A stretch of DNA of 64,000 nt from an uncultured Roseibium sp. (GTDB lineage: Bacteria > Pseudomonadota > Alphaproteobacteria > Rhizobiales > Stappiaceae), in NCBI RefSeq assembly GCF_947499295.1, contig NZ_CANMNP010000006.1, positions 124,001-188,000 on the forward strand. Direction: 5' to 3'. The notes under the pieces are model-generated. The model saw only the letters and a program-made list of their open reading frames with translations, was not told the DNA's origin and searched no databases. Below, one piece after another: positions 1-64,000 of this stretch. Positions within the stretch are counted from its first letter, which is position 1. The number at the start of each line of letters is the position of its first letter. Made by a program: the position numbers and the translations under genes.

Positions 1-2863
1 GATAGGGCATCGGCCTGGCAAAGTGATACCCCTGCAGCCGATCGCAGCCGAGCTTGGCAAGTATTTCGGCTTGCTCGCCTGTTTCAATGCCTTCCGCAGT
101 GACACCCATTTCAAGTGAGTGGCCAATTTCAATAATGGACCTGAGAAGACGAAGGCCACCGCTGCCACCAGCCGCCAAGGCGGTGAGGCGCCGGTCGATC
201 TTTACACGATCCGGATTGATCCGCTGCAGGGCGACGACAGAGGCACGGCCGCTACCGAAGTCGTCGACTTCGATTGCGATCCCGAGATCCCGCAGCTGAT
301 CCAGACGGCACAGGAAGTCGTCCTGCTGTTCCTCCAGGAAGATGGTTTCCAGGAGCTCAAAGCTTATCTGACCGGAATAAGTCTGCACGTGCTGCCGGAT
401 GGCATCGATTTCGTTGTGGTTGACGCGGTTTTCGCTGACATTAAATGACAATGACGGCGGATTGGACATAAGTCCGAATGCCTGTTGGCACTCGCCAATT
501 GCTTGTTCAAATATCAGACGATCTATGTCTCCAGCGACATTGAGATCGGTCGCGATAGAGAGAAAAGCTCCTGGTGCAAGAATGCCTTTTTCAGGGTGAC
601 GCCAGCGCGCCAGCACCTCGATACCGACAGTCTGGCCAGACTTGGCATCCACTTGTGGCTGATAGAATGGTTCGAATTCCAGTTGTTCGATGGCACGAAG
701 CACATCATCTGCCACTTCCTTGGTGCGCCGCACTTCTTCCAGGTCAGACTTGTCAAATATCCCCAATTGGCCACGTCCGCGCCGTTTGGCCTTGTAAAGT
801 GCGACATCTGAATTGGTCAAAAGCTGGTCAACATGGGCCAGCGGTGTCCGGGCCAGGCCAATAGAAGCGCCAAACCTGCATTCCTTGCCTTCAAAAAGTG
901 TCGGGCGGGAGAGTTCCTGCAACAGGATCTTTGCAAGTGTTTCCGGCCGATCGTTATTTTTGGGCACATAAATCAGGACAACAAATTCATCGCCGCCGAT
1001 GCGTGCAACGACATCTGTGCTGCCGACATTGCGGCGAATGCGTTCGGAGATGTCCAGCAACACCTGGTCGCCGGCGGCGTGACCCATTGTATCGTTGATG
1101 TGCTTGAACCGGTCGAGATCGATATGAAGAGCGGCGATTTCGCCACCCTTCTTGCTTCTCAGGCTGACGAGTTCGTCAAACTTGAAGGAAAGGTAGCGTC
1201 GATTGCCAAGACCGGTCAGGTCGTCATGCAAGGCCTTGTAGGTGATTTCCTGGTTCGCCTTTTCAAGCCGCTTGGAGTACTGCTCGAGTGCCCTGCGCTG
1301 ACGCACAACTTCGGTGATGTTCAATCGCAGAACAACATATTCGCCCTTTTCGGTTCGTGATCTGACCATGCGATGGTGCTGGTCATCCGCAAATTCGAAA
1401 TCCTCAATGCCCGGCGCAAGAAGATCAGGTGAATAATAGTCTTCAACCCATTCTTCTTCTCGCCCGACCGCGGCCGGGATGAACCCTTCCATGGCGGCGT
1501 TTCGAAGCAGCACTTTCAGGTTGGTGCCCGAAGCCAGACTTTCAGGTGACTTCGTCATGGAGCGCGCATAGGCCGGGTTCCAGATCACCAGATTGAGGTC
1601 GGCATCATAGATGGCAAAGGGGTCCGGGTAGGCCTTGATCGCGGATATCAAACGGTCCTGCGTGTCTTCCAGCGCCCGCCGCTGACGGACCAGCTCAGTG
1701 GTGTCCAAACGCAAAATGACGAGGTCGCCATTTTCAGCACGGGATCTCAGCAATCTATGGTGAACGTCGTCCGGCAGCACGAGGTCCTGTACCGGTTTGT
1801 CGACATCGGTCTGCTGGTGTGCATCGGACATCCATTCTTCTTCGCGGCCAATGGCGTCGGCAATCTTTCCGGCTCGAATAGCAATCCGGGCAACGGTCGT
1901 GCGGTGCATGCCGAACTTCAATTCGTCGGGGTTGTTTGACATCGACGCACGATAGGCGTCGTTGCAGACGACCAGACAGTCGTTGGAATCATAAATCACA
2001 AACGGCGATGGATAGGCGTTAAGGGCTGCCAGCAGTCGTTCCTGTGCTGCCTCGGCGGTTCGTTTTTGCCGGACGAGCTCGGTCGAATTCAGCCGAATGA
2101 TCACGTAGTCGCCGTTGGATGACCGGGACCTCAGAAGACGATGATGAACATCGCCTTTCAATTCGACATCTTCAAATTCCTTGTCCAGGGTTTCAGAAGA
2201 CAAAATGCGATTGACCCATTCATCCTCCCGGCCAACCGCCTCCGGGTAACGTCCGTATTTGATGGCAAGTCGCAGCACATCCCTCAGGTGCGTTCCGGCA
2301 ACGAGTTCATTGGGGTCGTCCGTGATGGACGCTGCATAGCCATCGTTCCAATACACCAGGCTGAGATCGGCATCATAAATAACGATAGGATCCGGATAGG
2401 CGTTCAACGCGGATACGAGGCGTTGCTGCTCTTTGATTGCACGATCCCGTTCCATCTGAATTTGATCTGCGAGACCTGCAGCACTTCTTTCTTCCGCCAG
2501 AGGCCTGAAGGTCGCGCACACATGCCACGCGCCAGTACTGGCAACTTCTTTTAAAAAGAAGGAGATGCTCACCCAGGTGCCGGTGTTGTCGGAACGAAGG
2601 AGCTTTGCCTTCAACAAAAATTTTTGGTGACCCTTCTCAAGGGCTCGAGCGGCACTGTTTTGAATGCTGGTTTGCGGGCAGTCGCCAAGAAGTTCATCCA
2701 TTGGCATGTTGAGCAGGTCTTCCTGCGCATGACCGCTCAATTCCGAAAAGGCGCTGTTTGCATAAATCAAGCGCGGTGGGGGTGCACCTGAAGCAATGAG
2801 CCCAACAGCGATCGCATCGTCTGTCAGGTCCATAAAACTACTTTTAAGCGCCTCGATACTCAT
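1..2863 (-). CDS. PAS/GGDEF/EAL cyclic-di-GMP signalling protein (C-terminus cut by window edge)
   Basis: Read on the minus strand from ATG at 2863, preceded by GAGG, this frame stays open to base 2 (at least 954 residues). A PAS domain (about residues 1-125) is followed by three similar PAS copies of about 127 residues each (about 148-528), then a GGDEF domain with an intact ARIGGDEF motif (about residue 622, nt 983-1000). An EAL domain follows, with its signature as EVLARW (nt ~601-625), a DDFGSG loop, DRVKID, and the terminal QGYHFARPMP motif at the very edge, so only a short tail is missing. Both catalytic signatures look intact, so it could make or degrade c-di-GMP. No membrane segment or signal peptide is visible, so the PAS domains probably sense something cytoplasmic. 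Family assignment is firm; the net activity is not determinable here. Confidence 0.93.
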   Translation of the reverse strand, partial: MSIEALKSSFMDLTDDAIAVGLIASGAPPPRLIYANSAFSELSGHAQEDLLNMPMDELLGDCPQTSIQNSAARALEKGHQKFLLKAKLLRSDNTGTWVSISFFLKEVASTGAWHVCATFRPLAEERSAAGLADQIQMERDRAIKEQQRLVSALNAYPDPIVIYDADLSLVYWNDGYAASITDDPNELVAGTHLRDVLRLAIKYGRYPEAVGREDEWVNRILSSETLDKEFEDVELKGDVHHRLLRSRSSNGDYVIIRLNSTELVRQKRTAEAAQERLLAALNAYPSPFVIYDSNDCLVVCNDAYRASMSNNPDELKFGMHRTTVARIAIRAGKIADAIGREEEWMSDAHQQTDVDKPVQDLVLPDDVHHRLLRSRAENGDLVILRLDTTELVRQRRALEDTQDRLISAIKAYPDPFAIYDADLNLVIWNPAYARSMTKSPESLASGTNLKVLLRNAAMEGFIPAAVGREEEWVEDYYSPDLLAPGIEDFEFADDQHHRMVRSRTEKGEYVVLRLNITEVVRQRRALEQYSKRLEKANQEITYKALHDDLTGLGNRRYLSFKFDELVSLRSKKGGEIAALHIDLDRFKHINDTMGHAAGDQVLLDISERIRRNVGSTDVVARIGGDEFVVLIYVPKNNDRPETLAKILLQELSRPTLFEGKECRFGASIGLARTPLAHVDQLLTNSDVALYKAKRRGRGQLGIFDKSDLEEVRRTKEVADDVLRAIEQLEFEPFYQPQVDAKSGQTVGIEVLARWRHPEKGILAPGAFLSIATDLNVAGDIDRLIFEQAIGECQQAFGLMSNPPSLSFNVSENRVNHNEIDAIRQHVQTYSGQISFELLETIFLEEQQDDFLCRLDQLRDLGIAIEVDDFGSGRASVVALQRINPDRVKIDRRLTALAAGGSGGLRLLRSIIEIGHSLEMGVTAEGIETGEQAEILAKLGCDRLQGYHFARPMPY
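1280..2422 (-). repeat. Three tandem PAS-coding repeats, 381-bp period
   Basis: Within the GGDEF/EAL gene three consecutive segments of about 127 codons encode closely related PAS domains. Each has a start like ALNAYPDP..IYDAD, a middle AVGREEEW or similar, and an end like HHRLLRSR..NGDYVI.RL followed by TE.VRQRRALE. The same phrase begins near nt 1319, 1701 and 2082 on the plus strand. The copies have diverged in DNA but not in length. Confidence 0.8.
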
Positions 2864-3123
2864 ACAGGCCTCGTTACCCAGTATTTGACCGTAATACACC
2901 TGGGTTAGGCAAACATAAACAAACAACAATAATGGAAAGTATCGTAGATGTTGGTTTGATATCGAGGAAAGGCACAGTTTTTATTGCAGTTTTAAATTGG
3001 CTGTACAGAGCTGTGCAACCATTGTCTCTGCGTCAATTGGAAACGGGGATTGGGACAGGAATAGCTGAGCGACTGGTCACCCGACTTACTTGCAAGCTCT
3101 CATTTTTACAGGAGGCAGCGCTG
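2864..3123. other. Intergenic stretch with an imperfect palindrome
   Basis: This gap lies upstream of the GGDEF/EAL gene and downstream of the rraA-like gene. An imperfect inverted repeat at 2876-2905 has outer arms ACCCAG and CTGGGT and inner TATT and AATA, and sits just upstream of the GGDEF/EAL start, where an operator would be expected. I see no credible gene; the open frame on the plus strand from 2932 has no recognisable protein. Confidence 0.3.
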
Positions 3124-3597
3124 TCAGGTCAGGCGTCTATCGCTTAAAAGAACGCCGTCCGCGTCGGCATAAATCCAATTGCCGGGCCGCATTCCAACAC
3201 CGCCAAAATGAATGTCTTGCCCAGCTTTGCCCCAGCCGTCTTTCGCGCTTTTGATTGGTGAGGTGGCGAGCGCAAAAACCAGAATATCCATCTGATCGAT
3301 TTCGACGCTATCTCGTATGGCGGCGTTCAGCACGAGCCCCGTCCAGCCGTTTTTAAGAGCGAGGTCGGCAAGCATGTCGCCCAACAGGGCAACGCGCGTC
3401 GAGCCGCCGCCGTCAACGACAAGCACCCGTCCATCGCCAGGAGTTTCCAACTCCTTGCGGACGGCCATATTGTCCTCAAAACACTTGACCGTCTGGATGG
3501 GGCCCGTGAAATGGGTGCGCCTGCCAAAGGTTCTGAAAGGTAGGTGAACAAGCGAGAGAACATCCGCGTGAGTATCGATCAGGTCAGCGGTTTTCAT
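3124..3597 (-). CDS. RraA-family protein (4-carboxy-4-hydroxy-2-oxoadipate aldolase / RraA-like)
   Basis: This 157-residue protein has the RraA fold signature: GDMLADLALKNGW followed by LNAAIRDS, the conserved turn that in family members binds metal and substrate, and a C-terminal GNWIYADADGVLL stretch typical of the family. Family members are either HMG/CHA-type aldolases/decarboxylases or RNase E regulators; in a catabolic operon the enzymatic role is more likely. It is the last gene of the five-gene minus-strand operon, six bases after the class II aldolase. A retro-aldol or oxaloacetate-decarboxylase step would suit a pathway ending in small 2-oxo acids, but that is inference. Confidence 0.8.
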   Translation of the reverse strand: MKTADLIDTHADVLSLVHLPFRTFGRRTHFTGPIQTVKCFEDNMAVRKELETPGDGRVLVVDGGGSTRVALLGDMLADLALKNGWTGLVLNAAIRDSVEIDQMDILVFALATSPIKSAKDGWGKAGQDIHFGGVGMRPGNWIYADADGVLLSDRRLT

Positions 3598-3603
3598 GGG
3601 GCC

Positions 3604-4245
3604 TCACATACTGCCGAATTTTAGGCGAAGCGCTGCAACGTCGTCTTCTTGCAGCGTCCTGGGTTGTGTATCCCCCAAAGCACAAACCAATTTGGCCGTC
3701 TCTTCAAGTTCTTCTGCGGCGCAAACCGCTGAAAAAAGGTCCTTTCCTGAAACGACCGGACCATGATTTGCAAGCAGGACCGCGCTGCATGCTCCATTCA
3801 GGCTGCGTATCAGGTCGCCAGAGGCAGGATCACCCGGCATGACGTAGGGCAGCTGCCTCACAGTCCCTACCCGCATGACCACATATGGAGTAAGGGGAGG
3901 TATGCAGTCCGAGGGGTCGGTGTCCTGCCTGCAGGATAGCACCGTTGCCCACGTGGAATGAAGGTGCACCACTGCCTGAGCCTCAGGCCTTGTTTCATAG
4001 AAAGCCTGATGCAGAAAAACTTCCTTGCTTGGCTTGTCACCGGCAACATGCTGACCTGATGGGTCGAGTTTTGAAATGCGCCCTGGTTCAATGTCGCCAA
4101 GCCTTGAATTTGTCGGCGTAATCAGGATTCCATCCGGCAGAAGCGCGGACACATTGCCCGCTGTTCCGACGCTGAAACCGCGTTGGAACAAGGAGCGACA
4201 AAGGTCGGTCATCTGAACGCGTAGCGCTTCTTCTGAAGGGCTCAT
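3604..4245 (-). CDS. otnC: Class II aldolase, probable 3-oxo-tetronate 4-phosphate decarboxylase
   Basis: This 213-residue class II aldolase/adducin-fold enzyme shows GTAGNVSA near the N-terminus, ITPTNSRLGDI, a metal-binding VHLHSTWAT motif and a later ANHGPV histidine. The PTN.RLG pattern and its ATGA overlap with a DUF1537 kinase point to OtnC, which decarboxylates 3-oxo-tetronate 4-phosphate to dihydroxyacetone phosphate (known from the DUF1537 acid-sugar pathways). L-fuculose-phosphate aldolase is the alternative family reading but is less likely beside OtnK. Translationally coupled to the kinase upstream. Confidence 0.85.
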   Translation of the reverse strand: MSPSEEALRVQMTDLCRSLFQRGFSVGTAGNVSALLPDGILITPTNSRLGDIEPGRISKLDPSGQHVAGDKPSKEVFLHQAFYETRPEAQAVVHLHSTWATVLSCRQDTDPSDCIPPLTPYVVMRVGTVRQLPYVMPGDPASGDLIRSLNGACSAVLLANHGPVVSGKDLFSAVCAAEELEETAKLVCALGDTQPRTLQEDDVAALRLKFGSM

Positions 4246-5528
4246 GCTGCCACCTTCATCATGTCCAGCGCCTTCTTGAAGAAATCGCGCGCACCGAAAT
4301 TACCCGACTTCAAGGCAAGACAAATGGGCGGTGAGGTTTCGAGGTGCAGGATGGGAACCCCGGGATCAATCTCAATACCAATGCGCATCGCTTCCTCGGA
4401 GCCGTGGTGGCAAACGGCCTTCGCGACAGCGCCGGATGTTTCGCCTCCCGCAACAACGATCCGGGTGAAACCGGCATCGACCAACTTCCTTGCGGTTTCG
4501 GCAAAGAGCTGTTCCAGGGCTTCTGCTACCCGTGTGGAGCCGTAGTCGTTCTGAATTTGTGCAACAGCTTCCGGAGTGCCTGAGGAAAAAACAAGCGGTG
4601 CGTCTTTCCGGTGTCTTTTGAAGAATTGAATGAGCGCTTCACTATCCAGCGAACCGTCCAGGACAGAGGGTGCATCGATTCCAAATACAGGATGATTTTT
4701 GGAATGTGCCTCAATTTGCTGGCGTGTTGCTCCGGAACAAGAGCCAGCAAGAATTGCGCCGTCGCCCATATTGGGGCTGCTTGCGGATTTGGCCGGCTCA
4801 GGTGCGCCATTTTTGAAGAAATTTCGCGGCAATCCCATCGCGATGCCGGATCCACCAGTCAGCAGCTTGGCTCCCTCAGATGCGGTTCCCAAGGCGATCA
4901 GATCGTTATCGGAAATTGCGTCCGCGACCAGGAAAGATCTCTCAGTTGCTTGAGTGTCTGCCGAAACATCGCTTGGCGTAAACCGTCCTGTGCGCTGCTG
5001 AGCCAAAGACAGGTGAGAAACGCGCCACGTCGTCTGGTTTTGCAGCCACCGGCGAATGTCAGGGTCAGTCATCGGGGTAAGTGGATGATGTTGCATCCCG
5101 CTTTCGCTCAGCAGCGTGTCATGAACAAAAAGGTGTCCCTGATAGACAGTGCGGCCAGCGCCTGGAAAGGCGGGGCAGACAATGACGTTAGTCTCGTCCA
5201 GTGCAAGCGCCAACGCTTCGGCCACAGGTCCGATATTTCCCGCAGGGGTGGAGTCGAATGTGGAGCAATATTTGAAGATGATTTGCGAGCAGCCCTGGCT
5301 TTGCAGCCATTGAAGCGCGGCAAGGCTTTCCGAAACGGCTTCATCGACCGGTGATGTCCGGCTTTTTAGCGCGATGACGCCTGCCTGAATGCCGCTGTTG
5401 GCAGATTTGGAAGGAACACCGCAATACTGGGCTGTGCGCAATCCGCCTTCCGGAGCGATGCCTTTGGAGAGCGTGTTGGCGATGTCGCTGGCACCGGTGA
5501 AATCGTCTGCAATTGCGCCAATCAGCAT
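4242..5528 (-). CDS. otnK: Four-carbon acid-sugar kinase (DUF1537 family), probable 3-oxo-tetronate kinase
   Basis: This 428-residue protein has the DUF1537 N-terminal hallmark IADDFTGASDIAN (residues ~6-18) and a later CSTFDSTPAGNIGP motif, then a C-terminal nucleotide-binding part with VVAGGETSGAV. Known members phosphorylate four-carbon sugar acids (threonate, erythronate, or their 3-oxo forms) using ATP. Its start overlaps the end of the racemase-like gene by seven bases and its end overlaps otnC, so it is embedded in a coupled operon. Pairing with a class II aldolase supports the OtnK rather than the DtnK/PdxA2 branch. The exact acid handled is not readable from sequence. Confidence 0.88.
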   Translation of the reverse strand: MLIGAIADDFTGASDIANTLSKGIAPEGGLRTAQYCGVPSKSANSGIQAGVIALKSRTSPVDEAVSESLAALQWLQSQGCSQIIFKYCSTFDSTPAGNIGPVAEALALALDETNVIVCPAFPGAGRTVYQGHLFVHDTLLSESGMQHHPLTPMTDPDIRRWLQNQTTWRVSHLSLAQQRTGRFTPSDVSADTQATERSFLVADAISDNDLIALGTASEGAKLLTGGSGIAMGLPRNFFKNGAPEPAKSASSPNMGDGAILAGSCSGATRQQIEAHSKNHPVFGIDAPSVLDGSLDSEALIQFFKRHRKDAPLVFSSGTPEAVAQIQNDYGSTRVAEALEQLFAETARKLVDAGFTRIVVAGGETSGAVAKAVCHHGSEEAMRIGIEIDPGVPILHLETSPPICLALKSGNFGARDFFKKALDMMKVAA

Positions 5529-6214
5529 GACTGTGCCGCCTTCTGCTGTAAGATCTCTACGCGGTTCCGCAGATCCGTCAGCGCAGCTTCCGGGCTGGTG
5601 AGCACAGGAGTTTTTGTGGTTTGGTGCATTCCTTCTGCGGCACTTGCCATTGAGAACTGCGCAAGAAGGATGACGTCAAAACCACTGAGCCGTCTGCCAC
5701 ATTCGCGGATCAATCGATCATGTTCTGCAACATCTCCGGATTGTTTCGCATCCAACGCGTTTGCGCAAAACACACTTGTGAGCGATGCAGTCGAGCCAAA
5801 CTCTTTCGCTAATCGCCCAAATTCAGCTTCCATGCCGCTAACTGCTGGTTCAAATGTGTAAATCATGGCAATGCGCGCTCCGCCGGAAAGGGCGTTTCGA
5901 AACATTGCTTCGTTCGGTTTCAAGACAGGCAGCGGTGCGCGCTGTGCAACTTCTTCGATCGCGTCGCCAAAGGATGAGCAAGTGAAGAGAATGCCGTCGA
6001 CATTCAAAGTGCATGCATAGTCCGTGAGGTCTGCGATTCTTGAATGAAGCGTTTCAGTAAGGTTTCCAGCCTTTTTCAGGTCACTCTCGAGACTATCGTC
6101 AAGGAGGGAAACTGTTCTTACTTCAGGCCATATGCGCTTCGCCGTGACTTCAATCGGATCGATGGCGAGACGTGTTGCGTGAATGAAGGCGATTTTGGAT
6201 CTCTCGGTGACCAT
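5522..6214 (-). CDS. Asp/Glu/hydantoin racemase-family protein
   Basis: This 230-residue protein resembles Asp/Glu racemases: a FTCSSFGDAI motif holds the first catalytic-type cysteine, but the usual second-half cysteine motif reads LAQFSMASA, with no cysteine. The start at 6214 is preferred over the in-frame ATG at 6220, because GGAG lies six bases upstream of the former and abuts the latter. It sits between the dehydrogenase and otnK. In the canonical Otn pathway an isomerase or a HIBADH-type dehydrogenase is expected, so this gene may fill an isomerase-like role. That is inference, and the missing second cysteine argues against a classical two-base racemase. Confidence 0.75.
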   Translation of the reverse strand: MVTERSKIAFIHATRLAIDPIEVTAKRIWPEVRTVSLLDDSLESDLKKAGNLTETLHSRIADLTDYACTLNVDGILFTCSSFGDAIEEVAQRAPLPVLKPNEAMFRNALSGGARIAMIYTFEPAVSGMEAEFGRLAKEFGSTASLTSVFCANALDAKQSGDVAEHDRLIRECGRRLSGFDVILLAQFSMASAAEGMHQTTKTPVLTSPEAALTDLRNRVEILQQKAAQSC

Positions 6215-6228
6215 TTCCATCTCCGTTG

Positions 6229-6258
6229 GGGCGGCGGTCTTTCGCGCGACCGCCGCCC
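6229..6258 (-). promoter_or_regulatory. Strong intercistronic hairpin, 11-bp GC-rich stem
   Basis: GGGCGGCGGTC at 6229-6239 pairs perfectly with GACCGCCGCCC at 6248-6258 around an 8-base loop. It lies in the 74-bp gap between the dehydrogenase and the racemase-like gene, about ten bases before the latter's ribosome binding site on the minus strand. No T-tract follows, so it looks like an RNA processing/stability element or attenuator rather than a true terminator. Confidence 0.6.
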
Positions 6259-6288
6259 TGTTGCAGGCACATCATCTTGGGAGGATGA

Positions 6289-7374
6289 TCAGGCTGCGAG
6301 ACTGAGGTCAGAGACGGTTGCCGCTACCAACCGGCCGAAGACGTCGGTATCGACTGAACCACCGATATCCCGAGTGCGGTTCTGAGGTTCGTCGATCACG
6401 CGGTCTACTGCCTCTGAAATTGCAGCACCTGCCTCCATCAGCTTTGAGACACCGCGCTGTTCTCCGAGCCAATTCAGCATCATGGCTGCAGAGAGGATCA
6501 GCGAGGTCGGGTTCGCGACATTCTTTCCAGCGATATCAGGTGCTGAACCATGTTGGGCCTGCGCACAACAAAGTCCTGTTTCAGCGTTGGCGTTGATCGA
6601 GCCCGCCAAGCCAAGTGATCCTGAAAGCTCAGATGCGAGGTCGGAGAGGATGTCTCCGTAGAAGTTTGTCGCAACGACGACATCATAGTTTTGTGGTTGC
6701 CTGACAAGCAGGGCGGCAAAGGCGTCGACGATCAGTTCTTCGGTCTGGACGCCCGGAAACTCCTTGGACACTTCCCGGAAACATTCCAGAAAAAGGCCGT
6801 CTGTCATCAGGAAGGAATTGGCTTTGTGGATTGCCGCGACTTTCTTGTCACGTTGCATTGCAAGCTTGAATGCCTCGCGGCAGATCCTCAGCGAGCCCTT
6901 TCGTGTTATCTTCCGAATTGACAGGGCCATATCGGGATCCGGCATCATTTCGCCGACGCCCTTGTACATGTTGCGATCGGGGTAAAAACCCTCCGTCGCC
7001 TCCCGCATGATGACAAGATCCATACCGGGCGCCTTGTTGGGCAGAAAGTCCCTCGAGCGGGCCGGGCGCACATTGGCATAAAGGTCCAGCCCGATCCTGA
7101 AACCAGCAGAGACGTTGCGACCGCCTTCAGCAACTGGCGGGTAGTCCATATGGGACTGAGTGCCGAGGATAACGCCATCAAACTGTGTGCGCGCACGAAC
7201 CAGGACCTCTTCGCGCAACGTGGTGCCATGAGCCTTCAGGCTGTCGAAACCCGAAGCTTCTTCATGGAATGAAATGCCAAGATCAAATTTCTGGTTTGCT
7301 GCGCTGACCACGTCGAGCGTGGCTCCCATTATTTCCGGGCCGATCCCGTCACAGGGCAAAACCATCAAACGCAT
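6289..7374 (-). CDS. Isocitrate/isopropylmalate dehydrogenase-family oxidoreductase
   Basis: This 361-residue NAD(P)-dependent beta-hydroxyacid decarboxylating dehydrogenase starts MRLMVLPCDGIGPE, keeps the conserved lysine loop (IHKANSF), the metal/substrate block NFYGDILSD and the cofactor loop GSAPDIAGKNVANP. Start 7374 is chosen over 7401 because GGAGGAAAGAC precedes it. The family includes tartrate, D-malate, isocitrate and 3-isopropylmalate dehydrogenases. As first gene of the otnK/otnC operon it probably oxidises a C4 hydroxy-acid, taking the place of the LtnD-type dehydrogenase of described tetronate operons. Substrate is inferred only. Confidence 0.87.
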   Translation of the reverse strand: MRLMVLPCDGIGPEIMGATLDVVSAANQKFDLGISFHEEASGFDSLKAHGTTLREEVLVRARTQFDGVILGTQSHMDYPPVAEGGRNVSAGFRIGLDLYANVRPARSRDFLPNKAPGMDLVIMREATEGFYPDRNMYKGVGEMMPDPDMALSIRKITRKGSLRICREAFKLAMQRDKKVAAIHKANSFLMTDGLFLECFREVSKEFPGVQTEELIVDAFAALLVRQPQNYDVVVATNFYGDILSDLASELSGSLGLAGSINANAETGLCCAQAQHGSAPDIAGKNVANPTSLILSAAMMLNWLGEQRGVSKLMEAGAAISEAVDRVIDEPQNRTRDIGGSVDTDVFGRLVAATVSDLSLAA

Positions 7375-7383
7375 GTCTTTCCT

Positions 7384-7446
7384 CCAATCAGGCAGGTTCA
7401 AGTTCTGTCTGATTGGCTTTTATAGATATAAAATGCAAAAATGCAA
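7384..7446 (-). promoter_or_regulatory. Promoter and long inverted repeat in front of the acid-sugar operon
   Basis: On the minus strand TTGCAT (7446-7441), a 16-base spacer and TATAAA (7424-7419) form a plausible sigma-70 promoter. Just downstream an inverted repeat has 12-base arms at 7384-7395 and 7405-7416 (outer CCAATCAG / CTGATTGG, one mismatch that would be a G-U pair in RNA). It touches the GGAGG ribosome binding site. It can be read as the GntR operator or as a leader hairpin masking the ribosome binding site. The GATTGG half-site also occurs in the transporter promoter. Confidence 0.5.
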
Positions 7447-7460
7447 TCCGGAAAGTGACT

Positions 7461-8354
7461 CTAACTTTTGGTTCTGAGCAATTCCGACTTTCCTTTAAGT
7501 GCGCCGCCGAGGTGGTGGCGCATGGCGTAGGACGCTTCCGCAATCTCTGCACGTTCCAGATGGCCGATGATTTCCAAGTGTCCATTGGTCTGTTCGACAA
7601 AGCGATCCCGGCTGACCACAGCCTTGTACTCCAGCAAACGGCGCATTTGGTTCACGCGCACAAGGGCCATGTGAAAATGCGGATTGCCGGAGAACTTGAT
7701 CAGCTCCTCGTGAAAACGTGCACCTACGGACAAAAGGTGCTCAACGCTGTTGTTCTCAATCTCGTGGTCAAGCAGTCGTTGTTGTTCGTCCTTGAGCGAT
7801 GTGAGTATCTTCCAGTCAACGCTATAGTCCGGGTCGAGCATTGCCGCAGGCTCGATTACCATCCGAAAATGATAAATCTTATCAAAAGCTTCTGGGGTTT
7901 TGGCAACATCCAGAAATCGCCAGCCATATCCGGGTTTTCGTTCGACCCAACCCTCGCGCACAGCGCGGACCAATATGTCCTGGAGGCGCCCTCGAGAAAG
8001 GTCATATTTTTCACGAAGGTATTGTTCTGTCACCTCTTCCGGCAACCGATCCGTTCGCCAATCCTCGGCGATGCGCAAGTAGACGGACGAGTCGTCCGGT
8101 GCCATCGCTTTCAGGATGTCCGCGGAGGCGGGCTCTGGCTCAGTTTCCGAAACAAAATAGCCGCGATTGGTGCGTTTTTCGACAAGACCGGCCTTTTCCA
8201 GCATTTCCAGCGCTTCGCGAACTGGTGAGCGGGACACGCCGAATTCGTCAGCGACATTCTGTGCGCTGATATGTGCGCCTGCTGCAAGAGACCTGGACGT
8301 TATCTTCTGAGAAAGCCCATGAGCCACTTTTGCGGCTAGTTGGTTGGTTTTCAT
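7461..8354 (-). CDS. GntR-family regulator with two winged-helix segments
   Basis: This 297-residue protein has a GntR winged helix at about residues 5-68 (VADEFGVSRSPVREALEMLEKAGLVE) and then a second winged-helix-like segment at about 85-150 (EVTEQYLREKYDLSRGRLQD, then EGWVERKPGYGWRF). A helical FCD-like ligand domain follows (about 155-295, FRMVIEPAA, histidines in FHEEL and HLEIIGHL). It lies between the catabolic operon and the divergent transporter, so it is the likely regulator of both. The duplication of the DNA-binding part is unusual for a GntR protein. The start has only a weak AGAAGAA ribosome binding site. Confidence 0.88.
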   Translation of the reverse strand: MKTNQLAAKVAHGLSQKITSRSLAAGAHISAQNVADEFGVSRSPVREALEMLEKAGLVEKRTNRGYFVSETEPEPASADILKAMAPDDSSVYLRIAEDWRTDRLPEEVTEQYLREKYDLSRGRLQDILVRAVREGWVERKPGYGWRFLDVAKTPEAFDKIYHFRMVIEPAAMLDPDYSVDWKILTSLKDEQQRLLDHEIENNSVEHLLSVGARFHEELIKFSGNPHFHMALVRVNQMRRLLEYKAVVSRDRFVEQTNGHLEIIGHLERAEIAEASYAMRHHLGGALKGKSELLRTKS

Positions 8355-8435
8355 CGCGTTCTTCTAATTCGGCCGCTAAGGCGTTTGGTCTTTTTCATGC
8401 CTGAAATAAAGCCATAAAACCAAACTCAACGCAAT

Positions 8436-8481
8436 GATTGGTTTTTTTTTGATTGACATCCAATCTTAACTCCTTTTTATT
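8436..8481 (+). promoter_or_regulatory. Candidate promoter of the transporter operon with GATTGG/CCAATC half-sites
   Basis: TTGACA at 8453-8458 is followed after 17 bases by TTTATT (8476-8481), a fair sigma-70 promoter. Inverted half-sites GATTGG (8436-8441) and CCAATC (8460-8465) flank a T-run and straddle the -35 box, matching the half-sites in front of the divergent operon. GntR control of both sides is inferred. Confidence 0.4.
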
Positions 8482-8526
8482 GCACGTATTCAGCAAAAAA
8501 TGCAAATTGATCAAAGGGAGGAAACC

Positions 8527-9489
8527 ATGATCATGCGTTCCACGATTGCTGCCGCTGCGACTGCGGCCATTGTTGCTGCTTCGGGAGTGCCGGTATTCGC
8601 ATCGGACTATCCGCAAGAGCGTTTGACCTACACAGTTGCGTTCGGACCGGGAGGCGGCAACGACCGCATGTCCCGCACCATTGTCGACATCTTGAACAAG
8701 TACGACCTTTACCCGAATGACATCGTGGTGGAGAACCGCGAAGGCGGGAGCGGTGCGGTTGGCTTCAGCTACGTGAAGCGGCAGGCCGGCAATCCCTATT
8801 CCGCGACATCCACCAGCGGAAACTTTCTCGGCACGCCTTTGGTCGCCGATACCGACTGGACCTACAAGGACTTCACACCTGTCGGGCTTCTTGCGAGCGA
8901 TGCAATGTTCCTGGTTGTGCGCAGCGATTCCGACTTCAAGACAATCGACGATGTTGTTAAGGCGGCTAAGGAAGGCCGTTTCACTATTGCCGGCAGCGGC
9001 TCTGCAGGTCCCGAGCGCGTGACCGCCAGCCTTTTTGCCAATGCCGCCAACATTGAATACGAATATGTGCCGATCGGATCCGGAGGTGAGCTGGTAACGG
9101 CATTGACCTCGGGCAGTGTCGACGCGGTCGTTGCCAATCCGTCGGAAGTTGCCGGGCAGATTGATGCGGGGACGTTCGCAGCACTCGCATTTTCAGATTC
9201 CGCGCGCAGCACGAACCACCCCGATATCCCGACGTTCAGGGAACTAGGCTATGATTTCGATTTCTCGCTGCCTCGCGGCGTGGTGCTGGCGCCCGATCTC
9301 GACCCTGCTGTCCAGGAATGGTGGGTTGCTGCTCTGAAAGAGGCGGTATCAAAGCCGGAATGGCAGGACTATCTGGTGAAGAACGGTATGTCCGGCAATC
9401 CGATTTGGGGTGCGGACTTCGGAACTTATCTCGAAGCGACCAGCGCCAAATATGAAGCCGTCCTGAAGGAAATCGGCGCGATCAACTGA
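8527..9489 (+). CDS. Tripartite tricarboxylate transporter substrate-binding protein (TctC/Bug family)
   Basis: This 320-residue periplasmic protein begins with a signal peptide (MIMRSTIAAAATAAIVAASG, cleavage near FASDYP) and has the Bug-family pattern: YTVAFGPGGGNDRMSR near the N-terminus, ENREGGSGAVG and GSGGELVTALTSGSVDAV. Start 8527 follows a strong GGGAGG. Bug proteins bind carboxylates or other small anions for the TctAB permease. The divergent four-carbon acid operon suggests a sugar acid or dicarboxylate as cargo (inference). Confidence 0.9.
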   Translation: MIMRSTIAAAATAAIVAASGVPVFASDYPQERLTYTVAFGPGGGNDRMSRTIVDILNKYDLYPNDIVVENREGGSGAVGFSYVKRQAGNPYSATSTSGNFLGTPLVADTDWTYKDFTPVGLLASDAMFLVVRSDSDFKTIDDVVKAAKEGRFTIAGSGSAGPERVTASLFANAANIEYEYVPIGSGGELVTALTSGSVDAVVANPSEVAGQIDAGTFAALAFSDSARSTNHPDIPTFRELGYDFDFSLPRGVVLAPDLDPAVQEWWVAALKEAVSKPEWQDYLVKNGMSGNPIWGADFGTYLEATSAKYEAVLKEIGAIN

Positions 9490-9504
9490 TCTGTGCATCC
9501 AGCG

Positions 9505-9537
9505 CGCATGGGCCGGGCGTATTGGCCTGCCCATGCG
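9505..9537 (+). promoter_or_regulatory. Hairpin between binding-protein and small-permease genes
   Basis: CGCATGGGC (9505-9513) pairs perfectly with GCCCATGCG (9529-9537) over a 15-base loop. It lies right after the binding-protein gene, with no T-tract. Such hairpins usually protect or attenuate the message so that binding protein is made in excess over permease. Confidence 0.5.
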
Positions 9538-9564
9538 TCCTTCAAGTGTGAGCGAGAAATCAAG

Positions 9565-10092
9565 ATGAAGAAGTGGTTTGCCGGGGGACTGCTTTTGGTC
9601 GCCGTGGGTTACACGATTTACGGCGGATCGACCCTGATGCTCTATACCCAGTCAGGTCGTCCTGCGGCGGGGTTCTTCCCCCTCATGATCGGCCTCTTGC
9701 TGATCGTGTCCTGTTCGGTGAACCTTTGGTTTGATGTCCGGGAATGGCTCCAGGAACGCGCATCTGGAAGCGGCCATGCGCACCAGCCGGAACCTGCTGC
9801 GGAAGGCACGGCAGAAGCCTTGGGTCTTGACACCCACACTATCGACGGCGGGCAGGAACACGCCCGCGATGTTGTGATCGTTTTTGCCTATATCTGCGGC
9901 TTCGTGGCTGCTCTCAAGGTCGTCGGTGCCCTTTTGGCGATGATTGCCTTCATGCTGGTTTTTCTCTTCACATTCGATCGATCCAGGCCAGTCACCAACA
10001 TCATCTACAGTCTTGCATTGCCAGGTTTCCTGTACTGGCTTTTCAAGATCCTTCTGAATGCCTCTCTGCCTCTGAGCCCGCTGGGCTTTTGA
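9565..10092 (+). CDS. Tripartite tricarboxylate transporter small membrane subunit (TctB family)
   Basis: This 175-residue protein has four predicted membrane segments (about residues 5-25, 39-57, 110-130 and 150-172) separated by a charged cytoplasmic or periplasmic loop rich in E, H and G (about 70-100). The RPAAGFFPLMIGLLL phrase is typical of TctB. Start 9565 (MKKWFAGG) is chosen over the upstream in-frame ATG at 9493 because that one lies in the intergenic hairpin. It is the poorly conserved small subunit that pairs with TctA. Confidence 0.85.
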   Translation: MKKWFAGGLLLVAVGYTIYGGSTLMLYTQSGRPAAGFFPLMIGLLLIVSCSVNLWFDVREWLQERASGSGHAHQPEPAAEGTAEALGLDTHTIDGGQEHARDVVIVFAYICGFVAALKVVGALLAMIAFMLVFLFTFDRSRPVTNIIYSLALPGFLYWLFKILLNASLPLSPLGF

Positions 10093-10122
10093 TCCAGACA
10101 CGCCGTCAATCGAGTGCGATCC

Positions 10123-11661
10123 ATGTTCAGCGAAGTCATCTCCAACCTCTCTCTCGGCCTCAGTATCGCAGCTTCACCTGAGGGGCTGTTGTTTCTTCTG
10201 CTTGGCGCTTTTGTCGGCATGATCGTCGGTCTGTTCCCTGGCTTCGGCCCGGCCGCCGGTATTGCCGTGCTTCTGCCGCTTACCTTTGGTCTCGATCCGA
10301 CCACGGCCATCATCATGCTCGCCGGAATTTATTATGGCTCGATGTATGGCGGGACAATCACGTCGATCCTGATCAATACGCCCGGAGAATCAGCGACTGT
10401 CGCTTCGACACTGGACGGCTATCCACTGGCGCAAAAAGGGCGCGCCGGCCCAGCCCTTGTGATGCAGGCGATTGCCTCCTTCTTCGGAGGCACCATCGGT
10501 GTCTTGCTGATAACCGCACTTGCGCCGTCGCTGGCAAACTTCGCCTCCAAATTCGGTCCGTCGGAATACTTCCTGATCATTGCAATCGGACTTCTCATGC
10601 TGACGACCATGATGGGCGACAACAAGTTCAAAGGGTTCATTTCCGCTTTGATCGGTTTTGCGGTTGGCAGTGTTGGTGTCGATGTGATGAGTGGTCAGCA
10701 ACGGTTCACATTCGGCTCGCCGGAATTGATCGGCGGTGTCTATTTCGTCGCCGTCGCAATTGGTCTCTTTGGCATCGGGGAACTCTTGCACTGCATCTTG
10801 AATGGCCAGCATCGTCAGCCGGCTGAAAAGCTGCGCATCAGCTTCCGTGACAAGGAATTCTGGCCGACACGCAAGGATTTTGCGGAATCGAAATTCACGT
10901 TTCTTCGCGGTTCAGCCATTGGGTTTCTGGCTGGTGTGCTGCCGGGATCAGGCGCGACACTCGGGTCTATCATCGGCTACTCGGTAGAAAAGAAAGTTGC
11001 CAAAGACCCCGAGAATTTCGGCAGGGGCGAAATGCGCGGATTGGTAGCGCCCGAAGCGGCCAACAACGCCGCTTCAGCCGGTGCCATGGTTCCTTTGCTG
11101 TCGCTTGGTATTCCCGGGTCCGGTGCCACAGCGGTTTTGCTCGGGGCCTTCATGATGTGGGGGCTGCAGCCCGGGCCGCTGCTGATTGTCAATGATCCGG
11201 AGTTTGTCTGGGGTCTGATTGCCAGTATGTATCTCGGCAACATGATCCTGATCGCTCTGAGCATCTTTGCGATCCCGCTGTTCGTGAAGTTTCTGGATAT
11301 CCCATACCTTCACGTTGTTCCCGTTATCGTGCTTTTGTGTGTGATCGGTGCTTTTGCGATAAATGCAAGTATTGTGGAGACATGGATACTTGTTGTCAGC
11401 GGTGCTGTCGGATTTGCCATGAAAAAGTTCGGCTATTCGCCAGCCGCAACAGTTTTGGCTCTGGTTCTGGGATCCATGGCTGAAGAGACGTTTCTTCAGT
11501 CATACATCATTTCACAAGGCACGTTGAGTGTGTTCTGGGAGCGTCCCGTATCGCTGATTCTGAGCATTATTCTGCTGTGTGTCGTGCTTGCTCCGTTTGG
11601 CTTAAAACTGGCTCAGCGCGTTTTCGGAAAAACAGAAAAGCATCTGGCTCATCAGAAATAG
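10123..11661 (+). CDS. Tripartite tricarboxylate transporter large permease subunit (TctA family)
   Basis: This 512-residue multi-span inner-membrane protein carries the TctA signatures: GLFPGFGPAAGIAVLLP, YYGSMYGGTITSILINTPGE, and the repeated inverted half with LPGSGATLGS and SLGIPGSGATAVLLGA. ATG 10123 is preferred over GTG 10114 because GAG lies eight bases upstream. It forms the sodium- or proton-coupled channel together with TctB. It ends the transporter operon, converging on the tetR gene. Confidence 0.93.
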   Translation: MFSEVISNLSLGLSIAASPEGLLFLLLGAFVGMIVGLFPGFGPAAGIAVLLPLTFGLDPTTAIIMLAGIYYGSMYGGTITSILINTPGESATVASTLDGYPLAQKGRAGPALVMQAIASFFGGTIGVLLITALAPSLANFASKFGPSEYFLIIAIGLLMLTTMMGDNKFKGFISALIGFAVGSVGVDVMSGQQRFTFGSPELIGGVYFVAVAIGLFGIGELLHCILNGQHRQPAEKLRISFRDKEFWPTRKDFAESKFTFLRGSAIGFLAGVLPGSGATLGSIIGYSVEKKVAKDPENFGRGEMRGLVAPEAANNAASAGAMVPLLSLGIPGSGATAVLLGAFMMWGLQPGPLLIVNDPEFVWGLIASMYLGNMILIALSIFAIPLFVKFLDIPYLHVVPVIVLLCVIGAFAINASIVETWILVVSGAVGFAMKKFGYSPAATVLALVLGSMAEETFLQSYIISQGTLSVFWERPVSLILSIILLCVVLAPFGLKLAQRVFGKTEKHLAHQK

Positions 11662-11724
11662 ACTGTTGTGAGCATCGGCCCGCTGTTCAGGTGTGTCCTG
11701 ACAATTCGGGTTTCGCTGATTGCC

Positions 11725-12291
11725 TCAGGTCAATCGTCCCAGCAAAAGGGCAAGGGCATTGTCGAAGACGGCGGGCTCTTCTTGCGCTCGCGCGCTGAGC
11801 TGAGCGCCCTCCATCAGCGACAACGCTGCCTGGGCCTCCTTGGGCGGGTCTTGAACACTGGAGATCGAACCATCAGCGCGACCTTTTTCAAAGATCCGGG
11901 TCAGCACGCTGATTACCATTTTTCTGAAACTCGTTATCTCGTCGATTGCTGCCGGTGAAAGGCTTTCCCGGCTGCCGATGAAGGCAACGCACAGGCACAG
12001 ACTGTCGCCCTCGCTCATCGCTAGCCGGTAGATCTCTATAATTTGGGATAGTTGTTCTGCGGCTGTCCGTGACGACCGCTCGATCTCTTCACAAGCAGAT
12101 TGCAGCGCTTCGCGGTAGCGCTTCATCAGGGCTGCGGACAACTCAGCCTTGGTTGCAAAGTGGTAGTGAATGCTTGCTTTGCGGATGCCGACATCCTCAG
12201 ACAGATCAGCATAACTGAACCCGTCAAATCCGCGGCTTCTGACGGCTCGCTCTGCCGCATCCAACAGTGCCGTTTTGGTATCCTTTGTCAT
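11725..12291 (-). CDS. TetR/AcrR-family transcriptional repressor
   Basis: This 188-residue protein has the N-terminal TetR helix-turn-helix (about residues 8-52: LLDAAERAVRSRGFDGFSYADLSEDVGIRKASIHYHFATK) and a divergent helical ligand domain. Its ATG overlaps the stop of the FAD oxidase gene, so it is the last gene of the cupin-SDR-oxidase operon and probably represses its own operon at the palindrome over the operon promoter (14818-14835). A C-terminal TetR in an enzyme operon is a common autoregulatory layout. The inducer is unknown. Confidence 0.92.
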   Translation of the reverse strand: MTKDTKTALLDAAERAVRSRGFDGFSYADLSEDVGIRKASIHYHFATKAELSAALMKRYREALQSACEEIERSSRTAAEQLSQIIEIYRLAMSEGDSLCLCVAFIGSRESLSPAAIDEITSFRKMVISVLTRIFEKGRADGSISSVQDPPKEAQAALSLMEGAQLSARAQEEPAVFDNALALLLGRLT

Positions 12292-13361
12292 GCATCCACC
12301 TGTGCTTCCCGCAGGATTTTATGCACCACATTCTTGGAGGCTTCCAGAGCTCCTTCCAGATAGCCCCCAAATTGGCTCGCAACTTCCGTGCCCCCGAAAA
12401 GGAGACGGTCGTCCCAAAGATCAGTCATTGCTTCAGGCAAGCCGTAGCGGGGGTGTGAGTATTGCGGTTGAAGGTCCAGTGCAGTCGCTGTCAAAGGGTC
12501 AAAAGCCCAGTCCTTGATCAGAAGCGTCTTCGGTGCGGCGGCATCAGGCCCAAACAGTCGGACGAGCTGAGCGATCACCGCCTTGCGCAAAAGCTTCTCG
12601 TCTCTCCTGTCGTCGGGGGCTACACCGATAAATCCGAAAAGCGCATAAGGGCCGCGTTCCTCAGGGGAGGCGTCATGAACTTCCACCATCGGGCCCAGTC
12701 GGCTCATGGCGTCGCCGGAAAGTCCTGACTTTCGCCAAAAAGGATCATCGTAAACGGCGACAGCTTTTGCTTGACCAGCCATCCATGTTGCGATGCCGGA
12801 CATGGCAGAAACGGCAGCTTCCGGAAGAGGTGGGGTGAACGCGATCTGCTCGGCCGCGAGCCGTGGAGGCAGGGCAAGAACAACGCGTCTTGCCATCAGG
12901 CTCTCGCCGTTTTGTGTGATCGCCAGAATATGGTCCGCTCTTGCGTCAAGCGCGACCACCTTGGTCGCAAGCCGCAGGAGGTTCTCCGGCAAAAGGCTTT
13001 GAAGTGCCGAAATCAGGCTGCTAAGGCCACCCTTCAGCCGATAGGAGCCTTGCATGGACGCGAAGCCCTGACCCCTTTGAACGCTGCCACGTTCGTCCTC
13101 GAAGGTCAGGTCGCCATCGGCATATTGCTCGAATTTTTCCAGTCCGAGCTTGTCGATGAGGGCAGCGATGCGCGGTTGGCCGGGCCAGAACCAGGCAGGA
13201 CCGAGATCAAAGCGCTCACGATCGACCGCGTCAGACCGGATCCGGCCACCAAACCGGGTTCTGGCGTCCAGCACAAGATAGGTTTGGCCCTTTGCTTCAA
13301 GGCTTGCTGCAAGGCTGAGGCCTGCGAGGCCGCCGCCTATGATGAGCGTATCCGTCAACAT
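12288..13361 (-). CDS. FAD-dependent amine oxidase (flavin monoamine oxidase family)
   Basis: This 357-residue protein begins with the dinucleotide fold TLIIGGGLAGLSLA followed by the GG-motif RFGGRIRSD and DLGPAWFWPGQ, and ends with the FAD-contact block LLFGGTEVASQFGGYLEGA. That is the flavin amine oxidase pattern. Its ATG (13361) overlaps the stop of the SDR gene (TGATG), so the TTG at 13364 is not needed. No signal peptide, so cytoplasmic. Substrate could be an amine or a protoporphyrinogen-like compound; neighbours (SDR, cupin) suggest a small detoxification or amine-conversion pathway. Confidence 0.85.
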   Translation of the reverse strand: MLTDTLIIGGGLAGLSLAASLEAKGQTYLVLDARTRFGGRIRSDAVDRERFDLGPAWFWPGQPRIAALIDKLGLEKFEQYADGDLTFEDERGSVQRGQGFASMQGSYRLKGGLSSLISALQSLLPENLLRLATKVVALDARADHILAITQNGESLMARRVVLALPPRLAAEQIAFTPPLPEAAVSAMSGIATWMAGQAKAVAVYDDPFWRKSGLSGDAMSRLGPMVEVHDASPEERGPYALFGFIGVAPDDRRDEKLLRKAVIAQLVRLFGPDAAAPKTLLIKDWAFDPLTATALDLQPQYSHPRYGLPEAMTDLWDDRLLFGGTEVASQFGGYLEGALEASKNVVHKILREAQVDA

Positions 13362-14044
13362 CAAAAGCCCTCGGTGGCAGGTCTGAGGTCCAGTTCATGT
13401 GTCCAGGTGGATTTGGGTTGATGCGCAAGCTGCCAATAGGTTTCGGCAATATCGGCAGGCCGGATCATTTTTGCTGGATCAAGGTCGTGCAGTGAGCGCG
13501 ACCGTTGCGTGTCTATGATGCCGTCCAAAATAACATGGGAGACATGAATTCCGGCAGGCTGAAACTCGCGTGCCAGCGATTGGGTCAGACCCCTCAGGGC
13601 AAATTTTGCAGAGGCAAACGCCGAAAAGCGTGCACCGCCCCGAAGTGAGGCCGTTGCGCCGGATACGAGAAAAGCGCCTCCACCAGCCGCTACCATTGGC
13701 TGGATCACCGACTGGGCGAGCAGCACCGCGCTCAGAAACATTGATGCCCAGGTGCTCTGGTACTCCTGAAGAGAGGTTTCCAAAAAGGGTGAGATGACGA
13801 GTTCGGCGGTGTTGTGGATCACCACTTTGGGCGCTCCGTGCTCATTCATGAGGCCCGCAATGGTCTCTGGTACGGCAGTTTCATCCGCCAGGTCGAGCTT
13901 TTGAAAGCGACCGGAAACCGCATCGGGTTTGGTTCTGCCAAAGCCGACAACCTGGTATCCGCCGTCCTCAAAGCGCGCAGCAAGTGCCTGGCCAAGGCCA
14001 GCGCCTGCACCCGCGACAATGGCAAGGGGCTTCTCGGAGCTCAT
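13361..14044 (-). CDS. Short-chain dehydrogenase/reductase
   Basis: This 227-residue SDR has the cofactor motif [12 protein letters not shown] (TGxxxGIG-like, residues ~11-22), an [10 protein letters not shown] segment at the NNAG position and the GATASL serine region. The expected YxxxK is degenerate: it reads [13 protein letters not shown], with phenylalanine where the catalytic tyrosine normally sits, although the lysine is present. Activity as a classical SDR is therefore uncertain. Coupled by ATGA overlap to the cupin gene and by TGATG to the amine oxidase. Confidence 0.85.
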
Positions 14045-14715
14045 TTTAAAACCTCCGGTGCCTTGGCATAGGGCAGGTGTCCGGTTTTCATCCAGACCTG
14101 TGCGCCCTCATTGGCCGCATCGAGCGTCAAACTGTCCCCGGCTGGAAGGCGTAGCCAGGATCCCTTTCGCAGGACCTCATCGCCACATTTGCCGCTGCCG
14201 GAAATGACCAGCAGTTCAATGCCGCCCGTGTCATCAACGAATAGGGTTGCACCTGGGTCGATCCGATGAAACGTGACCGTTTCACGCTCGTCCTGGTGAA
14301 GCAACGCCGTTGCGACGCCGTCTTCCGTTTCACCCAGGCCGTCCGCCATGTTCTTGCGGAACTGGTTACGGTCTTCCATGTCGAATTGCCACAACTTCAC
14401 AAAGATCGTGCAGCCGTCGTCAGATCCGGGTGTATGCGCCGAAGTTGGCGGATTTCGCACGTAAGTGCCTTCCGGAAAATCTCCGTGTTCGTCTTGAAAG
14501 ACACCATCAAGCACGATGAATTCCTCACCACCTGTGTGCGTGTGGGCGGAAAACTTGCTGCCCGGGGCATAGCGAACGATTGTCGTCGCACGGGCGACTT
14601 CTCCACCAATTCGGTCGAGCATGCGCCGGTCGACACCTTTCATCGGAGAGGCCTGCCATTCCAGTTCCTCGGAATGAACAACAACGCGTTCCGAAAAATC
14701 AGCATTCAGTTCCAT
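14041..14715 (-). CDS. ChrR-like cupin-domain protein
   Basis: This 224-residue protein appears to carry two cupin-like halves. The first has the metal-binding pattern [23 protein letters not shown] (residues ~48-70) and EGTYVRNPP; the second (about 135-215) is weaker. It resembles the cupin part of ChrR anti-sigma proteins but lacks the zinc-binding anti-sigma N-terminus. Start 14715 (MELNADF, GGAG upstream) is required, because the in-frame ATG at 14799 lies directly after the -10 box of the promoter. It heads the operon. Confidence 0.8.
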
Positions 14716-14799
14716 GCCGGGTCTCCATCTGGTTTGGCGGGTGTAAAAGTCAGGCGCAGGCCTGGTGCGCGTCTGTGTTCCCGCAGCACGGCGTTCCAT

Positions 14800-14835
14800 A
14801 ACATAGACAAGTTAATTCTACCTATCAATAGGTAG
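14800..14835 (-). promoter_or_regulatory. Promoter with perfect palindromic operator (TetR-type)
   Basis: On the minus strand TTGATA (14828-14823), a 17-base spacer and TATGTT (14805-14800) form a good sigma-70 promoter. The -35 box lies inside a perfect 18-bp palindrome, CTACCTAT-CA-ATAGGTAG, at 14818-14835. Operators of TetR repressors are typically palindromes of this size over the promoter, and the operon ends with a tetR gene. Confidence 0.7.
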
Positions 14836-14888
14836 TCATGAAAAATAGTCTTGTCATCCTCCAGGCAGGCCACTCCTGTTGTGGCTTG

Positions 14889-16277
14889 TCAGCTGTACAG
14901 GTTGTGCTCCAGCGTATGGGCAAGGAGTTGCAATGCCGTCTTGAGTTCATCGCGGGTGATCCGCCCGCCCAGACAGACCCTGATATGTTCGCTTGGATTT
15001 CCTCCAACGGTAAACGGATCGCTCGGGACGAGACCGATGCCCTTGCCTGACATCTGGCCGACAACAGCTGCTCTGGAGAGGTTGGGTGGTAACTTGAGCC
15101 AGATGTTGAAGCTGACCGGATCCGCTGCAAAGCTGAAACCGGTTAAGATTTCTGCGGCCAATGCCTGGCGGGCTTTTGTTTCCGTTCGGATGAAGCGACG
15201 AATGTGATCCGCCGTTCCGTCCTGGATCCACCTTGTCGCGAGTGCCATTGTCACCGGTGAGGCCATGACTGTCATGGATTGAATAGCGGATGTGAAGCTC
15301 AAAGCTGCCTTGGTGTCGGGTGCAACGACGTAAGCAAGACGAAGGCCGGCGCCAATACACTTGGCCAGACCGCCAATGTGCCACGTGAGTTCGGGAACTG
15401 CCGCCGCAAATGGGCTGGGTGCATGTTCTGGAATGAACCCGTATGCGTCGTCTTCAATCAGAGGCAGATTGTGGCGCTTGAGGACGGCAGCAATTTCAAG
15501 TCGCCGTTCTTGCGGGATCGTCAGGGTGGTCGGGTTTTGAAGTGTCGGGTTCAGATAAAGCGCTTTCGGAGTGTGGATCCGAATGGCTTCTTCCAGGGCG
15601 TCGGGTTTAATGCCGCATGCGTCGCTCTCAATGCCCGCAAGCTTCAGGCCGAGCGAGCGAGCAATGGTCCTGATGCCCGGATAGGTAACCGATTCACTCA
15701 GAACGGTCTCGCCGGGTTCTGCGAGCATGTTGAGAATTGTCATCATGGCCGGGTGTGCGCCTGGGGTTATGAACACTCGTTCCAGCGAAGGCACCATTCC
15801 CCGCATGCTAAGCCATGAAGATGCTGCTTCCTTGTCGACTTCGGTTCCGGTTCCATTTTGATATCGCAGCAGGGAAATCAGGTTGCCGGAAACCACCGAA
15901 AGACCGGCCTGCATGCGTTCAATGAGATCCGGATTGTCCGTCTCCGGCGGCAGGTTCATGTTCAAGTCCACCTGCTCCGCGCGGCGAGGCTCGCTTTCGA
16001 CAGCTGGTCCTTTGATCGTTTTTATGAATGTGCCGCGTCCGACATGGCTTTCTACAAGGCCTCTTTCGCGTGCTTCGACATAGCCGCGCGACACGGTCGT
16101 AAAATCCACTCCAAGAATGTCTGCGAGCTTTCGCTGGGGCGGTAGCCGGTCCCCCGGCATGAGGATTCCCTTTTGAAGGTCTGCTGCAATCAAGTCTGCG
16201 ATTTCGATGTATCGCGGTTTGCCGCTTTCAGGCAGGGCGGGTTTCCAGTTCTTCATTCCGAATCCGGGCATGTCCAT
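14889..16277 (-). CDS. MocR-type regulator: GntR winged helix fused to a PLP aminotransferase domain
   Basis: This 462-residue protein joins a GntR winged helix (about residues 18-90: GDRLPPQRKLADILGVDFTTVSRGYVEARERGLVE) to a fold-type I aminotransferase domain (about 110-460). The PLP lysine is visible as K306 in GGLAKCIGAGLRLAY, with LNPTLQNPT and DDAYGF as the cofactor aspartate region. MocR proteins sense PLP or an amino compound and bind direct-repeat operators. Start 16277 follows AGGA; the longer frame from 16382 runs back into the operator region. It is divergent from the Nit1C operon, of which it is the likely regulator. Confidence 0.9.
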   Translation of the reverse strand: MDMPGFGMKNWKPALPESGKPRYIEIADLIAADLQKGILMPGDRLPPQRKLADILGVDFTTVSRGYVEARERGLVESHVGRGTFIKTIKGPAVESEPRRAEQVDLNMNLPPETDNPDLIERMQAGLSVVSGNLISLLRYQNGTGTEVDKEAASSWLSMRGMVPSLERVFITPGAHPAMMTILNMLAEPGETVLSESVTYPGIRTIARSLGLKLAGIESDACGIKPDALEEAIRIHTPKALYLNPTLQNPTTLTIPQERRLEIAAVLKRHNLPLIEDDAYGFIPEHAPSPFAAAVPELTWHIGGLAKCIGAGLRLAYVVAPDTKAALSFTSAIQSMTVMASPVTMALATRWIQDGTADHIRRFIRTETKARQALAAEILTGFSFAADPVSFNIWLKLPPNLSRAAVVGQMSGKGIGLVPSDPFTVGGNPSEHIRVCLGGRITRDELKTALQLLAHTLEHNLYS

Positions 16278-16309
16278 TTGTTGCGTCCTGTGTAGCAGAA
16301 TTGATTCTG

Positions 16310-16515
16310 ATTGTATGTATGCAGCTGATTGTATGGAGTGTGTTGCAGCAAAAATTGGAATTTTTGCCTCAGTTTTAAGCACCTTTCGGCCTAGGTTTTA
16401 TGCATTTGGTTTTGATTTTCGCACTTGTTGGATTTTCGTATTTTTCGCTTTTGATAGCGAAAATGATGTGCATACAATAGTGCGGTAAGTCAATAATTGT
16501 ATGGCAATTGTATGG
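16310..16515. promoter_or_regulatory. Five ATTGTATG sites and divergent promoter between the MocR gene and Nit1C
   Basis: ATTGTATG occurs at 16310-16317, 16328-16335, 16496-16503 and 16507-16514, and inverted as CATACAAT at 16471-16478. The first pair starts 18 bp apart near the regulator start; the last pair starts 11 bp apart just before nitB. A promoter toward nitB is plausible: TTGATA (16451-16456), 16-base spacer, TACAAT (16473-16478), with the inverted site lying on the -10 box. Direct repeats are the usual MocR operator form. Binding is inferred. Confidence 0.6.
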
Positions 16516-16536
16516 CCATAATAATAGGAGCATGAA

Positions 16537-17019
16537 ATGCCAGAGGTAACGGCACCGGCACACGCGGACGGCGATTTCTTCGTCAATTACGAAGAGAAGG
16601 TTTTCGAAGATGTTCAGGCGGAAGAGGGCGAAAAAGCTCTTGTCACATTCCACACCGTTGCATTTGAAGGTTCGATCGGGCTGGTCAATCTTCTCCAGGC
16701 CACACGGCTTCAGCGGAAGGGCTTTGAAACCTCCATTCTGCTTTATGGACCGGGTGTCTCACTTGGCGTCCAGCGAGGGTTCCCGAAACTTGGCGATGAA
16801 GCCTTCCCGGGACATCTGGCAATGAACAACCAGATCAAGAAATTCATGACGGAAGGCGGCAAGGTCTATGCATGCCGGTTTGCCCTGCAGGCGTTGATGG
16901 GGCACGGCGAGCCCTCACTCATTCCTGGCATCACCCCAATTGCACCCCAGGATGTTCTGGACATCGTGCTGCTGCATCGCCGGGACGGTGCTTTCATTCT
17001 GGACACCTGGACCCTCTAG
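16537..17019 (+). CDS. nitB: Nit1C small protein, MSMEG_0572/Sll0783 family
   Basis: This 160-residue protein is the first gene of a Nit1C cluster, recognised from phrases such as [21 protein letters not shown] and [15 protein letters not shown] and from its position in front of the nitrilase. It has no signal peptide or membrane segment and has a DsrE-like alpha/beta look. Family members are induced by nitrogen starvation in cyanobacteria and mycobacteria; biochemical role unknown. AGGAG precedes the ATG. A strong hairpin separates it from the nitrilase gene. Confidence 0.88.
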
Positions 17020-17028
17020 GTCTCCGTG

Positions 17029-17055
17029 TGCCCGGCCGACCAATGCGGCCGGGCA
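17029..17055 (+). terminator. Attenuator-like hairpin between nitB and nitC
   Basis: TGCCCGGCCG (17029-17038) pairs perfectly with CGGCCGGGCA (17046-17055) over a 7-base loop, followed by AAAACTTTTCC. The T-run is short and displaced, so partial termination or 3' end protection of a nitB-only message is likelier than full termination. Confidence 0.5.
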
Positions 17056-17091
17056 AAACTTTTCCTGCCCACCCAAAGTCAGTAGCCAGCA

Positions 17092-18114
17092 ATGACAACA
17101 ACATCCGACACAATTCGAGTTGCCGCTGTCCAGATAGCCCCTGATCTGACGTCGAAAGCACGCACGATGGACAAGGTCTTGTCTGCGATGCGTGAAGCGG
17201 CTGGTAAAGGCGCAAGGCTCGTGGTCTTCCCGGAAACCTTTGTTCCCTGGTACCCGTACTTTTCTTTCGTTTTGCCGCCGATGTTGGCCGGGCAGGAGCA
17301 TCTTCGTCTCTACGAAGAGGCCGTGACGGTACCGAGCGTTGAAACAGCTGCTTTGGCAGCGTTAGCCAGAGAACTCGACATTGTGGCTGTGATCGGGATT
17401 AACGAGCGCGACCACGGCTCGCTCTACAACACGCAACTGATTTTTGATGCCGATGGCACACTGTGCCTCAAGAGGCGCAAGATTACCCCGACCTATCATG
17501 AGAGAATGATTTGGGGGCAGGGCGACGGTGCAGGCCTTAAAGTTGTGGAGACCGCGGTTGGGCGTGTCGGTGCGCTTGCTTGCTGGGAGCACTACAATCC
17601 GCTTGCCCGATATGCCCTGATGACGCAGCACGAAGAAATTCATGTTGCCCAGTTCCCAGGGTCGCTTGTTGGTCCGATCTTTTCAGAACAGATCGAAGTT
17701 TCCATGAGACACCATGCGCTGGAAAGCGGCTGTTTCGTTGTCAACGCCACCGGATGGCTGACCGAGGAACAAATCAATTCCATCAGCGAAGATCCGAAGC
17801 TGCAGCGCGGTCTGCGGGACGGTTGCATGACGTGCATCATTTCGCCCGAAGGCCGGCATGTCGTGCCGCCTTTGACGGAAGGCGAGGGAATACTGACAGC
17901 TGATCTGGATATGCGACTGATCACAAAGCGTAAGCGCATGATGGACAGCGTCGGGCATTACGCCCGCCCGGAACTGTTGCATCTCGTGCATGACACGAGG
18001 CCTGCGGAGACGGTGATGCCCGTTGCTGCGCCACCCGCTGCGAACACTTTGCCTGATGCCGATATCCCGTCACAAATCCAATCTGTCATCGAGGAGCCTT
18101 TCAATGCCGGCTGA
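17092..18114 (+). CDS. nitC: Nit1-subfamily nitrilase (Nit6803 family)
   Basis: This 340-residue carbon-nitrogen hydrolase has the full catalytic set: E48 in [12 protein letters not shown]130 in [11 protein letters not shown] (second glutamate E137), and C164 in [14 protein letters not shown]. The [11 protein letters not shown] pattern is typical of nitrilases proper rather than amidases. Nitrilases convert R-CN plus water to the acid and ammonia. The Nit1C cluster has been linked in the literature to bacterial growth on cyanide as nitrogen source and to nitrile metabolism. A proline- and alanine-rich tail (about residues 298-325) is extra. It overlaps nitD by 11 bp. Confidence 0.94.
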
Positions 18115-19204
18115 AGTTCTCATCAATGAACTGCAAACCCGTGGAATTCGCCTCGTTGACCCGAAAGCCGGGCATGAGGCGCGGCGGGGAGGTGCAGGGC
18201 CGACCGACCACAAGGCACTGACCGTGGACGGTGTCACAGTCATGGTGCCGGTACATACGGCGCCAGCTTTCGAGAGCCCGTTCCTGGCCGATGCACCTGG
18301 TCCCGACGGCCGAAGCAATGTTCTCAAGGAGGGCAGCAAGGTCGGCACAATCAGTTTTCCGGGTCGGCCGAAATTCTATGATCTGGAGACGCCGGACGGT
18401 GTCCCCTACCATCAAATTGCGACCTTGCATGGGCGGGATGTTCTCGCGACAACGGTGCTTCAGACTTGCATCCGCTATCAGAGCAGAACCAAGACCTGTC
18501 AGTTTTGTGCAATAGGCCAGTCGCTCGCCGCCGGACGCACAATAGCCCACAAAACACCAGAGCAGCTTGCCGAGGTTGCCAAGGCCGCGGTTGAGCTGGA
18601 CGGCATCAAACACATGGTGCTGACCACAGGTACGCCGAAGGGGCCAGACCGCGGTGCAGCCGTCATGGTCGAAAGCGTGAAGGCAATAAAGGCTGCCGTC
18701 GACATTCCGGTTCAGGCGCAATGCGAGCCGCCGGAAGATGATATCTGGCATTCTCGCATGAAAGAGGCCGGTGTCGATGCGCTCGGAATGCATCTTGAAG
18801 CGGTGACACCCGATGTCCGCGAACGAATCATGCCCGGAAAAGCGCAGGTTGGCCTTGAAAAGTATTTCGATTCCTTTCGCGCAGCTGTGCCAGTGTTCGG
18901 TCGCGGTCAGGTCTCAACCTATATTCTTGCAGGGCTCGGCGACACCGCCGACGCCATCTTGAAAACCAGCCAAGCGCTCATCGAAATCGGCGTCTATCCG
19001 TTCGTCGTGCCTTTTGTGCCTGTTTCGGGTACGCCCTTGGAAAGTCATCCTGCACCCACCGCTGAGTTTATGGACTCCATATTGCGGCCCTTGTCGAAAA
19101 TGGTTGTCGATGGCGGATTGCGAGCTGAGGACATCAAGGCCGGGTGTGGACGGTGTGGCGCATGCTCAGCGCTTTCTGTCTATGAAAAGCTTCAGGTGCG
19201 GTGA
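18104..19204 (+). CDS. nitD: Radical SAM protein, MSMEG_0568 family
   Basis: This 366-residue protein belongs to the Nit1C radical SAM family. The cysteines of the presumed 4Fe-4S site are C122, C132 and C135, an unusual CX9CX2C spacing instead of CX3CX2C. A C-terminal cysteine cluster ([12 protein letters not shown]) could hold a second iron-sulfur cluster. Start 18104 follows GAGGAG and lies inside the end of the nitrilase gene. The reaction is unknown; in context it may modify or build the nitrile substrate or a cofactor. Confident on family, not on chemistry. Confidence 0.9.
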
Positions 19205-19205
19205 C

Positions 19206-19748
19206 ATGTTCGAATTTGGCCGAAAGCCGTTTCTCTCCCCACAGTTTGCCATCAAGGCGGCTTCCGCGCCTTGGGAATTCGCCGGGGCGACAGCACTGCG
19301 CATAAAGGTTTTCTGCGAAGAGCAGCAGATCTTTCAAGGGCACGATCGCGACGACGTGGACCACCGGGCCCTGCCGCTTGTCGCTGTGTCGACACTGGCG
19401 GGTGAGGCCGATGAAGTTGTCGGGACCGTCAGGATCCACGAGGAAGAGCCTCGTATCTGGTGGGGATCGCGTCTGGCTGTAGCTGAGTCTCATCGCCGTG
19501 TCGGCCGGCTTGGAGCTAAACTCATCAGGCTTGCAGTTTCCTCTGCCAATGCCTTCGGCTGTGACCGGTTTTACGCACATGTTCAGGAACAGAACGTCCG
19601 ACTATTCGAGCGCCTGCATTGGTCGTGTCTTGAACCCATCGATATTCACGGCAAACGCCACATGAAAATGGAGGCGAACCTGGACGCGTATCCTCCGTTC
19701 GAAACACCCGCGCATGGCTGGACCATGCCCCTGAGGGGGCGGCAATGA
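19206..19748 (+). CDS. nitE: GNAT-like acetyltransferase of Nit1C (MSMEG_0567/Sll0787 N-terminal half)
   Basis: This 180-residue protein has a GNAT fold: a beta-strand block EVVGTVRIHEEEPRIWWGSRLAV and an acetyl-CoA-loop-like RRVGRLGAKLIRLAV, then FYAHVQEQNVRLFERL. In some bacteria this domain is fused to the AIR-synthase-like domain (Sll0787 type); here the two are separate genes overlapping by ATGA. Start 19206 lies two bases after the nitD stop. Acceptor substrate unknown. Confidence 0.86.
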   Translation: MFEFGRKPFLSPQFAIKAASAPWEFAGATALRIKVFCEEQQIFQGHDRDDVDHRALPLVAVSTLAGEADEVVGTVRIHEEEPRIWWGSRLAVAESHRRVGRLGAKLIRLAVSSANAFGCDRFYAHVQEQNVRLFERLHWSCLEPIDIHGKRHMKMEANLDAYPPFETPAHGWTMPLRGRQ

Positions 19749-20737
19749 CTGCACAGACTTGGCCGGACACATTGTCAGGGATTGTGAAACTGCTGCGGAA
19801 CGATCCGGGATTGATGGGCAAACGCGACATCGATGCATCTTGCAACATACTTGGCCTCAGCCAGACGGCGCCTGGCCGCCCTGGCGATGACACTGCCATT
19901 CTACCAGATGGCGACGACTATCTGCTGTTCGCCATTGAAGGCTTCATCAACGCTTTTGTCGAGGCAGATCCCTGGTTTGCCGGGTGGTGCAGCATCATGG
20001 TCAACATGTCCGACATTCTTGCAATGGGTGGGCGGCCTATTGCCGTGACGGATGCGATCTGGACGGCTGATACATCAAAGGCTGAACTGATATTGGAAGG
20101 AATGCGAGCAGCATCGCAAACATATGACATTCCGATAGTCGGCGGTCATACCAATTTCAGAGCGGGACAAAGCCAGCTCGCTGTTTCGATACTGGGCCGT
20201 GCAAAGAAGTTGATCACCAGCTTTGACGCAGCTCCCGGTGACAGGCTGATTGCGGCGATTGACCACCGGGGCGGATACAGGGCGCCTTTCAACAACTGGC
20301 AAGCGATTCTCGATGCACCGGCTGAACGGCTGCGCCAAGATACCGAGGTTTTGCCACTTATCGCCGAAGACGGTTTGTGTTCAGCCGGAAAAGACATTTC
20401 ACAAGGAGGCCTTGTCGGCACTGCGCTCATGCTTGCGGAGTGTTCAGGGGTTGCGATCAAGTTTTCGCTCGAGTGCATTCAACCGCCCCCGGGTGTCCCG
20501 CTTGCGCGCTGGTTGGTCACGTTTCCCTCCTTCGGTTTTCTTCTAAGTGCACCGGCATGCACATCGAGTGCGGTTGTTGCCAGATTTCAAGAAAGAGGCA
20601 TCTGGGCAGCCGACATTGGCGAAGTGTTTCAAGGAGCATCCGTCTCATTGTCCTATGAAGGAGAGGAAGACATTCTCTGGGACCATCGGCAGAGCCCCTA
20701 TCTCGGACTGAGGCCAAAGGAATTGGTCCATGCCTGA
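19745..20737 (+). CDS. nitF: AIR synthase-like (PurM-fold) protein of Nit1C (MSMEG_0567/Sll0787 C-terminal half)
   Basis: This 330-residue protein resembles the PurM/ThiL/SelD/HypE ATP-binding superfamily: GRPGDDTAILPDGDDYLLFAIEGF near the N-terminus, NMSDILAMGGRPIAVTDAIW, and VGGHTNFR. The superfamily activates carbonyl or amide oxygens with ATP. In Nit1C it is separate from the acetyltransferase but translationally coupled to it. It overlaps nitG by 8 bp. Reaction unknown. Confidence 0.88.
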   Translation: MTAQTWPDTLSGIVKLLRNDPGLMGKRDIDASCNILGLSQTAPGRPGDDTAILPDGDDYLLFAIEGFINAFVEADPWFAGWCSIMVNMSDILAMGGRPIAVTDAIWTADTSKAELILEGMRAASQTYDIPIVGGHTNFRAGQSQLAVSILGRAKKLITSFDAAPGDRLIAAIDHRGGYRAPFNNWQAILDAPAERLRQDTEVLPLIAEDGLCSAGKDISQGGLVGTALMLAECSGVAIKFSLECIQPPPGVPLARWLVTFPSFGFLLSAPACTSSAVVARFQERGIWAADIGEVFQGASVSLSYEGEEDILWDHRQSPYLGLRPKELVHA

Positions 20738-21041
20738 TCTCACATTCCGGATCCGATGGCCCAATGGTGACGAGGAGGCTTGTTATTCGCCATCCTCGAT
20801 AGTGCGCAACTTCTACCGGGAGGGCGAGACATATGAGCTCAATGAGTTCGTTTTGCTCAGCGAAAGAGCGTTCGAAGCGGCTAGTGAACGGGTTCGTGCC
20901 GTGCATGGGTATCCGTGTTCTCGTGCAGCGTCCCAGTTGGCAACTCTGAAGTCCAGATCCAACACCTTTGAAACCCATCCCGATGCAACCGTTACCTTTC
21001 TTCGGTTTGATGCCGGACTTGCAAGCAGGACATCGTCATGA
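20730..21041 (+). CDS. nitG: Nit1C small protein, MSMEG_0570 family
   Basis: This 103-residue protein has the family start MPDLTFRIRWPNGDEEACYSPSS and the phrase NEFVLLSERAFEAASERV. It has no membrane segment or known catalytic motif. It is found only with Nit1C clusters as far as I recall, and its position between nitF and nitH is conserved. AAGGAA precedes the ATG, which lies inside nitF; its stop overlaps the nitH start. Confidence 0.87.
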   Translation: MPDLTFRIRWPNGDEEACYSPSSIVRNFYREGETYELNEFVLLSERAFEAASERVRAVHGYPCSRAASQLATLKSRSNTFETHPDATVTFLRFDAGLASRTSS

Positions 21042-22309
21042 CCAGCAATACCTTCGTTTCCATCCCTGTTGTCATTGTGGGAGGTGGGCAGGCAGGCTTG
21101 TCCGCCAGCTACTGCCTCGGCAAGAAGAATATCGAGCATGTCGTATTGGAGCGGTATCGTTTTGCTCATCAATGGCGGGAGAACCGCTGGGACAGTTTCT
21201 GTCTGGTGACGCCGAACTGGCAGTGCAAGCTGCCGGACTTCCCTTATGCCGGCGACGATCCGCACGGATTCATGTTGAAAGATGAAATTGTCGCGTATCT
21301 GGAGGCTTTCGTTCGCAGTTTCGACCCTCCGCTCAAGGAAGGTGTCACGGTTACTGAAATCAGCAGACGTGACGATGGACGGTTTGTCGTTTGCACCAAT
21401 GAGCAAAACTATCTTGCTGAACAGGTGGTGATTGCATCGGGAGGTTATGATGTTCCAATCATTCCTTCCTTTGCTGAAGAGATCGACCCGTCCATTTTTC
21501 AGATCCAGGCCGGAGATTACAAATCACCTGCTCAGCTTCCGGATGGGAGTGTTCTCGTCGTCGGAGCCGGTCAGTCGGGTGTTCAGATCATGGAAGACCT
21601 GAAACTTGCTGGTCGGAAAGTGCATCTCGCAGTTGGTCCTGCGCCAAGGGCACCGCGCATGTACAGGGGGCGGGATGCCACCGACTGGCTTTACGATATG
21701 GGCCACTATGACCTGACTATCCGTGATCATCCTCAAGGTGAGGCAGTTCATGAGAAGACCAATCACTACCTGACGGGGCGTGATGGAGGGCATGAGATCG
21801 ACTTGCGGAAATTCGCACTCGACGGCGTCACTCTCTATGGAAGCATGGCCGGAGCATCCAGCTCCGGGGCTACGTTTGCGCAGGATTTGGAAAGAAACCT
21901 TGACGATGCCGATGAAAGTTATGTCGGTATTCGAAAGGCGATCGACGATTACATCGCCACAAACGGTATCGATGCGCCGGATGAAAAACCTTTTGAAAAA
22001 GTATGGCGACCTGGGCAGGAGCCGACACAGCTCGATTTTGACAAGGAGAACATCACGTCTCTTGTCTGGGCTATCGGTTTTCGACCGGACTATTCCTGGC
22101 TGAAAGTTGATGTCTTGAACACACGCGGGCGCCCGATCTACGACCGTGGAGTATGCGCTGTAAAGGGACTTTATTTTCTGGGACTGGGTTGGTTGAACAC
22201 CTGGGGGTCAGGTCGCTTTCTGGGCGTCGGTGACGATGCGCAGTATCTCAGTGAACAGATTGAGATCCTGCACGAAACCAACAGAGCCACGCTCAGCAAA
22301 GTATCCTGA
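21038..22309 (+). CDS. nitH: Flavin-dependent monooxygenase-like oxidoreductase, MSMEG_0569 family
   Basis: This 423-residue flavoprotein begins with an FAD-binding VVIVGGGQAGLSASYCL motif and has a second nucleotide-binding site VLVVGAGQSGVQIMEDL (about residues 170-186) for NAD(P)H, plus ENRWDSFCLVTPNW. It is the two-dinucleotide-fold layout of flavin-containing and Baeyer-Villiger-type monooxygenases. It is the last gene of the canonical Nit1C set. It may hydroxylate an amine or oxime precursor of the nitrile (inference). Confidence 0.92.
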   Translation: MTSNTFVSIPVVIVGGGQAGLSASYCLGKKNIEHVVLERYRFAHQWRENRWDSFCLVTPNWQCKLPDFPYAGDDPHGFMLKDEIVAYLEAFVRSFDPPLKEGVTVTEISRRDDGRFVVCTNEQNYLAEQVVIASGGYDVPIIPSFAEEIDPSIFQIQAGDYKSPAQLPDGSVLVVGAGQSGVQIMEDLKLAGRKVHLAVGPAPRAPRMYRGRDATDWLYDMGHYDLTIRDHPQGEAVHEKTNHYLTGRDGGHEIDLRKFALDGVTLYGSMAGASSSGATFAQDLERNLDDADESYVGIRKAIDDYIATNGIDAPDEKPFEKVWRPGQEPTQLDFDKENITSLVWAIGFRPDYSWLKVDVLNTRGRPIYDRGVCAVKGLYFLGLGWLNTWGSGRFLGVGDDAQYLSEQIEILHETNRATLSKVS

Positions 22310-22317
22310 CTGAAAAC

Positions 22318-23190
22318 ATGAAAAGCTCAGCAGAAATTGCCGCGACTGCCCAGGTGCGGTCTCAGGGGGGCTGGCAAAGCATTCAGACGCTCGGGATGCC
22401 AGAGCTTGGGTATGCCGGCCTGTCTGAAAACTGGATGCTCAAGACACTCGGGCATCGTCATTGGCGTCTGATTGCCAATGCCGCCGGTCAACAACATGCC
22501 AGCTTCAAGGACCGGAGCGGCAACGATGTTTATGCCGCGTTCTGTGCTTTGTCGGTAGATTGCCCGGGTCTTTTTCTGGCTGATCTCGATGATAGTCTGG
22601 AGACAGTGTCTACACTCTACCGGGTCTCGCGTGCGCGATTGGCTTCATTGCATGTCCTGAAGCTCAAGGGCGAACCAATCGCTTCGGTCTGCCTGGTGTC
22701 AACATTTGTCTCCCGAATGGTGGTTGGTGAAAACGCGAGCGTTGCCAGAGTGGATTTTGCCGGGCTTCCCGCTCTGCCGGCATTGCCCGCTGACCTGGAG
22801 TTTCCGCACCTTGCTGCCAGGCTGGCGCGCTCTGGCGCGGATAGACATCTTGGCTTGCGAATGTCGCAGGCAGAAGACAATGATCCCGACTTGATCTATG
22901 AAACCAGCCCATCCCTGGACTTCAATCGTGCCGGGCTCGTGTACTTTCCGTCGTTTGTGGCTGCCGCGGAACGAGCGGCGTCAAATCGCTTCGGCAAAAT
23001 GGCGCATCAATATGTTTTGCGCCGGCGAGATGTTTTGTTCTTTGGAAACCTCGATCTCAATGAACCTGTTGCGGTTCGAATTGCAGACTGGGTTGATACG
23101 GGGCAGAAGGTCAAAACATCGCTGTTGCTAACCGGTGTGAACGAACGCCGGGTCTGCGAGGTCTTTTGTGAGTATGGAAAAATAAACTGA
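22318..23190 (+). CDS. LnmK / Pnap_2097-family hot-dog-fold biosynthetic protein
   Basis: This 290-residue protein has the phrase MPELGYAGLSENWMLKTLGHRHWRLIA, which I recognise as the hallmark of the LnmK-like family (Pnap_2097). LnmK is a bifunctional acyltransferase/decarboxylase in leinamycin polyketide biosynthesis, with a double hot-dog fold. It follows nitH after only 8 bp on the same strand, so it is probably cotranscribed with Nit1C, although it is not part of the classical seven-gene set. No carrier protein is visible nearby. Family recall is moderate, role unknown. Confidence 0.6.
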   Translation: MKSSAEIAATAQVRSQGGWQSIQTLGMPELGYAGLSENWMLKTLGHRHWRLIANAAGQQHASFKDRSGNDVYAAFCALSVDCPGLFLADLDDSLETVSTLYRVSRARLASLHVLKLKGEPIASVCLVSTFVSRMVVGENASVARVDFAGLPALPALPADLEFPHLAARLARSGADRHLGLRMSQAEDNDPDLIYETSPSLDFNRAGLVYFPSFVAAAERAASNRFGKMAHQYVLRRRDVLFFGNLDLNEPVAVRIADWVDTGQKVKTSLLLTGVNERRVCEVFCEYGKIN

Positions 23191-23577
23191 GAGCAGCCCC
23201 GTTTGTCGGCTTTCGGCCGCTAATTCGAAACGGCTTCCCCAGTTGCCGCTGGTTCAGTGTCCGCCACTGGTTAGGCACCATGGCGTAGACTTATTCAGCG
23301 CTGCGGCTGGAACAAACACGATCACGCAGTTGGCAATGGCCTTGGAAAGCCAACTTCCAAAAGGACCAATCCTATTTTGCTTCACGCACTCGAAATGTGC
23401 CGAGGTCCTGACGGCTGCATCAAAGGTTTCCAATGGCAGGGCCTTGCAGTTTACGACGGATATCCGGTCTAGTGTCAGGAACTTGCGAACCTGCTGCCAA
23501 TTCCGGTGTCTGGTTGGAGGGGCGCAAGTAGCTTATGGGATTGTCTGTCAGGCCGGCATTTCAAGGGTGGCACCTCA
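23191..23577. other. 387-bp intergenic stretch, nothing recognised
   Basis: Normal base composition. It probably holds the end of the Nit1C transcript and the promoter of the nitroreductase gene, but I could not pick out a convincing terminator or promoter. An open frame at 23243-23581 resembles nothing I know and lacks a ribosome binding site. Confidence 0.4.
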
Positions 23578-24408
23578 ATGAATTCACTTTCTGACCAACT
23601 TCAACTCAGGTACGGCGAAGAGCTTGATCTGAATGGTCTTGGTGCTGAAGCAAAGTCGCTTGAAAGTATGTTGAAGCGTGGTTCTTGTCGTTTTTTTCAG
23701 GATCGGCAAGTGGAGCCTGCGCTTTTCAGGCTGTTGTGCGCAGCGGCCCTGGCGTCGCCCACCAAAAGCGATCTTCAGCAGCGTGACATCATCATTGTCC
23801 GCGACGAGGCGATCAAGGAACGTCTCTTGCAATTGGCAGGTACGGCTGAGTGGCTCGGCAAGGTTCCGAACATTGCCGTCTTCTGCGGAAACAACAGGCG
23901 ACAGCGACAGGTGCATGCGCTGCACGGACGCCCTTTTGCAAACGATCATCTGGATGCGTTTTTCAATGCCGCCGTCGATGCAGGCATTGCGCTCGCGGCT
24001 TTTGTCACTGCCGCCGAAGCCGTTGGCCTTGGGTGTTGTCCAATCAGCGCCATTCGAAACGAAGCCGACAAGGTCAGCGAACTTCTGGCATTGCCGGATC
24101 ACGTTTTTCCGGTTGCCGGGCTGGCATTCGGCTATCCCGTCAGGGCGACCCCGACCATCAGTCTGCGCCTGCCTCTTTCCGTAACCATCCACGAGGACTG
24201 CTATAGCGAAGACGAGCCGGCACAAGTCATCGCCGGTTATGACACCAGGAGGGAAGTGCAACAGCCCTATGACCGTCAGCGTGCGACGGAAATCTTTGGA
24301 ACAGCAATAACCTATGGGTGGTCGGAGGACAAAAGCCGTCAGTATTCCCTGCCTGAACGCGACGCTTTTGGAGCGTTCATCCGGGCGAAAGGCTTCAATC
24401 TCTCCTGA
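23578..24408 (+). CDS. NfsA-like NADPH-dependent nitroreductase / flavin reductase
   Basis: This 276-residue protein has the nitroreductase layout: an early FFQDRQVEPALFRLLCAAALASPTKSDLQQRDIIIV (the FMN-binding ASP.K region), GIALAAFVTAAEAVGLGCCPISAIRN and VFPVAGLAFGYP. It is closest in style to NfsA-type FMN proteins that use NADPH. Start 23578 is used; the upstream extension to 23506 adds an implausible leader. It may be an oxidative-stress or xenobiotic enzyme, or serve Nit1C flavin chemistry; the 387-bp gap argues for separate transcription. Confidence 0.85.
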   Translation: MNSLSDQLQLRYGEELDLNGLGAEAKSLESMLKRGSCRFFQDRQVEPALFRLLCAAALASPTKSDLQQRDIIIVRDEAIKERLLQLAGTAEWLGKVPNIAVFCGNNRRQRQVHALHGRPFANDHLDAFFNAAVDAGIALAAFVTAAEAVGLGCCPISAIRNEADKVSELLALPDHVFPVAGLAFGYPVRATPTISLRLPLSVTIHEDCYSEDEPAQVIAGYDTRREVQQPYDRQRATEIFGTAITYGWSEDKSRQYSLPERDAFGAFIRAKGFNLS

Positions 24409-24466
24409 CCCAAACCTGGGCACCTGCGAATAAGCGCAGCGATTCCAGGGATCTCAGGACGGATTT

Positions 24467-26800
24467 TCATTGCCTCGGTGTAACAAGGTTCACCATCAGG
24501 CGGAATGCGCCGGGAACAAGTTTTTCCATTTGATGATGCAGGATCAGCGCGCAATGGACATGCCGCCCGCGGCCAATGTCTGCGGCCAGAAGCGAGCCTT
24601 TGTGTGGTGCTTCGCCAGGATCCGACATTTGCAGCAAGGGCACATATTGCGGATCCCATGATTTTGCAAAGTAAAGCCCGCGCTCCTTGTGCCAGCCGGA
24701 CCAGTCATCCGCCCCAATGACGTTGGGCTGGTTGAGAAGCGGATGCGTTGGGTCGAGGACGGTGACCTCAGCGGTTTCGTCAGTTACGCGCCAGCGCAGC
24801 GACGGTTGACCGATTTCAAGATGCGCCGGAGGCGTTGAGGCTGGCTGCCAGTTGTCCCATGGGCGATGGTAGAGCGTTAGCAGTGTGCCTCCGTTTGAAA
24901 CCCAGCGGTGAAGGGCAGGCAGCGCCTCAAACACGTCGGAGCGCGACTTCATTGCGAAAATTCCGATGACAATGGTGTCAAACCGGGAAAGCGCCGCATC
25001 GGTTTCAAGATCGTTGCGGGAGATTTGGCTTACGTTCAAGCCAAGCTGTTGGAGCCAATAGTCGACCCGGTCATTGCCACCGCCGGCATATCCAATTCGG
25101 GCAGATGTTGTGCCTGCGTCAACGACCCGTATCGAGACCTTTGCGGGCCGGCACAAGGATCTGGGCGGAAGATCATCCCGTGTGATGGTCTGAATGCTCA
25201 CGGCGGGTATATCGTCAAGGAGCAGAGGCAGATGATAAAGCCCCCCGGAGAGATTGCCCGGCGCTGCAACATCAAACCCGGTTTCGGTGCTGCTGACAGT
25301 CCAGCCCTCCAGAGCATCCAGCGTTTTTGAGGCGTCTAGCGACGAAACGTTGCCGAGCCTGATGGGCTTTTTTTTGACCGCGGCGGAAAGGTTCAAGACA
25401 ACTGAGGACGGTGTCAGGTCGGCACTTCGTTCAGGCAGGACTTGTGGCGGTATGTCGAACGGAATGAGGGTCCTGCTTTTGACGCCGTGAGTTGTCAGCT
25501 CGAGTTTCAGGCATGGCGCTTCCGGTTGATCGGGAAGATATCGGGAAGGGTAAGGATCGCTGATTGGGGCATTGACGGTTCGGATCGAAGTCAGGTCACC
25601 TTCCCAGTGATCTGGGAGGTGGAGCAACAGATCAAGTTGTTCGGCTTCGCCTTGATCGATTTCGGTCGAGACTGATGCCTGGTCGGTAGGCTTAAGGGTA
25701 TCTTTTTCAAGCCAGCCATAGCAATCAACCTGGGCTGCCACCCGAATAAGCGTTGAGAGCTGGCTTTCCTTTCGAGCAACCCTGTGGCTATGCACCGGCG
25801 AGATATCTGGAGCGGCTGCTCGCAATTGAGAGAGGGCAGCGCTTGCGTGTTTCAAAATGGCTGAAGCGTCGGGGAAGGCGCTTAATGCTGCTTCGATTTC
25901 CAACTGGGCTTTGGTCAGTTCAGGCGTGCTGCCAAGGTCTTTCAGAGTTGATGGCAGGCCAGCCTCCAGGGACGCTTTACCATCTGGCAAATTGCAGACT
26001 TTAAGGTGGAGCGGCCAATTGTGTTCGCGGCCTTTGGGAATCCATCGCCCCATGCCCTGGCTCTTGTGAAATGCCCGGCTTTGTTCACCGAGCTGAAAGA
26101 AGGTCGCGCCGGTGACGGGGTCGCGGCCATGGCCCGAGACTTCGATCGTAGCCGGTGGCGGTGGCAGGTCGTCATCATAAGACTGTCCCGCGCCCGACCA
26201 TGCAGGCAAATACATTTTGGAAACCTGCCACACCGGGTAACTGCTTTCGGTATAGGCAGGGTCGGCGGCCAGTTCCATTGCTTCCTCCGCCGCCTGGGTC
26301 ATGGCCCGATGGTGGCCGTGCTGTCCCGGCACATCAAGAAAGGTCGGGCAAATGATGTCAGGCCGTTCCTCACGCAGAATGTCGACGAAACGTTTCAAGG
26401 TGCGCTTGTGGTCCCAGGTCTGCAAGGTGTCGGTTCCCGACTTGGAAAACCCGAAATCGAAAATTGTGTCATCAGGTGTTTCCGACAGCCAATAGAGGCG
26501 CATGTTGAGAATGTCGGCAGCCTGCTCCATCTCCGCTGTACGCAGAACCCCGAGTGCGGCACCTGCCTCGCGCCCCATGATATTCTGTCCGCCTTCACCG
26601 CGTGTCGAACAGGCGTAGGAAAGATCTATGCCGTGGTTGAGGCTGAAACTTGCCAGCATCTCGGACGTCTCGTCGTCCGGATGAGCACCGGTATTCATGA
26701 AAGACACGACCGAGCGCAACGGGATCAGAGCGCGCCAGAGCTGAACCAGAAATGGGTCGTCCTTCTGCCGGGATATCCGGTGCAGATCAGTCAATGGCAT
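24467..26800 (-). CDS. Large PIG-L family deacetylase with C-terminal glutamine-amidotransferase-like domain
   Basis: This 777-residue protein has an N-terminal PIG-L/LmbE zinc deacetylase domain (about residues 30-260): FMNTGAHPDDETSEM (zinc-binding His and Asp, catalytic Asp), STRGEGGQNIMG and the third ligand in GQHGHHRAM. The middle looks beta-rich, and the C-terminal third (about 570-775) resembles a ThuA/GATase-like Rossmann domain. PIG-L enzymes remove acetyl groups from N-acetylglucosamine conjugates or mycothiol- and bacillithiol-like molecules. No signal peptide. Start 26800 follows GAGGA. Reads away from the ABC operon but adjoins its ROK regulator. Confidence 0.9.
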   Translation of the reverse strand: MPLTDLHRISRQKDDPFLVQLWRALIPLRSVVSFMNTGAHPDDETSEMLASFSLNHGIDLSYACSTRGEGGQNIMGREAGAALGVLRTAEMEQAADILNMRLYWLSETPDDTIFDFGFSKSGTDTLQTWDHKRTLKRFVDILREERPDIICPTFLDVPGQHGHHRAMTQAAEEAMELAADPAYTESSYPVWQVSKMYLPAWSGAGQSYDDDLPPPPATIEVSGHGRDPVTGATFFQLGEQSRAFHKSQGMGRWIPKGREHNWPLHLKVCNLPDGKASLEAGLPSTLKDLGSTPELTKAQLEIEAALSAFPDASAILKHASAALSQLRAAAPDISPVHSHRVARKESQLSTLIRVAAQVDCYGWLEKDTLKPTDQASVSTEIDQGEAEQLDLLLHLPDHWEGDLTSIRTVNAPISDPYPSRYLPDQPEAPCLKLELTTHGVKSRTLIPFDIPPQVLPERSADLTPSSVVLNLSAAVKKKPIRLGNVSSLDASKTLDALEGWTVSSTETGFDVAAPGNLSGGLYHLPLLLDDIPAVSIQTITRDDLPPRSLCRPAKVSIRVVDAGTTSARIGYAGGGNDRVDYWLQQLGLNVSQISRNDLETDAALSRFDTIVIGIFAMKSRSDVFEALPALHRWVSNGGTLLTLYHRPWDNWQPASTPPAHLEIGQPSLRWRVTDETAEVTVLDPTHPLLNQPNVIGADDWSGWHKERGLYFAKSWDPQYVPLLQMSDPGEAPHKGSLLAADIGRGRHVHCALILHHQMEKLVPGAFRLMVNLVTPRQ

Positions 26801-26816
26801 GGATGTGTCCTCAGGT

Positions 26817-27977
26817 TCAAGAAACGGTAATTGGAGTGAAGGCGCTGTGCAGGACCAGTGATGCCGCACCGAGCGTAGCGGTCAGGCGCCCACACGTGCC
26901 GCGTTGCAGCCTTGGCAGCAAATTGTCGTTGCGATTGGCAATCGACGCGGACGGAAGCGGGCAGTTTGAAATCAGGTGGTCGATGAGTTCAGGCGGCATG
27001 GCGCCACCCAGAATGATAGTCTGCGGGTCGAGCAGGTTTTCAAGCGTCAGAACTGCGTGTCCCAAAGCGTTTGCTGCTCTTTCAAGCCAGTCTGCCAATC
27101 GCTGATCTTGGGTGCTGAAGAGCTCTGAAATCCCGTCGAGATCTATCGGTCCCTTGCTGCCGATATATGTCTGAATGGAATCCCGGCTGAGCAAGCTTTC
27201 CAAGGGAGCAGGACCATTTGGCCCGGGGAAGGGAATATGGCCGACTTCTCCGGCATTTCCGAATGCCCCCGAAACAAGCCTGCCATCCTGGACAATGCCG
27301 AGGCCAAGTCCGCGGCCGAAATAAAGAAACGCATAGCAGCCGATGCCTTGTGCAACACCGGTCAGGCTTTCGGAAAGCGCGGCGGCATTCGCGTCGTTGG
27401 AGAGTTCGACAACGCCTCCGAGCGTCTCCTTGAAAAGGCTCTGTGCGTCGGTGTTTTCCCAGCCCTTGAGGTCGGAGCTGCGCCCAGAAAGACCCGTGTC
27501 ACCAAACGGTCCAGGCATGACGATGCCACTTCCAAGGATGGCATCCAGTGAAATGGGCGATGATGCGATCATGGTGTCGCGCAGCCGAAGCACATGATCG
27601 CATACGGCTGCGGGCGAATTGTCTTCAAGCGCCGTGCGCTGCGTGCTGATCTGTGCCCCGGAAAGATCGACAAGAGCGGTGAAGATGGCATCGGGCCTGA
27701 TTTCAACACCGAAAGCATAGGCGCCTTTGGGGTTCAGACCGTACAAGACGGCAGGCAGGCCACGACCCGAAACTCTTGTTCCCTTTTCTTCGATAAGGCC
27801 ATCTGCCAGCAATTCAGCGATTATGTTGGACGCGGCCTGTGTCGTCAGTCCGAGCGAACGGCCGATTTCGGCGCGGCCCATCGTGCCCGCGGCCTGAATG
27901 CTGCCAAGGACCGCCTGCCGGTTACGGTTCCGGCTACGCAACGGGTTGGACCCTCTGATTTGCGTCTCGACTTTCAT
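26817..27977 (-). CDS. ROK-family transcriptional regulator
   Basis: This 386-residue protein has an N-terminal winged helix (about residues 18-75, AEIGRSLGLTTQAASNIIAELLADGLIE) followed by a ROK sugar-kinase-like domain with IVMPGPF, SNDANAAAL and GRGLGLGIVQDG. The normal zinc site CxCGxxGC is replaced by HIPFPGPNGPAPLES, with no cysteines, so it must lack the classical zinc. ROK repressors such as Mlc, NagC and XylR respond to sugars or sugar phosphates. It is divergent from the ABC operon and is upstream of the PIG-L gene. Confidence 0.92.
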   Translation of the reverse strand: MKVETQIRGSNPLRSRNRNRQAVLGSIQAAGTMGRAEIGRSLGLTTQAASNIIAELLADGLIEEKGTRVSGRGLPAVLYGLNPKGAYAFGVEIRPDAIFTALVDLSGAQISTQRTALEDNSPAAVCDHVLRLRDTMIASSPISLDAILGSGIVMPGPFGDTGLSGRSSDLKGWENTDAQSLFKETLGGVVELSNDANAAALSESLTGVAQGIGCYAFLYFGRGLGLGIVQDGRLVSGAFGNAGEVGHIPFPGPNGPAPLESLLSRDSIQTYIGSKGPIDLDGISELFSTQDQRLADWLERAANALGHAVLTLENLLDPQTIILGGAMPPELIDHLISNCPLPSASIANRNDNLLPRLQRGTCGRLTATLGAASLVLHSAFTPITVS

Positions 27978-27997
27978 GTTCGATCTAATAACTCAAG

Positions 27998-28035
27998 AAA
28001 ATTGACAATTCAATTTATTTGACTTAATCAATTTT
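27998..28035. promoter_or_regulatory. Two TTGA-n-TCAA palindromes, candidate ROK operators
   Basis: In the gap between the ROK gene and the binding-protein gene, TTGA-CAAT-TCAA lies at 28002-28013 and TTGA-CTTAA-TCAA at 28019-28031, framed by AAAATTGA (27998-28005) and TCAATTTT (28028-28035). Paired AT-rich palindromes between a ROK gene and a divergent sugar operon are the expected operator form. Confidence 0.5.
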
Positions 28036-28100
28036 CATGTAGGCGGCAAAGACCGTCCCTCCAGACCAAGCGTGCACGCATCCAGACGGGAGCATCAGCA

Positions 28101-29354
28101 ATGTCAAAATACATGAAGCGCATGGCGCTGAGTGGGTTAACCGCTCTGGCCACCTTGTTCGGCAGTTCTGCAATGGCTGTCGAGATCGAATATTGGCAGT
28201 ATTTCTTCGACGCACGAGTTGATGCGATGGAGCAGCTGATCGAAAAATTCGAGGCCGCCAATCCCGACATCACAGTGAAGATGACCCATTTTCCGTATGC
28301 GGATTATCGCACCAAGGTTGCGGCGGCCATTCCGGCCGGCGAGGGACCGGACGTTGTGCAGCTTTTCTATGGCTGGCTAAACGACTACATCGAGGCGGAT
28401 CTCATCCAGCCGTTGCCGAAAGACCAGTTTGACCCGGCAGCCATCGATGCAGAATTTTTTCCGATGGTTCAGGCGATGAAGCGGGATGGCGCGTATTACG
28501 CTCTGCCGACCGCCGTGCGTTCTCTGGCACTTTTTTATAACACCCGGCTTTTTGATGAAGCGGGAATTGAAAACCCGCCCGAGACCCTTGAAGAACTTGT
28601 CGAAACCGCCAAGAAACTGACGAAGGTCGATGGTGCCGGCAATATCACACAGGTTGGCATTACCACCGGTATGACCGCGCAGGATCACCATTGGTGGCGC
28701 GAGGTCCTGGTGCGCCAGTTCGGTGGTGAGCCATACAAGGAAGACTACAAGACCGTAAACTACACGGATGATGCCGGGTTGGCCGCATTGAACTTCTATG
28801 TCGACCTGGAGAAAGAGCACAAAGTCACTCAGTCCGGTTTCATGGACGAGCCGCAGGCGGCCTTCAAGGGCAACCGCGCCGGCATGCACATCGACGGTTC
28901 TTTCAGGATCGGATCTCTGAACAAGGTTCGCGGCCTCAAATGGGGCGTTGCGGAACTTCCAGCCGGGCCCGATGGCGCGAGGTCGAATTATTCGTCTTAC
29001 TGGGTGAACGGCATCACCTCCAAGGCGGAAGGCGAGAAATACGACGCGGCCGTGAAGTTCCTGAAATACCTGACTTCCGACGAGGCAATGCAACTCTGGT
29101 TGGATGTTGTAGGTGAACTGCCGGCGAAGCCGTCGGTCGGTATGGTCGAGGCAAACGCGAATGATCCGACCTTCGGGCCGTTCATTCGTGGTCTGGCCTA
29201 CGCCAATACCACCAAATTTGCCAATGAATCAGCACAACGCCAGGCAATGGTGGACATGGTTGCAAGGATCGATATTGAAGGTCAGGACCCGGCAGAGAGC
29301 CTGGCTGCAGCTGCTGCTGAAGAGCAGAAAGTCCTCGACGACTACTACAAGTAA
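28101..29354 (+). CDS. ABC sugar transporter extracellular solute-binding protein (family 1)
   Basis: This 417-residue protein has a signal peptide (MSKYMKRMALSGLTALATLF, cleavage after SSAMA) and the family 1 sugar-binding layout: EIEYWQYFFDARVDAMEQLIEKFEAANPDI, FYGWLNDYIEAD, AALPTAVRSLALFYNTRLFDEAGI-like middle and FLKYLTSDEAMQLWL near the end. GGGAG precedes the ATG. It is the first gene of the operon, followed by a clear attenuator/terminator. Ligand likely a saccharide or a sugar derivative. Confidence 0.93.
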   Translation: MSKYMKRMALSGLTALATLFGSSAMAVEIEYWQYFFDARVDAMEQLIEKFEAANPDITVKMTHFPYADYRTKVAAAIPAGEGPDVVQLFYGWLNDYIEADLIQPLPKDQFDPAAIDAEFFPMVQAMKRDGAYYALPTAVRSLALFYNTRLFDEAGIENPPETLEELVETAKKLTKVDGAGNITQVGITTGMTAQDHHWWREVLVRQFGGEPYKEDYKTVNYTDDAGLAALNFYVDLEKEHKVTQSGFMDEPQAAFKGNRAGMHIDGSFRIGSLNKVRGLKWGVAELPAGPDGARSNYSSYWVNGITSKAEGEKYDAAVKFLKYLTSDEAMQLWLDVVGELPAKPSVGMVEANANDPTFGPFIRGLAYANTTKFANESAQRQAMVDMVARIDIEGQDPAESLAAAAAEEQKVLDDYYK

Positions 29355-29370
29355 GACCGTCTAAGCGAAC

Positions 29371-29399
29371 GGACTGCCGCCTCGCGGCAGTCCTTTTTT
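29371..29399 (+). terminator. Intrinsic terminator/attenuator after the binding-protein gene
   Basis: GGACTGCCGC (29371-29380) pairs perfectly with GCGGCAGTCC (29384-29393) over a CTC loop and is followed by six T. This is a textbook intrinsic terminator placed after the first gene, so read-through would set the lower permease level. Confidence 0.85.
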
Positions 29400-29420
29400 C
29401 CAACGATCGCACGGTGCGGC

Positions 29421-30320
29421 ATGTCTGCCTACAAGAACCTCTCCATCAGGCAAAAGCAGATTGTATGGGCATGGCTGTTTCTGGCGATCCCTGTCCTGTT
29501 TTATGTGGTGATCCGTTTTTATCCGACGGGCACCGCTTTCGTGATTTCCTTTCAGGAGTGGAATCTCCTTGGCACGCGCACCTGGACGGGGCTGGAAAAC
29601 TACGAGAAGCTCTGGAACGATCCGGTTTTCTGGAAGGTTTTCCGTAACACCTTTGCCTATCTTTTGCTCGGTACACCGGTCTCGCTGGTGATCAGCTTCG
29701 TGATCGCATATCACCTCGACAAGACACGTTTTCTGCACGGCTTCCTGCGGATGCTATATTTCCTGCCGTTCATGACATCAGCGGTTGCCATGGCGTGGGT
29801 GTGGAGGTGGTTCTATCAGCCTGTTCCGATCGGCCTTTTCAACAATTTGCTGGCTTCGATCGGCATCCCGCAAATCGAATTCCTGAATTCGACAACCAAT
29901 GCCTTGCCGTCCATTCTGGCGCCTGCAATCTGGGCGGGCCTCGGATTTCAGGTCATTATTTTCATGGCGGGGCTGCGCGCAATTCCAGGAAGCTACTATG
30001 AGGCAGCCAAGATCGACGGTGTCGGCTGGTGGACGGTGCTCACCCGCATCACGTTGCCGCTCCTGAAACCCACGATCGTATTCATCGTCGTCTTCTCTTC
30101 AATCGGTTTCCTTCGGATTTTCGACCATGTCTTCAACATGACGACAAACAATCCGGGCGGGCCGCTCAATTCCACGAAACCGTTGGTTCTGATGATCTAC
30201 GAAACGGCATTCAGCAGTTTTAACATGGGCTATGCCGCAGCACAGACCGTCGTCCTCTTTCTTATCCTGCTGGTGGTCAGCCTTCTTCAGCTTTGGATCC
30301 TGAAGGGGGACAACACGTGA
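29421..30320 (+). CDS. ABC sugar transporter permease (first subunit)
   Basis: This 299-residue membrane protein has about six spans and the cytoplasmic EAA loop YYEAAKIDGVGWWTVLTRITLPLLKP (about residues 193-218), the docking site of the ATPase. It belongs to the MalF/UgpA-type family. Its ribosome binding site is weak (ACGGTGCGGC), suggesting low translation relative to the binding protein. The stop TGA overlaps the GTG start of the next permease. Confidence 0.92.
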   Translation: MSAYKNLSIRQKQIVWAWLFLAIPVLFYVVIRFYPTGTAFVISFQEWNLLGTRTWTGLENYEKLWNDPVFWKVFRNTFAYLLLGTPVSLVISFVIAYHLDKTRFLHGFLRMLYFLPFMTSAVAMAWVWRWFYQPVPIGLFNNLLASIGIPQIEFLNSTTNALPSILAPAIWAGLGFQVIIFMAGLRAIPGSYYEAAKIDGVGWWTVLTRITLPLLKPTIVFIVVFSSIGFLRIFDHVFNMTTNNPGGPLNSTKPLVLMIYETAFSSFNMGYAAAQTVVLFLILLVVSLLQLWILKGDNT

Positions 30321-31204
30321 GCCTTGCGACAAACCCTGGCCAGCTGCCACGTGCTTCGGTCAATGCGGTCTTTGCGACCCAGACCAAGAAACCTGCCAAT
30401 ATGGGTCAGATCTTGCGCTGGATGGTTCTGTTTCTCGGCGGCATTTTGATGATCGCACCGATCGTCTACATGATCTCGACGTCGCTGAAGTGGCCCCATG
30501 AAGTCTACAACGTCAATCTGATCCCGGAAGAGCCAACGATCGAGAACTACACTTATGTTCTTGAAGACGGACGCTTTTATCTCTGGTTCGTGAATTCCAT
30601 CATCATTGCACTGATTACAACGGTTTCGAATCTCTTCTTCGACAGCCTTGTCGGGTATACCTTGTGTAAATTCCGCTTTCCCGGCCGCTACATCGTCTTC
30701 ATCGCCATCTTGTCGACGCTGATGATCCCGACGGAGATGCTGGTCATTCCCTGGTATACGATGAGCCAGGCTTTTGGCTGGCTCGACAGCTATTGGGGCA
30801 TCATGTTCCCGGGCCTGATGACGGCTTTCGGCACGTTCTTGATGAAGCAGTTTTTTGAGAGCGTTCCGAATGATTTTCTCGAGGCCGCCCGCATCGACGG
30901 TCTGAATGAATTCCAGATCTGGTGGAAAATTGCCATGCCATTGGTCAAGCCGGCCTTGGCGGCTCTGGCGATTTTTGTCTTCCTGGGCAATTGGACTGCT
31001 TTTCTCTGGCCGTTGATCGTCACAAATTCCGTCGAGATGTACACGGTCCCGGTCGGTCTTTCAGGCTTTGGAGATGAAGTTGACGTTGCCTGGGAACTGA
31101 TCATGACCGGGGCGGCGATTTCCACGATCCCGACACTTATCGTCTTTCTGATATTCCAGCGCTTCATTATTCGAGGTGTCGTTATGGCGGGGCTCAAGGG
31201 ATGA
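30317..31204 (+). CDS. ABC sugar transporter permease (second subunit)
   Basis: This 295-residue MalG/UgpE-type permease has six membrane spans and an EAA loop FLEAARIDGLNEFQIWWKIAMPLVKP. The start is GTG at 30317, overlapping the stop of the upstream permease, with AGGGGGA just before it. The first 35 residues are a cytoplasmic extension. Its end overlaps the lyase gene start by four bases (ATGA). Confidence 0.92.
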   Translation: MSLATNPGQLPRASVNAVFATQTKKPANMGQILRWMVLFLGGILMIAPIVYMISTSLKWPHEVYNVNLIPEEPTIENYTYVLEDGRFYLWFVNSIIIALITTVSNLFFDSLVGYTLCKFRFPGRYIVFIAILSTLMIPTEMLVIPWYTMSQAFGWLDSYWGIMFPGLMTAFGTFLMKQFFESVPNDFLEAARIDGLNEFQIWWKIAMPLVKPALAALAIFVFLGNWTAFLWPLIVTNSVEMYTVPVGLSGFGDEVDVAWELIMTGAAISTIPTLIVFLIFQRFIIRGVVMAGLKG

Positions 31205-32697
31205 CCGGACCAGTCAAGGATACTTCTCAATTTCCTGATCCTGTCTACAAGGAAACCGTGCTTTCAGACCTCTTTGAGGGTGTGAAGGCAAACTATGCCG
31301 GGCACATGGCTGCCATCAACAAGGCCCATCTGGTGATGCTGTCGGAGACAGGCATTTTGCAGCCGGCGCAGGTGAAACCGCTCGCCTTTGCATTGTCCGA
31401 GATCGACGATGATGTCGATGTGGCGTCGCTGGTCTACACCGGCGAACATGAAGATTATTTCTTTTACGTTGAAGCGTTGCTGCGCCGGAAGCTCGGTGAC
31501 CTTGGGGGCATGCTCCATACCGCAAGATCACGCAACGACATGGACCATACCTTGTTCAAGCTGGCGTTGAGAACGCGCATGGACAAGTTATGGGGGGAAG
31601 CTGAGAACCTCGCCCGAACATTCATCAACAAGGCCGAGCGGGAAGCCGAAACCCTGATTGTTGCCTATACCCATGGCCAACCCGCTCAACCATCCACTTT
31701 CGGTCACTATCTGTGTGCGGCGCTGGAAGTTCTCCTTAGGGATATGGAGCGTCTCGCACTTGCCATGGATACGATCGATCATTGCCCGATGGGCGCTGCC
31801 GCGATCACAACGACTGGCTTTCCGATAGACCGGCAGCGAACAGCCGCTCTACTTGGTTTCGAAGCTCCTGTGATGAACTCTTATGGTTGCATCGCGTCCG
31901 TTGACTACGTGACCGGTCTCTATTCGGCCCTGAAACTCGTTTATGTCCATCTCGGCCGTCTGATCCAGGATCTGGCATTCTGGTCTTCTTTCGAGGTCGG
32001 CCAGCTTTATGTGCCCAACAGCTTTGTGCAGATCAGCTCGATCATGCCGCAGAAACGCAATCCGGTTCCAATCGAGCATATGCGCCACTTGTCGGCCGTC
32101 ACGGCAGGGCGATGCGACGTTATGGTCGACACAATGCGAAACACACCCTTCACTGACATGAATGATAGCGAAGGCGAGGTGCAGCAAGCCGGATACGCGA
32201 CTTTTGAGAGCGGGAGCCGGGTCCTGAGATTGCTGGCTGCGTTCGTTTCTGCGGCCCGGATCAATGAAGATCGGGTGCGCAAAAACGCAGATGCCGCCTG
32301 TGTCACCATTACCGAATTGGCTGACACGCTTGTGCGTGACGAGGGATTGAGCTTCCGGCAAGCCCATGAGATCGCGGCCGCAACGTCCAGGGGCGTACTT
32401 GCAGAAGAAACTGCGCTGAGAGACGGGTTCAACCATTTCAAAGCTGCTTTTGCCCAGGAAACCGGTCGTGATCCGAACCTGAGTTCCGATGGCTACAAAA
32501 CCGCAGTATCTCCCGAGAGATTCGTTTCCTGCCGTGATCGGCTGGGCGGGCCTGCACCGCAGGCATTGCGTCATGCCCTTGTGAGTTATCGCGACCAGCT
32601 GTCCGCGCTTGCAAGCCGGCAGAGCGCGCGCAGACAGCGCTACGATGCAGCTGCAACCGCTCTTGACCAAACCTTTTCATCGCTTCTGGAGACTTGA
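31201..32697 (+). CDS. Argininosuccinate lyase / fumarase-superfamily enzyme embedded in the ABC operon
   Basis: This 498-residue protein belongs to the argininosuccinate lyase branch of the aspartase/fumarase superfamily: MLHTARSRNDMDHTLFKLALR (ASL motif HT[GA]RSRND), YTHGQPAQP and the catalytic loop QISSIMPQKRNPVPIEH. The superfamily performs reversible beta-elimination of fumarate or acetylenic products from amino- or guanidino-succinates. True argH normally sits in arginine biosynthesis; here it lies inside a sugar ABC operon, coupled by ATGA to the permease, so it may act on an imported N-succinyl- or aspartate-linked conjugate (inference). Confidence 0.88.
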   Translation: MTGPVKDTSQFPDPVYKETVLSDLFEGVKANYAGHMAAINKAHLVMLSETGILQPAQVKPLAFALSEIDDDVDVASLVYTGEHEDYFFYVEALLRRKLGDLGGMLHTARSRNDMDHTLFKLALRTRMDKLWGEAENLARTFINKAEREAETLIVAYTHGQPAQPSTFGHYLCAALEVLLRDMERLALAMDTIDHCPMGAAAITTTGFPIDRQRTAALLGFEAPVMNSYGCIASVDYVTGLYSALKLVYVHLGRLIQDLAFWSSFEVGQLYVPNSFVQISSIMPQKRNPVPIEHMRHLSAVTAGRCDVMVDTMRNTPFTDMNDSEGEVQQAGYATFESGSRVLRLLAAFVSAARINEDRVRKNADAACVTITELADTLVRDEGLSFRQAHEIAAATSRGVLAEETALRDGFNHFKAAFAQETGRDPNLSSDGYKTAVSPERFVSCRDRLGGPAPQALRHALVSYRDQLSALASRQSARRQRYDAAATALDQTFSSLLET

Positions 32698-32701
32698 ACC
32701 C

Positions 32702-33757
32702 ATGGCGAACCTGTCATTGCACAAGCTGACCAAGTCCTATGGGAAGGTTGAAGTCCTGCACGGCATCGACCTGGATATCAAGGATGGCGAGTTTGTTGTT
32801 TTCGTCGGCCCGTCCGGCTGCGGCAAATCCACCAGTCTGCGCATGATCGCCGGTCTTGAAGACATAACCGCCGGCGAAATTCGGATCGGAGACCGCGTGG
32901 TCAATAATCTGGAGCCGAAGGACCGCGACATTGCGATGGTCTTCCAGAACTACGCCATCTATCCGCATATGACTGTTCGCAAGAACATTGCTTTTGGCCT
33001 CTGGACGTCGAGCCTGAGCAAGGCAGAAAAGGCAAAGCGGATTGAGGATGTTGCCCGCATACTGGACATGACCGACTTGTTGGAGCGAAAGCCCTCGCAG
33101 CTTTCGGGTGGTCAGCGTCAGCGTGTTGCAATCGGTCGTGCCATGGTCCGCCAGCCGGCCGTGTTTTTGTTCGACGAACCGCTGTCCAATCTCGATGCGC
33201 AATTGCGGACCCAGATGCGGCTGGAAATCAAGAAGCTTCATCAGCAGGTCGGCAATACAATTATTTTTGTGACGCACGATCAGGTGGAAGCCATGACGCT
33301 TGCGGACCGAATTGTGATTATGAAAGACGGCCATATTCAGCAGGTCGGAACGCCGGAAGAGGTCTTCTATTCGCCCGCAAATACTTTTGTGGCCCAATTT
33401 ATCGGCGCGCCATCCATGAACATGATCAATATCACCGGCGGCGGCGAGGAGATAAGGCTGAAGAGCGGTGGCAGCATCAATCCAGGCAAGACAACCCAGG
33501 ACGGGCGTGAGATGCTTTTGGGTGTTCGGCCGGATGACCTGACCATTGAGACAGATAACCCGATTGTCACCGGTAAGGTGGTCGTTCGCGAACCACTCGG
33601 TTCTGAGACCCTGATTTATGTGAACGGACCTGACGGCGAGATCGTCGCGAAAGTGCCGGGCAAGAGCGGCGTCTTGGTGGGTGATGATGTCAAGCTCGGA
33701 GCAGCGCCGGAAACGCTGCATTTTTTCGACACTGAAACCGGAGCCGCGTTGTTGTGA
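32702..33757 (+). CDS. ABC sugar transporter ATP-binding protein (UgpC/MsmK type)
   Basis: This 351-residue ATPase has Walker A GPSGCGKST (residues 36-44), the Q-loop in VFQNYAIYPHM, signature LSGGQRQR (about 133-140), Walker B VFLFDEPLSNLD, a switch histidine in VTHDQ and a C-terminal TOBE-like domain (LLGVRPDDL). Start 32702 follows GGAGA; the frame extends further upstream inside the lyase gene but without a start signal. It powers the permease pair upstream. Confidence 0.95.
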   Translation: MANLSLHKLTKSYGKVEVLHGIDLDIKDGEFVVFVGPSGCGKSTSLRMIAGLEDITAGEIRIGDRVVNNLEPKDRDIAMVFQNYAIYPHMTVRKNIAFGLWTSSLSKAEKAKRIEDVARILDMTDLLERKPSQLSGGQRQRVAIGRAMVRQPAVFLFDEPLSNLDAQLRTQMRLEIKKLHQQVGNTIIFVTHDQVEAMTLADRIVIMKDGHIQQVGTPEEVFYSPANTFVAQFIGAPSMNMINITGGGEEIRLKSGGSINPGKTTQDGREMLLGVRPDDLTIETDNPIVTGKVVVREPLGSETLIYVNGPDGEIVAKVPGKSGVLVGDDVKLGAAPETLHFFDTETGAALL

Positions 33758-34647
33758 TGCTGCACTCGGACACATCAGCCCAGGTCTTGTGCATCGGGCG
33801 GATCTATTGCGATCTGGTATTTGCCGGCATTCCCAGAATGCCGAGCCTTGGGTCCGAAGTCTTCGCTGAAGGTGTTTCACTGCATGCAGGTGGCGGTGCA
33901 TTCAATACGGCTGCCGCCTTTGCCGCGCTCGGCTGGCAAACTGCGCTAAGCGGCGTGTTACCGGCAGCCCCTTTTGAGACAGTGATCCTGCAGGAAGGAC
34001 GGGAAAGAGGGCTGGACCTTTCTACGTGCACACCGGCCGCCCCCAATGCTTCGCCACAAATTACTGTTGCGATACCTCTTCAAGGGGACAGATCCTTTTT
34101 GAGCCAGAAATCCGGTGCCGCCTTTCCGGCTTTGAACTCGTCTGCTCCTGGCTTCAGGTCAATCAGACACTTGCATATCGGCGAGCTGAAAAGCCTCTGT
34201 GAGAACCCTGATGTGCTTGGAGTCGCCCGTCAGGCTGGCTGGAGTATTTCGCTTGATTGTGGTTGGGACGACGCATTGTTGGCACGGGGCGCAGAGGTGT
34301 CCAGCCTCGTTCAGGCCGTTGATGTTTTCCTGCCGAACCAGCGCGAATTCGCAACATTGGAAGCTTCAGGTCTTCAGACCGGCGGCGGGCCGCTTGTTGT
34401 TGTCAAGGAAGGTGCGTCCGGTGCAACGGCAATTCGCGCCGAAGGGTCTGTCCATGCTGCAGCAAACAGAGTTGAGGTGATTGATGCCACTGGCGCAGGT
34501 GATGCCTTTAATGGCGGCTTCCTGTCTGCCTGGCTAGCCCGGGAAGATGTGGCTTCCTGTCTGGCAATCGGCAATCGGTGCGGTGCTCAAGCGGTCCAGT
34601 CTCCCGGTGGCGCGGCCTGGTCCGTCGGCAACGAGCTGGCGTCCTGA
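33754..34647 (+). CDS. PfkB-family carbohydrate kinase
   Basis: This 297-residue protein has the PfkB/ribokinase signatures: an N-terminal GRIYCDLVF and GGGAFNTAAAFAALGW, and the C-terminal IDATGAGDAFNGGFLSAWL with catalytic Asp and anion hole. It starts at GTG 33754, overlapping the ATPase stop, or at the adjacent ATG 33757. It is the last gene of the operon and presumably phosphorylates the imported sugar or the sugar released by the lyase/deacetylase. Substrate not determinable. Confidence 0.9.
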   Translation: MMLHSDTSAQVLCIGRIYCDLVFAGIPRMPSLGSEVFAEGVSLHAGGGAFNTAAAFAALGWQTALSGVLPAAPFETVILQEGRERGLDLSTCTPAAPNASPQITVAIPLQGDRSFLSQKSGAAFPALNSSAPGFRSIRHLHIGELKSLCENPDVLGVARQAGWSISLDCGWDDALLARGAEVSSLVQAVDVFLPNQREFATLEASGLQTGGGPLVVVKEGASGATAIRAEGSVHAAANRVEVIDATGAGDAFNGGFLSAWLAREDVASCLAIGNRCGAQAVQSPGGAAWSVGNELAS

Positions 34648-34676
34648 CCAGACTGCGAGGTATCTCAGCCGGCTGA

Positions 34677-35581
<905 letters not shown>

Positions 35582-35585
<4 letters not shown>

Positions 35586-36493
35586 TGCGCAACCTTCCTG
35601 GATCGGGGCAATGCCTGCAGCACATCACCGATACTTTGCTCTATAGGGGGGAACTTCAGTCCGAAGGTATTCTGGAATTTGTCCATGCTGAGTACGGTCC
35701 GCAATGGTCTTGTGGCAGGAGTTGCGAATTCGGTCGTGGCAGCTGCGCTGACCTGACAGGTTGGGCCGTACAATTCACCGGAGAGGGCGACTACCCTTTT
35801 TGCCCACTGAAAGCGGGACAGGGGCTCCGGGGCCGCCAGATGATAGGTGCCGGACAGGTTGGTCCAATCCGTGTTGTCGAGCTGGCGGATAAGATCTGCC
35901 AATGACTTTGCCAGGTCCAGTGCCGACGTTGGATTGCCGACCTGATCGGCCACGATACGAAGTGGACGGCCTTCGACAGCCATAGAAAGCAGCCAGGAAA
36001 CGAAGTTCGATCCGAAAGGCGAATAGAGCCATGCCGTTCGAAGCACGATGTGTTTCGGGTTGAGACGGCTAACGCTGTTCTCGCCTGCCAGCTTCGAAAT
36101 GCCGTAGGTATTGACCGGGTTTGTGCGATCAGTCTCGTCATACGGTGATCGTTTTTCACCATCGAAAACGTAGTCGGTTGAGATGTGAATGATCGGTATG
36201 TCGTGAACTGCGGATATCTGAGCAAGGTTTCCGGCACCGACGCCATTCACGCTGTGTGCGTCATCTGGAAAGCGTTCGGCATCGTCGACGCTGGTATAGG
36301 CAGCGAGATTCAGGACGAAGTCCGGCCGCAGCCGGTCAATGATCGCGCTACAGCTTTGAGCCTTGGTGACGTCCAGCGCGTGTCTGTCGAAGAAACAGAA
36401 CTCAAGGTCGGTTGCAGCCGCAGAGGCAACTTTCAAAGACTTTGAAAGTTGGCCGTTTTTGCCGGCAACCAGAACCCTGGTTCTCACTGTCAT
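35582..36493 (-). CDS. rmlD: dTDP-4-dehydrorhamnose reductase
   Basis: This 303-residue short-chain-type reductase has the NAD(P)-binding [30 protein letters not shown] and the YGISKLAGE catalytic Tyr/Lys motif. It performs the last step to dTDP-L-rhamnose. Start 36493 (MTVRTRVLV) overlaps the rmlB stop by four bases; the longer frame to 36622 lies inside rmlB and is rejected. Confidence 0.95.
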
Positions 36494-37551
36494 GCTGTGG
36501 CTCTGCCAGAAGCGGACAGCGCCGGGATTTGATGGGGTAGATAGTTGGCCTCGGGTTTCTGGTTCAGATACCAGCGAATGGTATTCTCGATACCCTCCTT
36601 GAAGTCGACTTCCGGCTTCCACCCAGTTGCGACTTCGACCTTTTGCGGGTCAACGGCATAGCGCCGGTCATGCCCAGGCCGGTCAGTGACGAAACGGATC
36701 AGATGTTCGTGTGGAGCCCTTTCGGGAACGAGTTTGTCGAATGTCCGGCAAATCAGACGAACCAGGTCGAGATTGCAGACTTCGTTGCGGGCTCCAATCG
36801 CATAGGTTTGTCCCGGTCTCCCACTTTTCAGAACCATTTGAAGAGCGCGAGCATGGTCCGAAACGTGAATCCAGTCCCGGGTCTGATGTCCGTCGCCGTA
36901 AACCGGAAGCGTCCAACCGTTCCTTGCATGCTTGCAGACCAGCGGGATCAGCTTTTCGGGATATTGTTCAGGGCCGTAATTGTTGGTGCAGTTGGTAATG
37001 ATCGACGGGATTCGATATGTGCGGCACCAGGCGCGAACCAAGTGATCCGACGCGGCCTTGCTGGCCGCGTATGGTGATGAGGGATTGTAAGGTGTGTCTT
37101 CCTTGAAAATACTGTTGCCGCTTAGGTCTGCAAGATCTCCGAACACTTCGTCCGTCGAGACGTGCAGGAACCGGAAAGACTCTGCTTCTGAGCTGTTGAG
37201 CGATGCGAGGAATTTTCTGATTGCCTCCAGCAGCACCATCGTACCCTTGATGTTCGTTTCCACGAAGTCGGCTGCATTCTCGATCGATCGGTCGACATGG
37301 CTTTCAGCGGCAAGGTTCAAAACGGCAGATGGGTTATAGCGTCGGAGAACTCGATCAACCTTCCCGAAATTACAGATGTCCGCCTGAACGAGGGTGTAGC
37401 GTGGGTTCCGGCTGAGCTCGGCAACGGCCTTGGTGTTGGCCGCGTAGGTGAGTTTGTCGAGCACGATGATTTCATCATCGGAATGTTCAAGCAGGTGTCG
37501 GCACAAAGCTGTGCCAATAAAGCCGGCTCCTCCGGTGATCAGGATAGGCAT
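36490..37551 (-). CDS. rmlB: dTDP-glucose 4,6-dehydratase
   Basis: This 353-residue extended SDR has GGAGFIGTALCRHLL, HVSTDEVFGDL and the active-site YAASKAASDHLV, then NNYGPEQYPEKLIP, all hallmarks of RmlB. It converts dTDP-glucose to the 4-keto-6-deoxy sugar. Its start lies inside the end of rmlC (13-bp overlap). Order rmlC-B-D-A on the minus strand. Confidence 0.97.
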   Translation of the reverse strand: MPILITGGAGFIGTALCRHLLEHSDDEIIVLDKLTYAANTKAVAELSRNPRYTLVQADICNFGKVDRVLRRYNPSAVLNLAAESHVDRSIENAADFVETNIKGTMVLLEAIRKFLASLNSSEAESFRFLHVSTDEVFGDLADLSGNSIFKEDTPYNPSSPYAASKAASDHLVRAWCRTYRIPSIITNCTNNYGPEQYPEKLIPLVCKHARNGWTLPVYGDGHQTRDWIHVSDHARALQMVLKSGRPGQTYAIGARNEVCNLDLVRLICRTFDKLVPERAPHEHLIRFVTDRPGHDRRYAVDPQKVEVATGWKPEVDFKEGIENTIRWYLNQKPEANYLPHQIPALSASGRATA

Positions 37552-38129
37552 TCGGACACCTCGGTCATGTCAGCAAACATAAATACAGGTGGCAGGGCAG
37601 TGAACTTGGGAAGGTCTCTGTCCCTGTCAGACAGGAAGGCCGGGTCGTTGCCGAGTTGCCAGTCTATCGCCAGGTCCGGGTCGTCAAACCGTATGCCACG
37701 CTCGCATTGCGGGGCGTAGTTCGCATCGACCTTGTAAAGAACTTCTGTATTTGGCGAGAGCGTCGAAAACCCATGGGCAAATCCGGCCGGGACAAACAGC
37801 TGATGCATGTTTTGAGCACTCAACACTCTGGTGACATGCGCGCCAAAGGTTGGTGACCCATACCGAATGTCCACCGCGACATCCAAGATTGATCCGCTGG
37901 AACAGCGAACGAGTTTAGCCTGTGCATATGGAGGCGCTTGAAAGTGGAGGCCACGGACAGTTCCTTGCCGCCTGGAAAAGGACAAGTTGTCCTGGACAAA
38001 ATCGGCAGCCACACCAAACGGCTCAAGAGCGGATCTGCTATAGGTCTCCGCAAAATGTCCGCGAGCATCCTGGTGACAGGCAGGCACAATGTGCAACACC
38101 TCGGCAATCTCTGTCGGCATCGCTTTCAT
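37539..38129 (-). CDS. rmlC: dTDP-4-dehydrorhamnose 3,5-epimerase
   Basis: This 196-residue cupin has the RmlC catalytic histidine region GTVRGLHFQAPPYAQAKLVRC, GSILDVAVDIRYGSPTFG and FVPAGFAHGFSTLS. It epimerises the keto-sugar before reduction by RmlD. The ATG at 38129 overlaps the stop of the upstream glycosyltransferase; ATG 38120 is possible. Slightly longer tail than typical. Confidence 0.95.
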   Translation of the reverse strand: MKAMPTEIAEVLHIVPACHQDARGHFAETYSRSALEPFGVAADFVQDNLSFSRRQGTVRGLHFQAPPYAQAKLVRCSSGSILDVAVDIRYGSPTFGAHVTRVLSAQNMHQLFVPAGFAHGFSTLSPNTEVLYKVDANYAPQCERGIRFDDPDLAIDWQLGNDPAFLSDRDRDLPKFTALPPVFMFADMTEVSECLS

Positions 38130-39409
38130 GCGAGACCCCGCTCGACTGCCGGCTGTCGTGTTTGCTCGCTGATTTTCGCAGGTGTCGACGTGCGGGCACG
38201 CGACTTCGACACCTTTTGCAGCATTGATTGCAGTCGTAGGGTGCAGCCTGAGAGTTCAAAGCGTTCAACAGCGGTTCTTCTCGCGGCCCGGCGCATATCG
38301 AACCTGCTTTTGGGGTCGATTAGAGCTGAGCAAATCTCCTCGGCAAGTGCATTTGTGTCCCAGAAGTCAACAAGTGTTCCGTTGCGCTTGTGGCGGATCA
38401 CTTCCTGAACAGGCGCCGTGTTTGACGCAATGACAGGTGCTTCACACGCCATTGCTTCCAGGAACGACCAGGACAGAACAAAGGGATACGTCAGGTAAAC
38501 ATGGGCAGCTGACACCTGGAACAGCTGAATGAGGTTCTGATGTGGAACCCGGCCCAGAAAGTGCGTGCGATCCTGCGGCAAACCTGTTTCTGCGACCAGT
38601 CTGTTGCGTAGCTCAGAACCTTTTCCCGATTGGTGGCCGTAGCTGACCCCGTCGCCTCCGGCAATGACAAACTGTGCCTCCGGGATTTGGGCGGCAACCT
38701 GGGCCGCTGCTTTGACGAATTGTGGAAAGCCACGATAGGGCTCAAGGCTGCGGGCAGCGAATGTGACGACGGGATCACCGGCAGTCATAAGCTGGCCATT
38801 TGGCAGGCGAAAACCTGCAACCGCGTCGGGGCGCGCCCGTAAAGTGTCTATCCCTTCGTGCTGTACGACGATCTTTGATTGGAATTCCTGCGGGAAGCGG
38901 CTTTTTTGCCAGGCAGTCGGACTGATGCCGACATCAATTTGCTCCAGCGTTGCCAGCTGAACCGCGTTGCGCAGTCGCACCGTTTGGCGATGCTGGAATG
39001 ATACCTGTTCAGAGGGTGCAAATCCGAGATCGCCGCCTTGCGGTTGGAAATAGTATTCGCAGTAGCCAATAGCGGGGACGTCCGGCAGGGCATCCTTCAC
39101 GAACATCATGCCCCCCCAACCAATGTGGCCCATGACGAGGTCGGGCTTCCGGCCATTCAGGCTAAGCCTGTTCAGAATATCTGCAACTCTTCGACCAGCG
39201 ACGATATAGGGTACGGATCCGCCGCCGGCGTTTTCGCCCGCTCCACCTTGTCTGCCTGAATTTTCACCATAAAGGAAAACGCGCAGACCCGGCACCGGAC
39301 GATCCATGCTTTCGCAAATGAGCGTTGCGGTCCAACCATCGGAAATCAGGCGCTGGGCCAAGTGAACAAACTGGCCGGGCCCGTGCCGGTGCACAAACAC
39401 GATATGCAT
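38126..39409 (-). CDS. GT4-type (GT-B) glycosyltransferase
   Basis: This 427-residue protein has an N-terminal acceptor half (VFVHRHGPGQFVHLAQRLISDGW) and a C-terminal donor half with AARSLEPYRGFPQFVKA, FLGRVPHQNLIQLFQVSAAHVYLTYPFVLSWSFLEAMAC and a pro-glutamate area EAPVIASN. A strong GGAGG precedes ATG 39409. It sits between the MarR gene and rmlC, so it is plausibly a rhamnosyltransferase using the dTDP-rhamnose made by its operon (inference). Confidence 0.9.
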   Translation of the reverse strand: MHIVFVHRHGPGQFVHLAQRLISDGWTATLICESMDRPVPGLRVFLYGENSGRQGGAGENAGGGSVPYIVAGRRVADILNRLSLNGRKPDLVMGHIGWGGMMFVKDALPDVPAIGYCEYYFQPQGGDLGFAPSEQVSFQHRQTVRLRNAVQLATLEQIDVGISPTAWQKSRFPQEFQSKIVVQHEGIDTLRARPDAVAGFRLPNGQLMTAGDPVVTFAARSLEPYRGFPQFVKAAAQVAAQIPEAQFVIAGGDGVSYGHQSGKGSELRNRLVAETGLPQDRTHFLGRVPHQNLIQLFQVSAAHVYLTYPFVLSWSFLEAMACEAPVIASNTAPVQEVIRHKRNGTLVDFWDTNALAEEICSALIDPKSRFDMRRAARRTAVERFELSGCTLRLQSMLQKVSKSRARTSTPAKISEQTRQPAVERGLA

Positions 39410-39422
39410 GGATCGCCTCCGG

Positions 39423-40025
39423 TCAGAACCGGTTCATGTCAAGGCGCGGCGTCGCCCGCTGCAGGTCTGTTGCCCAAAGAACTTCGAGCTTGCGCAGCAT
39501 CGCGAATGTCTCTTCAAGCGCTTGCAAATCCTTCTCGGATTGAACGACCTGATCCTGATTGACCTCATCTGCGGTCTTTATGTCGGCACAAAGCTGTTTG
39601 CCCTTGTCCGTGAGGCGGATGCGGGCCGAGCGCCTGTCGCGAGCCGATGCTGTGCGATCAACATATCCAGACTGAACCAGTTGCTTCAGGCTGTAGGATG
39701 CATTCGAGCCGAGATAGTGGCCGCGATCCATCAGATCACGAACAGAAAGATCATCGTCTCCGATAGTAAACAGCAGCATCGCGTGCGCGGGGGAAATGTC
39801 GTCTGCACCAATTCGAATGAGATCGATGCGCAAGCGATCGAGATATCGTCGGTACATTCTTTCGATAATTCTTACGAGATCAAAGTGATTTACATGCGGG
39901 GTTTGGGGAGCACTCTTATTCCTGTTTGTGTCGATCGATCTGCTGCCATTTTCCTCAACTCTAGGTTTAATAGTCGTCGTGTGGCCATTTATGCCAGACA
40001 CCGTCTCTTTAAATATATCGTGCAT
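39423..40025 (-). CDS. MarR-family transcriptional regulator
   Basis: This 200-residue protein has a winged helix (about residues 85-150: LSVRDLMDRGHYLGSNASYSLKQLVQSGYVDRTASARDRRSARIRLTDKG) with the MarR wing DRRSARIRLT. It lies 13 bp before the glycosyltransferase-rml operon on the same strand and is probably its first gene. A MarR protein (ExpG) activates exopolysaccharide genes in Sinorhizobium, so a similar role is plausible here. Tandem 11-bp repeats lie immediately upstream of its start. Confidence 0.88.
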   Translation of the reverse strand: MHDIFKETVSGINGHTTTIKPRVEENGSRSIDTNRNKSAPQTPHVNHFDLVRIIERMYRRYLDRLRIDLIRIGADDISPAHAMLLFTIGDDDLSVRDLMDRGHYLGSNASYSLKQLVQSGYVDRTASARDRRSARIRLTDKGKQLCADIKTADEVNQDQVVQSEKDLQALEETFAMLRKLEVLWATDLQRATPRLDMNRF

Positions 40026-40046
40026 GTGCCCCGAACTCCCGCCAAT

Positions 40047-40068
40047 ATTCGAACTAAATTCGAACTAA
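40047..40068. repeat. Perfect tandem 11-bp repeat upstream of the MarR gene
   Basis: ATTCGAACTAA at 40047-40057 is repeated exactly at 40058-40068, one helical turn apart, about 20 bp upstream of the MarR start and in the shared region with the divergent type I secretion operon. TTCGAA cores also occur at 54555-54560, 62494-62499 and 62501-62506 in other AT-rich gaps of the glycan locus. Confidence 0.6.
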
Positions 40069-40297
40069 TCTCATCGCTAAATTGCTCCCTTTCTATGCAC
40101 TTCAGTGCATTCATTGTTTTTAATTTTAACTTTCTACTACTCGTCAATCGATCGCCACAATTAAAGGCGTTAGTTGACTCGATTTAATCTATAGTCATTC
40201 ATCATTACTAGGGAAAAGATGTGTCGTTTTCTGGGCAAATTTGTTTTTTTTCGCACTTGCGAACACATCTATCGGTTGAATATTTGGAGAATTGTAA

Positions 40298-42046
40298 ATG
40301 GCTGAGCAATCAATACCGGCCGCTATTGATCCGTTTCGCCTCATCAGAGAGGCCAGGGTCACCTTTGCAACCGGTTTGGCTGTCGCTGCGATTTTGAGCG
40401 GGTTCATCACGCTTTTACAGTTGGTGGTTCCGCTCTTCATGCTCCAGGTCTATGACCGTGTCCTGAACAGTCGGAGCCTCGATACGCTCAATATGCTTCT
40501 GATCATTGCAGTTGCAGGCTTGGTGCTCTTTGCAATTCTAGAGTTCATTCGAAGTCAGATTTTCCAGATCATGGGCAGCGAGCTGGTCCGTCGCCTCAAT
40601 CTGACGGCGATCGAGGCGGGTGTGAAATCCTCCCTTGAGAAAGGAGGCAGCATGGCTTCCGAGGTGCTGCGTGATCTCAATGACCTGAGGACTTTCATTA
40701 CGAGCAATGCAATCAGCGCACCGCTTGAAGCCATGTGGGTACCATTGTTCCTGATCGTGTTGTTTGCGCTGCATCCATTCTATGGTCTGCTGGCGGTTGT
40801 CTCGGCCGTCACGCTTATCGGTCTCAATCTTTTGTCCGACATGCTCACCCGTCCCTTGTTGAAAGAAGCGAGCACGGCCAACCTGCAGAACGTTGCGACC
40901 ATCGGATCAACCCTCCGTCATGCGGAAACAATCGACGCGATGGGGTTGATGCCGGCTCTCGCGAGACGGTGGCGCAAGGGTCAATTGCACGCAGCCGAGC
41001 TGATGGCCATGGGCAGCCGGCGCGGCAAGGCCATTCACGCTCTAACCCGTAGCATAAGGTTCGGTATGCAGATCGCCGTTTTGGCGCTAGGTGCTGATCT
41101 TGTCATCAAGGGGGAGGTCACTGCCGGTACGATGATTGCCGCAAGTATCATCATGGGCCGACTGCTGACCCCATTCGACAACATGACTGAAAACTGGCGC
41201 CAATGGGTGTTCGCCCTGACGGCCTGGAACAGGGTTCGAGACGTCCTTGAGAATCACTCCTCGCTGCGTCAGACCGTGCCAACGCCGCCCAGTCAGGGGG
41301 CGCTCAAGGTTGAGAAGCTGGTCTTCGCGCCACCAAATGCGCCGGTTCCGGTGATCAAAGGCATTTCGTTTTCTCTTGAGCCTGGTGAGGTTCTTGGCGT
41401 CGTCGGTGCTTCTGCCGCCGGAAAATCGACGCTCGCCCGCCTGCTTGTCGGTGTGCTCCAGCCGACAACAGGCGGGGTCTTTCTGGACGGAAACAATGTC
41501 TACCTGTGGGAGCGGGCTTCTTTCGGTGCCATGGTCGGATATCTGCCGCAGTCGGTGTCTCTGCTGGACGGATCCGTGAGAGACAACATCTCGCGCATGT
41601 ACGAAGCCGACCCGCAGATGGTGATCGACGCAGCGCGCTCGGCGGGAGTGCATGAGATGATCGGCCGGATGCCGCTGGGTTACGACACGCCCGTCGGCGA
41701 CAATCGGTACACGCTCTCCGGCGGTCAGAAGCAACGTGTTGCACTGGCGCGTGCTCTCTTTGGAGGGCCACGCTTGCTGGTGCTCGATGAGCCCAATGCA
41801 AATTTGGATACCGAGGGAGAGGTCGCCCTGCTGCGCGCCATTGCAGAGGCAAGAGCAAATGAGGCCATCGTCATCGTGATCGCGCACAGGCCAGCCATTA
41901 TGGAAGTTGCCGACAAGATCCTTGTGCTGGAGGACGGGCGCGTCAGCCAGTTCGGTGACCGCACGGATGTTGTCAGCAGTATCACACGGCGCTTGCCTAC
42001 GCCTGGAGCCAATCGGTCTCTGCCCGGCAGTGGAGAGGTCGCATAA
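40298..42046 (+). CDS. Type I secretion system ABC ATPase/permease (PrtD/HasD type)
   Basis: This 582-residue exporter has a membrane domain (about residues 20-310) and a nucleotide-binding domain with Walker A GASAAGKS (about 369), signature LSGGQKQRVALARAL (about 473) and Walker B LLVLDEPNANLD. There is no N-terminal C39-like domain, as in PrtD-type exporters of RTX proteins. GGAG lies 8 bases upstream. It is followed directly by the membrane-fusion gene and then the RTX protein gene, its likely cargo. Confidence 0.95.
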   Translation: MAEQSIPAAIDPFRLIREARVTFATGLAVAAILSGFITLLQLVVPLFMLQVYDRVLNSRSLDTLNMLLIIAVAGLVLFAILEFIRSQIFQIMGSELVRRLNLTAIEAGVKSSLEKGGSMASEVLRDLNDLRTFITSNAISAPLEAMWVPLFLIVLFALHPFYGLLAVVSAVTLIGLNLLSDMLTRPLLKEASTANLQNVATIGSTLRHAETIDAMGLMPALARRWRKGQLHAAELMAMGSRRGKAIHALTRSIRFGMQIAVLALGADLVIKGEVTAGTMIAASIIMGRLLTPFDNMTENWRQWVFALTAWNRVRDVLENHSSLRQTVPTPPSQGALKVEKLVFAPPNAPVPVIKGISFSLEPGEVLGVVGASAAGKSTLARLLVGVLQPTTGGVFLDGNNVYLWERASFGAMVGYLPQSVSLLDGSVRDNISRMYEADPQMVIDAARSAGVHEMIGRMPLGYDTPVGDNRYTLSGGQKQRVALARALFGGPRLLVLDEPNANLDTEGEVALLRAIAEARANEAIVIVIAHRPAIMEVADKILVLEDGRVSQFGDRTDVVSSITRRLPTPGANRSLPGSGEVA

Positions 42047-42047
42047 A

Positions 42048-43424
42048 ATGTCAGAAGACCAAAGTCAGTTACAAACCGGGCCGGCGTCCAAAGAGCCCGT
42101 CGAAGCATATTGGAAGTCGGGGCTTACGGCGGATGACGCGCGTCCACCGAGCCTGAAGAAGCCCTTGCTGGCTGCCGTACTGGCGGTGACGATCGGGTTC
42201 GGCGGTTTTCTTCTTTGGGGCTTCACTGCCGATCTGGACAGTGCAGCTGTCGCAACCGGCAGCGTGATTGTTGACAGCAAGCGAAAAACCATCAGCCACC
42301 TGGAAGGCGGGATCCTGCGACGATTGCTGGTTCAGGAAGGCGATTTTGTAGATGCCGGACAGCCTCTGGTGGAGCTGGACGATACACGCGCACGGGCGGA
42401 ACTTGCCCAGTTGCGCGGCAAGCGCGTCAGCCTGCTCGCTATGTTGTCCCGCCTGAGGGCCGAACGGGACGGGGCGGAAGACATCAACTTTCCCAAGGAG
42501 CTTTTGGAAAGTGATGCTCCGTTGACGCAAGACGTTCTTACTGCTGAAAGCCGGTTTTTTGAAAAACGGCGTCAGGTCTACGAGGGAAAGCTCTCCTTTC
42601 AGCAGAAGGAGATCGAACAGTATGCCGCGCAGATTGAAGCCACTCAGGCGCAGATCGAAGCCACGGGGCAACAGCGTGCACTGCTTGAAGAGCGGGTCGC
42701 AGCGTTGACCTCGCTTGTAGAAAAGGGATTTACCTCGAAGGCCATGTTGAGTGACGTCCAGCTCGAACTGAGCGAGATGATTGGAGACGGCGGTGAATTC
42801 ATCGCGCAGAAAGCGCGTGCCGAAAAGACGCGGCAGGGAGCGGAAGTGGCGCTGCTGCAGGCCGAGCAGGAGTGGCAAAGCGAGATTGCCAGCAAAATCC
42901 TCGAAACGCAGCTTGATCTCAATCTTACTAACGAGCAGATCGTATCCGCGAAGGATGTTCTCGACAGGTTGGTGGTCAATTCACCCCAGGCCGGAATTGT
43001 CTCCGATATTGAAACGCGCACGCCAGGCGGTGTCATCGAGCCAGGTAAGGCGATTATGGATATCGTGCCGCGTGACGAAAAGATGCTCGTCGAAGTGCGC
43101 ATGAATCTCAATGATATTGATTCTGTGAGCGTAGGTTCCGAAGCGCGTATCAGGTTGACCGCTTACAACAGGCGCAGTGCCAGTCCGCTTGTCGGAGAGG
43201 TGACCTTTGTGGCCGCCGATCAGACTGTCGATCCGCAGACGCAGGCTGCGTTCTACGTTGTGCGGGCGGAGGTGACACCTGATGCATTGCAAGGGAGGCC
43301 CGACCTGGCACTTTACCCGGGTATGCCAGCCGAGGTGCTCATTGTTCGGCGCGCCCGCAAAGCAATCGAATATCTCGTCGAGCCAATTTCGGACAGCCTC
43401 AATCGCGCCTTCAGAGAAGATTGA
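42048..43424 (+). CDS. Type I secretion membrane fusion protein (HlyD/PrtE family)
   Basis: This 458-residue protein has one N-terminal membrane span (about residues 40-60), a biotinyl-lipoyl-like segment split around a long coiled-coil hairpin (about 95-290, rich in Q, E, A, L) and a C-terminal beta domain (PGGVIEPGKAIMDIVPRDE). Start 42048 is one base after the ATPase stop. It links the exporter to an outer-membrane channel, which is not encoded in the window. Confidence 0.94.
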   Translation: MSEDQSQLQTGPASKEPVEAYWKSGLTADDARPPSLKKPLLAAVLAVTIGFGGFLLWGFTADLDSAAVATGSVIVDSKRKTISHLEGGILRRLLVQEGDFVDAGQPLVELDDTRARAELAQLRGKRVSLLAMLSRLRAERDGAEDINFPKELLESDAPLTQDVLTAESRFFEKRRQVYEGKLSFQQKEIEQYAAQIEATQAQIEATGQQRALLEERVAALTSLVEKGFTSKAMLSDVQLELSEMIGDGGEFIAQKARAEKTRQGAEVALLQAEQEWQSEIASKILETQLDLNLTNEQIVSAKDVLDRLVVNSPQAGIVSDIETRTPGGVIEPGKAIMDIVPRDEKMLVEVRMNLNDIDSVSVGSEARIRLTAYNRRSASPLVGEVTFVAADQTVDPQTQAAFYVVRAEVTPDALQGRPDLALYPGMPAEVLIVRRARKAIEYLVEPISDSLNRAFRED

Positions 43425-43918
43425 GCGGCCGTATTCTTCCTGGTTTCCAAAGTACAGGCGCCAGCCTTGTCACGAGTGCCGGCATTGAAGGCCTTGCGGG
43501 CGTGTCGCAATGCAGCATCAGATTGATTGCCTGCAGCTAGAAGATGCAAACTTTGGTTGTAATTTAAAGTATAAACTTGCCTCAAATAACGATGAGATTT
43601 GCCAAAAATCACACAAGTATCTGAAAAATATAAATAAAAAATACAATCTATAAGAGCATATTTGGTTTATTTGATTTTATTTTGAAATTCAAAACAAAAA
43701 TTGAATAAATTCATCGTATTTTTAAAGTATAGAACTGAATAATTTGATTTTAATTTCGTTTATTCAAACTATTGCCTTATTTTTTCACTATTCTTCTCTT
43801 TGCTATCAGTAATAATTGTGTATTGTCAGTGCTGCATAGCGAAAGGCGGTCGTTGTGCAGTGCGGTGTGCCGCGGTTCGCGGGACGTCATTTCAACGAGG
43901 CAAGTTCAGGAGTTTGCA
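43425..43918. other. 494-bp gap, strongly AT-rich in its second half
   Basis: The first ~120 bp have normal composition; from about 43555 to 43850 the DNA is very AT-rich, with runs of A and T and many TAAA/ATTT words. It probably holds the RTX gene promoter and may bind a silencer-type protein such as MucR or H-NS-like. I see no gene; a minus-strand frame (43313-43612) mostly overlaps the HlyD gene. Confidence 0.5.
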
Positions 43919-44521
43919 ATGGCTACAATTGAAGGCAGCGCCTTCCAGGATTTCCTGCAAGGTACCAATGCCCAAGACTTTATTTTCGGCTTGGGCGGAT
44001 CGGACATCATTCTCGGGGACGAGGGCGATGACTTTCTGTTCGGTGGGAACGGCGGTGACGTGATCGCCGGCGAAGATGGCGCCGACAAAATCTTTGGTCA
44101 GGGTGGCGAAGACGTCATTCTGGGTGGAGATGGCAGTGACACGATCTTCGGTGGCGGTGGTTCCGACTACATTGAAGGCGGTGACGGCGGCGACATCATC
44201 TTCGGTGGCGAAGGTACCGATCTGATTGATGGCGGCGCAGGGAACGATGTGATGTTCGGTGGTGGTAACCACGACGTCTTCGTGTTCACCGGTGGCGGTG
44301 GCAATGACATCGTGATGGACTTCCAGGTGGGTGATCTGGTTCAGATCTCCAATAACATCAACAGCACCGGCGTTTCTTCTGCTGCTGATGTTGCCGCACG
44401 TGCGACGCAGGTGGGCAACAACACGGTCATTGATCTGGGCAACGGCGACACCGTGACGCTCAACAATGTCGATGCCGATGAGCTTCAGAACAATCCTGAA
44501 GGCTATATCGTCGTCTCCTGA
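43919..44521 (+). CDS. Small RTX calcium-binding protein, likely type I secretion substrate
   Basis: This 200-residue acidic protein is almost all RTX: ten consecutive nonapeptides GGxGxDxUx (residues 24-113) plus one partial, then a short C-terminal beta-roll cap with DFQVGDLVQI, DTVTLNNVDADEL and a terminal VVS. It lacks cysteines, a signal peptide and any catalytic domain. Start 43919 follows AGGAG; the frame upstream of it lies in the AT-rich gap. It is encoded just after the type I exporter, so it is probably secreted and folds on calcium outside. Its size is far below usual RTX toxins or proteases; it may be a matrix, S-layer-like or adhesive protein. Confidence 0.92.
   Translation: MATIEGSAFQDFLQGTNAQDFIFGLGGSDIILGDEGDDFLFGGNGGDVIAGEDGADKIFGQGGEDVILGGDGSDTIFGGGGSDYIEGGDGGDIIFGGEGTDLIDGGAGNDVMFGGGNHDVFVFTGGGGNDIVMDFQVGDLVQISNNINSTGVSSAADVAARATQVGNNTVIDLGNGDTVTLNNVDADELQNNPEGYIVVS
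43988..44257 (+). repeat. Ten 27-bp RTX nonapeptide-coding repeats
   Basis: Codons 24-113 of the RTX gene code for ten successive nonapeptides of the form GGxGxDxUx, each 27 bp, without interruption. The repeats form the calcium-binding beta-roll. DNA copies have diverged at third positions, so this is an old array rather than a recent expansion. Confidence 0.9.
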
Positions 44522-44533
44522 TAAGCCACGTCC

Positions 44534-44559
44534 CGGGCGCGCGGTTATCCGGGCGCCCG
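44534..44559 (+). terminator. GC-rich hairpin after the RTX gene
   Basis: CGGGCGC (44534-44540) pairs with GCGCCCG (44553-44559) over a 12-base loop directly after the RTX gene. No T-tract follows, so it is a stability or attenuation element rather than a complete terminator. It would let the RTX message exceed the glycosyltransferase message. Confidence 0.4.
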
Positions 44560-44620
44560 AGCGGCGGTTTCCGGCACTGGGCCTGCGCCGCTTTTGCAGA
44601 CCCTCAATCGAAGGATACAG

Positions 44621-46831
44621 ATGCTCGAGACGCTGGGCAAATACGCCGAGGCGGACTTTGAGTCGCCGCAAATCTATCAATTGACGTCGGGGGTCTGTCT
44701 TCTTGTGTGGGATCCCCCTCATCAGGTGAATGCAGCTCCACGGCTTGAAGAGCAAACCACAAGCTCATTCGGTTCTATCGCAAGCGTCAGGCTTGCGCGT
44801 CTGGATGGTCGATCGCGTATCGTCTGGGCCTTTTCCTTGAAGGAAAAGTCCAGGCTGGATCTCAAACTGACGGCTGGCGCAATCGGTTCCGAGGCTCGTT
44901 TGGCGGTAGATGTTACCCAATCGGTGCCGGCGGCCGATGCCTTTGCCATTACGAATGGTCTCAGTCAGGCCGCCTGTGCGGTTTTCGTCACGACGTTTCT
45001 GAATGCCTGGTCAGGCATGTTCCGGCTGTCACGATCACGCAAGTTTGTCGATTTTGCGCGCGAGCTTCTCCGCTCTGTCAATGATACGCCTCCGGTTGTC
45101 GAGTTTGTAGCGAGTGTCGGAACAGTGCACATTCTCGAGACGTTGCTCAATAGCGATAGTGCCGAAATCCAAACTGCTGTTTTGATTGGAGATTTCGGCA
45201 TTCAGCGCCTTGATGGCGCAGGCTGCAACGTTCCCCACAACAACGGCAGGAACAGACTGTATCTCGGCTCAGTTGAGCTTCATCAGCCCCCGCAAAACGG
45301 GTTTCTCGTACTTGCCGGGGCGTGGGGCCTCGCCATTCGCAGAATGGCGGTTGAAAACGCTGGACGCTCGCTAAGCTCCTGGTGGGGGACCAATTCCCGG
45401 AAGCTGCCGGAAGTGCGGGACTACCTCATTGCCGAAATCGGAAAACGGTCCGAGGAGGCCGAGGCGGCTGTTTTGAACATGCAATCAAATGAACCGCTGG
45501 CAGCGCGACGCCATGGATCGCTTGCTGAATCGACATCCTTCTGTTCAGTCGAAACGGCACTGGCCGGAGAGGCCGGAGTTCTGGTTGGAGGGTGGATGCG
45601 AGACCCCGGAAAGACCTATCGCGGGATCGATATTCTGTCTGGTACCGATGCTCCCATTCCACTGGAGCTTATGACGTTTGACGGTGTCCTGCCGGAAACG
45701 CAGGGTGGATACGCAATCAAGCGATTTGTTGCCTTTGCGCCGGTCGGCGGCTCATTGCGGCACAATCTTCAACCCCGTTTCGAACTCAGGCTGGCCTCCG
45801 GCGAGCGGGCTTCGCTGGTCCCGCCGCCACAGCCGAGCGACATTTGCGAAGTCAGGGCAAAAGCACTTTCCGTGGCAACTCCTCGGCACATGAGCGATGA
45901 AGTCATGTCCGGTTGCCTGTCGCACATTCTGTCCGAAATCCAGGAGCGCTTTCGTCATTCGGTTGGAGCGCCCAAGGAGATTACGTTCGGAGCGATGCTG
46001 ACGAATCCGACGGTTTCAATTGTCATTCCTCTCTACAAGGTCTTCGACTTCATCAAGGCCCAGCTGGCTACCTTTTCAACGGACAGCTGGCTCGCGGAAA
46101 ATGCGGAGATCATCTTCGTGCTCGACTCGCCACAGCAGGTCACGCACGTTGAGGATCTGCTCGCTGGCTTTCATCTGCTCTATGGATTGCCTTTGCGCCT
46201 TGTGGTCATGGAACGCAACGGCGGGTACGCCCTTGCCTGCAATGCCGGCGCAGAGGCCGCACGCGGTCGTTATCTTGCCATGATCAACTCCGATGTCGTG
46301 CCGATCGAGGCAGGCTGGCTGGAACAGTTGTGCGCCAGCCTGATGATGGACGAGCAGATCGGGGCTGTCGGCGGCAAGCTGCTATACGCAGACAATGCAA
46401 TCCAGCACGCAGGCCTCAAGTTCATTCAAGACGACAAGGGGCGCTGGTTCAATCACCATTATTTCAAGGGTTTTCCGAGGCAGTTTCCCGAAGCGAGCTC
46501 CTCACGTGAGGTGCCCGGCGTAACCGGTGCTTGCATGGTTTTGGCGAAGGAAGATTTCGATGCCGTCGGAGGTTTCACCAACGACTACATTGTCGGTGAC
46601 TACGAAGACAGTGACCTCTGCTTGAAACTCAGGAAGCTGAACCGGAAGATTTGCTACATCGGCGACGCCGAGCTCTACCATTTCGAGCGGGTCTCCATCC
46701 GCAAGAACGATGACTACACCGGCGGTGTCGCCTCTCAGTACAATCGCTGGCTTCATCAATCGCGGTGGGAAGAGGACATCGTAGCGCTTATGGGGGCTGC
46801 GGCCCTGCGTGAAGAAGGATCAAGAGCATGA
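44621..46831 (+). CDS. GT2 glycosyltransferase with a long N-terminal extension
   Basis: This 736-residue protein has a GT2 (rhamnosyl-transferase-like) domain at about residues 463-705: VSIVIPLYKV, RNGGYALACNAGAEAARGRYLAMINSDV (NSD in place of DxD), TGACMVLAKEDFDAVGGF and EDSDLCLKLR. The N-terminal 450 residues are of unknown function and contain a beta-rich segment with LVGGWMRDPGK, related in style to modules in two nearby proteins. Start 44621 follows AAGGAT. It is followed by the methyltransferase with ATGA overlap. Acts in the cytoplasm on a lipid- or protein-linked glycan. Confidence 0.88.
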   Translation: MLETLGKYAEADFESPQIYQLTSGVCLLVWDPPHQVNAAPRLEEQTTSSFGSIASVRLARLDGRSRIVWAFSLKEKSRLDLKLTAGAIGSEARLAVDVTQSVPAADAFAITNGLSQAACAVFVTTFLNAWSGMFRLSRSRKFVDFARELLRSVNDTPPVVEFVASVGTVHILETLLNSDSAEIQTAVLIGDFGIQRLDGAGCNVPHNNGRNRLYLGSVELHQPPQNGFLVLAGAWGLAIRRMAVENAGRSLSSWWGTNSRKLPEVRDYLIAEIGKRSEEAEAAVLNMQSNEPLAARRHGSLAESTSFCSVETALAGEAGVLVGGWMRDPGKTYRGIDILSGTDAPIPLELMTFDGVLPETQGGYAIKRFVAFAPVGGSLRHNLQPRFELRLASGERASLVPPPQPSDICEVRAKALSVATPRHMSDEVMSGCLSHILSEIQERFRHSVGAPKEITFGAMLTNPTVSIVIPLYKVFDFIKAQLATFSTDSWLAENAEIIFVLDSPQQVTHVEDLLAGFHLLYGLPLRLVVMERNGGYALACNAGAEAARGRYLAMINSDVVPIEAGWLEQLCASLMMDEQIGAVGGKLLYADNAIQHAGLKFIQDDKGRWFNHHYFKGFPRQFPEASSSREVPGVTGACMVLAKEDFDAVGGFTNDYIVGDYEDSDLCLKLRKLNRKICYIGDAELYHFERVSIRKNDDYTGGVASQYNRWLHQSRWEEDIVALMGAAALREEGSRA

Positions 46832-47667
46832 ATTCGCCGGTTCTCATTCGGGATACGGCGGGTTTGTTGCCTGTCGCACTTAGCGGAGAACGGCTTGCCG
46901 ATCTACAGGCTTATGTTCTGCGCAATCGGTTCCTTCCGGTGCCGCCGAGCGAAGACAATTTTGTCGGCGACGGAGATTATCTCGCCATTGGGACCGAATT
47001 CCTAGGGCACTTTATCGAGCTTGGCGGACTGCGGGACCACGAGAAGGTGCTGGATGTCGGCTGCGGCATTGGCAGAATGGCAGTTCCACTCACGCAGTTC
47101 CTCGATCAGGCCAAGGCACGTTATGTCGGTTTTGATCCGGCTTCTGCGGGCATCCAGTGGTGTACGCGAAATATTTCGTCGGTCTATCCGAACTTTCGGT
47201 TCGCGCATCTTGATGTTGCTAACTCGCTCTACAATCCCGAAGGCTATATCCGAGGCAGCGAAGTGGCCTTGCCGTTTGCGACCGGTGCTTTCGATTTTGC
47301 CATCATGACGTCCGTCGTCACGCATCTGCCGGCGGAAGAAATTGGACCTTATTTCAAGGAAATCTCGCGCCTTCTGGGCAAAGGCGGACGCTTGTTCGTA
47401 TCTGCGTTCGTTATGCTTCCGGACAAAAACCCAGACGCCAAGCCGCGCATCACTTTTCAGCGGGCGGGTGAGGGACCCGCCTGGTTTGCCGATGCAAAGG
47501 AGCCAATGATGGCGGTCGCTTTCGACGATGGTTTCATCGAAAGCGCATTGCAAGCCGCCGGGTTCGAATTGGCCGTCAAACGGCTGGGGCACTGGCGTGG
47601 CGGTAGCAGCTCGCTGCACTATCAGGATTTTTTCGTTGCCTTGAAGACAAATGCGGAGGTGACGTGA
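46828..47667 (+). CDS. SAM-dependent class I methyltransferase
   Basis: This 279-residue protein has the SAM-binding motif KVLDVGCGIGRMAVPLTQFL (about residues 72-91), FDPASAGIQW and FDFAIMTSVVTHLPAEE, typical of Rossmann-fold methyltransferases. It lies between two glycosyltransferases, with overlaps on both sides, so it probably methylates a sugar of the glycan. Substrate not determinable. No membrane segment. Confidence 0.9.
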   Translation: MNSPVLIRDTAGLLPVALSGERLADLQAYVLRNRFLPVPPSEDNFVGDGDYLAIGTEFLGHFIELGGLRDHEKVLDVGCGIGRMAVPLTQFLDQAKARYVGFDPASAGIQWCTRNISSVYPNFRFAHLDVANSLYNPEGYIRGSEVALPFATGAFDFAIMTSVVTHLPAEEIGPYFKEISRLLGKGGRLFVSAFVMLPDKNPDAKPRITFQRAGEGPAWFADAKEPMMAVAFDDGFIESALQAAGFELAVKRLGHWRGGSSSLHYQDFFVALKTNAEVT

Positions 47668-48923
47668 TGCGCATTCTCGTCTTTGCTCACAATCACCCCG
47701 ATCTGCATCCCGGCGGGACGGAAACTGTCGCGCTGGAGCTTGCCAAGGCGTATCGCAAGGCAGGGCATCAATCGCTCTTTGTCGGTGCGACGAACCATTT
47801 GCACCGCGATCCACATCCAGGCACCAGCTTTCAGGCGATCAGTGACAGCGGTGATGAATTGCTGATGTGGGCAGGTCATTTCGACCGGTTCAACATGAGT
47901 CAGATAGATTTGCAGGCTTTCGTGCCGGACATGCGCACCTTGCTTGATAATTTCCAGCCGGATGTCGTTCACATACACCATTTGTTGCTCTTCGGGGTCG
48001 AGCTCCCAGTCCTGTTGCGTCGCGCGCTCCCGGATGTGCGTATCGTGATGACGCTTCACGACTACTATGCGATCTGCGCCAATGATGGTGTCCTGATGAA
48101 AAGTCCGGATGAGGCCTGTGCGGCCCTGGGTTCGGGCGGACTGTGCCGCTGTCTTCCAGACGCCAAGCCGAATGATCTGCGCTTGCGGGAGCGCTTCATC
48201 AAGACCCATTTGGCCGCAGTGGATGAATTCGTTGCGCCAAGTGCGTTCCTGCGGGACGTCTATGTGCGGTGGGGGCTTCCAGCAGAGAAGATAAGGATCA
48301 TCAGCAACGGGCGACCGGAGACCACACCTGTGGCCAGTCGGGCGGCTACTAATGAGCCGAAATCGGTGTTCGGCTACTTTGGCAATCTGACACCCTGGAA
48401 AGGTATCGAAGTCCTCCTGCAGGCAGCTCGCCTGCTAAAGGACAAGGATCTTGATTTTGAACTCCGGGTCCATGGCGGGGCACCATTTCAGGACAAGGAT
48501 TTCGTCAAGCGTATCGATGCGCTCTTTGAAGAAACAGCGCCGAACGTGCAACGGCTCGGTGCTTACCGACCCGATGAAGTTGCCAGCCTCATGGAACCGG
48601 TCGACTGGGTGGTCGTGCCGTCCGTGTGGTGGGAAAACGCTCCGTTGGTCATCGCGGAAGCTCAACAGCATGGCCGCCCTGTCATCACCAGCGGTGTCGG
48701 AGGCATGGCAGAGGCTGTCAAGGACAGCATCGACGGGCTTCATGTTCGCAAGAATGATCCCGTTAGTCTGGCGATCACCATGGCGATGGCTGCCGGAGAC
48801 GCAGAACTCTATAGAAACCTGGCGGCAAATGTGCGCGTCCCCCCCTCCGTGGCGGTCGTTGCCGAGCAATATCTAGGTCTCTTTCAAGGCCGGCACTCAA
48901 TGCCGCGCGCACCTGCTGCCTGA
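47667..48923 (+). CDS. GT4-type glycosyltransferase (first of a paralogous pair)
   Basis: This 418-residue GT-B enzyme has the N-terminal VFAHNHPDLHPGGTETVALELAK and LDNFQPDVVHIHHLLLFGVELPVLLRRALP, and the donor half with FGYFGNLTPWKGIEVLLQAA and VVPSVWWENAPLVIAEAQQHGRPVI, including the E-x7-E region. Start ATG 47667 is set by GGAGGT at 47656; GTG 47664 is too close. It resembles the GT4 at 51993 along most of its length. Confidence 0.93.
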   Translation: MRILVFAHNHPDLHPGGTETVALELAKAYRKAGHQSLFVGATNHLHRDPHPGTSFQAISDSGDELLMWAGHFDRFNMSQIDLQAFVPDMRTLLDNFQPDVVHIHHLLLFGVELPVLLRRALPDVRIVMTLHDYYAICANDGVLMKSPDEACAALGSGGLCRCLPDAKPNDLRLRERFIKTHLAAVDEFVAPSAFLRDVYVRWGLPAEKIRIISNGRPETTPVASRAATNEPKSVFGYFGNLTPWKGIEVLLQAARLLKDKDLDFELRVHGGAPFQDKDFVKRIDALFEETAPNVQRLGAYRPDEVASLMEPVDWVVVPSVWWENAPLVIAEAQQHGRPVITSGVGGMAEAVKDSIDGLHVRKNDPVSLAITMAMAAGDAELYRNLAANVRVPPSVAVVAEQYLGLFQGRHSMPRAPAA

Positions 48924-48934
48924 GGAGGATCGAT

Positions 48935-49729
48935 ATGAGTGTGACTTCTCTTGAAAAGGTAAAGAGCGAAAACAAAGGTTCCGGATCGGATGTTACCGAT
49001 GTGGATCAGGTCAAAGCGGTGCCCGCCAGGCTCCAGGGACGTGTCGACGCGTTTGAAAACGGACGGCTGCTGGGTTGGGCCTGGGATGCCTCGAGCCCCA
49101 GCGACCGCATGACTATTCATGTCTTTCATGACGGAGAACGGGTCCTCAGCAAAGTTGCAGAGAACCCGCGGGTCGATCTGAAACGAAACGGTATAGGCGA
49201 TGGCAACTACGCCTTCGATATTGAATTGCCGCAGGCTGTCGCCTCTGCTCTTGAAGGCCTGACCGTCATTGCTGAAACGCCGGAAGGTGACGCGCAACTC
49301 AAGTTGCCGAGACCGAGCGCAGAAGAGCGGGCCGCCGAGGCAGCCGTTGCCATGCCGCTGGCTCTGGTAATGGAGAAGGTCGACCGGTTGATCGTGGCAC
49401 AACGCCAAAGCGCCATCGGACAGCGCGACGCCACAAAGCTGTTGCGCGAGACTGTTCAACGCATTGATGCGCTTGCGTCAAACGAAGGCGAACTCGGTGA
49501 AGCCCTTGCCATCCTCAAGGGCGGGCAGGGGGAACTGTCCCAGCGGGTGAAGGAGCTCGAGGTCTTCCTGCTCCGGTTCGATACTACTCTGAAGGGTTTT
49601 GACAGCCGGCTCACGGAACTTGGCGACAAGAGCCAGAACAATCTCAAGGTTCACTTGCTACTGCTGGCAATTCTTCTTGGCTTTGTCGGCGGCATGCTGT
49701 TTGCCACAGCCGGCGGCCTTTGGAGGTAG
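48935..49729 (+). CDS. Membrane-anchored coiled-coil protein with GW-D beta module
   Basis: This 264-residue protein has a beta-rich module (about residues 32-105) with GRVDAFENGRLLGWAWDASSP and NPRVDLKRNGIGDGNYAFDIELP, a coiled coil (about 145-230) and one C-terminal membrane span (about 239-258, LLLLAILLGFVGGMLFATAGG). The GW.WD module also occurs in glycosyltransferases of exopolysaccharide clusters as I recall. GAGGA precedes the start. Possible scaffold holding the glycosyltransferases at the inner membrane (inference). No known enzyme motif. Confidence 0.75.
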   Translation: MSVTSLEKVKSENKGSGSDVTDVDQVKAVPARLQGRVDAFENGRLLGWAWDASSPSDRMTIHVFHDGERVLSKVAENPRVDLKRNGIGDGNYAFDIELPQAVASALEGLTVIAETPEGDAQLKLPRPSAEERAAEAAVAMPLALVMEKVDRLIVAQRQSAIGQRDATKLLRETVQRIDALASNEGELGEALAILKGGQGELSQRVKELEVFLLRFDTTLKGFDSRLTELGDKSQNNLKVHLLLLAILLGFVGGMLFATAGGLWR

Positions 49730-49734
49730 GTTGA

Positions 49735-51996
49735 ATGGAGCCAGTCGTCACTTTGGAGGGAGTGAAAAAGTTGCCGAATACACGGCAGCGCCAGAACGCA
49801 GCTTCCAAGAATGATAGAACGGATAGATCCTGCGTTCCGGTGGACGGGCATTCACTTCTTTGTGCCGGTCTTGATCGCGAAACACTTCTGGTCGCGGGCG
49901 TTGGAAATGTAATTTCCGGAAGCTGGCCGGCCGTTCTCAATGACGATCCGAAGGCGACTGTATTCTGCACAGTTGCCGTGTTGCAGCACGATGGACAGCT
50001 GAAGGGCAGCAAAACTCCATTTGTTGCCATTCTTTCCCTGCCAAACGGGCTGGATATCCGGCCTGAGCGCCTGACGATCCGGTGTCAGGGCCATTCTCAT
50101 CCATATGGTTTCAAGTCGCGGGCAGATGACCTCCAGAGTTTCTTTGGCAAGGTGAGTGAACTTTCGTCCCAGACAGAACCGGATGTGATCGACAGCCTGG
50201 TTCAAGCGCTGCTGAACGGCGGCGCAACGCCCGATGCGATGGACACAACGGCCAGACTTGTTGATGGTTTCTCGGGGTGCGACGGATTTGTGGAAATTCT
50301 GGGAGCGTTCGATGAGGGCGACATTTATCTGCAGGGTTGGGCCAAGGCCATCCCCGCAGGTACAAGCCGTGTTTTCGTCTTGGGAGACAGCCTTCAGATC
50401 GGAGCGTTTACAAGTGGACTTTTTGAACGCAAGGACACCGGAGGCAAGGCATTTGGATTTTCCGGTCTTCTTGCTGTCGAAAACAAGGCAGATGTCCAAT
50501 CTCTCCGAAAGATCTTTGTTCGAAGCCGGGCGGGCTGGAATGCAGTTCATGTTCATGAACGCAAGTCAGTGCTCCCGGTCAGGGCCCTGCCGTCGCACAT
50601 CCGGTCCCTCCTGCCGAAGCTCTCCCCAGCAGGCGACGGCAGGGCCCTTTTGGAAGAGGCAGGCAAACGTTTCGATGGCCGGGAAACTGTAAGCGAGTTG
50701 GATGTCCCGGTCCGTGTCGGCATCGATTTCAGCGCCTGTGTAGATCGTGCTGGTGCGCTGCTTTCCGGCTGGCTGCTGGACCCGGAAGAGCGTGTCGAGG
50801 CCGTGCTGTTTCGTTCAGATGGGACAAGTTGCAGACTTGATGCACGCTGGACACAACAGCGGCGGCCAGATGTGACCAGTGCGTTCGAAACACTGTCACC
50901 GTTCCTGAATGGGCCGGATGCAAAACAGCGCCATGGATTTCTTGCTCATGTTCCAGCGCAGGACGGAGCCGTGTTTCAAGAGGCATATCTTGAACTCGTC
51001 CTGAAAGACGGCAGATCGGCCTTCGCTCCGATTGCCCTTGGCCGGGCGCTGCTCAAGCCGGCATTGCGGCGGCTGATTTCCGGGCTAGATCCTGCGACAG
51101 CTTTTCGTCCTGACGTCCTTGAGCGCCACTTTCTGCCTTTTGTTCAGGCAGCGGAAGCTCCGGATCCCGCAGTCTGTGAAATCTACGACCTGGGTCCTTT
51201 CCCGGAAAATGCGCCGCTTGCACTGGTTGTTGGGCTGGATGACGACTTTGAAAGATCCAGAGTTCTGCTCTCTCTTTGTGCGCTCGATCCGAGCTTGAAG
51301 GGTCTGCCTATCGTCTTGGCGATATCTGATGAGATGGGGCAGGAGCAGATTGAAGACTTTCGCCGGATCGCCGGTTTTTTCGGGCTGTCTGTTCGGTTGG
51401 TTCTGGTGAGCCATGCCGGGGACGCGCTCGACGCGATCCAGGCCGGCGCCGGTGAAGCACCGTGCGACACAATCGTCTGTCTTTCTTCCGCCATGCTGCC
51501 ACGCGCTCCCGGCTGGTTGGAGGCACTGCATTCGGCTTTCCAGGTTCACGATGAAGCCCCTTTGGTGGCACCTACCATCCTTTATGAAGACGACACCATC
51601 AGATGGGGCGGTGCCTGGATCGAACTGGATGACGGACGTCACCAACTGAAACAACACTATCTCGGTTACCCGCGCCGGACCCTTTTGGGGGCGGAAACAA
51701 CAAAGGTCGCCGCTGTGCCGTTTGACTGTTGTATCATGTCCCGGTCGGCACTTGCAGAAGCGGGCGGGTTTTCCCGGAACTATCTAGGCACTGACGAGAA
51801 GGGCCTTGATGCGGCTTTGCGATTGAAGCTTTCCGGGGTCGGTTCTGTCTGGGTGCCGCAGGTGGAAATGATCCACGCTGATGATGGTTCGCTGTCCAAT
51901 GCCAACTGGAAAAAACTTGTTGCCGATATCGACCGGCGCAGTTTCGACCGCTTCTGGCTGCCAGTTTTACCGGAATTGGCGGAGGACAGGGCATGA
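49735..51996 (+). CDS. Large protein with degenerate GT2 domain and GW-D modules
   Basis: This 753-residue protein has two beta-type segments with a GW core (LQGWAKAIPAG about residue 203, SGWLLDPEE about 342) and a GT2-like C-terminal domain (about 484-740). The nucleotide-sugar/metal NSD of its relative at 44621 aligns here with LSSAML, and the ED-D motif aligns with DEKGLD, so the catalytic acids appear lost. GGAGG precedes ATG 49735. It may bind glycan or act as a non-catalytic partner. Family call of the C-terminal domain is from pattern similarity to the 44621 protein. Confidence 0.7.
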   Translation: MEPVVTLEGVKKLPNTRQRQNAASKNDRTDRSCVPVDGHSLLCAGLDRETLLVAGVGNVISGSWPAVLNDDPKATVFCTVAVLQHDGQLKGSKTPFVAILSLPNGLDIRPERLTIRCQGHSHPYGFKSRADDLQSFFGKVSELSSQTEPDVIDSLVQALLNGGATPDAMDTTARLVDGFSGCDGFVEILGAFDEGDIYLQGWAKAIPAGTSRVFVLGDSLQIGAFTSGLFERKDTGGKAFGFSGLLAVENKADVQSLRKIFVRSRAGWNAVHVHERKSVLPVRALPSHIRSLLPKLSPAGDGRALLEEAGKRFDGRETVSELDVPVRVGIDFSACVDRAGALLSGWLLDPEERVEAVLFRSDGTSCRLDARWTQQRRPDVTSAFETLSPFLNGPDAKQRHGFLAHVPAQDGAVFQEAYLELVLKDGRSAFAPIALGRALLKPALRRLISGLDPATAFRPDVLERHFLPFVQAAEAPDPAVCEIYDLGPFPENAPLALVVGLDDDFERSRVLLSLCALDPSLKGLPIVLAISDEMGQEQIEDFRRIAGFFGLSVRLVLVSHAGDALDAIQAGAGEAPCDTIVCLSSAMLPRAPGWLEALHSAFQVHDEAPLVAPTILYEDDTIRWGGAWIELDDGRHQLKQHYLGYPRRTLLGAETTKVAAVPFDCCIMSRSALAEAGGFSRNYLGTDEKGLDAALRLKLSGVGSVWVPQVEMIHADDGSLSNANWKKLVADIDRRSFDRFWLPVLPELAEDRA

Positions 51997-53342
51997 CCGG
52001 GTCGACTTCTGACACGGCGAAGATCTCGGACGACACCTTGCGTGTGCTGATCATTTCCCATGGGCATCCGACGCTTTCACTCGGCGGCGCGGAAGTCGCA
52101 TCCTACAATCTTCATCTCGGCTTAAAGGCCCAACCGGGAACGCAGTCCTTTTTCCTTGCACGGGTTGGAAACGAGTATCCGAGGCACGGTCAATCCGCCC
52201 TGATGGGGGTTGATGATGCCGATGACGAATTGCTCTTTCATGCAGACGACTACGATCCTTTTCTTGTCTCCAACCGCAATACTGGCGACCTGTGCAGGGA
52301 TCTGCGCCGCTTCGTGCGCACACTTCGTCCGGATGTCGTGCATTTTCACCATTTCATCGGATTGGGTCTGGAAGCGCTCTATACGGTGCGCGAGGCATTG
52401 CCGGATGCTGTCATTCTGGTGACATTCCACGAATTCCTCTCGATCTGCCACCATCACGGGCAAATGGTCAAAACGAAAGGCCACAAGCTGTGTAAGGCAG
52501 CATCCCCAATCGCCTGTCACGGCTGTTTTCCGGACATTGCACCTGGAACGTTCTTGCGACGTCGGCAGTTCATTCAAGCCATGCTGAGTGTTGCCGACGG
52601 TTATGTTTCTCCAAGCCGGTTTCTGGCGGAACGCTATGTTGCCTGGGGCCTGCCTGAAAACAAGATCTCGGTCATTGAGAACGGCTTGAATGTGGGCGAA
52701 GCGGCGGAAGTTCGCCCGGTTACCGGAAGCTCTGAACGTCGGTGCCGTTTTGCTTTTTTCGGTCAGATGACCCCTTACAAGGGTATCGATGTCCTGCTGG
52801 ACGCGGTTCAGAGGATACCCCAGAGCGTCTGGGGCGATGATGCCACGCTGACGATTCACGGTGGCAATCTGGAGCGGCAACCTGAAGAGTTTCGTCAAAA
52901 GATCGGTGACCTGCTGGAAGCCGCCGGGAAACGCGTCCGATTTGCAGGAAGTTATCAGAATACCGACATGCCTTCTCTTGTACAGCAGGCAGACTGGATA
53001 ATGATGCCGTCGGTCTGGTGGGAAAACTCCCCCGTGATCATTCAAGAAGCGTTTTTCCACGGTCGCCCGATCATCTGCAGCGATATTGGGGGCATGGCCG
53101 AAAAGGTTCGCCCGGGAATCGACGGTCTGCATGCCCGTGTAGCAAGCCCGGAAGATCTCGCTGACCGTATGTGCGAAGCCCTCACGGACCAAGATCTGTG
53201 GAGCCGCCTTCGGGCTGGTATCCAGCCCCCAAAAACCCATCTGGAGAGCGCCGGAGAGCACGCTGTCCTTTATCGAAATGCTATGGACGGCCGTTCAGCA
53301 GCTCTAGCGGGCTTGCCGGATACCCTCAAGCAAAGTGCCTGA
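51993..53342 (+). CDS. GT4-type glycosyltransferase (second of a paralogous pair)
   Basis: This 449-residue GT-B enzyme resembles the 47667 protein: ISHGHPTLSLGGAEVASYN, RPDVVHFHHFIGLGLEALYTVREALPD, FFGQMTPYKGIDVLLDAV and MPSVWWENSPVIIQEAFFHGRPII. A cysteine-rich insert (KLCKAASPIACHGCFPD) also has its counterpart in the partner (GLCRCLPD). Its ATG overlaps the stop of the upstream gene. It likely adds a neighbouring sugar in the same glycan. Confidence 0.93.
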   Translation: MTGSTSDTAKISDDTLRVLIISHGHPTLSLGGAEVASYNLHLGLKAQPGTQSFFLARVGNEYPRHGQSALMGVDDADDELLFHADDYDPFLVSNRNTGDLCRDLRRFVRTLRPDVVHFHHFIGLGLEALYTVREALPDAVILVTFHEFLSICHHHGQMVKTKGHKLCKAASPIACHGCFPDIAPGTFLRRRQFIQAMLSVADGYVSPSRFLAERYVAWGLPENKISVIENGLNVGEAAEVRPVTGSSERRCRFAFFGQMTPYKGIDVLLDAVQRIPQSVWGDDATLTIHGGNLERQPEEFRQKIGDLLEAAGKRVRFAGSYQNTDMPSLVQQADWIMMPSVWWENSPVIIQEAFFHGRPIICSDIGGMAEKVRPGIDGLHARVASPEDLADRMCEALTDQDLWSRLRAGIQPPKTHLESAGEHAVLYRNAMDGRSAALAGLPDTLKQSA

Positions 53343-53361
53343 AAAAGCAAAGGAAACCGGA

Positions 53362-54549
53362 ATGTCCCGTATCCTCGTGATGATACCCTCCGGCGAAGTT
53401 TATGATCATAACAATGTGCGTTGGTACAGCCACCGGGACATTCAGCGCAATATCAATCATTACCACAATATTGGTGACGCCTTTGTCTTCGATTCTTCAC
53501 TTAAACTGCTGAATTTCGACAAGCTGGAAACGCTTACGATCCGGGACTTCAATCCGGCCGAAATCGACCGGCTGCGTGAAGAATTCGACTATGTCGTGCT
53601 CCGCGGTTCCAACTACATCAACGAGCAGATGAATTGGGAGCTGTCGGAAAAAGTCCTGAACCGGCTTCAGCTGCCGGTGCTGGCATTCGGGATCGGTGCT
53701 CAGGCGCCGGTCGACGGAAAACTGTCCTTGTCAGAAACCACTCGGAATGTGTTGCGTTTGATCTCGGATTCGACCGCTTCGATCGGCGTTCGCGGTAACT
53801 ATACAGCTGAGATTCTTGCGGATATCGGGATCACAAACACCAGAGTGATCGGTTGCCCGACAGCCTTTCGACACAATGATCCTGATTTGAAAATCCGACT
53901 GCCGAATATCGACGATGTCAGGAAAGTCGGCGTAACGGTCCGGCGTGAAGTGTCGCCTGCATATGCAAAGGATATCCGGCAATACCTGACTTTCCATCGA
54001 GACCTCATCAAATCGGTTGCGGGCCGCTTCGATACCGTCCTCATGGCGCAGGGCGAGCTTGAAGAGAAGAAGCTGGTTCTGGGAACGCCCGATCAGGGCG
54101 AGGAGGCAATTGCTTCGTTGCGCAAGAATGCCTGGGTAAGCGAATGGTATCTCGATGACGAGATTGAAGCTCTTTACAGAAACCGACTGTTCTATTCCGA
54201 CGTAGTTGCCGACTACGACGCTTGCGTAAAGGCTTGTGACTTCGTCCTTGGTTATCGCCTGCACGGAAATCTCATGGCATTGGCCAACGGTGTTCCGGCC
54301 CTCTACTTCACCTATGACAGCCGTACACGCGAATTTGCAGATACATTCAGCATCCCCAGCTTCGACGTTTTCAGTGATCAGGTTTTTCGGCTACGAGACT
54401 TCTGGGACCAGAGCCTCTTCGACACATTCAATCGCGCCTATGCCGATACCTATTTCATCATGAGCGATTTTCTGAGCGAGAATCGTGTGGCTCACTTTAT
54501 GCGCGATAGAACGCCTCAGAGCCATCCGCGAACTGCCGTGGCCATGTAA
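53362..54549 (+). CDS. Polysaccharide pyruvyl transferase-family protein (first copy)
   Basis: This 395-residue protein has the family pattern VLRGSNYINEQMNWEL, PVLAFGIGAQAP, SIGVRGNYTAEILADIGITNTRVIGCPTAF and GYRLHGNLMALANGVPALYFTYDSRT. Pyruvyl transferases add pyruvate ketals from phosphoenolpyruvate to sugar hydroxyls, making the glycan acidic. Start 53362 follows AAAGGAAA; the ORF extension to 53335 overlaps the GT4 gene. Paralogous to 59149. Confidence 0.85.
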   Translation: MSRILVMIPSGEVYDHNNVRWYSHRDIQRNINHYHNIGDAFVFDSSLKLLNFDKLETLTIRDFNPAEIDRLREEFDYVVLRGSNYINEQMNWELSEKVLNRLQLPVLAFGIGAQAPVDGKLSLSETTRNVLRLISDSTASIGVRGNYTAEILADIGITNTRVIGCPTAFRHNDPDLKIRLPNIDDVRKVGVTVRREVSPAYAKDIRQYLTFHRDLIKSVAGRFDTVLMAQGELEEKKLVLGTPDQGEEAIASLRKNAWVSEWYLDDEIEALYRNRLFYSDVVADYDACVKACDFVLGYRLHGNLMALANGVPALYFTYDSRTREFADTFSIPSFDVFSDQVFRLRDFWDQSLFDTFNRAYADTYFIMSDFLSENRVAHFMRDRTPQSHPRTAVAM

Positions 54550-54648
54550 TTTATTTCGAAATTGAAAGTATATTAAAAGTATTTTTCTTATAATAATAGT
54601 TCTTATTATAATAGATAAAATATTGAATAATATAAACAGATAAAAAGT

Positions 54649-54678
54649 TTGACAAATTTCTATGTTGCGCCGCATTAT
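54649..54678 (+). promoter_or_regulatory. Candidate promoter in the AT-rich gap
   Basis: TTGACA (54649-54654), an 18-base spacer and CATTAT (54673-54678) lie in an AT-rich 222-bp gap, about 95 bp before the next start at 54772. This would begin a second transcription unit of the glycan locus. The -10 is imperfect. Confidence 0.4.
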
Positions 54679-54771
54679 TGTCACAAATAATCATGAATCT
54701 TCGGATTGTATACTTGATTAAGAGGCGTTCCTTTTGCTGAGGGCCGTTTCGTAGTTCTATTGGGGGCTTGA

Positions 54772-56301
54772 ATGTCAGTCGTGGCCACACAAGATGCGTT
54801 TCCGGTAAACAACTCATCCAGGGAGATCCTGCTCCTCAAGGAGCTGACGCTTGTCGTCGTCGGTGTCTCTCGTCAGGATATTCCTGGCTCGCTTTTGGAG
54901 GCGGTCAAAACCGTCTGGTTTGAGGGTGTTGAGGAAGGTTATGCGCAATTCACGGACGAGAATTCCGGACGCTTTCAAGTCTCGGAAGCTCCTCTCTTGC
55001 CGCTTGCAGTCATCATGGATCCTTCTGCTAGCGATGAGAAAGATAGTTTTCTCAAATGGCTGCAACACAGAGGCGTGACACAGCTGCCGCCGGTCATCGG
55101 CTGGGGGCGCAGCGGTGAAGTGGAAGCAATCTCCTCGCTCGTGGGGCTGGTGTCTGAGCATGTCATATCAGGTGCGCGCCGCTTGGTGCTTTCCAGCCGG
55201 GAGCTCAAGACGCTCCGCAGCCTCAACGACGATCTTCAAAACCGTTTTGCAGCGCTTGAAGCGTTTTTGAACAGGCACGGTCTTCAGCCGCTCGACCTTT
55301 TGTTCAGCAATGAACCAGCCGAAAATCCTCTCAATCCGAACGTGCTTGCAAGTGCTTCAGCTGACGGCATAACTCAGATCCTCCCTGTGCCAAGCTCTGG
55401 CGTCAGCGGCATTGCGCTTCATGTCGAACAAGCCGGCTCCCGGCCGGACATCAAGCTGCGCGCGCAGCTCATGACGCTGGAAGATCTTCGGATCGTCGAC
55501 ACCTGGCATTTTTCAAGCGGAGACCTTGCGTCCGGCTGGAATATATTTGGGTTGTCGCGGTCAACCGCCGGGTTGAAACGGACACTGGAATTCCGCCTTC
55601 AGTCCGAACAAACCGAAGAAGACGTGCCGCGTTTGTCCGTGGGCGGGTTGCAACCTGTCGACATGTTCCAGGTGCGGGATGCCGCCAACGGTGTGTCAGT
55701 GCTGAAAAACAGTCTCGCGCTTCAGGTCTGGGGCGGTATTCCAGGCGTTTCCATGCCGCAGCACGCCAACTACATACCGGCCCAATCGCAACAGGTCGAT
55801 CTTGACGAAGGCTTTCGGGATGTGCCGATTGCCCCTGGTATTCTCGAACACGCAAGTCTTGCCAATTCCGACGAGGTGTCCTTCGACTTCGAGGCCATCA
55901 TGCCGCTTCCGACAGAGCGCGCGATCGGTTGCCATCCACCTGCGGAAGGCATGACGATTGGTCAGTTGCCAGCCGCTTGCCCACCGCAGGTCATCCGTAT
56001 GTCGGCCAAGGCCTTTATCGACAACAGTCAGGCTGCTGATATCGAATTTGCCATTGTGGTTGCGCAGGATCTGACTGCTGCCAAATCGCTCCTTTCCGGG
56101 GAACGGGAACAGACGGTTGGTGAAGCCTTTTCCGGCTGGAGTTCGGTGACCTACGGCGAGACGGCTCACGTCAGCGCATTTGCCAGCGAGCAGATCGGCG
56201 TCTGGCAGAATGTCTATTTCGCAACACGTATGAGCGAGCCGGGCGGTAATGATTTCGCCTGGGCAAAATTCGGCAATTTCCGCGCTGTTGTGAGCGGGTA
56301 G
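54772..56301 (+). CDS. Uncharacterised 509-residue protein of the glycan locus
   Basis: I do not recognise a function. The N-terminal part (about residues 1-135) looks alpha/beta, with LTLVVVGVSRQDI and AVIMDPSAS; a short coiled coil follows (about 140-175, LKTLRSLNDDLQNRFAALEAFLNRHG); the rest is beta-rich, with two jelly-roll-like parts ending FSGWSSVTYGETAHVSAFASEQIGVWQNVYFATRM. No signal peptide or membrane span, so probably cytoplasmic. It lies 6 bp before the GT2-GT4 fusion gene and is likely a partner, perhaps a carbohydrate-binding chaperone-like protein (inference). A DUF-type family (DUF6212-like) is possible but I cannot confirm it. Confidence 0.75.
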   Translation: MSVVATQDAFPVNNSSREILLLKELTLVVVGVSRQDIPGSLLEAVKTVWFEGVEEGYAQFTDENSGRFQVSEAPLLPLAVIMDPSASDEKDSFLKWLQHRGVTQLPPVIGWGRSGEVEAISSLVGLVSEHVISGARRLVLSSRELKTLRSLNDDLQNRFAALEAFLNRHGLQPLDLLFSNEPAENPLNPNVLASASADGITQILPVPSSGVSGIALHVEQAGSRPDIKLRAQLMTLEDLRIVDTWHFSSGDLASGWNIFGLSRSTAGLKRTLEFRLQSEQTEEDVPRLSVGGLQPVDMFQVRDAANGVSVLKNSLALQVWGGIPGVSMPQHANYIPAQSQQVDLDEGFRDVPIAPGILEHASLANSDEVSFDFEAIMPLPTERAIGCHPPAEGMTIGQLPAACPPQVIRMSAKAFIDNSQAADIEFAIVVAQDLTAAKSLLSGEREQTVGEAFSGWSSVTYGETAHVSAFASEQIGVWQNVYFATRMSEPGGNDFAWAKFGNFRAVVSG

Positions 56302-56307
56302 GCCGAC

Positions 56308-59121
56308 ATGCTTCAACAAACAGGTTCAAGACCGGGATTGCCGAATGTGCGTCATGCAATATTCGGTGGTTCCGGCATGCCAACGGCCACTGTTGCGATC
56401 GTTATTCCGGTGTTCAAGCACTCGGTTCTGTTGACAGAGGCGATCGACGCTGCCTTGGAGCAGGAAGCGCCTTTCAACATCGCGGTGATCATCGTTGACG
56501 ATGGTTGCCCGTATCCAGAAACCGGTCAGACCGCCCGCGCTTACGCGTTGGCTCATGAGAATGTCTACTATCTGAAGAAGGCAAATGGTGGTCTGAGTTC
56601 TGCGCGTAACTACGGGATCGATTTTGCCTTGCGCAGTTTTTCCGATCTTGAGGCAATCTACTTCCTGGATGCCGACAATCGGATCACGCCAAGCGCAATC
56701 CGGGTGCTTATGGACTTTATGCGCTCTGATGACGACATAGACTGGGTCTATCCCAACATCGACAAGTTCGGGATTGAGTGGAACGGCAACTACACGACTG
56801 AGTATTCCCGTCTTCTGCATGTCACTTTCGACAATATCTGTGAGGCCGGCAGCCTGGTCTCCAGATCCCTCCTCGACGCCGGCGTTCGTTTCGACGAAAG
56901 CATGAAGTCCGGCTTCGAGGACTGGGATTTTTGGCTTCAAGCGATCTCCCTTGGTTTCAAGGGATCGAACTATCCGTTCTTCGGGTTCGAATATCGGCAG
57001 CGCGCAGAAAGCATGTTGCGGGACTCAAACCGCACGCGCGACAGCATCCTGAGTTACATTAAGGACAAGCACAAAAAGCTGTTCTCGACAGACACGCTGC
57101 TGGGCTGGGAACACGAAGAAGCTCCCCGTTTCGTTGCTTTTGGAGCAGACACTTATCTGGTGGATTTGTTCACCGATCCTTTGGCGCAACACGAAACGCA
57201 CAGCATTGAGGAATTCGTGAAGACCTTCTGGTCGGCGCAAGCCGAGCCGGAAACCTTCGGCGTGCCGCCCTTTTGGCTCTGGCTGTCTCCGGCACACAGG
57301 GCAGCGCTCAGAAGCTGCGGTCTGTTGCACAATGTGCTTTGGCTCGGTGAGCGGCTCTCCGCGTCGCACCATTTTGTGGCACTGCGTTTTGAAAGCGACA
57401 AAGACAAGCTTGCAATTGACGTGAATACACTTGGTGAAGGTGCTGAACTTTCCAAGAAGCCACTAGGCTGGATGTGTTCGCTCAGCATCATGAAGCAATG
57501 CGTGGAAGACAAATCCGACGACTGGATCAGGACGTTGAGGGGGGCGAACCCATCCCCGAAGATTGCCGAAATCGTGATCAGAGGACCGTTTTCAGCCGAA
57601 AATATTCAGGGAACAGCTCTTTCTGCTACCAACAGCCTGCTGGCAACGCTCGGTGCGCTGCGGGAATCGGGATATCGGCACGGACCCGACAAGCGCTGGA
57701 TCTGGCGGTCGGTCTATTTTCCGGAGCGCAGCAAATATTATGAGCTGCTCAGACATAGTGTCGGTGCATCGCCGATCATGCCGCGCCTGGCATCGAAGAC
57801 AAAGCGGCTTCGCGTTGGGCTGCTGTTGCCGATCGCCACATATGGCGGTGTAGAGAAGGTTGCGTATGCGTCGGCTCGCGTTCTGAAAAACGCCGGCTGC
57901 GAGGTCCACCTCTATGTATTGGGGAAACCCGTCTACAACCGCATTGCCGACAATGATGGCGTTTTCGAGAGCATCAATTTTCTCGCTGATGACTATCCGT
58001 TGTGGGGCGGGCCGAACATGTTCTCCGGCCATGAATTGCTGATGGGACATGACGAGTATGCCCGCTCGGAAGAAGTGCTTGGCTTCTTGTCAGGGCTGGA
58101 CGTCGTCATCAACAACCAGCTGGCTCCCGCAAATGCGATATTCGGCGAACTCAGGCGGCGCGGTGTCAAGGTCGTCAACTATGTGCACGTCCTGGACAGT
58201 TCCGAACTGGGCCGGCCCGCGGGTCATCCTTATCTCACGCTCGCCTATGAGCATATCTATGACAGCGTACTGACATGTTCGCGGGACATGGCGGAATGGT
58301 TGCACGGCATGGGCGTGCCGATGGCCAAGCTGTTGCACATTCCCAATGCCGCCGGTTATCCGCTTGCAGTCGAGGATGCAAAGGCTCTTGCGGAGAGCCG
58401 GAAGCTTGGCCGGGACGGCAGGTTGAGGGCGGTTTTTCTCGGTCGTCTGGACAGGCAGAAGGGCATTGAGCGGATCTTTGCCGCAGGACGAGCGCTTAAA
58501 CAGCGCGGCATCGGCATCGACTGGCGCATTGTCGGATCGGATGTCATGGATGCCGACATAGGTGGATCGTGGAAAGACCGGTTCGCTGAAGTCGGTATAC
58601 GAGTCGATCCGCCGATTTATGACAATCGCCATTTGAGCCGCCTGATGGCCTGGGCGGATGTCTTTGTGCTGCCTTCAAGATGGGAAGGCGCGCCGCTGAC
58701 AATCATCGAGGCACAGCGTCTCGGTTGCATTCCGATTGCAACGGATGTCGGCGCCGTCGACGAATTGATCGACCACAAGGTCGACGGGCTGCTGTTGCGT
58801 GCGGACGATGACGGGGTGGCAACGCACGATCTGATCGTGGCGCTTGAGGCCTTGTCGAAATCCGAAAAACTGCTCCAGACGCTATCAGCAAACGCTGCTT
58901 CGCGGAGCGCGGAACGCAGTTGGGAAAAAAGCCTCCAGCCGTTCTTGCGCCAGCTTCACACCTGGTTCCCCGATCATTTGCAGAGCATCCGGCGCGCCAA
59001 GGCACCCAGCCCTCAAGTGTCCCGGTCTCAGGCCACCCAAGGGCCGGCTCGCAAACCAACGAGTTTCCCCCGAGGCATCAGCGAAACCGGCAATCGTCGG
59101 TCCGGTAATCGAAGGGTTTGA
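56308..59121 (+). CDS. Two-domain glycosyltransferase (GT2-GT4 fusion, 937 residues)
   Basis: The N-terminal GT2 domain (about residues 24-280) has TVAIVIPVFKHS, VIIVDDGCPYP, KANGGLSSARNYGID, LDADNRITP (DAD metal site) and FEDWDFWLQA. A middle linker (about 280-500) has no recognised fold. The C-terminal GT4 domain (about 500-890) has LLPIATYGGVEKVAYASARVL, VFLGRLDRQKGIERIFAAG and LPSRWEGAPLTIIEAQRLG. A basic, proline-rich tail ends the protein. Two active centres in one chain suggest processive addition of a disaccharide unit. Start 56308 or the internal ATG 56377 are both possible. Confidence 0.9.
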   Translation: MLQQTGSRPGLPNVRHAIFGGSGMPTATVAIVIPVFKHSVLLTEAIDAALEQEAPFNIAVIIVDDGCPYPETGQTARAYALAHENVYYLKKANGGLSSARNYGIDFALRSFSDLEAIYFLDADNRITPSAIRVLMDFMRSDDDIDWVYPNIDKFGIEWNGNYTTEYSRLLHVTFDNICEAGSLVSRSLLDAGVRFDESMKSGFEDWDFWLQAISLGFKGSNYPFFGFEYRQRAESMLRDSNRTRDSILSYIKDKHKKLFSTDTLLGWEHEEAPRFVAFGADTYLVDLFTDPLAQHETHSIEEFVKTFWSAQAEPETFGVPPFWLWLSPAHRAALRSCGLLHNVLWLGERLSASHHFVALRFESDKDKLAIDVNTLGEGAELSKKPLGWMCSLSIMKQCVEDKSDDWIRTLRGANPSPKIAEIVIRGPFSAENIQGTALSATNSLLATLGALRESGYRHGPDKRWIWRSVYFPERSKYYELLRHSVGASPIMPRLASKTKRLRVGLLLPIATYGGVEKVAYASARVLKNAGCEVHLYVLGKPVYNRIADNDGVFESINFLADDYPLWGGPNMFSGHELLMGHDEYARSEEVLGFLSGLDVVINNQLAPANAIFGELRRRGVKVVNYVHVLDSSELGRPAGHPYLTLAYEHIYDSVLTCSRDMAEWLHGMGVPMAKLLHIPNAAGYPLAVEDAKALAESRKLGRDGRLRAVFLGRLDRQKGIERIFAAGRALKQRGIGIDWRIVGSDVMDADIGGSWKDRFAEVGIRVDPPIYDNRHLSRLMAWADVFVLPSRWEGAPLTIIEAQRLGCIPIATDVGAVDELIDHKVDGLLLRADDDGVATHDLIVALEALSKSEKLLQTLSANAASRSAERSWEKSLQPFLRQLHTWFPDHLQSIRRAKAPSPQVSRSQATQGPARKPTSFPRGISETGNRRSGNRRV

Positions 59122-59148
59122 GCCCTCATTTGGAAAGGTTTCTATCAC

Positions 59149-60492
59149 ATGAAAAAGCTCTTCGTTCTCAATGGCGGCGCTGCCGTCAAGCCGGGTAACA
59201 AATCGGCGTTCCTGAAAATCGATGATCCCTTGTCGGCATTTGCGCGCGGCGGCATCAATACCGGCGACGTCCTGGTTTATGACGCGATGCTCAAAGCGCT
59301 GGCCTACGACCAGATCACCAATGTTCAGTTTGCACATGCCGCAGATGAAAAACTGTGGCCGAAGGACGACTACGACGCGACCGTTATTCGGGGGTCGAAC
59401 TATCTCACCGAGACAGTGGACATTGGTAATGTCATTCCGCTTTTGAAAAAGTTGAAAGGACCAATTGTTCCGGTAGGCGTTGGTGCGCAGGCGGCAAAAT
59501 ACAAGAAACTTGAGCTGCCAAAGGGCAGTGTGGAAGCGTGGAAGATCATTGCAGACAAATGCGAAACCATCGGCGTGCGCGGTGTTTACAGTGCCGAAGT
59601 CTTCAACGATATCGGCATCAAGAACATCCGGATCATCGGATGCCCGAGTTTCTATCGGAACCTGAGGCCGTCCATTGAAATCAAGCCGCTGGATCCGGCC
59701 AATGCCCGGGTGGGTCTAACGCTCAACAAATACCTGTCGGCCGACTATGCCTCCAACGCCACAAAGACGAACAGGATGCAAAGGGCGCTTATTCAAGCTG
59801 TCGCCAAACGCTCGGCAAACCGCCTGTATTCGCAAGGAGAACGCGAAGAAACGCTCGCGATTTTCGAGACTGGAGAGGCCAAGCAGAAGCACATTCAGTC
59901 GATCCTCAACAAGTATCACCTTGAGGGAGACAAGGATGTCGAGGCGCTTGTGAGTGATCGCATGCAGGCCTTCTTTGATGTTGACGAATGGGCAGCCGAT
60001 GCCAGAGAAAACGTCGACGTTCTTGTCGGGTTTCGTCTCCACGGCAATGTGATCGGTCTTCACCAGGGTATTCCCGCAGTGTTCTTTACCTATGACAGCC
60101 GGATACGCGAATTGTCGACGCTGTTCGCCATCCCTTCGGTCGAGATTGAAGACTATCTGCCGATCAATCTGGAGCGCATTTTCGAAAGTGCCGATTTCTC
60201 CAAGGTACAGCATGTCTACCGTTTGAACTATGCGGAGTATTATCGCTTCCTTACGGAAAATGGTCTGAACCATGTGCTTGCAAAGCCGGTTGCATCGCCA
60301 CCGGAGCAACCGCTGGTCAAGCCAAATCTCGTTCGGGTGGAGCAGTCGGTCGAGGACGTTACCGGCTGGTTCAGGAATGAAGTGGACTTCATGACAGGCG
60401 AAATCGAGACGCTGCGCAGCCGGGCGTGGAACCTGGAACTGAAGCTGCGTGAGAAGACAGCTCCGGACGCCAAGGAAAAACTGGCAAGTTGA
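59149..60492 (+). CDS. Polysaccharide pyruvyl transferase-family protein (second copy)
   Basis: This 447-residue protein is clearly related to the 53362 protein: VIRGSNYLTETVDIG, PIVPVGVGAQAAKYKK, TIGVRGVYSAEVFNDIGIKNIRIIGCPSFYRN and GFRLHGNVIGLHQGIPAVFFTYDSRI. It has an extra C-terminal coiled-coil tail (about 395-445). GGAAAGG precedes the ATG. Two copies imply two different pyruvylated positions, or one copy with another acceptor. Overlaps the GH16 gene start. Confidence 0.85.
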   Translation: MKKLFVLNGGAAVKPGNKSAFLKIDDPLSAFARGGINTGDVLVYDAMLKALAYDQITNVQFAHAADEKLWPKDDYDATVIRGSNYLTETVDIGNVIPLLKKLKGPIVPVGVGAQAAKYKKLELPKGSVEAWKIIADKCETIGVRGVYSAEVFNDIGIKNIRIIGCPSFYRNLRPSIEIKPLDPANARVGLTLNKYLSADYASNATKTNRMQRALIQAVAKRSANRLYSQGEREETLAIFETGEAKQKHIQSILNKYHLEGDKDVEALVSDRMQAFFDVDEWAADARENVDVLVGFRLHGNVIGLHQGIPAVFFTYDSRIRELSTLFAIPSVEIEDYLPINLERIFESADFSKVQHVYRLNYAEYYRFLTENGLNHVLAKPVASPPEQPLVKPNLVRVEQSVEDVTGWFRNEVDFMTGEIETLRSRAWNLELKLREKTAPDAKEKLAS

Positions 60493-61316
60493 GCAGTCTG
60501 CACATCGACCCCGATACAGAAGACGTGGTGAGCCGCCGGAAATTCCTTTCAGGACTGGCGGCCGGTACGCTGGCAGGTGCTGCCTCCCTGGCGGTGCCCG
60601 CGCCGCTGTTTGCCTTGTCCTCGATTGATCTGCCGACGCCGCTTCAACAGACGAAGGGAGAATGGGCACTTACGTTTCGGGAAGACTTCAGCAACCGGAG
60701 GCAGTTTGACAAGGCATGGGAACGTGTGCGGATTGGTGGCGACGGTCACAAGACAATGCGATTTCCAAAGAACGTTGAGCTTGCAAATGGTGAACTGAAC
60801 CTTCGTCTTGGGCATCAATCAGATCCGGAGCGACCGTTCACCGGCGGATACATTCGCACAAGAGACTTCCGTCAAACCTACGGGTATTTCGAATGTGAGA
60901 TGCGTATTGCACGCGAAGCAGGCGTCAACAATGCCTTTTGGCTGGTGTCGGATCGCAGGACCGAGGGTAACACCCATTTCGAACTGGATGTCGCCGAAGT
61001 CAAATATCCCAATATCGTTCAGGTCACCGCACGGCGCTGGCGTCCTCAAAAGGATGTGCTGGCAGCAAGCTATCGCGCACATGTCCGTCTGGACGATGCA
61101 TTTCACCGGTATGCAATGCTATGGACCAGCAATCGCTTCCGCTTTTATGTCGATGACCTGGAAGTCTTTGATGCGCCGAATGAGTTTGCTCATACCCCAG
61201 CTCTGGTTCTCTTGAGCAATGCCGTCGCCCCATTTGCTGGAAAGAATGATGGTGACGTGGTTGGGGCGGCTACGGCGGTCCGCAGCGTTAGGGTGTTTCG
61301 GGACTTTCAGCAGTAG
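60489..61316 (+). CDS. GH16-family glycanase with Tat signal
   Basis: This 275-residue protein has a twin-arginine signal (SRRKFLSGLAAGTLAGAA, residues 15-32; cleavage near LFALSS) and a GH16 jelly-roll domain. The catalytic motif ExDxxE is present as ELDVAE (E165, D167, E170), preceded by MRIAREAGVNNAFWLV. GH16 members cut beta-1,3/1,4-glucans, galactans or agar-like polymers. The start is TTG 60489 overlapping the upstream stop; GTG codons shortly before SRRK are alternatives. It may trim or release the glycan made by the locus, like the GH16 ExoK of rhizobial exopolysaccharide clusters. Confidence 0.87.
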   Translation: MSSLHIDPDTEDVVSRRKFLSGLAAGTLAGAASLAVPAPLFALSSIDLPTPLQQTKGEWALTFREDFSNRRQFDKAWERVRIGGDGHKTMRFPKNVELANGELNLRLGHQSDPERPFTGGYIRTRDFRQTYGYFECEMRIAREAGVNNAFWLVSDRRTEGNTHFELDVAEVKYPNIVQVTARRWRPQKDVLAASYRAHVRLDDAFHRYAMLWTSNRFRFYVDDLEVFDAPNEFAHTPALVLLSNAVAPFAGKNDGDVVGAATAVRSVRVFRDFQQ

Positions 61317-61370
61317 TGGTATCGGGAAACAGTGCGTGAGCTGGAACTGCTTTGCCGACAGAATGAGACA

Positions 61371-61395
61371 AAAAAGCCGGCAGTGTGCCGGCTTT
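61371..61395 (-). terminator. Terminator between GH16 and galE genes
   Basis: AAAGCCGGCA (61373-61382) pairs perfectly with TGCCGGCTTT (61386-61395) over a GTG loop. On the minus strand the stem is followed by a run of six T, so it ends the galE transcript; on the plus strand it may also stop the GH16 message. Confidence 0.75.
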
Positions 61396-61420
61396 CCTGT
61401 TTGGATGGGCAATCTTTTGT

Positions 61421-62449
61421 TCAGGCTGCAGTTTCATAGCCGCGCGGGTTGTTGAGAACCCATTTCCAGGTATCTCTGCACATGTCATCGAGACCGCGGA
61501 CTGCCTTCCAGTTCAAAAGGTTCTCGGCAAGATGTGTATCGGCATAGCACTCGGCAACATCTCCGCTTCGGCGTGGCGCGAAGGAATAGCGGATCTGTTT
61601 GTTGGACGCCCTCTCGAAGGCCTTGACCATCTGCAGAACACTGTAGCCATTACCGGTGCCCAGATTGACTGCAAAACAGTTTGAAGGGGCGGACCCGGAA
61701 GCCAGGATTTCATGTGCCCGCAAATGTCCTTCCACGAGATCAACAACATGGATGTAGTCACGCACACCGGTGCCGTCCGGTGTGTCGTAGTCGTTGCCGA
61801 AGACCGCGAGTTCAGTCCGTCGCCCATCCGCAACTTGTGTGATGAACGGCATGAGGTTGTTCGGAATGCCTTGCGGGTCTTCGCCGACGAGCCCGCTCTC
61901 ATGCGCACCGACCGGATTGAAATACCGCAGGATACCGAACTGCCATGTTGGATCGCTTGCCGCGGTATCGCGCAACATGTCTTCAATCATCAGTTTGGTT
62001 CGGCCGTATGGATTGACCGCGCTGGTCGGATGATTTTCGGTGAGGGGCAGAAACTGAGGCTCTCCATAGACCGTAGCGGAAGATGAAAAGATCAATTGCT
62101 TCACGCCGCAGTTTGCCATTGCCGACAAAAGACTGTGAGTGCCGACCACGTTGTTGTCATAGTAGGCAAGCGGCATTCGGGTCGATTCCCCGACCGCCTT
62201 CAGGCCGGCAAAGTGTACAACCGCAGTGCAGCCGTACCGTTTCATGATCTCCTCGATTTTTGACTGGTCGCGGATATCGCCGATCTCCAACGCGACGTTC
62301 GCGCCGGTTATCGACGCCACCCGGTCCAAGCTCACATCGCTGGCATTGGACAAGTTGTCCACGACGACGATGTCATGTCCTGCCTGAAGGAATGTCAAAC
62401 AGCAATGGGAGCCAATGTAACCAGCGCCCCCGGTGATGAGTACAGTCAT
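61421..62449 (-). CDS. galE: UDP-glucose 4-epimerase
   Basis: This 342-residue extended SDR has LITGGAGYIGSHCCL, SSSATVYGEPQ with the catalytic serine, and the NPYGRTKLMIE Tyr/Lys motif, then NPVGAHESGLVGEDP. It interconverts UDP-glucose and UDP-galactose, supplying galactose for the glycan. It lies on the strand opposite to the glycosyltransferases, behind an AT-rich gap with TTCGAA motifs that may hold its promoter. Confidence 0.96.
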   Translation of the reverse strand: MTVLITGGAGYIGSHCCLTFLQAGHDIVVVDNLSNASDVSLDRVASITGANVALEIGDIRDQSKIEEIMKRYGCTAVVHFAGLKAVGESTRMPLAYYDNNVVGTHSLLSAMANCGVKQLIFSSSATVYGEPQFLPLTENHPTSAVNPYGRTKLMIEDMLRDTAASDPTWQFGILRYFNPVGAHESGLVGEDPQGIPNNLMPFITQVADGRRTELAVFGNDYDTPDGTGVRDYIHVVDLVEGHLRAHEILASGSAPSNCFAVNLGTGNGYSVLQMVKAFERASNKQIRYSFAPRRSGDVAECYADTHLAENLLNWKAVRGLDDMCRDTWKWVLNNPRGYETAA

Positions 62450-62738
62450 CTGGACCTCTTCAAGTAATTAATACTATAATAAAGCTAATTTAATTCGAAA
62501 TTCGAAGTATTTTAGCTTTCTTACTTTGTAATTTTACTTGGAATCACAAATAGATCTAGGGGTTATTGGCGTATAAATTGAAGTGTTATTCTTGGCGACT
62601 GAAGCTGGTTAACGCTTCAGGTCTCGATTTGAGGCTGTTTTGCGCAGCTCCGAAGCGCGTCCAGCCAAGCATTTCTTGGAAGCGGCCACTGGCAGTGTCA
62701 TAATGAGCAAGTTGCCATTGCGACTTGGAGACAGCTGC
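62450..62738. other. Divergent promoter gap between galE and the WD40 gene
   Basis: The first 120 bp are AT-rich and contain TTCGAA twice in a row with one base between (62494-62506). No gene is visible. It should carry the promoter of galE (minus) and of the WD40 gene (plus), but I cannot choose unique boxes. Confidence 0.4.
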
Positions 62739-64000
62739 ATGAAACCCGCAATTGCTCTTCGCTTTTGTCTGAAAACGGTCTTCCGGCGAATACTTGTCCT
62801 TCTCGGCCTGTGTGCCGTTGGCAACGCTTTTGCCGGTGAAGAGACGAAAGAAAACAAAAGCCCGATATCGCAAAAGGTCGAATTGAGCGAAGGCTTCATC
62901 GCTGGTTTGTCCGGCCATTGGGCGGCCGCAGTCGACTATATCGCCTGGTCGCCAGACGGTACACGTGTCGCGACGGCCCCATGGGGTCCGTTCATCACCA
63001 TCCGGAATGTCGATACAGGTGAAGCGAGCGCCGTCCTTTTTGGTCACAAGGGGGAGGTGGCCGATCTGGCCTGGTCTCCGGACGGAACGTATCTTGCAAC
63101 TGCTGCTGAAGGTGATCCGGCCCGGCTGTGGGACGCTCGTACGGGCTCCCTGATCGTTGAATTTGACGGAGGCCTGCCGGGAGATTCAGCTGTTGCGTGG
63201 TCTCCTGACGGATCAAAAGTGGCCGCGACGATGGCCGGTGGGGTCGCTCTGTGGTCGGTTAGGGAAAATGTCGGTGAGTTCTTTCCGGCGACCTATTCAA
63301 CAGCACAAGCACTTGCCTGGTCGCCAAGCGGCAAATACCTCGCACTTGCTTCAACCGACTATGCGTCTTCTGATCCAAGTTTCGATATATTGATATTTGA
63401 TCCCGAAACAGGTGAACAGACCAATGTTCTGAAAGGGTTCGACGACACCATTCTTTCGTTGGCCTGGGCACAGAATGCCGAATTTCTTGCCGTTGGATCA
63501 CAGGACCGCACGGCGCGCGTCTGGAATATCGATACCGGTGAGCTGGTGCTTGAAGTCGCTGACTTCGAGGATGATGCCGAAAAGGGGATCGCCTGGTCAC
63601 CAGATAGCCAGAAGATCGCATTTGTGCTTGGCACAAATGACGTGCGCGTGGTCGATGTCGCGTCGGGCAAAACAATTGCTGAATTGTCATGCGGAAGTCC
63701 GGACTATGTCTGCGTCAACGTTGTCTGGTCTCCTGAGGGAGGAGCGATCGCCGCCGCAGGCGATGATGGCGGACTGCGGCTTTGGGAAACAGAAAGCTTT
63801 GGCCAAACCTATTCAAGAGTGGACGAAAACAATTGGATTGGTGCTCTGGAATGGTCTCCGGATGGAGGACGTCTTGCTGCCGGGTATTCCGATGATGCGC
63901 TCAGGATTTGGGATCGAAAGAGCCAGGAGACAACTCTGACGGTTCGCGGTCAGGCAAAACCAGTCGACCGCGTTGCCTGGTCGCCCGTCTCAAGTCTGGC
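62739..64000 (+). CDS. Exported WD40 beta-propeller protein (C-terminus cut by window edge)
   Basis: From ATG 62739 (GGAG eight bases upstream) the frame is open to the right edge (420 codons). A signal peptide (RRILVLLGLCAVGNAFA, cleavage before GEET) precedes at least nine WD40-type repeats of about 40 residues, each with AWSPDG or a variant (e.g. LAWSPSG, LEWSPDG, VVWSPEG) and ending RLWD, RVWN or RIWD. The repeats are probably two fused propellers, since more than seven are present. It may be a periplasmic or surface scaffold; no catalytic domain is seen so far. Confidence 0.9.
   Translation, partial: MKPAIALRFCLKTVFRRILVLLGLCAVGNAFAGEETKENKSPISQKVELSEGFIAGLSGHWAAAVDYIAWSPDGTRVATAPWGPFITIRNVDTGEASAVLFGHKGEVADLAWSPDGTYLATAAEGDPARLWDARTGSLIVEFDGGLPGDSAVAWSPDGSKVAATMAGGVALWSVRENVGEFFPATYSTAQALAWSPSGKYLALASTDYASSDPSFDILIFDPETGEQTNVLKGFDDTILSLAWAQNAEFLAVGSQDRTARVWNIDTGELVLEVADFEDDAEKGIAWSPDSQKIAFVLGTNDVRVVDVASGKTIAELSCGSPDYVCVNVVWSPEGGAIAAAGDDGGLRLWETESFGQTYSRVDENNWIGALEWSPDGGRLAAGYSDDALRIWDRKSQETTLTVRGQAKPVDRVAWSPVSSL

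Follow-up and report, generated by a model that had tools for sequence, protein, structure and literature searches.

Enzymes of the PIG-L family known in 2014 had substrates with N-acylglucosamine cores, and one of them, Bca, is described as acting on bacillithiol conjugates (PMC4101496). Bca and Mca reportedly hydrolyse an N-acylglucosamine amide and release a cysteine conjugate, the glucosamine part presumably being recycled by the producing organism. Bacillithiol itself (Cys-GlcN-malate) is described as built on L-malate (PMC4360819). For lyases of the class that includes argininosuccinate lyase (ArgH), the typical reaction is removal of an O- or N-succino group as fumarate (PMC9706529, section 4). 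The same source describes, at yxe loci, the S-(2-succino) lyase (2SL) pathway: genes for uptake are clustered with that of a superfamily lyase, deacetylation takes place, and the lyase releases the succino part of an adduct as fumarate. Another ArgH relative with a different substrate is the EDDS lyase of Chelativorans BNC1 (6g3d, 6g3h and other structures). On the sugar side, nag operons for glucosamine and N-acetylglucosamine utilisation combine a ROK regulator, a kinase and a glucosamine-6-phosphate (GlcN-6-P) deaminase; to our knowledge they carry neither a lyase nor a PIG-L amidase.

We analysed a 64,000-nucleotide stretch of DNA from an uncultured Roseibium sp. (the window). Judging from sequence comparisons, a gene cluster in it probably encodes a bacillithiol-scavenging pathway (we put the probability at roughly 0.55), which would import the thiol and dismantle it to cysteine, glucosamine and fumarate.

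Organisation of the locus

All eight genes given in the sequence-only reading of this DNA were found in place, including the PIG-L gene beyond a divergent ROK gene. On the minus strand lies the PIG-L/LmbE-family amidase (24467..26800, approximately 777 residues), a proposed hydrolase of the N-acyl (cysteinyl) bond of bacillithiol, within an ORF at 24467-26869 of which the likelier start is the ATG at 26800, preceded by ACCTGAGGACACATCC. The adjoining ROK-family regulator, with an N-terminal HTH (26817..27977, minus strand; PF00480, 111 bits; HTH matches slightly under the cut-offs), is likely the sensor. The 123-bp divergent intergenic region holds a candidate operator (27989..28039) made of overlapping inverted repeats (27989-28026 and 27994-28039), the only elements that a search of this region yielded, with no promoter match found.

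The plus-strand operon is of the CUT1 ABC importer type and opens with an extracellular solute-binding protein (28101..29354; PF13416, 143 bits; PF01547, 137 bits) followed by permease 1 (29421..30320; PF00528; top NCBIfam model UgpA, under cut-off) and permease 2 (30317..31204; PF00528), which starts at GTG 30317 in an ORF listed from 30293 and overlaps permease 1 by 4 nt. The ArgH-superfamily lyase (31201..32697; PF00206, 143 bits; PF14698, 35 bits), for which we propose fumarate release from GlcN-malate (or bacillithiol), begins at an ATG (31201) that overlaps the stop of permease 2 by 4 nt; translational coupling, earlier asserted outright, is plausible because of this overlap. The operon ends with a UgpC/MalK-type ATPase (32702..33757; NF008653, 491 bits against a cut-off of 432; likelier start ATG 32702, ORF listed from 32609) and a PfkB-family kinase (33754..34647; PF00294, 114 bits), a proposed glucosamine kinase whose overlap with the ATPase is 4 nt, or 1 nt if it starts at ATG 33757, and that reached no sugar-specific model.

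The amidase and the lyase

The PIG-L protein is the sole PF02585 match found in the genome (66.7 bits, above cut-off, ORF residues 60-198) and retains the HxDD and distal histidine of the PIG-L/LmbE metal site: AHPDDE (62-67) and QHGHHR (183-188), and within them H63, D65, D66, H184, H186 and H187, are invariant in 22 aligned sequences. It shares its family with Bca and Mca but has about 600 additional residues C-terminal to the PIG-L domain, and it scores far under the NCBIfam cut-offs for Mca, MshB and BshB2 (36.2 against 277, 28.6 against 224 and 27.1 against 195 bits). The single sequence matched no solved structure, while a profile matched four sequences in the PDB: two diacetylchitobiose deacetylases (E 7e-06), one chain named "uncharacterized protein" and, weakly, CTC-445.2. 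A phage search with the protein gave no match.

The genome is Labrenzia-like, its lyase being 96% identical to the counterpart in Labrenzia sp. THAF82. The lyase belongs to the aspartase/fumarase superfamily by its PF00206 domain and catalytic signature, R109, S110, R111, N112, D113, T157 and H158 being present in 75 of 75 aligned rows and S279, S280, K285 and N287 in 73 of 73. It scores 310 bits against PRK06705 (cut-off 883), and its structure was modelled as a monomer (mean pLDDT 82.3). With 299 bits it passes the ArgH model TIGR00838 (cut-off 279.5), its top-scoring solved relative is the ArgH structure 2e9f (209.6 bits), and public annotation calls most of its relatives among the plasmid records argininosuccinate lyase. 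It is nevertheless highly improbable that it is a true ArgH paralogue serving arginine metabolism and found here by chance. A second argH elsewhere in the genome, proposed earlier as a check, is present (L002, G000:C14) and scores 614 bits, far enough above the window lyase to rule out the latter as the biosynthetic enzyme. The ArgH catalytic residues of RSRND, TH, SSxMPQK and N are retained, but the Asp of KNPD is Val289, and in YxKDxQEDK, which we take to be the arginine-side motif of ArgH and which reads YSKDMQEDKE in the housekeeping protein, Tyr and Gln are replaced by Asp319 and Glu324 in all 73 rows covering these positions (a count that includes the window protein and keeps redundant rows). 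The gene is, moreover, tightly linked to a sugar importer.

EDDS lyase aligns with the window lyase across residues 37-461 (189 bits). Residues described near its substrate are R112, N113, Q159, N288, D290 and Y320 (PMC12363623); R112, N113 and N288 are retained, whereas Q159 corresponds to H158, D290 to V289 and Y320 to M320, or to D319 when aligned by the ArgH motif. An EDDS-lyase function was therefore rejected, the proteins being related but differing near the substrate.

Conservation and neighbouring genes

The gene set is a conserved alphaproteobacterial cassette. The neighbourhood search suggested by the sequence-only reading, for binding protein, permeases, lyase, ATPase and PfkB, finds the set again in loci of other genomes and on plasmids, and its assembly is therefore not due to chance. 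Among 77 non-redundant groups of lyase loci, a relative of the binding protein occurs in 68, PIG-L in 57 and a ROK relative in 52, a count to which other ROK proteins can contribute; an EamA-family gene is present in 28 of the 57 PIG-L loci. In 385 alphaproteobacterial genomes the lyase was found in 13 and PIG-L in 10, all ten within the lyase set (own genome included), a co-occurrence with a hypergeometric probability of 5e-16 when the own genome is excluded, although this statistic ignores kinship. Likewise, all 21 plasmids with PIG-L fall within the lyase plasmid set (41 records, for 15 of which the annotated regions were read). The cassette varies: Shinella and Bosea loci have importer and lyase without PIG-L, four loci have a lyase adjoining an FMN dehydrogenase without a transporter, and PfkB was not seen in 24 of the 57 PIG-L groups, some because of contig ends and most without a recognised kinase. 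A ROK protein without HTH occupies the kinase position in two loci (L084, L123). Proteins of the MBL fold adjoin the cluster in L074, L076 and L085, that of L085 being AidB-lactonase-like, under cut-off.

Neighbours of the relatives suggest that the sugar is glucosamine. A GlcN-6-P deaminase (NagB or NagB-II-like) occurs in 13 of the 77 groups, each scanned with models; NagB-I of L079 and L143 passes TIGR00502 and that of L068 falls slightly under, and the NagB-II matches score 212-315 bits, all below the model cut-off of 430. In L109 the deaminase gene lies two ORFs away on the opposite strand. Of 39 lyase genomes found besides our own, 36 were searched for a NagB-II-like gene and 28 have one, within 6 kb of the lyase in six (about 0.07 expected), three of which are of one genus. 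Linkage to a deaminase is commoner in loci without PIG-L (7/20) than in those with it (6/57). At the window locus nagB and cysteine genes were not found among the neighbours read, and the genome's own NagB-II-like gene is on a different contig (C15). A fructosyl-amino-acid kinase route was discarded, the PfkB protein matching fructoselysine 6-kinase weakly (53.5 against 247 bits) and the neighbours indicating glucosamine.

More weakly, thiol dioxygenases and a SufS-like PLP enzyme near some relatives suggest that a thiol is released. One or other was found, by inspection and with no preset test, in 5 of the 77 groups. In one relative a gene nearest cysteine and 3-mercaptopropionate dioxygenases follows EamA and PIG-L; a different thiol-dioxygenase type follows the kinase in L031 and L034. 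The SufS-like enzyme occurs with an Lrp regulator in two lineages and a homologue of the Blh persulfide dioxygenase in one; the Blh homologue of A. aminovorans is split across two ORFs, and Aminobacter MSH1 has none of these sulfur neighbours. Three thiol-dioxygenase candidates matched nothing in Pfam or NCBIfam, and a PDB sequence search matched both of those tried. Plasmid searches with these two candidates turned up no other case of clustering in the matches listed (8/8; best 25 of 51 records). Lyase plasmids in these lists come from Roseinatronobacter, the source of the query, and from Pseudorhodobacter; in the latter, about 320 kb separate the lyase from the dioxygenase relative (33%).

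The genome samples, with our own genome counted, yielded 40 cluster genomes, of which 37 were searched for the bacillithiol synthesis protein BshC (PF10079). It was found in none, the search being positive in the controls B. subtilis, Thermus composti and Deinobacterium chartae, and the thiol would therefore be foreign. Polaribacter MED152 is of marine origin. This Bacteroidetes strain is described as a producer of N-Me-bacillithiol (PMC6282198).

Proposed pathway and its alternatives

The deaminase, the thiol-gene neighbours and a fumarate-releasing lyase suggest cysteine, glucosamine and a malyl unit, and hence bacillithiol. The importer would take up bacillithiol (Cys-GlcN-L-malate) as such, as the disulfide or as an S-conjugate, and the PIG-L amidase, like Bca and Mca on thiol conjugates, would yield cysteine (or CysSR) and GlcN-malate. 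From the malyl unit of the latter the lyase would eliminate fumarate by C-O beta-elimination, leaving free glucosamine; cleavage of a malyl glycoside is not known to us from any member of the superfamily. PfkB, or a ROK protein in some relatives, would form GlcN-6-P, and a deaminase (here the NagB-II-like one) would convert this to fructose-6-phosphate and ammonia, so that glucosamine would be degraded, unlike in the producers with Bca or Mca. In relatives, the accessory EamA-family transporter, thiol dioxygenase and SufS-like enzyme may move or oxidise the cysteine. We infer the substrates of all steps, which way EamA transports, and which of the two cleavages comes first.

An unlikely alternative substrate is an N-succino-glucosamine, of which the Heyns product of fructose with aspartate is an example; from it the lyase would release fumarate and glucosamine by C-N elimination ahead of the kinase and NagB, PIG-L deacylating some variants. 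ArgH and EDDS lyase, the closest solved relatives, normally break a C-N bond in this way, and both the deaminase linkage, which fits equally and favours loci without PIG-L, and the PIG-L-free loci of Shinella and Bosea agree with it, but it offers no role for the thiol dioxygenases and SufS-like enzyme and no easy one for a PIG-L confined to lyase genomes in the class sample. Somewhat less probable is uptake of an amino-sugar conjugate bearing a side group of the succinyl type, an S-succino thiol for instance, which the lyase would cleave at C-S as 2SL does: the L031 neighbour is nearest mercaptosuccinate dioxygenase in the PDB sequence search, yet bacillithiol accounts for the same facts and the compound required is not one known to us. 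A superfamily lyase with S-succino activity does exist in a different operon (PMC9706529); that pathway, compared by description only, concerns a thiol adduct, and its locus is described without a sugar kinase or GlcN deaminase. Slightly more doubtful again is another N-acyl-glucosaminyl malate without cysteine, such as GlcNAc-malate, the sulfur genes being incidental; the GlcNAc-malate deacetylase BshB is described as a PIG-L protein and the PIG-L profile is nearest diacetylchitobiose deacetylases, against which stand the frequency of EamA genes in PIG-L loci and the several lineages with sulfur genes. A muramic-acid-type ether was dismissed on general knowledge, a lactyl ether having no second carboxylate to yield fumarate.

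Of the scheme first proposed for this locus, deacylation, fumarate-releasing elimination and sugar phosphorylation in one uptake pathway survive as the likeliest reading. The N-succinyl- or aspartyl-linked sugar it envisaged is less fitting: because of the NagB and thiol-gene neighbours of relatives, an N-acyl-glucosaminyl O-malate, bacillithiol, fits better, and an O-malyl link is more probable than an N-aspartyl one. The first reading knew of no pathway with this gene set, and in the literature searched, by title and start of abstract, the matches listed describe none; nor do the matches listed include a breakdown route for bacillithiol-type thiols in non-producers. The chances are about even that alphaproteobacteria harvest bacillithiol as a foreign redox thiol, converting it to cysteine, GlcN-6-P and fumarate through a new ArgH-superfamily malyl-glycoside (C-O) lyase now annotated argH. 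If so, a dedicated pathway would tie together thiol turnover, sulfur cycling and amino-sugar use, the fumarase superfamily would gain a new reaction, and a class of argH annotations would be corrected.

Genes of the locus and identity of the lyase

All eight genes predicted by the sequence-only reading were found, with open reading frames. The PIG-L gene (24467 to ~26800) and the ROK regulator gene (26817–27977) lie on the minus strand, parted by a 123 bp divergent region with overlapping inverted repeats from the plus-strand genes for the binding protein, two permeases, lyase, ATPase and PfkB kinase, in that order; the ATG of the lyase overlaps the permease stop by 4 bases. Next to the cluster, positions 19745–22309 encode an AIR-synthase-like protein, a small protein and an FAD oxidoreductase, which we take to resemble the Nit1 (MSMEG_0567/0569/0570) cluster. 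Four minus-strand genes (34677–38129), convergent with the kinase gene, presumably resemble those of dTDP-rhamnose synthesis (rmlA, rmlD, rmlB, rmlC).

The window genome contains five PF00206 matches, namely fumC, a housekeeping argH, purB, a pcaB-like protein and the window lyase. The sequence-only reading had named a separate housekeeping argH as one of the points to check; this gene is present and scores 614 bits against the ArgH model TIGR00838, compared to 299 for the window lyase, and the window gene is therefore not the biosynthetic argH. With the PRK06705 model the lyase reaches 310 bits; among solved structures its best match is an ArgH (210 bits), with EDDS-lyase chains at 189–193 bits. 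In our alignment the catalytic residues are invariant across the lyase relatives. The Tyr and Gln places of the ArgH motif YxKDxQEDK, which we take to be arginine-side residues, are held by Asp319 and Glu324 in 73/73 covering rows (not a non-redundant set), and position 319 is likewise Asp in the two distant relatives excluded from the comparison. The Asp of KNPD is replaced by Val289. The EDDS lyase study places Asp290 and Tyr320 of that enzyme near the substrate (PMC12363623); Asp290 corresponds to Val289 of the window lyase, and the place of Tyr320 to either M320 or D319, according to how the sequences are aligned. Judged from these residues, a lyase that has lost the arginine side and acquired acidic residues would be suited to an amino sugar as the leaving group. 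The argininosuccinate lyase labels carried in public annotation by 22 of the 27 plasmid relatives (H1–H27), most as argH, are probably a systematic misannotation, presumably because the family exceeds the TIGR00838 cut-off.

Distribution and conservation of the gene set

A scan of genome contigs yielded 29 lyase loci. The top match, at 96%, is in Labrenzia sp. THAF82, and the rest belong to Rhodobacteraceae and relatives, Kordiimonadaceae, Emcibacteraceae, further alphaproteobacteria and a Rhizobiaceae MAG. Overlapping genome samples, each including the window genome, contained the lyase in 24/297 genomes for the order (E 1e-80), 13/385 for the class (E 1e-75; one match, G738, is a 36% relative) and 6/398 for the phylum (E 1e-75). 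Four more genomes from the window's genus were listed in the order-sample search (E 1e-80) and were without the lyase, and its distribution is therefore patchy. Among plasmids, 41 records carried the lyase (E 1e-60), 27 of them at ≥49.9% identity, all alphaproteobacterial.

Gene order was taken from 83 stretches including the window, one of which (L139) is without the lyase; the remaining 82 formed 79 groups at 95% lyase identity, and 77 groups with lyase identity of at least 47% were compared, leaving out 35–37% relatives from Haladaptatus (L086, L124). The binding protein was present in 68/77 groups, a permease in 70/77, the ATPase in 66/77, PIG-L in 57/77, a ROK relative in 52/77 and PfkB in 36/77, all lower bounds because contig ends cut some loci; PfkB was not seen in 24 of the 57 PIG-L groups, several of these through contig ends. 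In the class sample a PIG-L relative (E 1e-30) occurred in 10/385 genomes and all ten had the lyase, an overlap with a chance probability of 5e-16 (own genome left out, relatedness ignored). Likewise all 21 plasmids with PIG-L were among the lyase plasmids. Besides the window genome, 39 genomes with the lyase had been found, and later searches covered 36 of them, leaving out G738 as well as G026 and G172, which are on short contigs; PIG-L was found in 25 of the 36, near the lyase on its contig in 24 and on another contig in genome G685. In two loci (L067 and L068, from genomes G202 and G259) the PIG-L gene has a second copy nearby, encoded on the other strand and 42% identical to the window PIG-L.

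Sugar and sulfur genes beside the cluster in relatives

Glucosamine-6-phosphate deaminase genes of two families (nagB or NagB-II-like) occur in 13/77 groups. The Paroceanicella operon (L079) ends with a ROK protein and nagB, nagB immediately follows PIG-L in Loktanella (L143), and PfkB is followed by nagB in G259 (L068). Roseomonas L084 encodes a ROK protein that lacks an HTH, together with a SIS protein matched best by the NagB-II model (313 bits); NagB-II-like genes are also found in L034, L036, L042, L076, L078, L109 (two ORFs off, other strand), L113 (one ORF off), L122 and L125. The matches in these ten loci score 241–315 bits, all below the 430-bit curated cut-off, with GlmS the next model. 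As a control, 28/36 lyase genomes have one NagB-II-like gene anywhere (E 1e-50); it lies ≤6 kb from the lyase in six genomes (G639, G855, G598, G100, G245, G183, three of which share a genus) compared to ~0.07 expected. A ROK protein takes the kinase's place in L084 and L123 (the fructokinase and GlcNAc kinase models score highest, without reaching their cut-offs). In G685 (L139), where PIG-L and the lyase are on separate contigs, a glucokinase gene (228 bits, cut-off 225) comes after PIG-L; a NagB-II-like gene (212 bits) also near PIG-L was not counted among the 13 because it lies beside murQ and may belong to cell-wall recycling. No NagB-I was found in the window genome, whose contig C15 carries a NagB-II-like gene (266 bits) with an adjoining ORF that is NagA-like by reading only. 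The deaminase and kinase neighbours of the relatives thus make glucosamine the likeliest sugar. Deaminase linkage is commoner without PIG-L (7/20 groups) than with it (6/57), which does not fit the bacillithiol reading proposed below.

An EamA-family gene is present in 28/57 PIG-L groups (confirmed by Pfam for one), compared to 0/20 groups without PIG-L; in one set of the gene orders it comes after PIG-L. In Roseinatronobacter the gene after EamA is annotated as cysteine dioxygenase family, its product being closest to 3-mercaptopropionate and cysteine dioxygenases (E 9e-14), and in L054 EamA is followed by a GST-like gene. A second thiol dioxygenase type follows the kinase in L031 and L034 (56% identical to each other); that of L031 is closest to mercaptosuccinate dioxygenase (E 2e-8), and in L034 the NagB-II-like gene comes next. 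In Aminobacter (L080, L144) and Loktanella (L143) the cluster lies between a gene for an Lrp regulator and one for a SufS-like PLP enzyme (the latter with 58% identity between the genera; 143 bits, cut-off 475). A gene homologous to the Blh persulfide-dioxygenase domain (561 bits of 625) is also present in Aminobacter L080, and in L144 it is divided between two ORFs; the Aminobacter MSH1 locus (L140) has neither the SufS-like nor the Blh-like gene. Leaving out GST, sulfur neighbours occur in 5/77 groups, all with PIG-L, but they were found by inspection with no preset test, and 5/57 compared to 0/20 is too few to weigh alone.

Bacillithiol as candidate substrate

Bacillithiol contains cysteine, glucosamine and malate. 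The substrates of the PIG-L enzymes known in 2014 have N-acylglucosamine cores (PMC4101496), fumarate is typically released by this lyase class from O- or N-succino groups (PMC9706529), BshA builds bacillithiol on L-malate and Bca cleaves its conjugates to CysSR (PMC4360819), and N-methyl bacillithiol is made by the Bacteroidetes strain Polaribacter MED152 (PMC6282198). Among the matches listed (titles and abstract starts), no paper was about this gene set or about the breakdown of bacillithiol by bacteria that do not make it.

Not all loci have the full set. Of the 20 groups without PIG-L, three (L033, L044, L057) are truncated too soon for it to be visible. Those of Shinella and Bosea comprise regulator, importer and lyase only; the lyase may therefore come before the amidase, or its substrate may be GlcN-malate that is imported directly. 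A single genus contributes four loci (L072, L073, L075, L077) in which the lyase, a 56–57% orthologue, lies beside an FMN-dependent dehydrogenase and a GntR regulator without an importer, with an SDR further on, and perhaps acts on another substrate. Three further loci without PIG-L (L074, L076, L085) encode an MBL-fold protein close to where the transporter operon begins, AidB-lactonase-like but below cut-off in L085, which is a possible non-homologous replacement. One gene beyond the cluster, Terrarubrum L085 carries nadA, L-aspartate oxidase and nadC genes (13723–17107).

Three genomes from one genus (L117, L119, L120) lack the CUT1 set and have PIG-L and lyase genes side by side in divergent orientation. 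PIG-L of L117 is followed by a peptide-type importer (SBP_bac_5 and permease), which suits a pseudo-peptide substrate; L119 has ORFs of similar size. The neighbours in relatives suggest glucosamine and, more weakly, a thiol. BshC was absent from all 37 cluster genomes searched, and bacillithiol would therefore come from outside. We give slightly better than even odds (about 0.55) to bacillithiol as the predicted substrate, with the cluster encoding a scavenging pathway.
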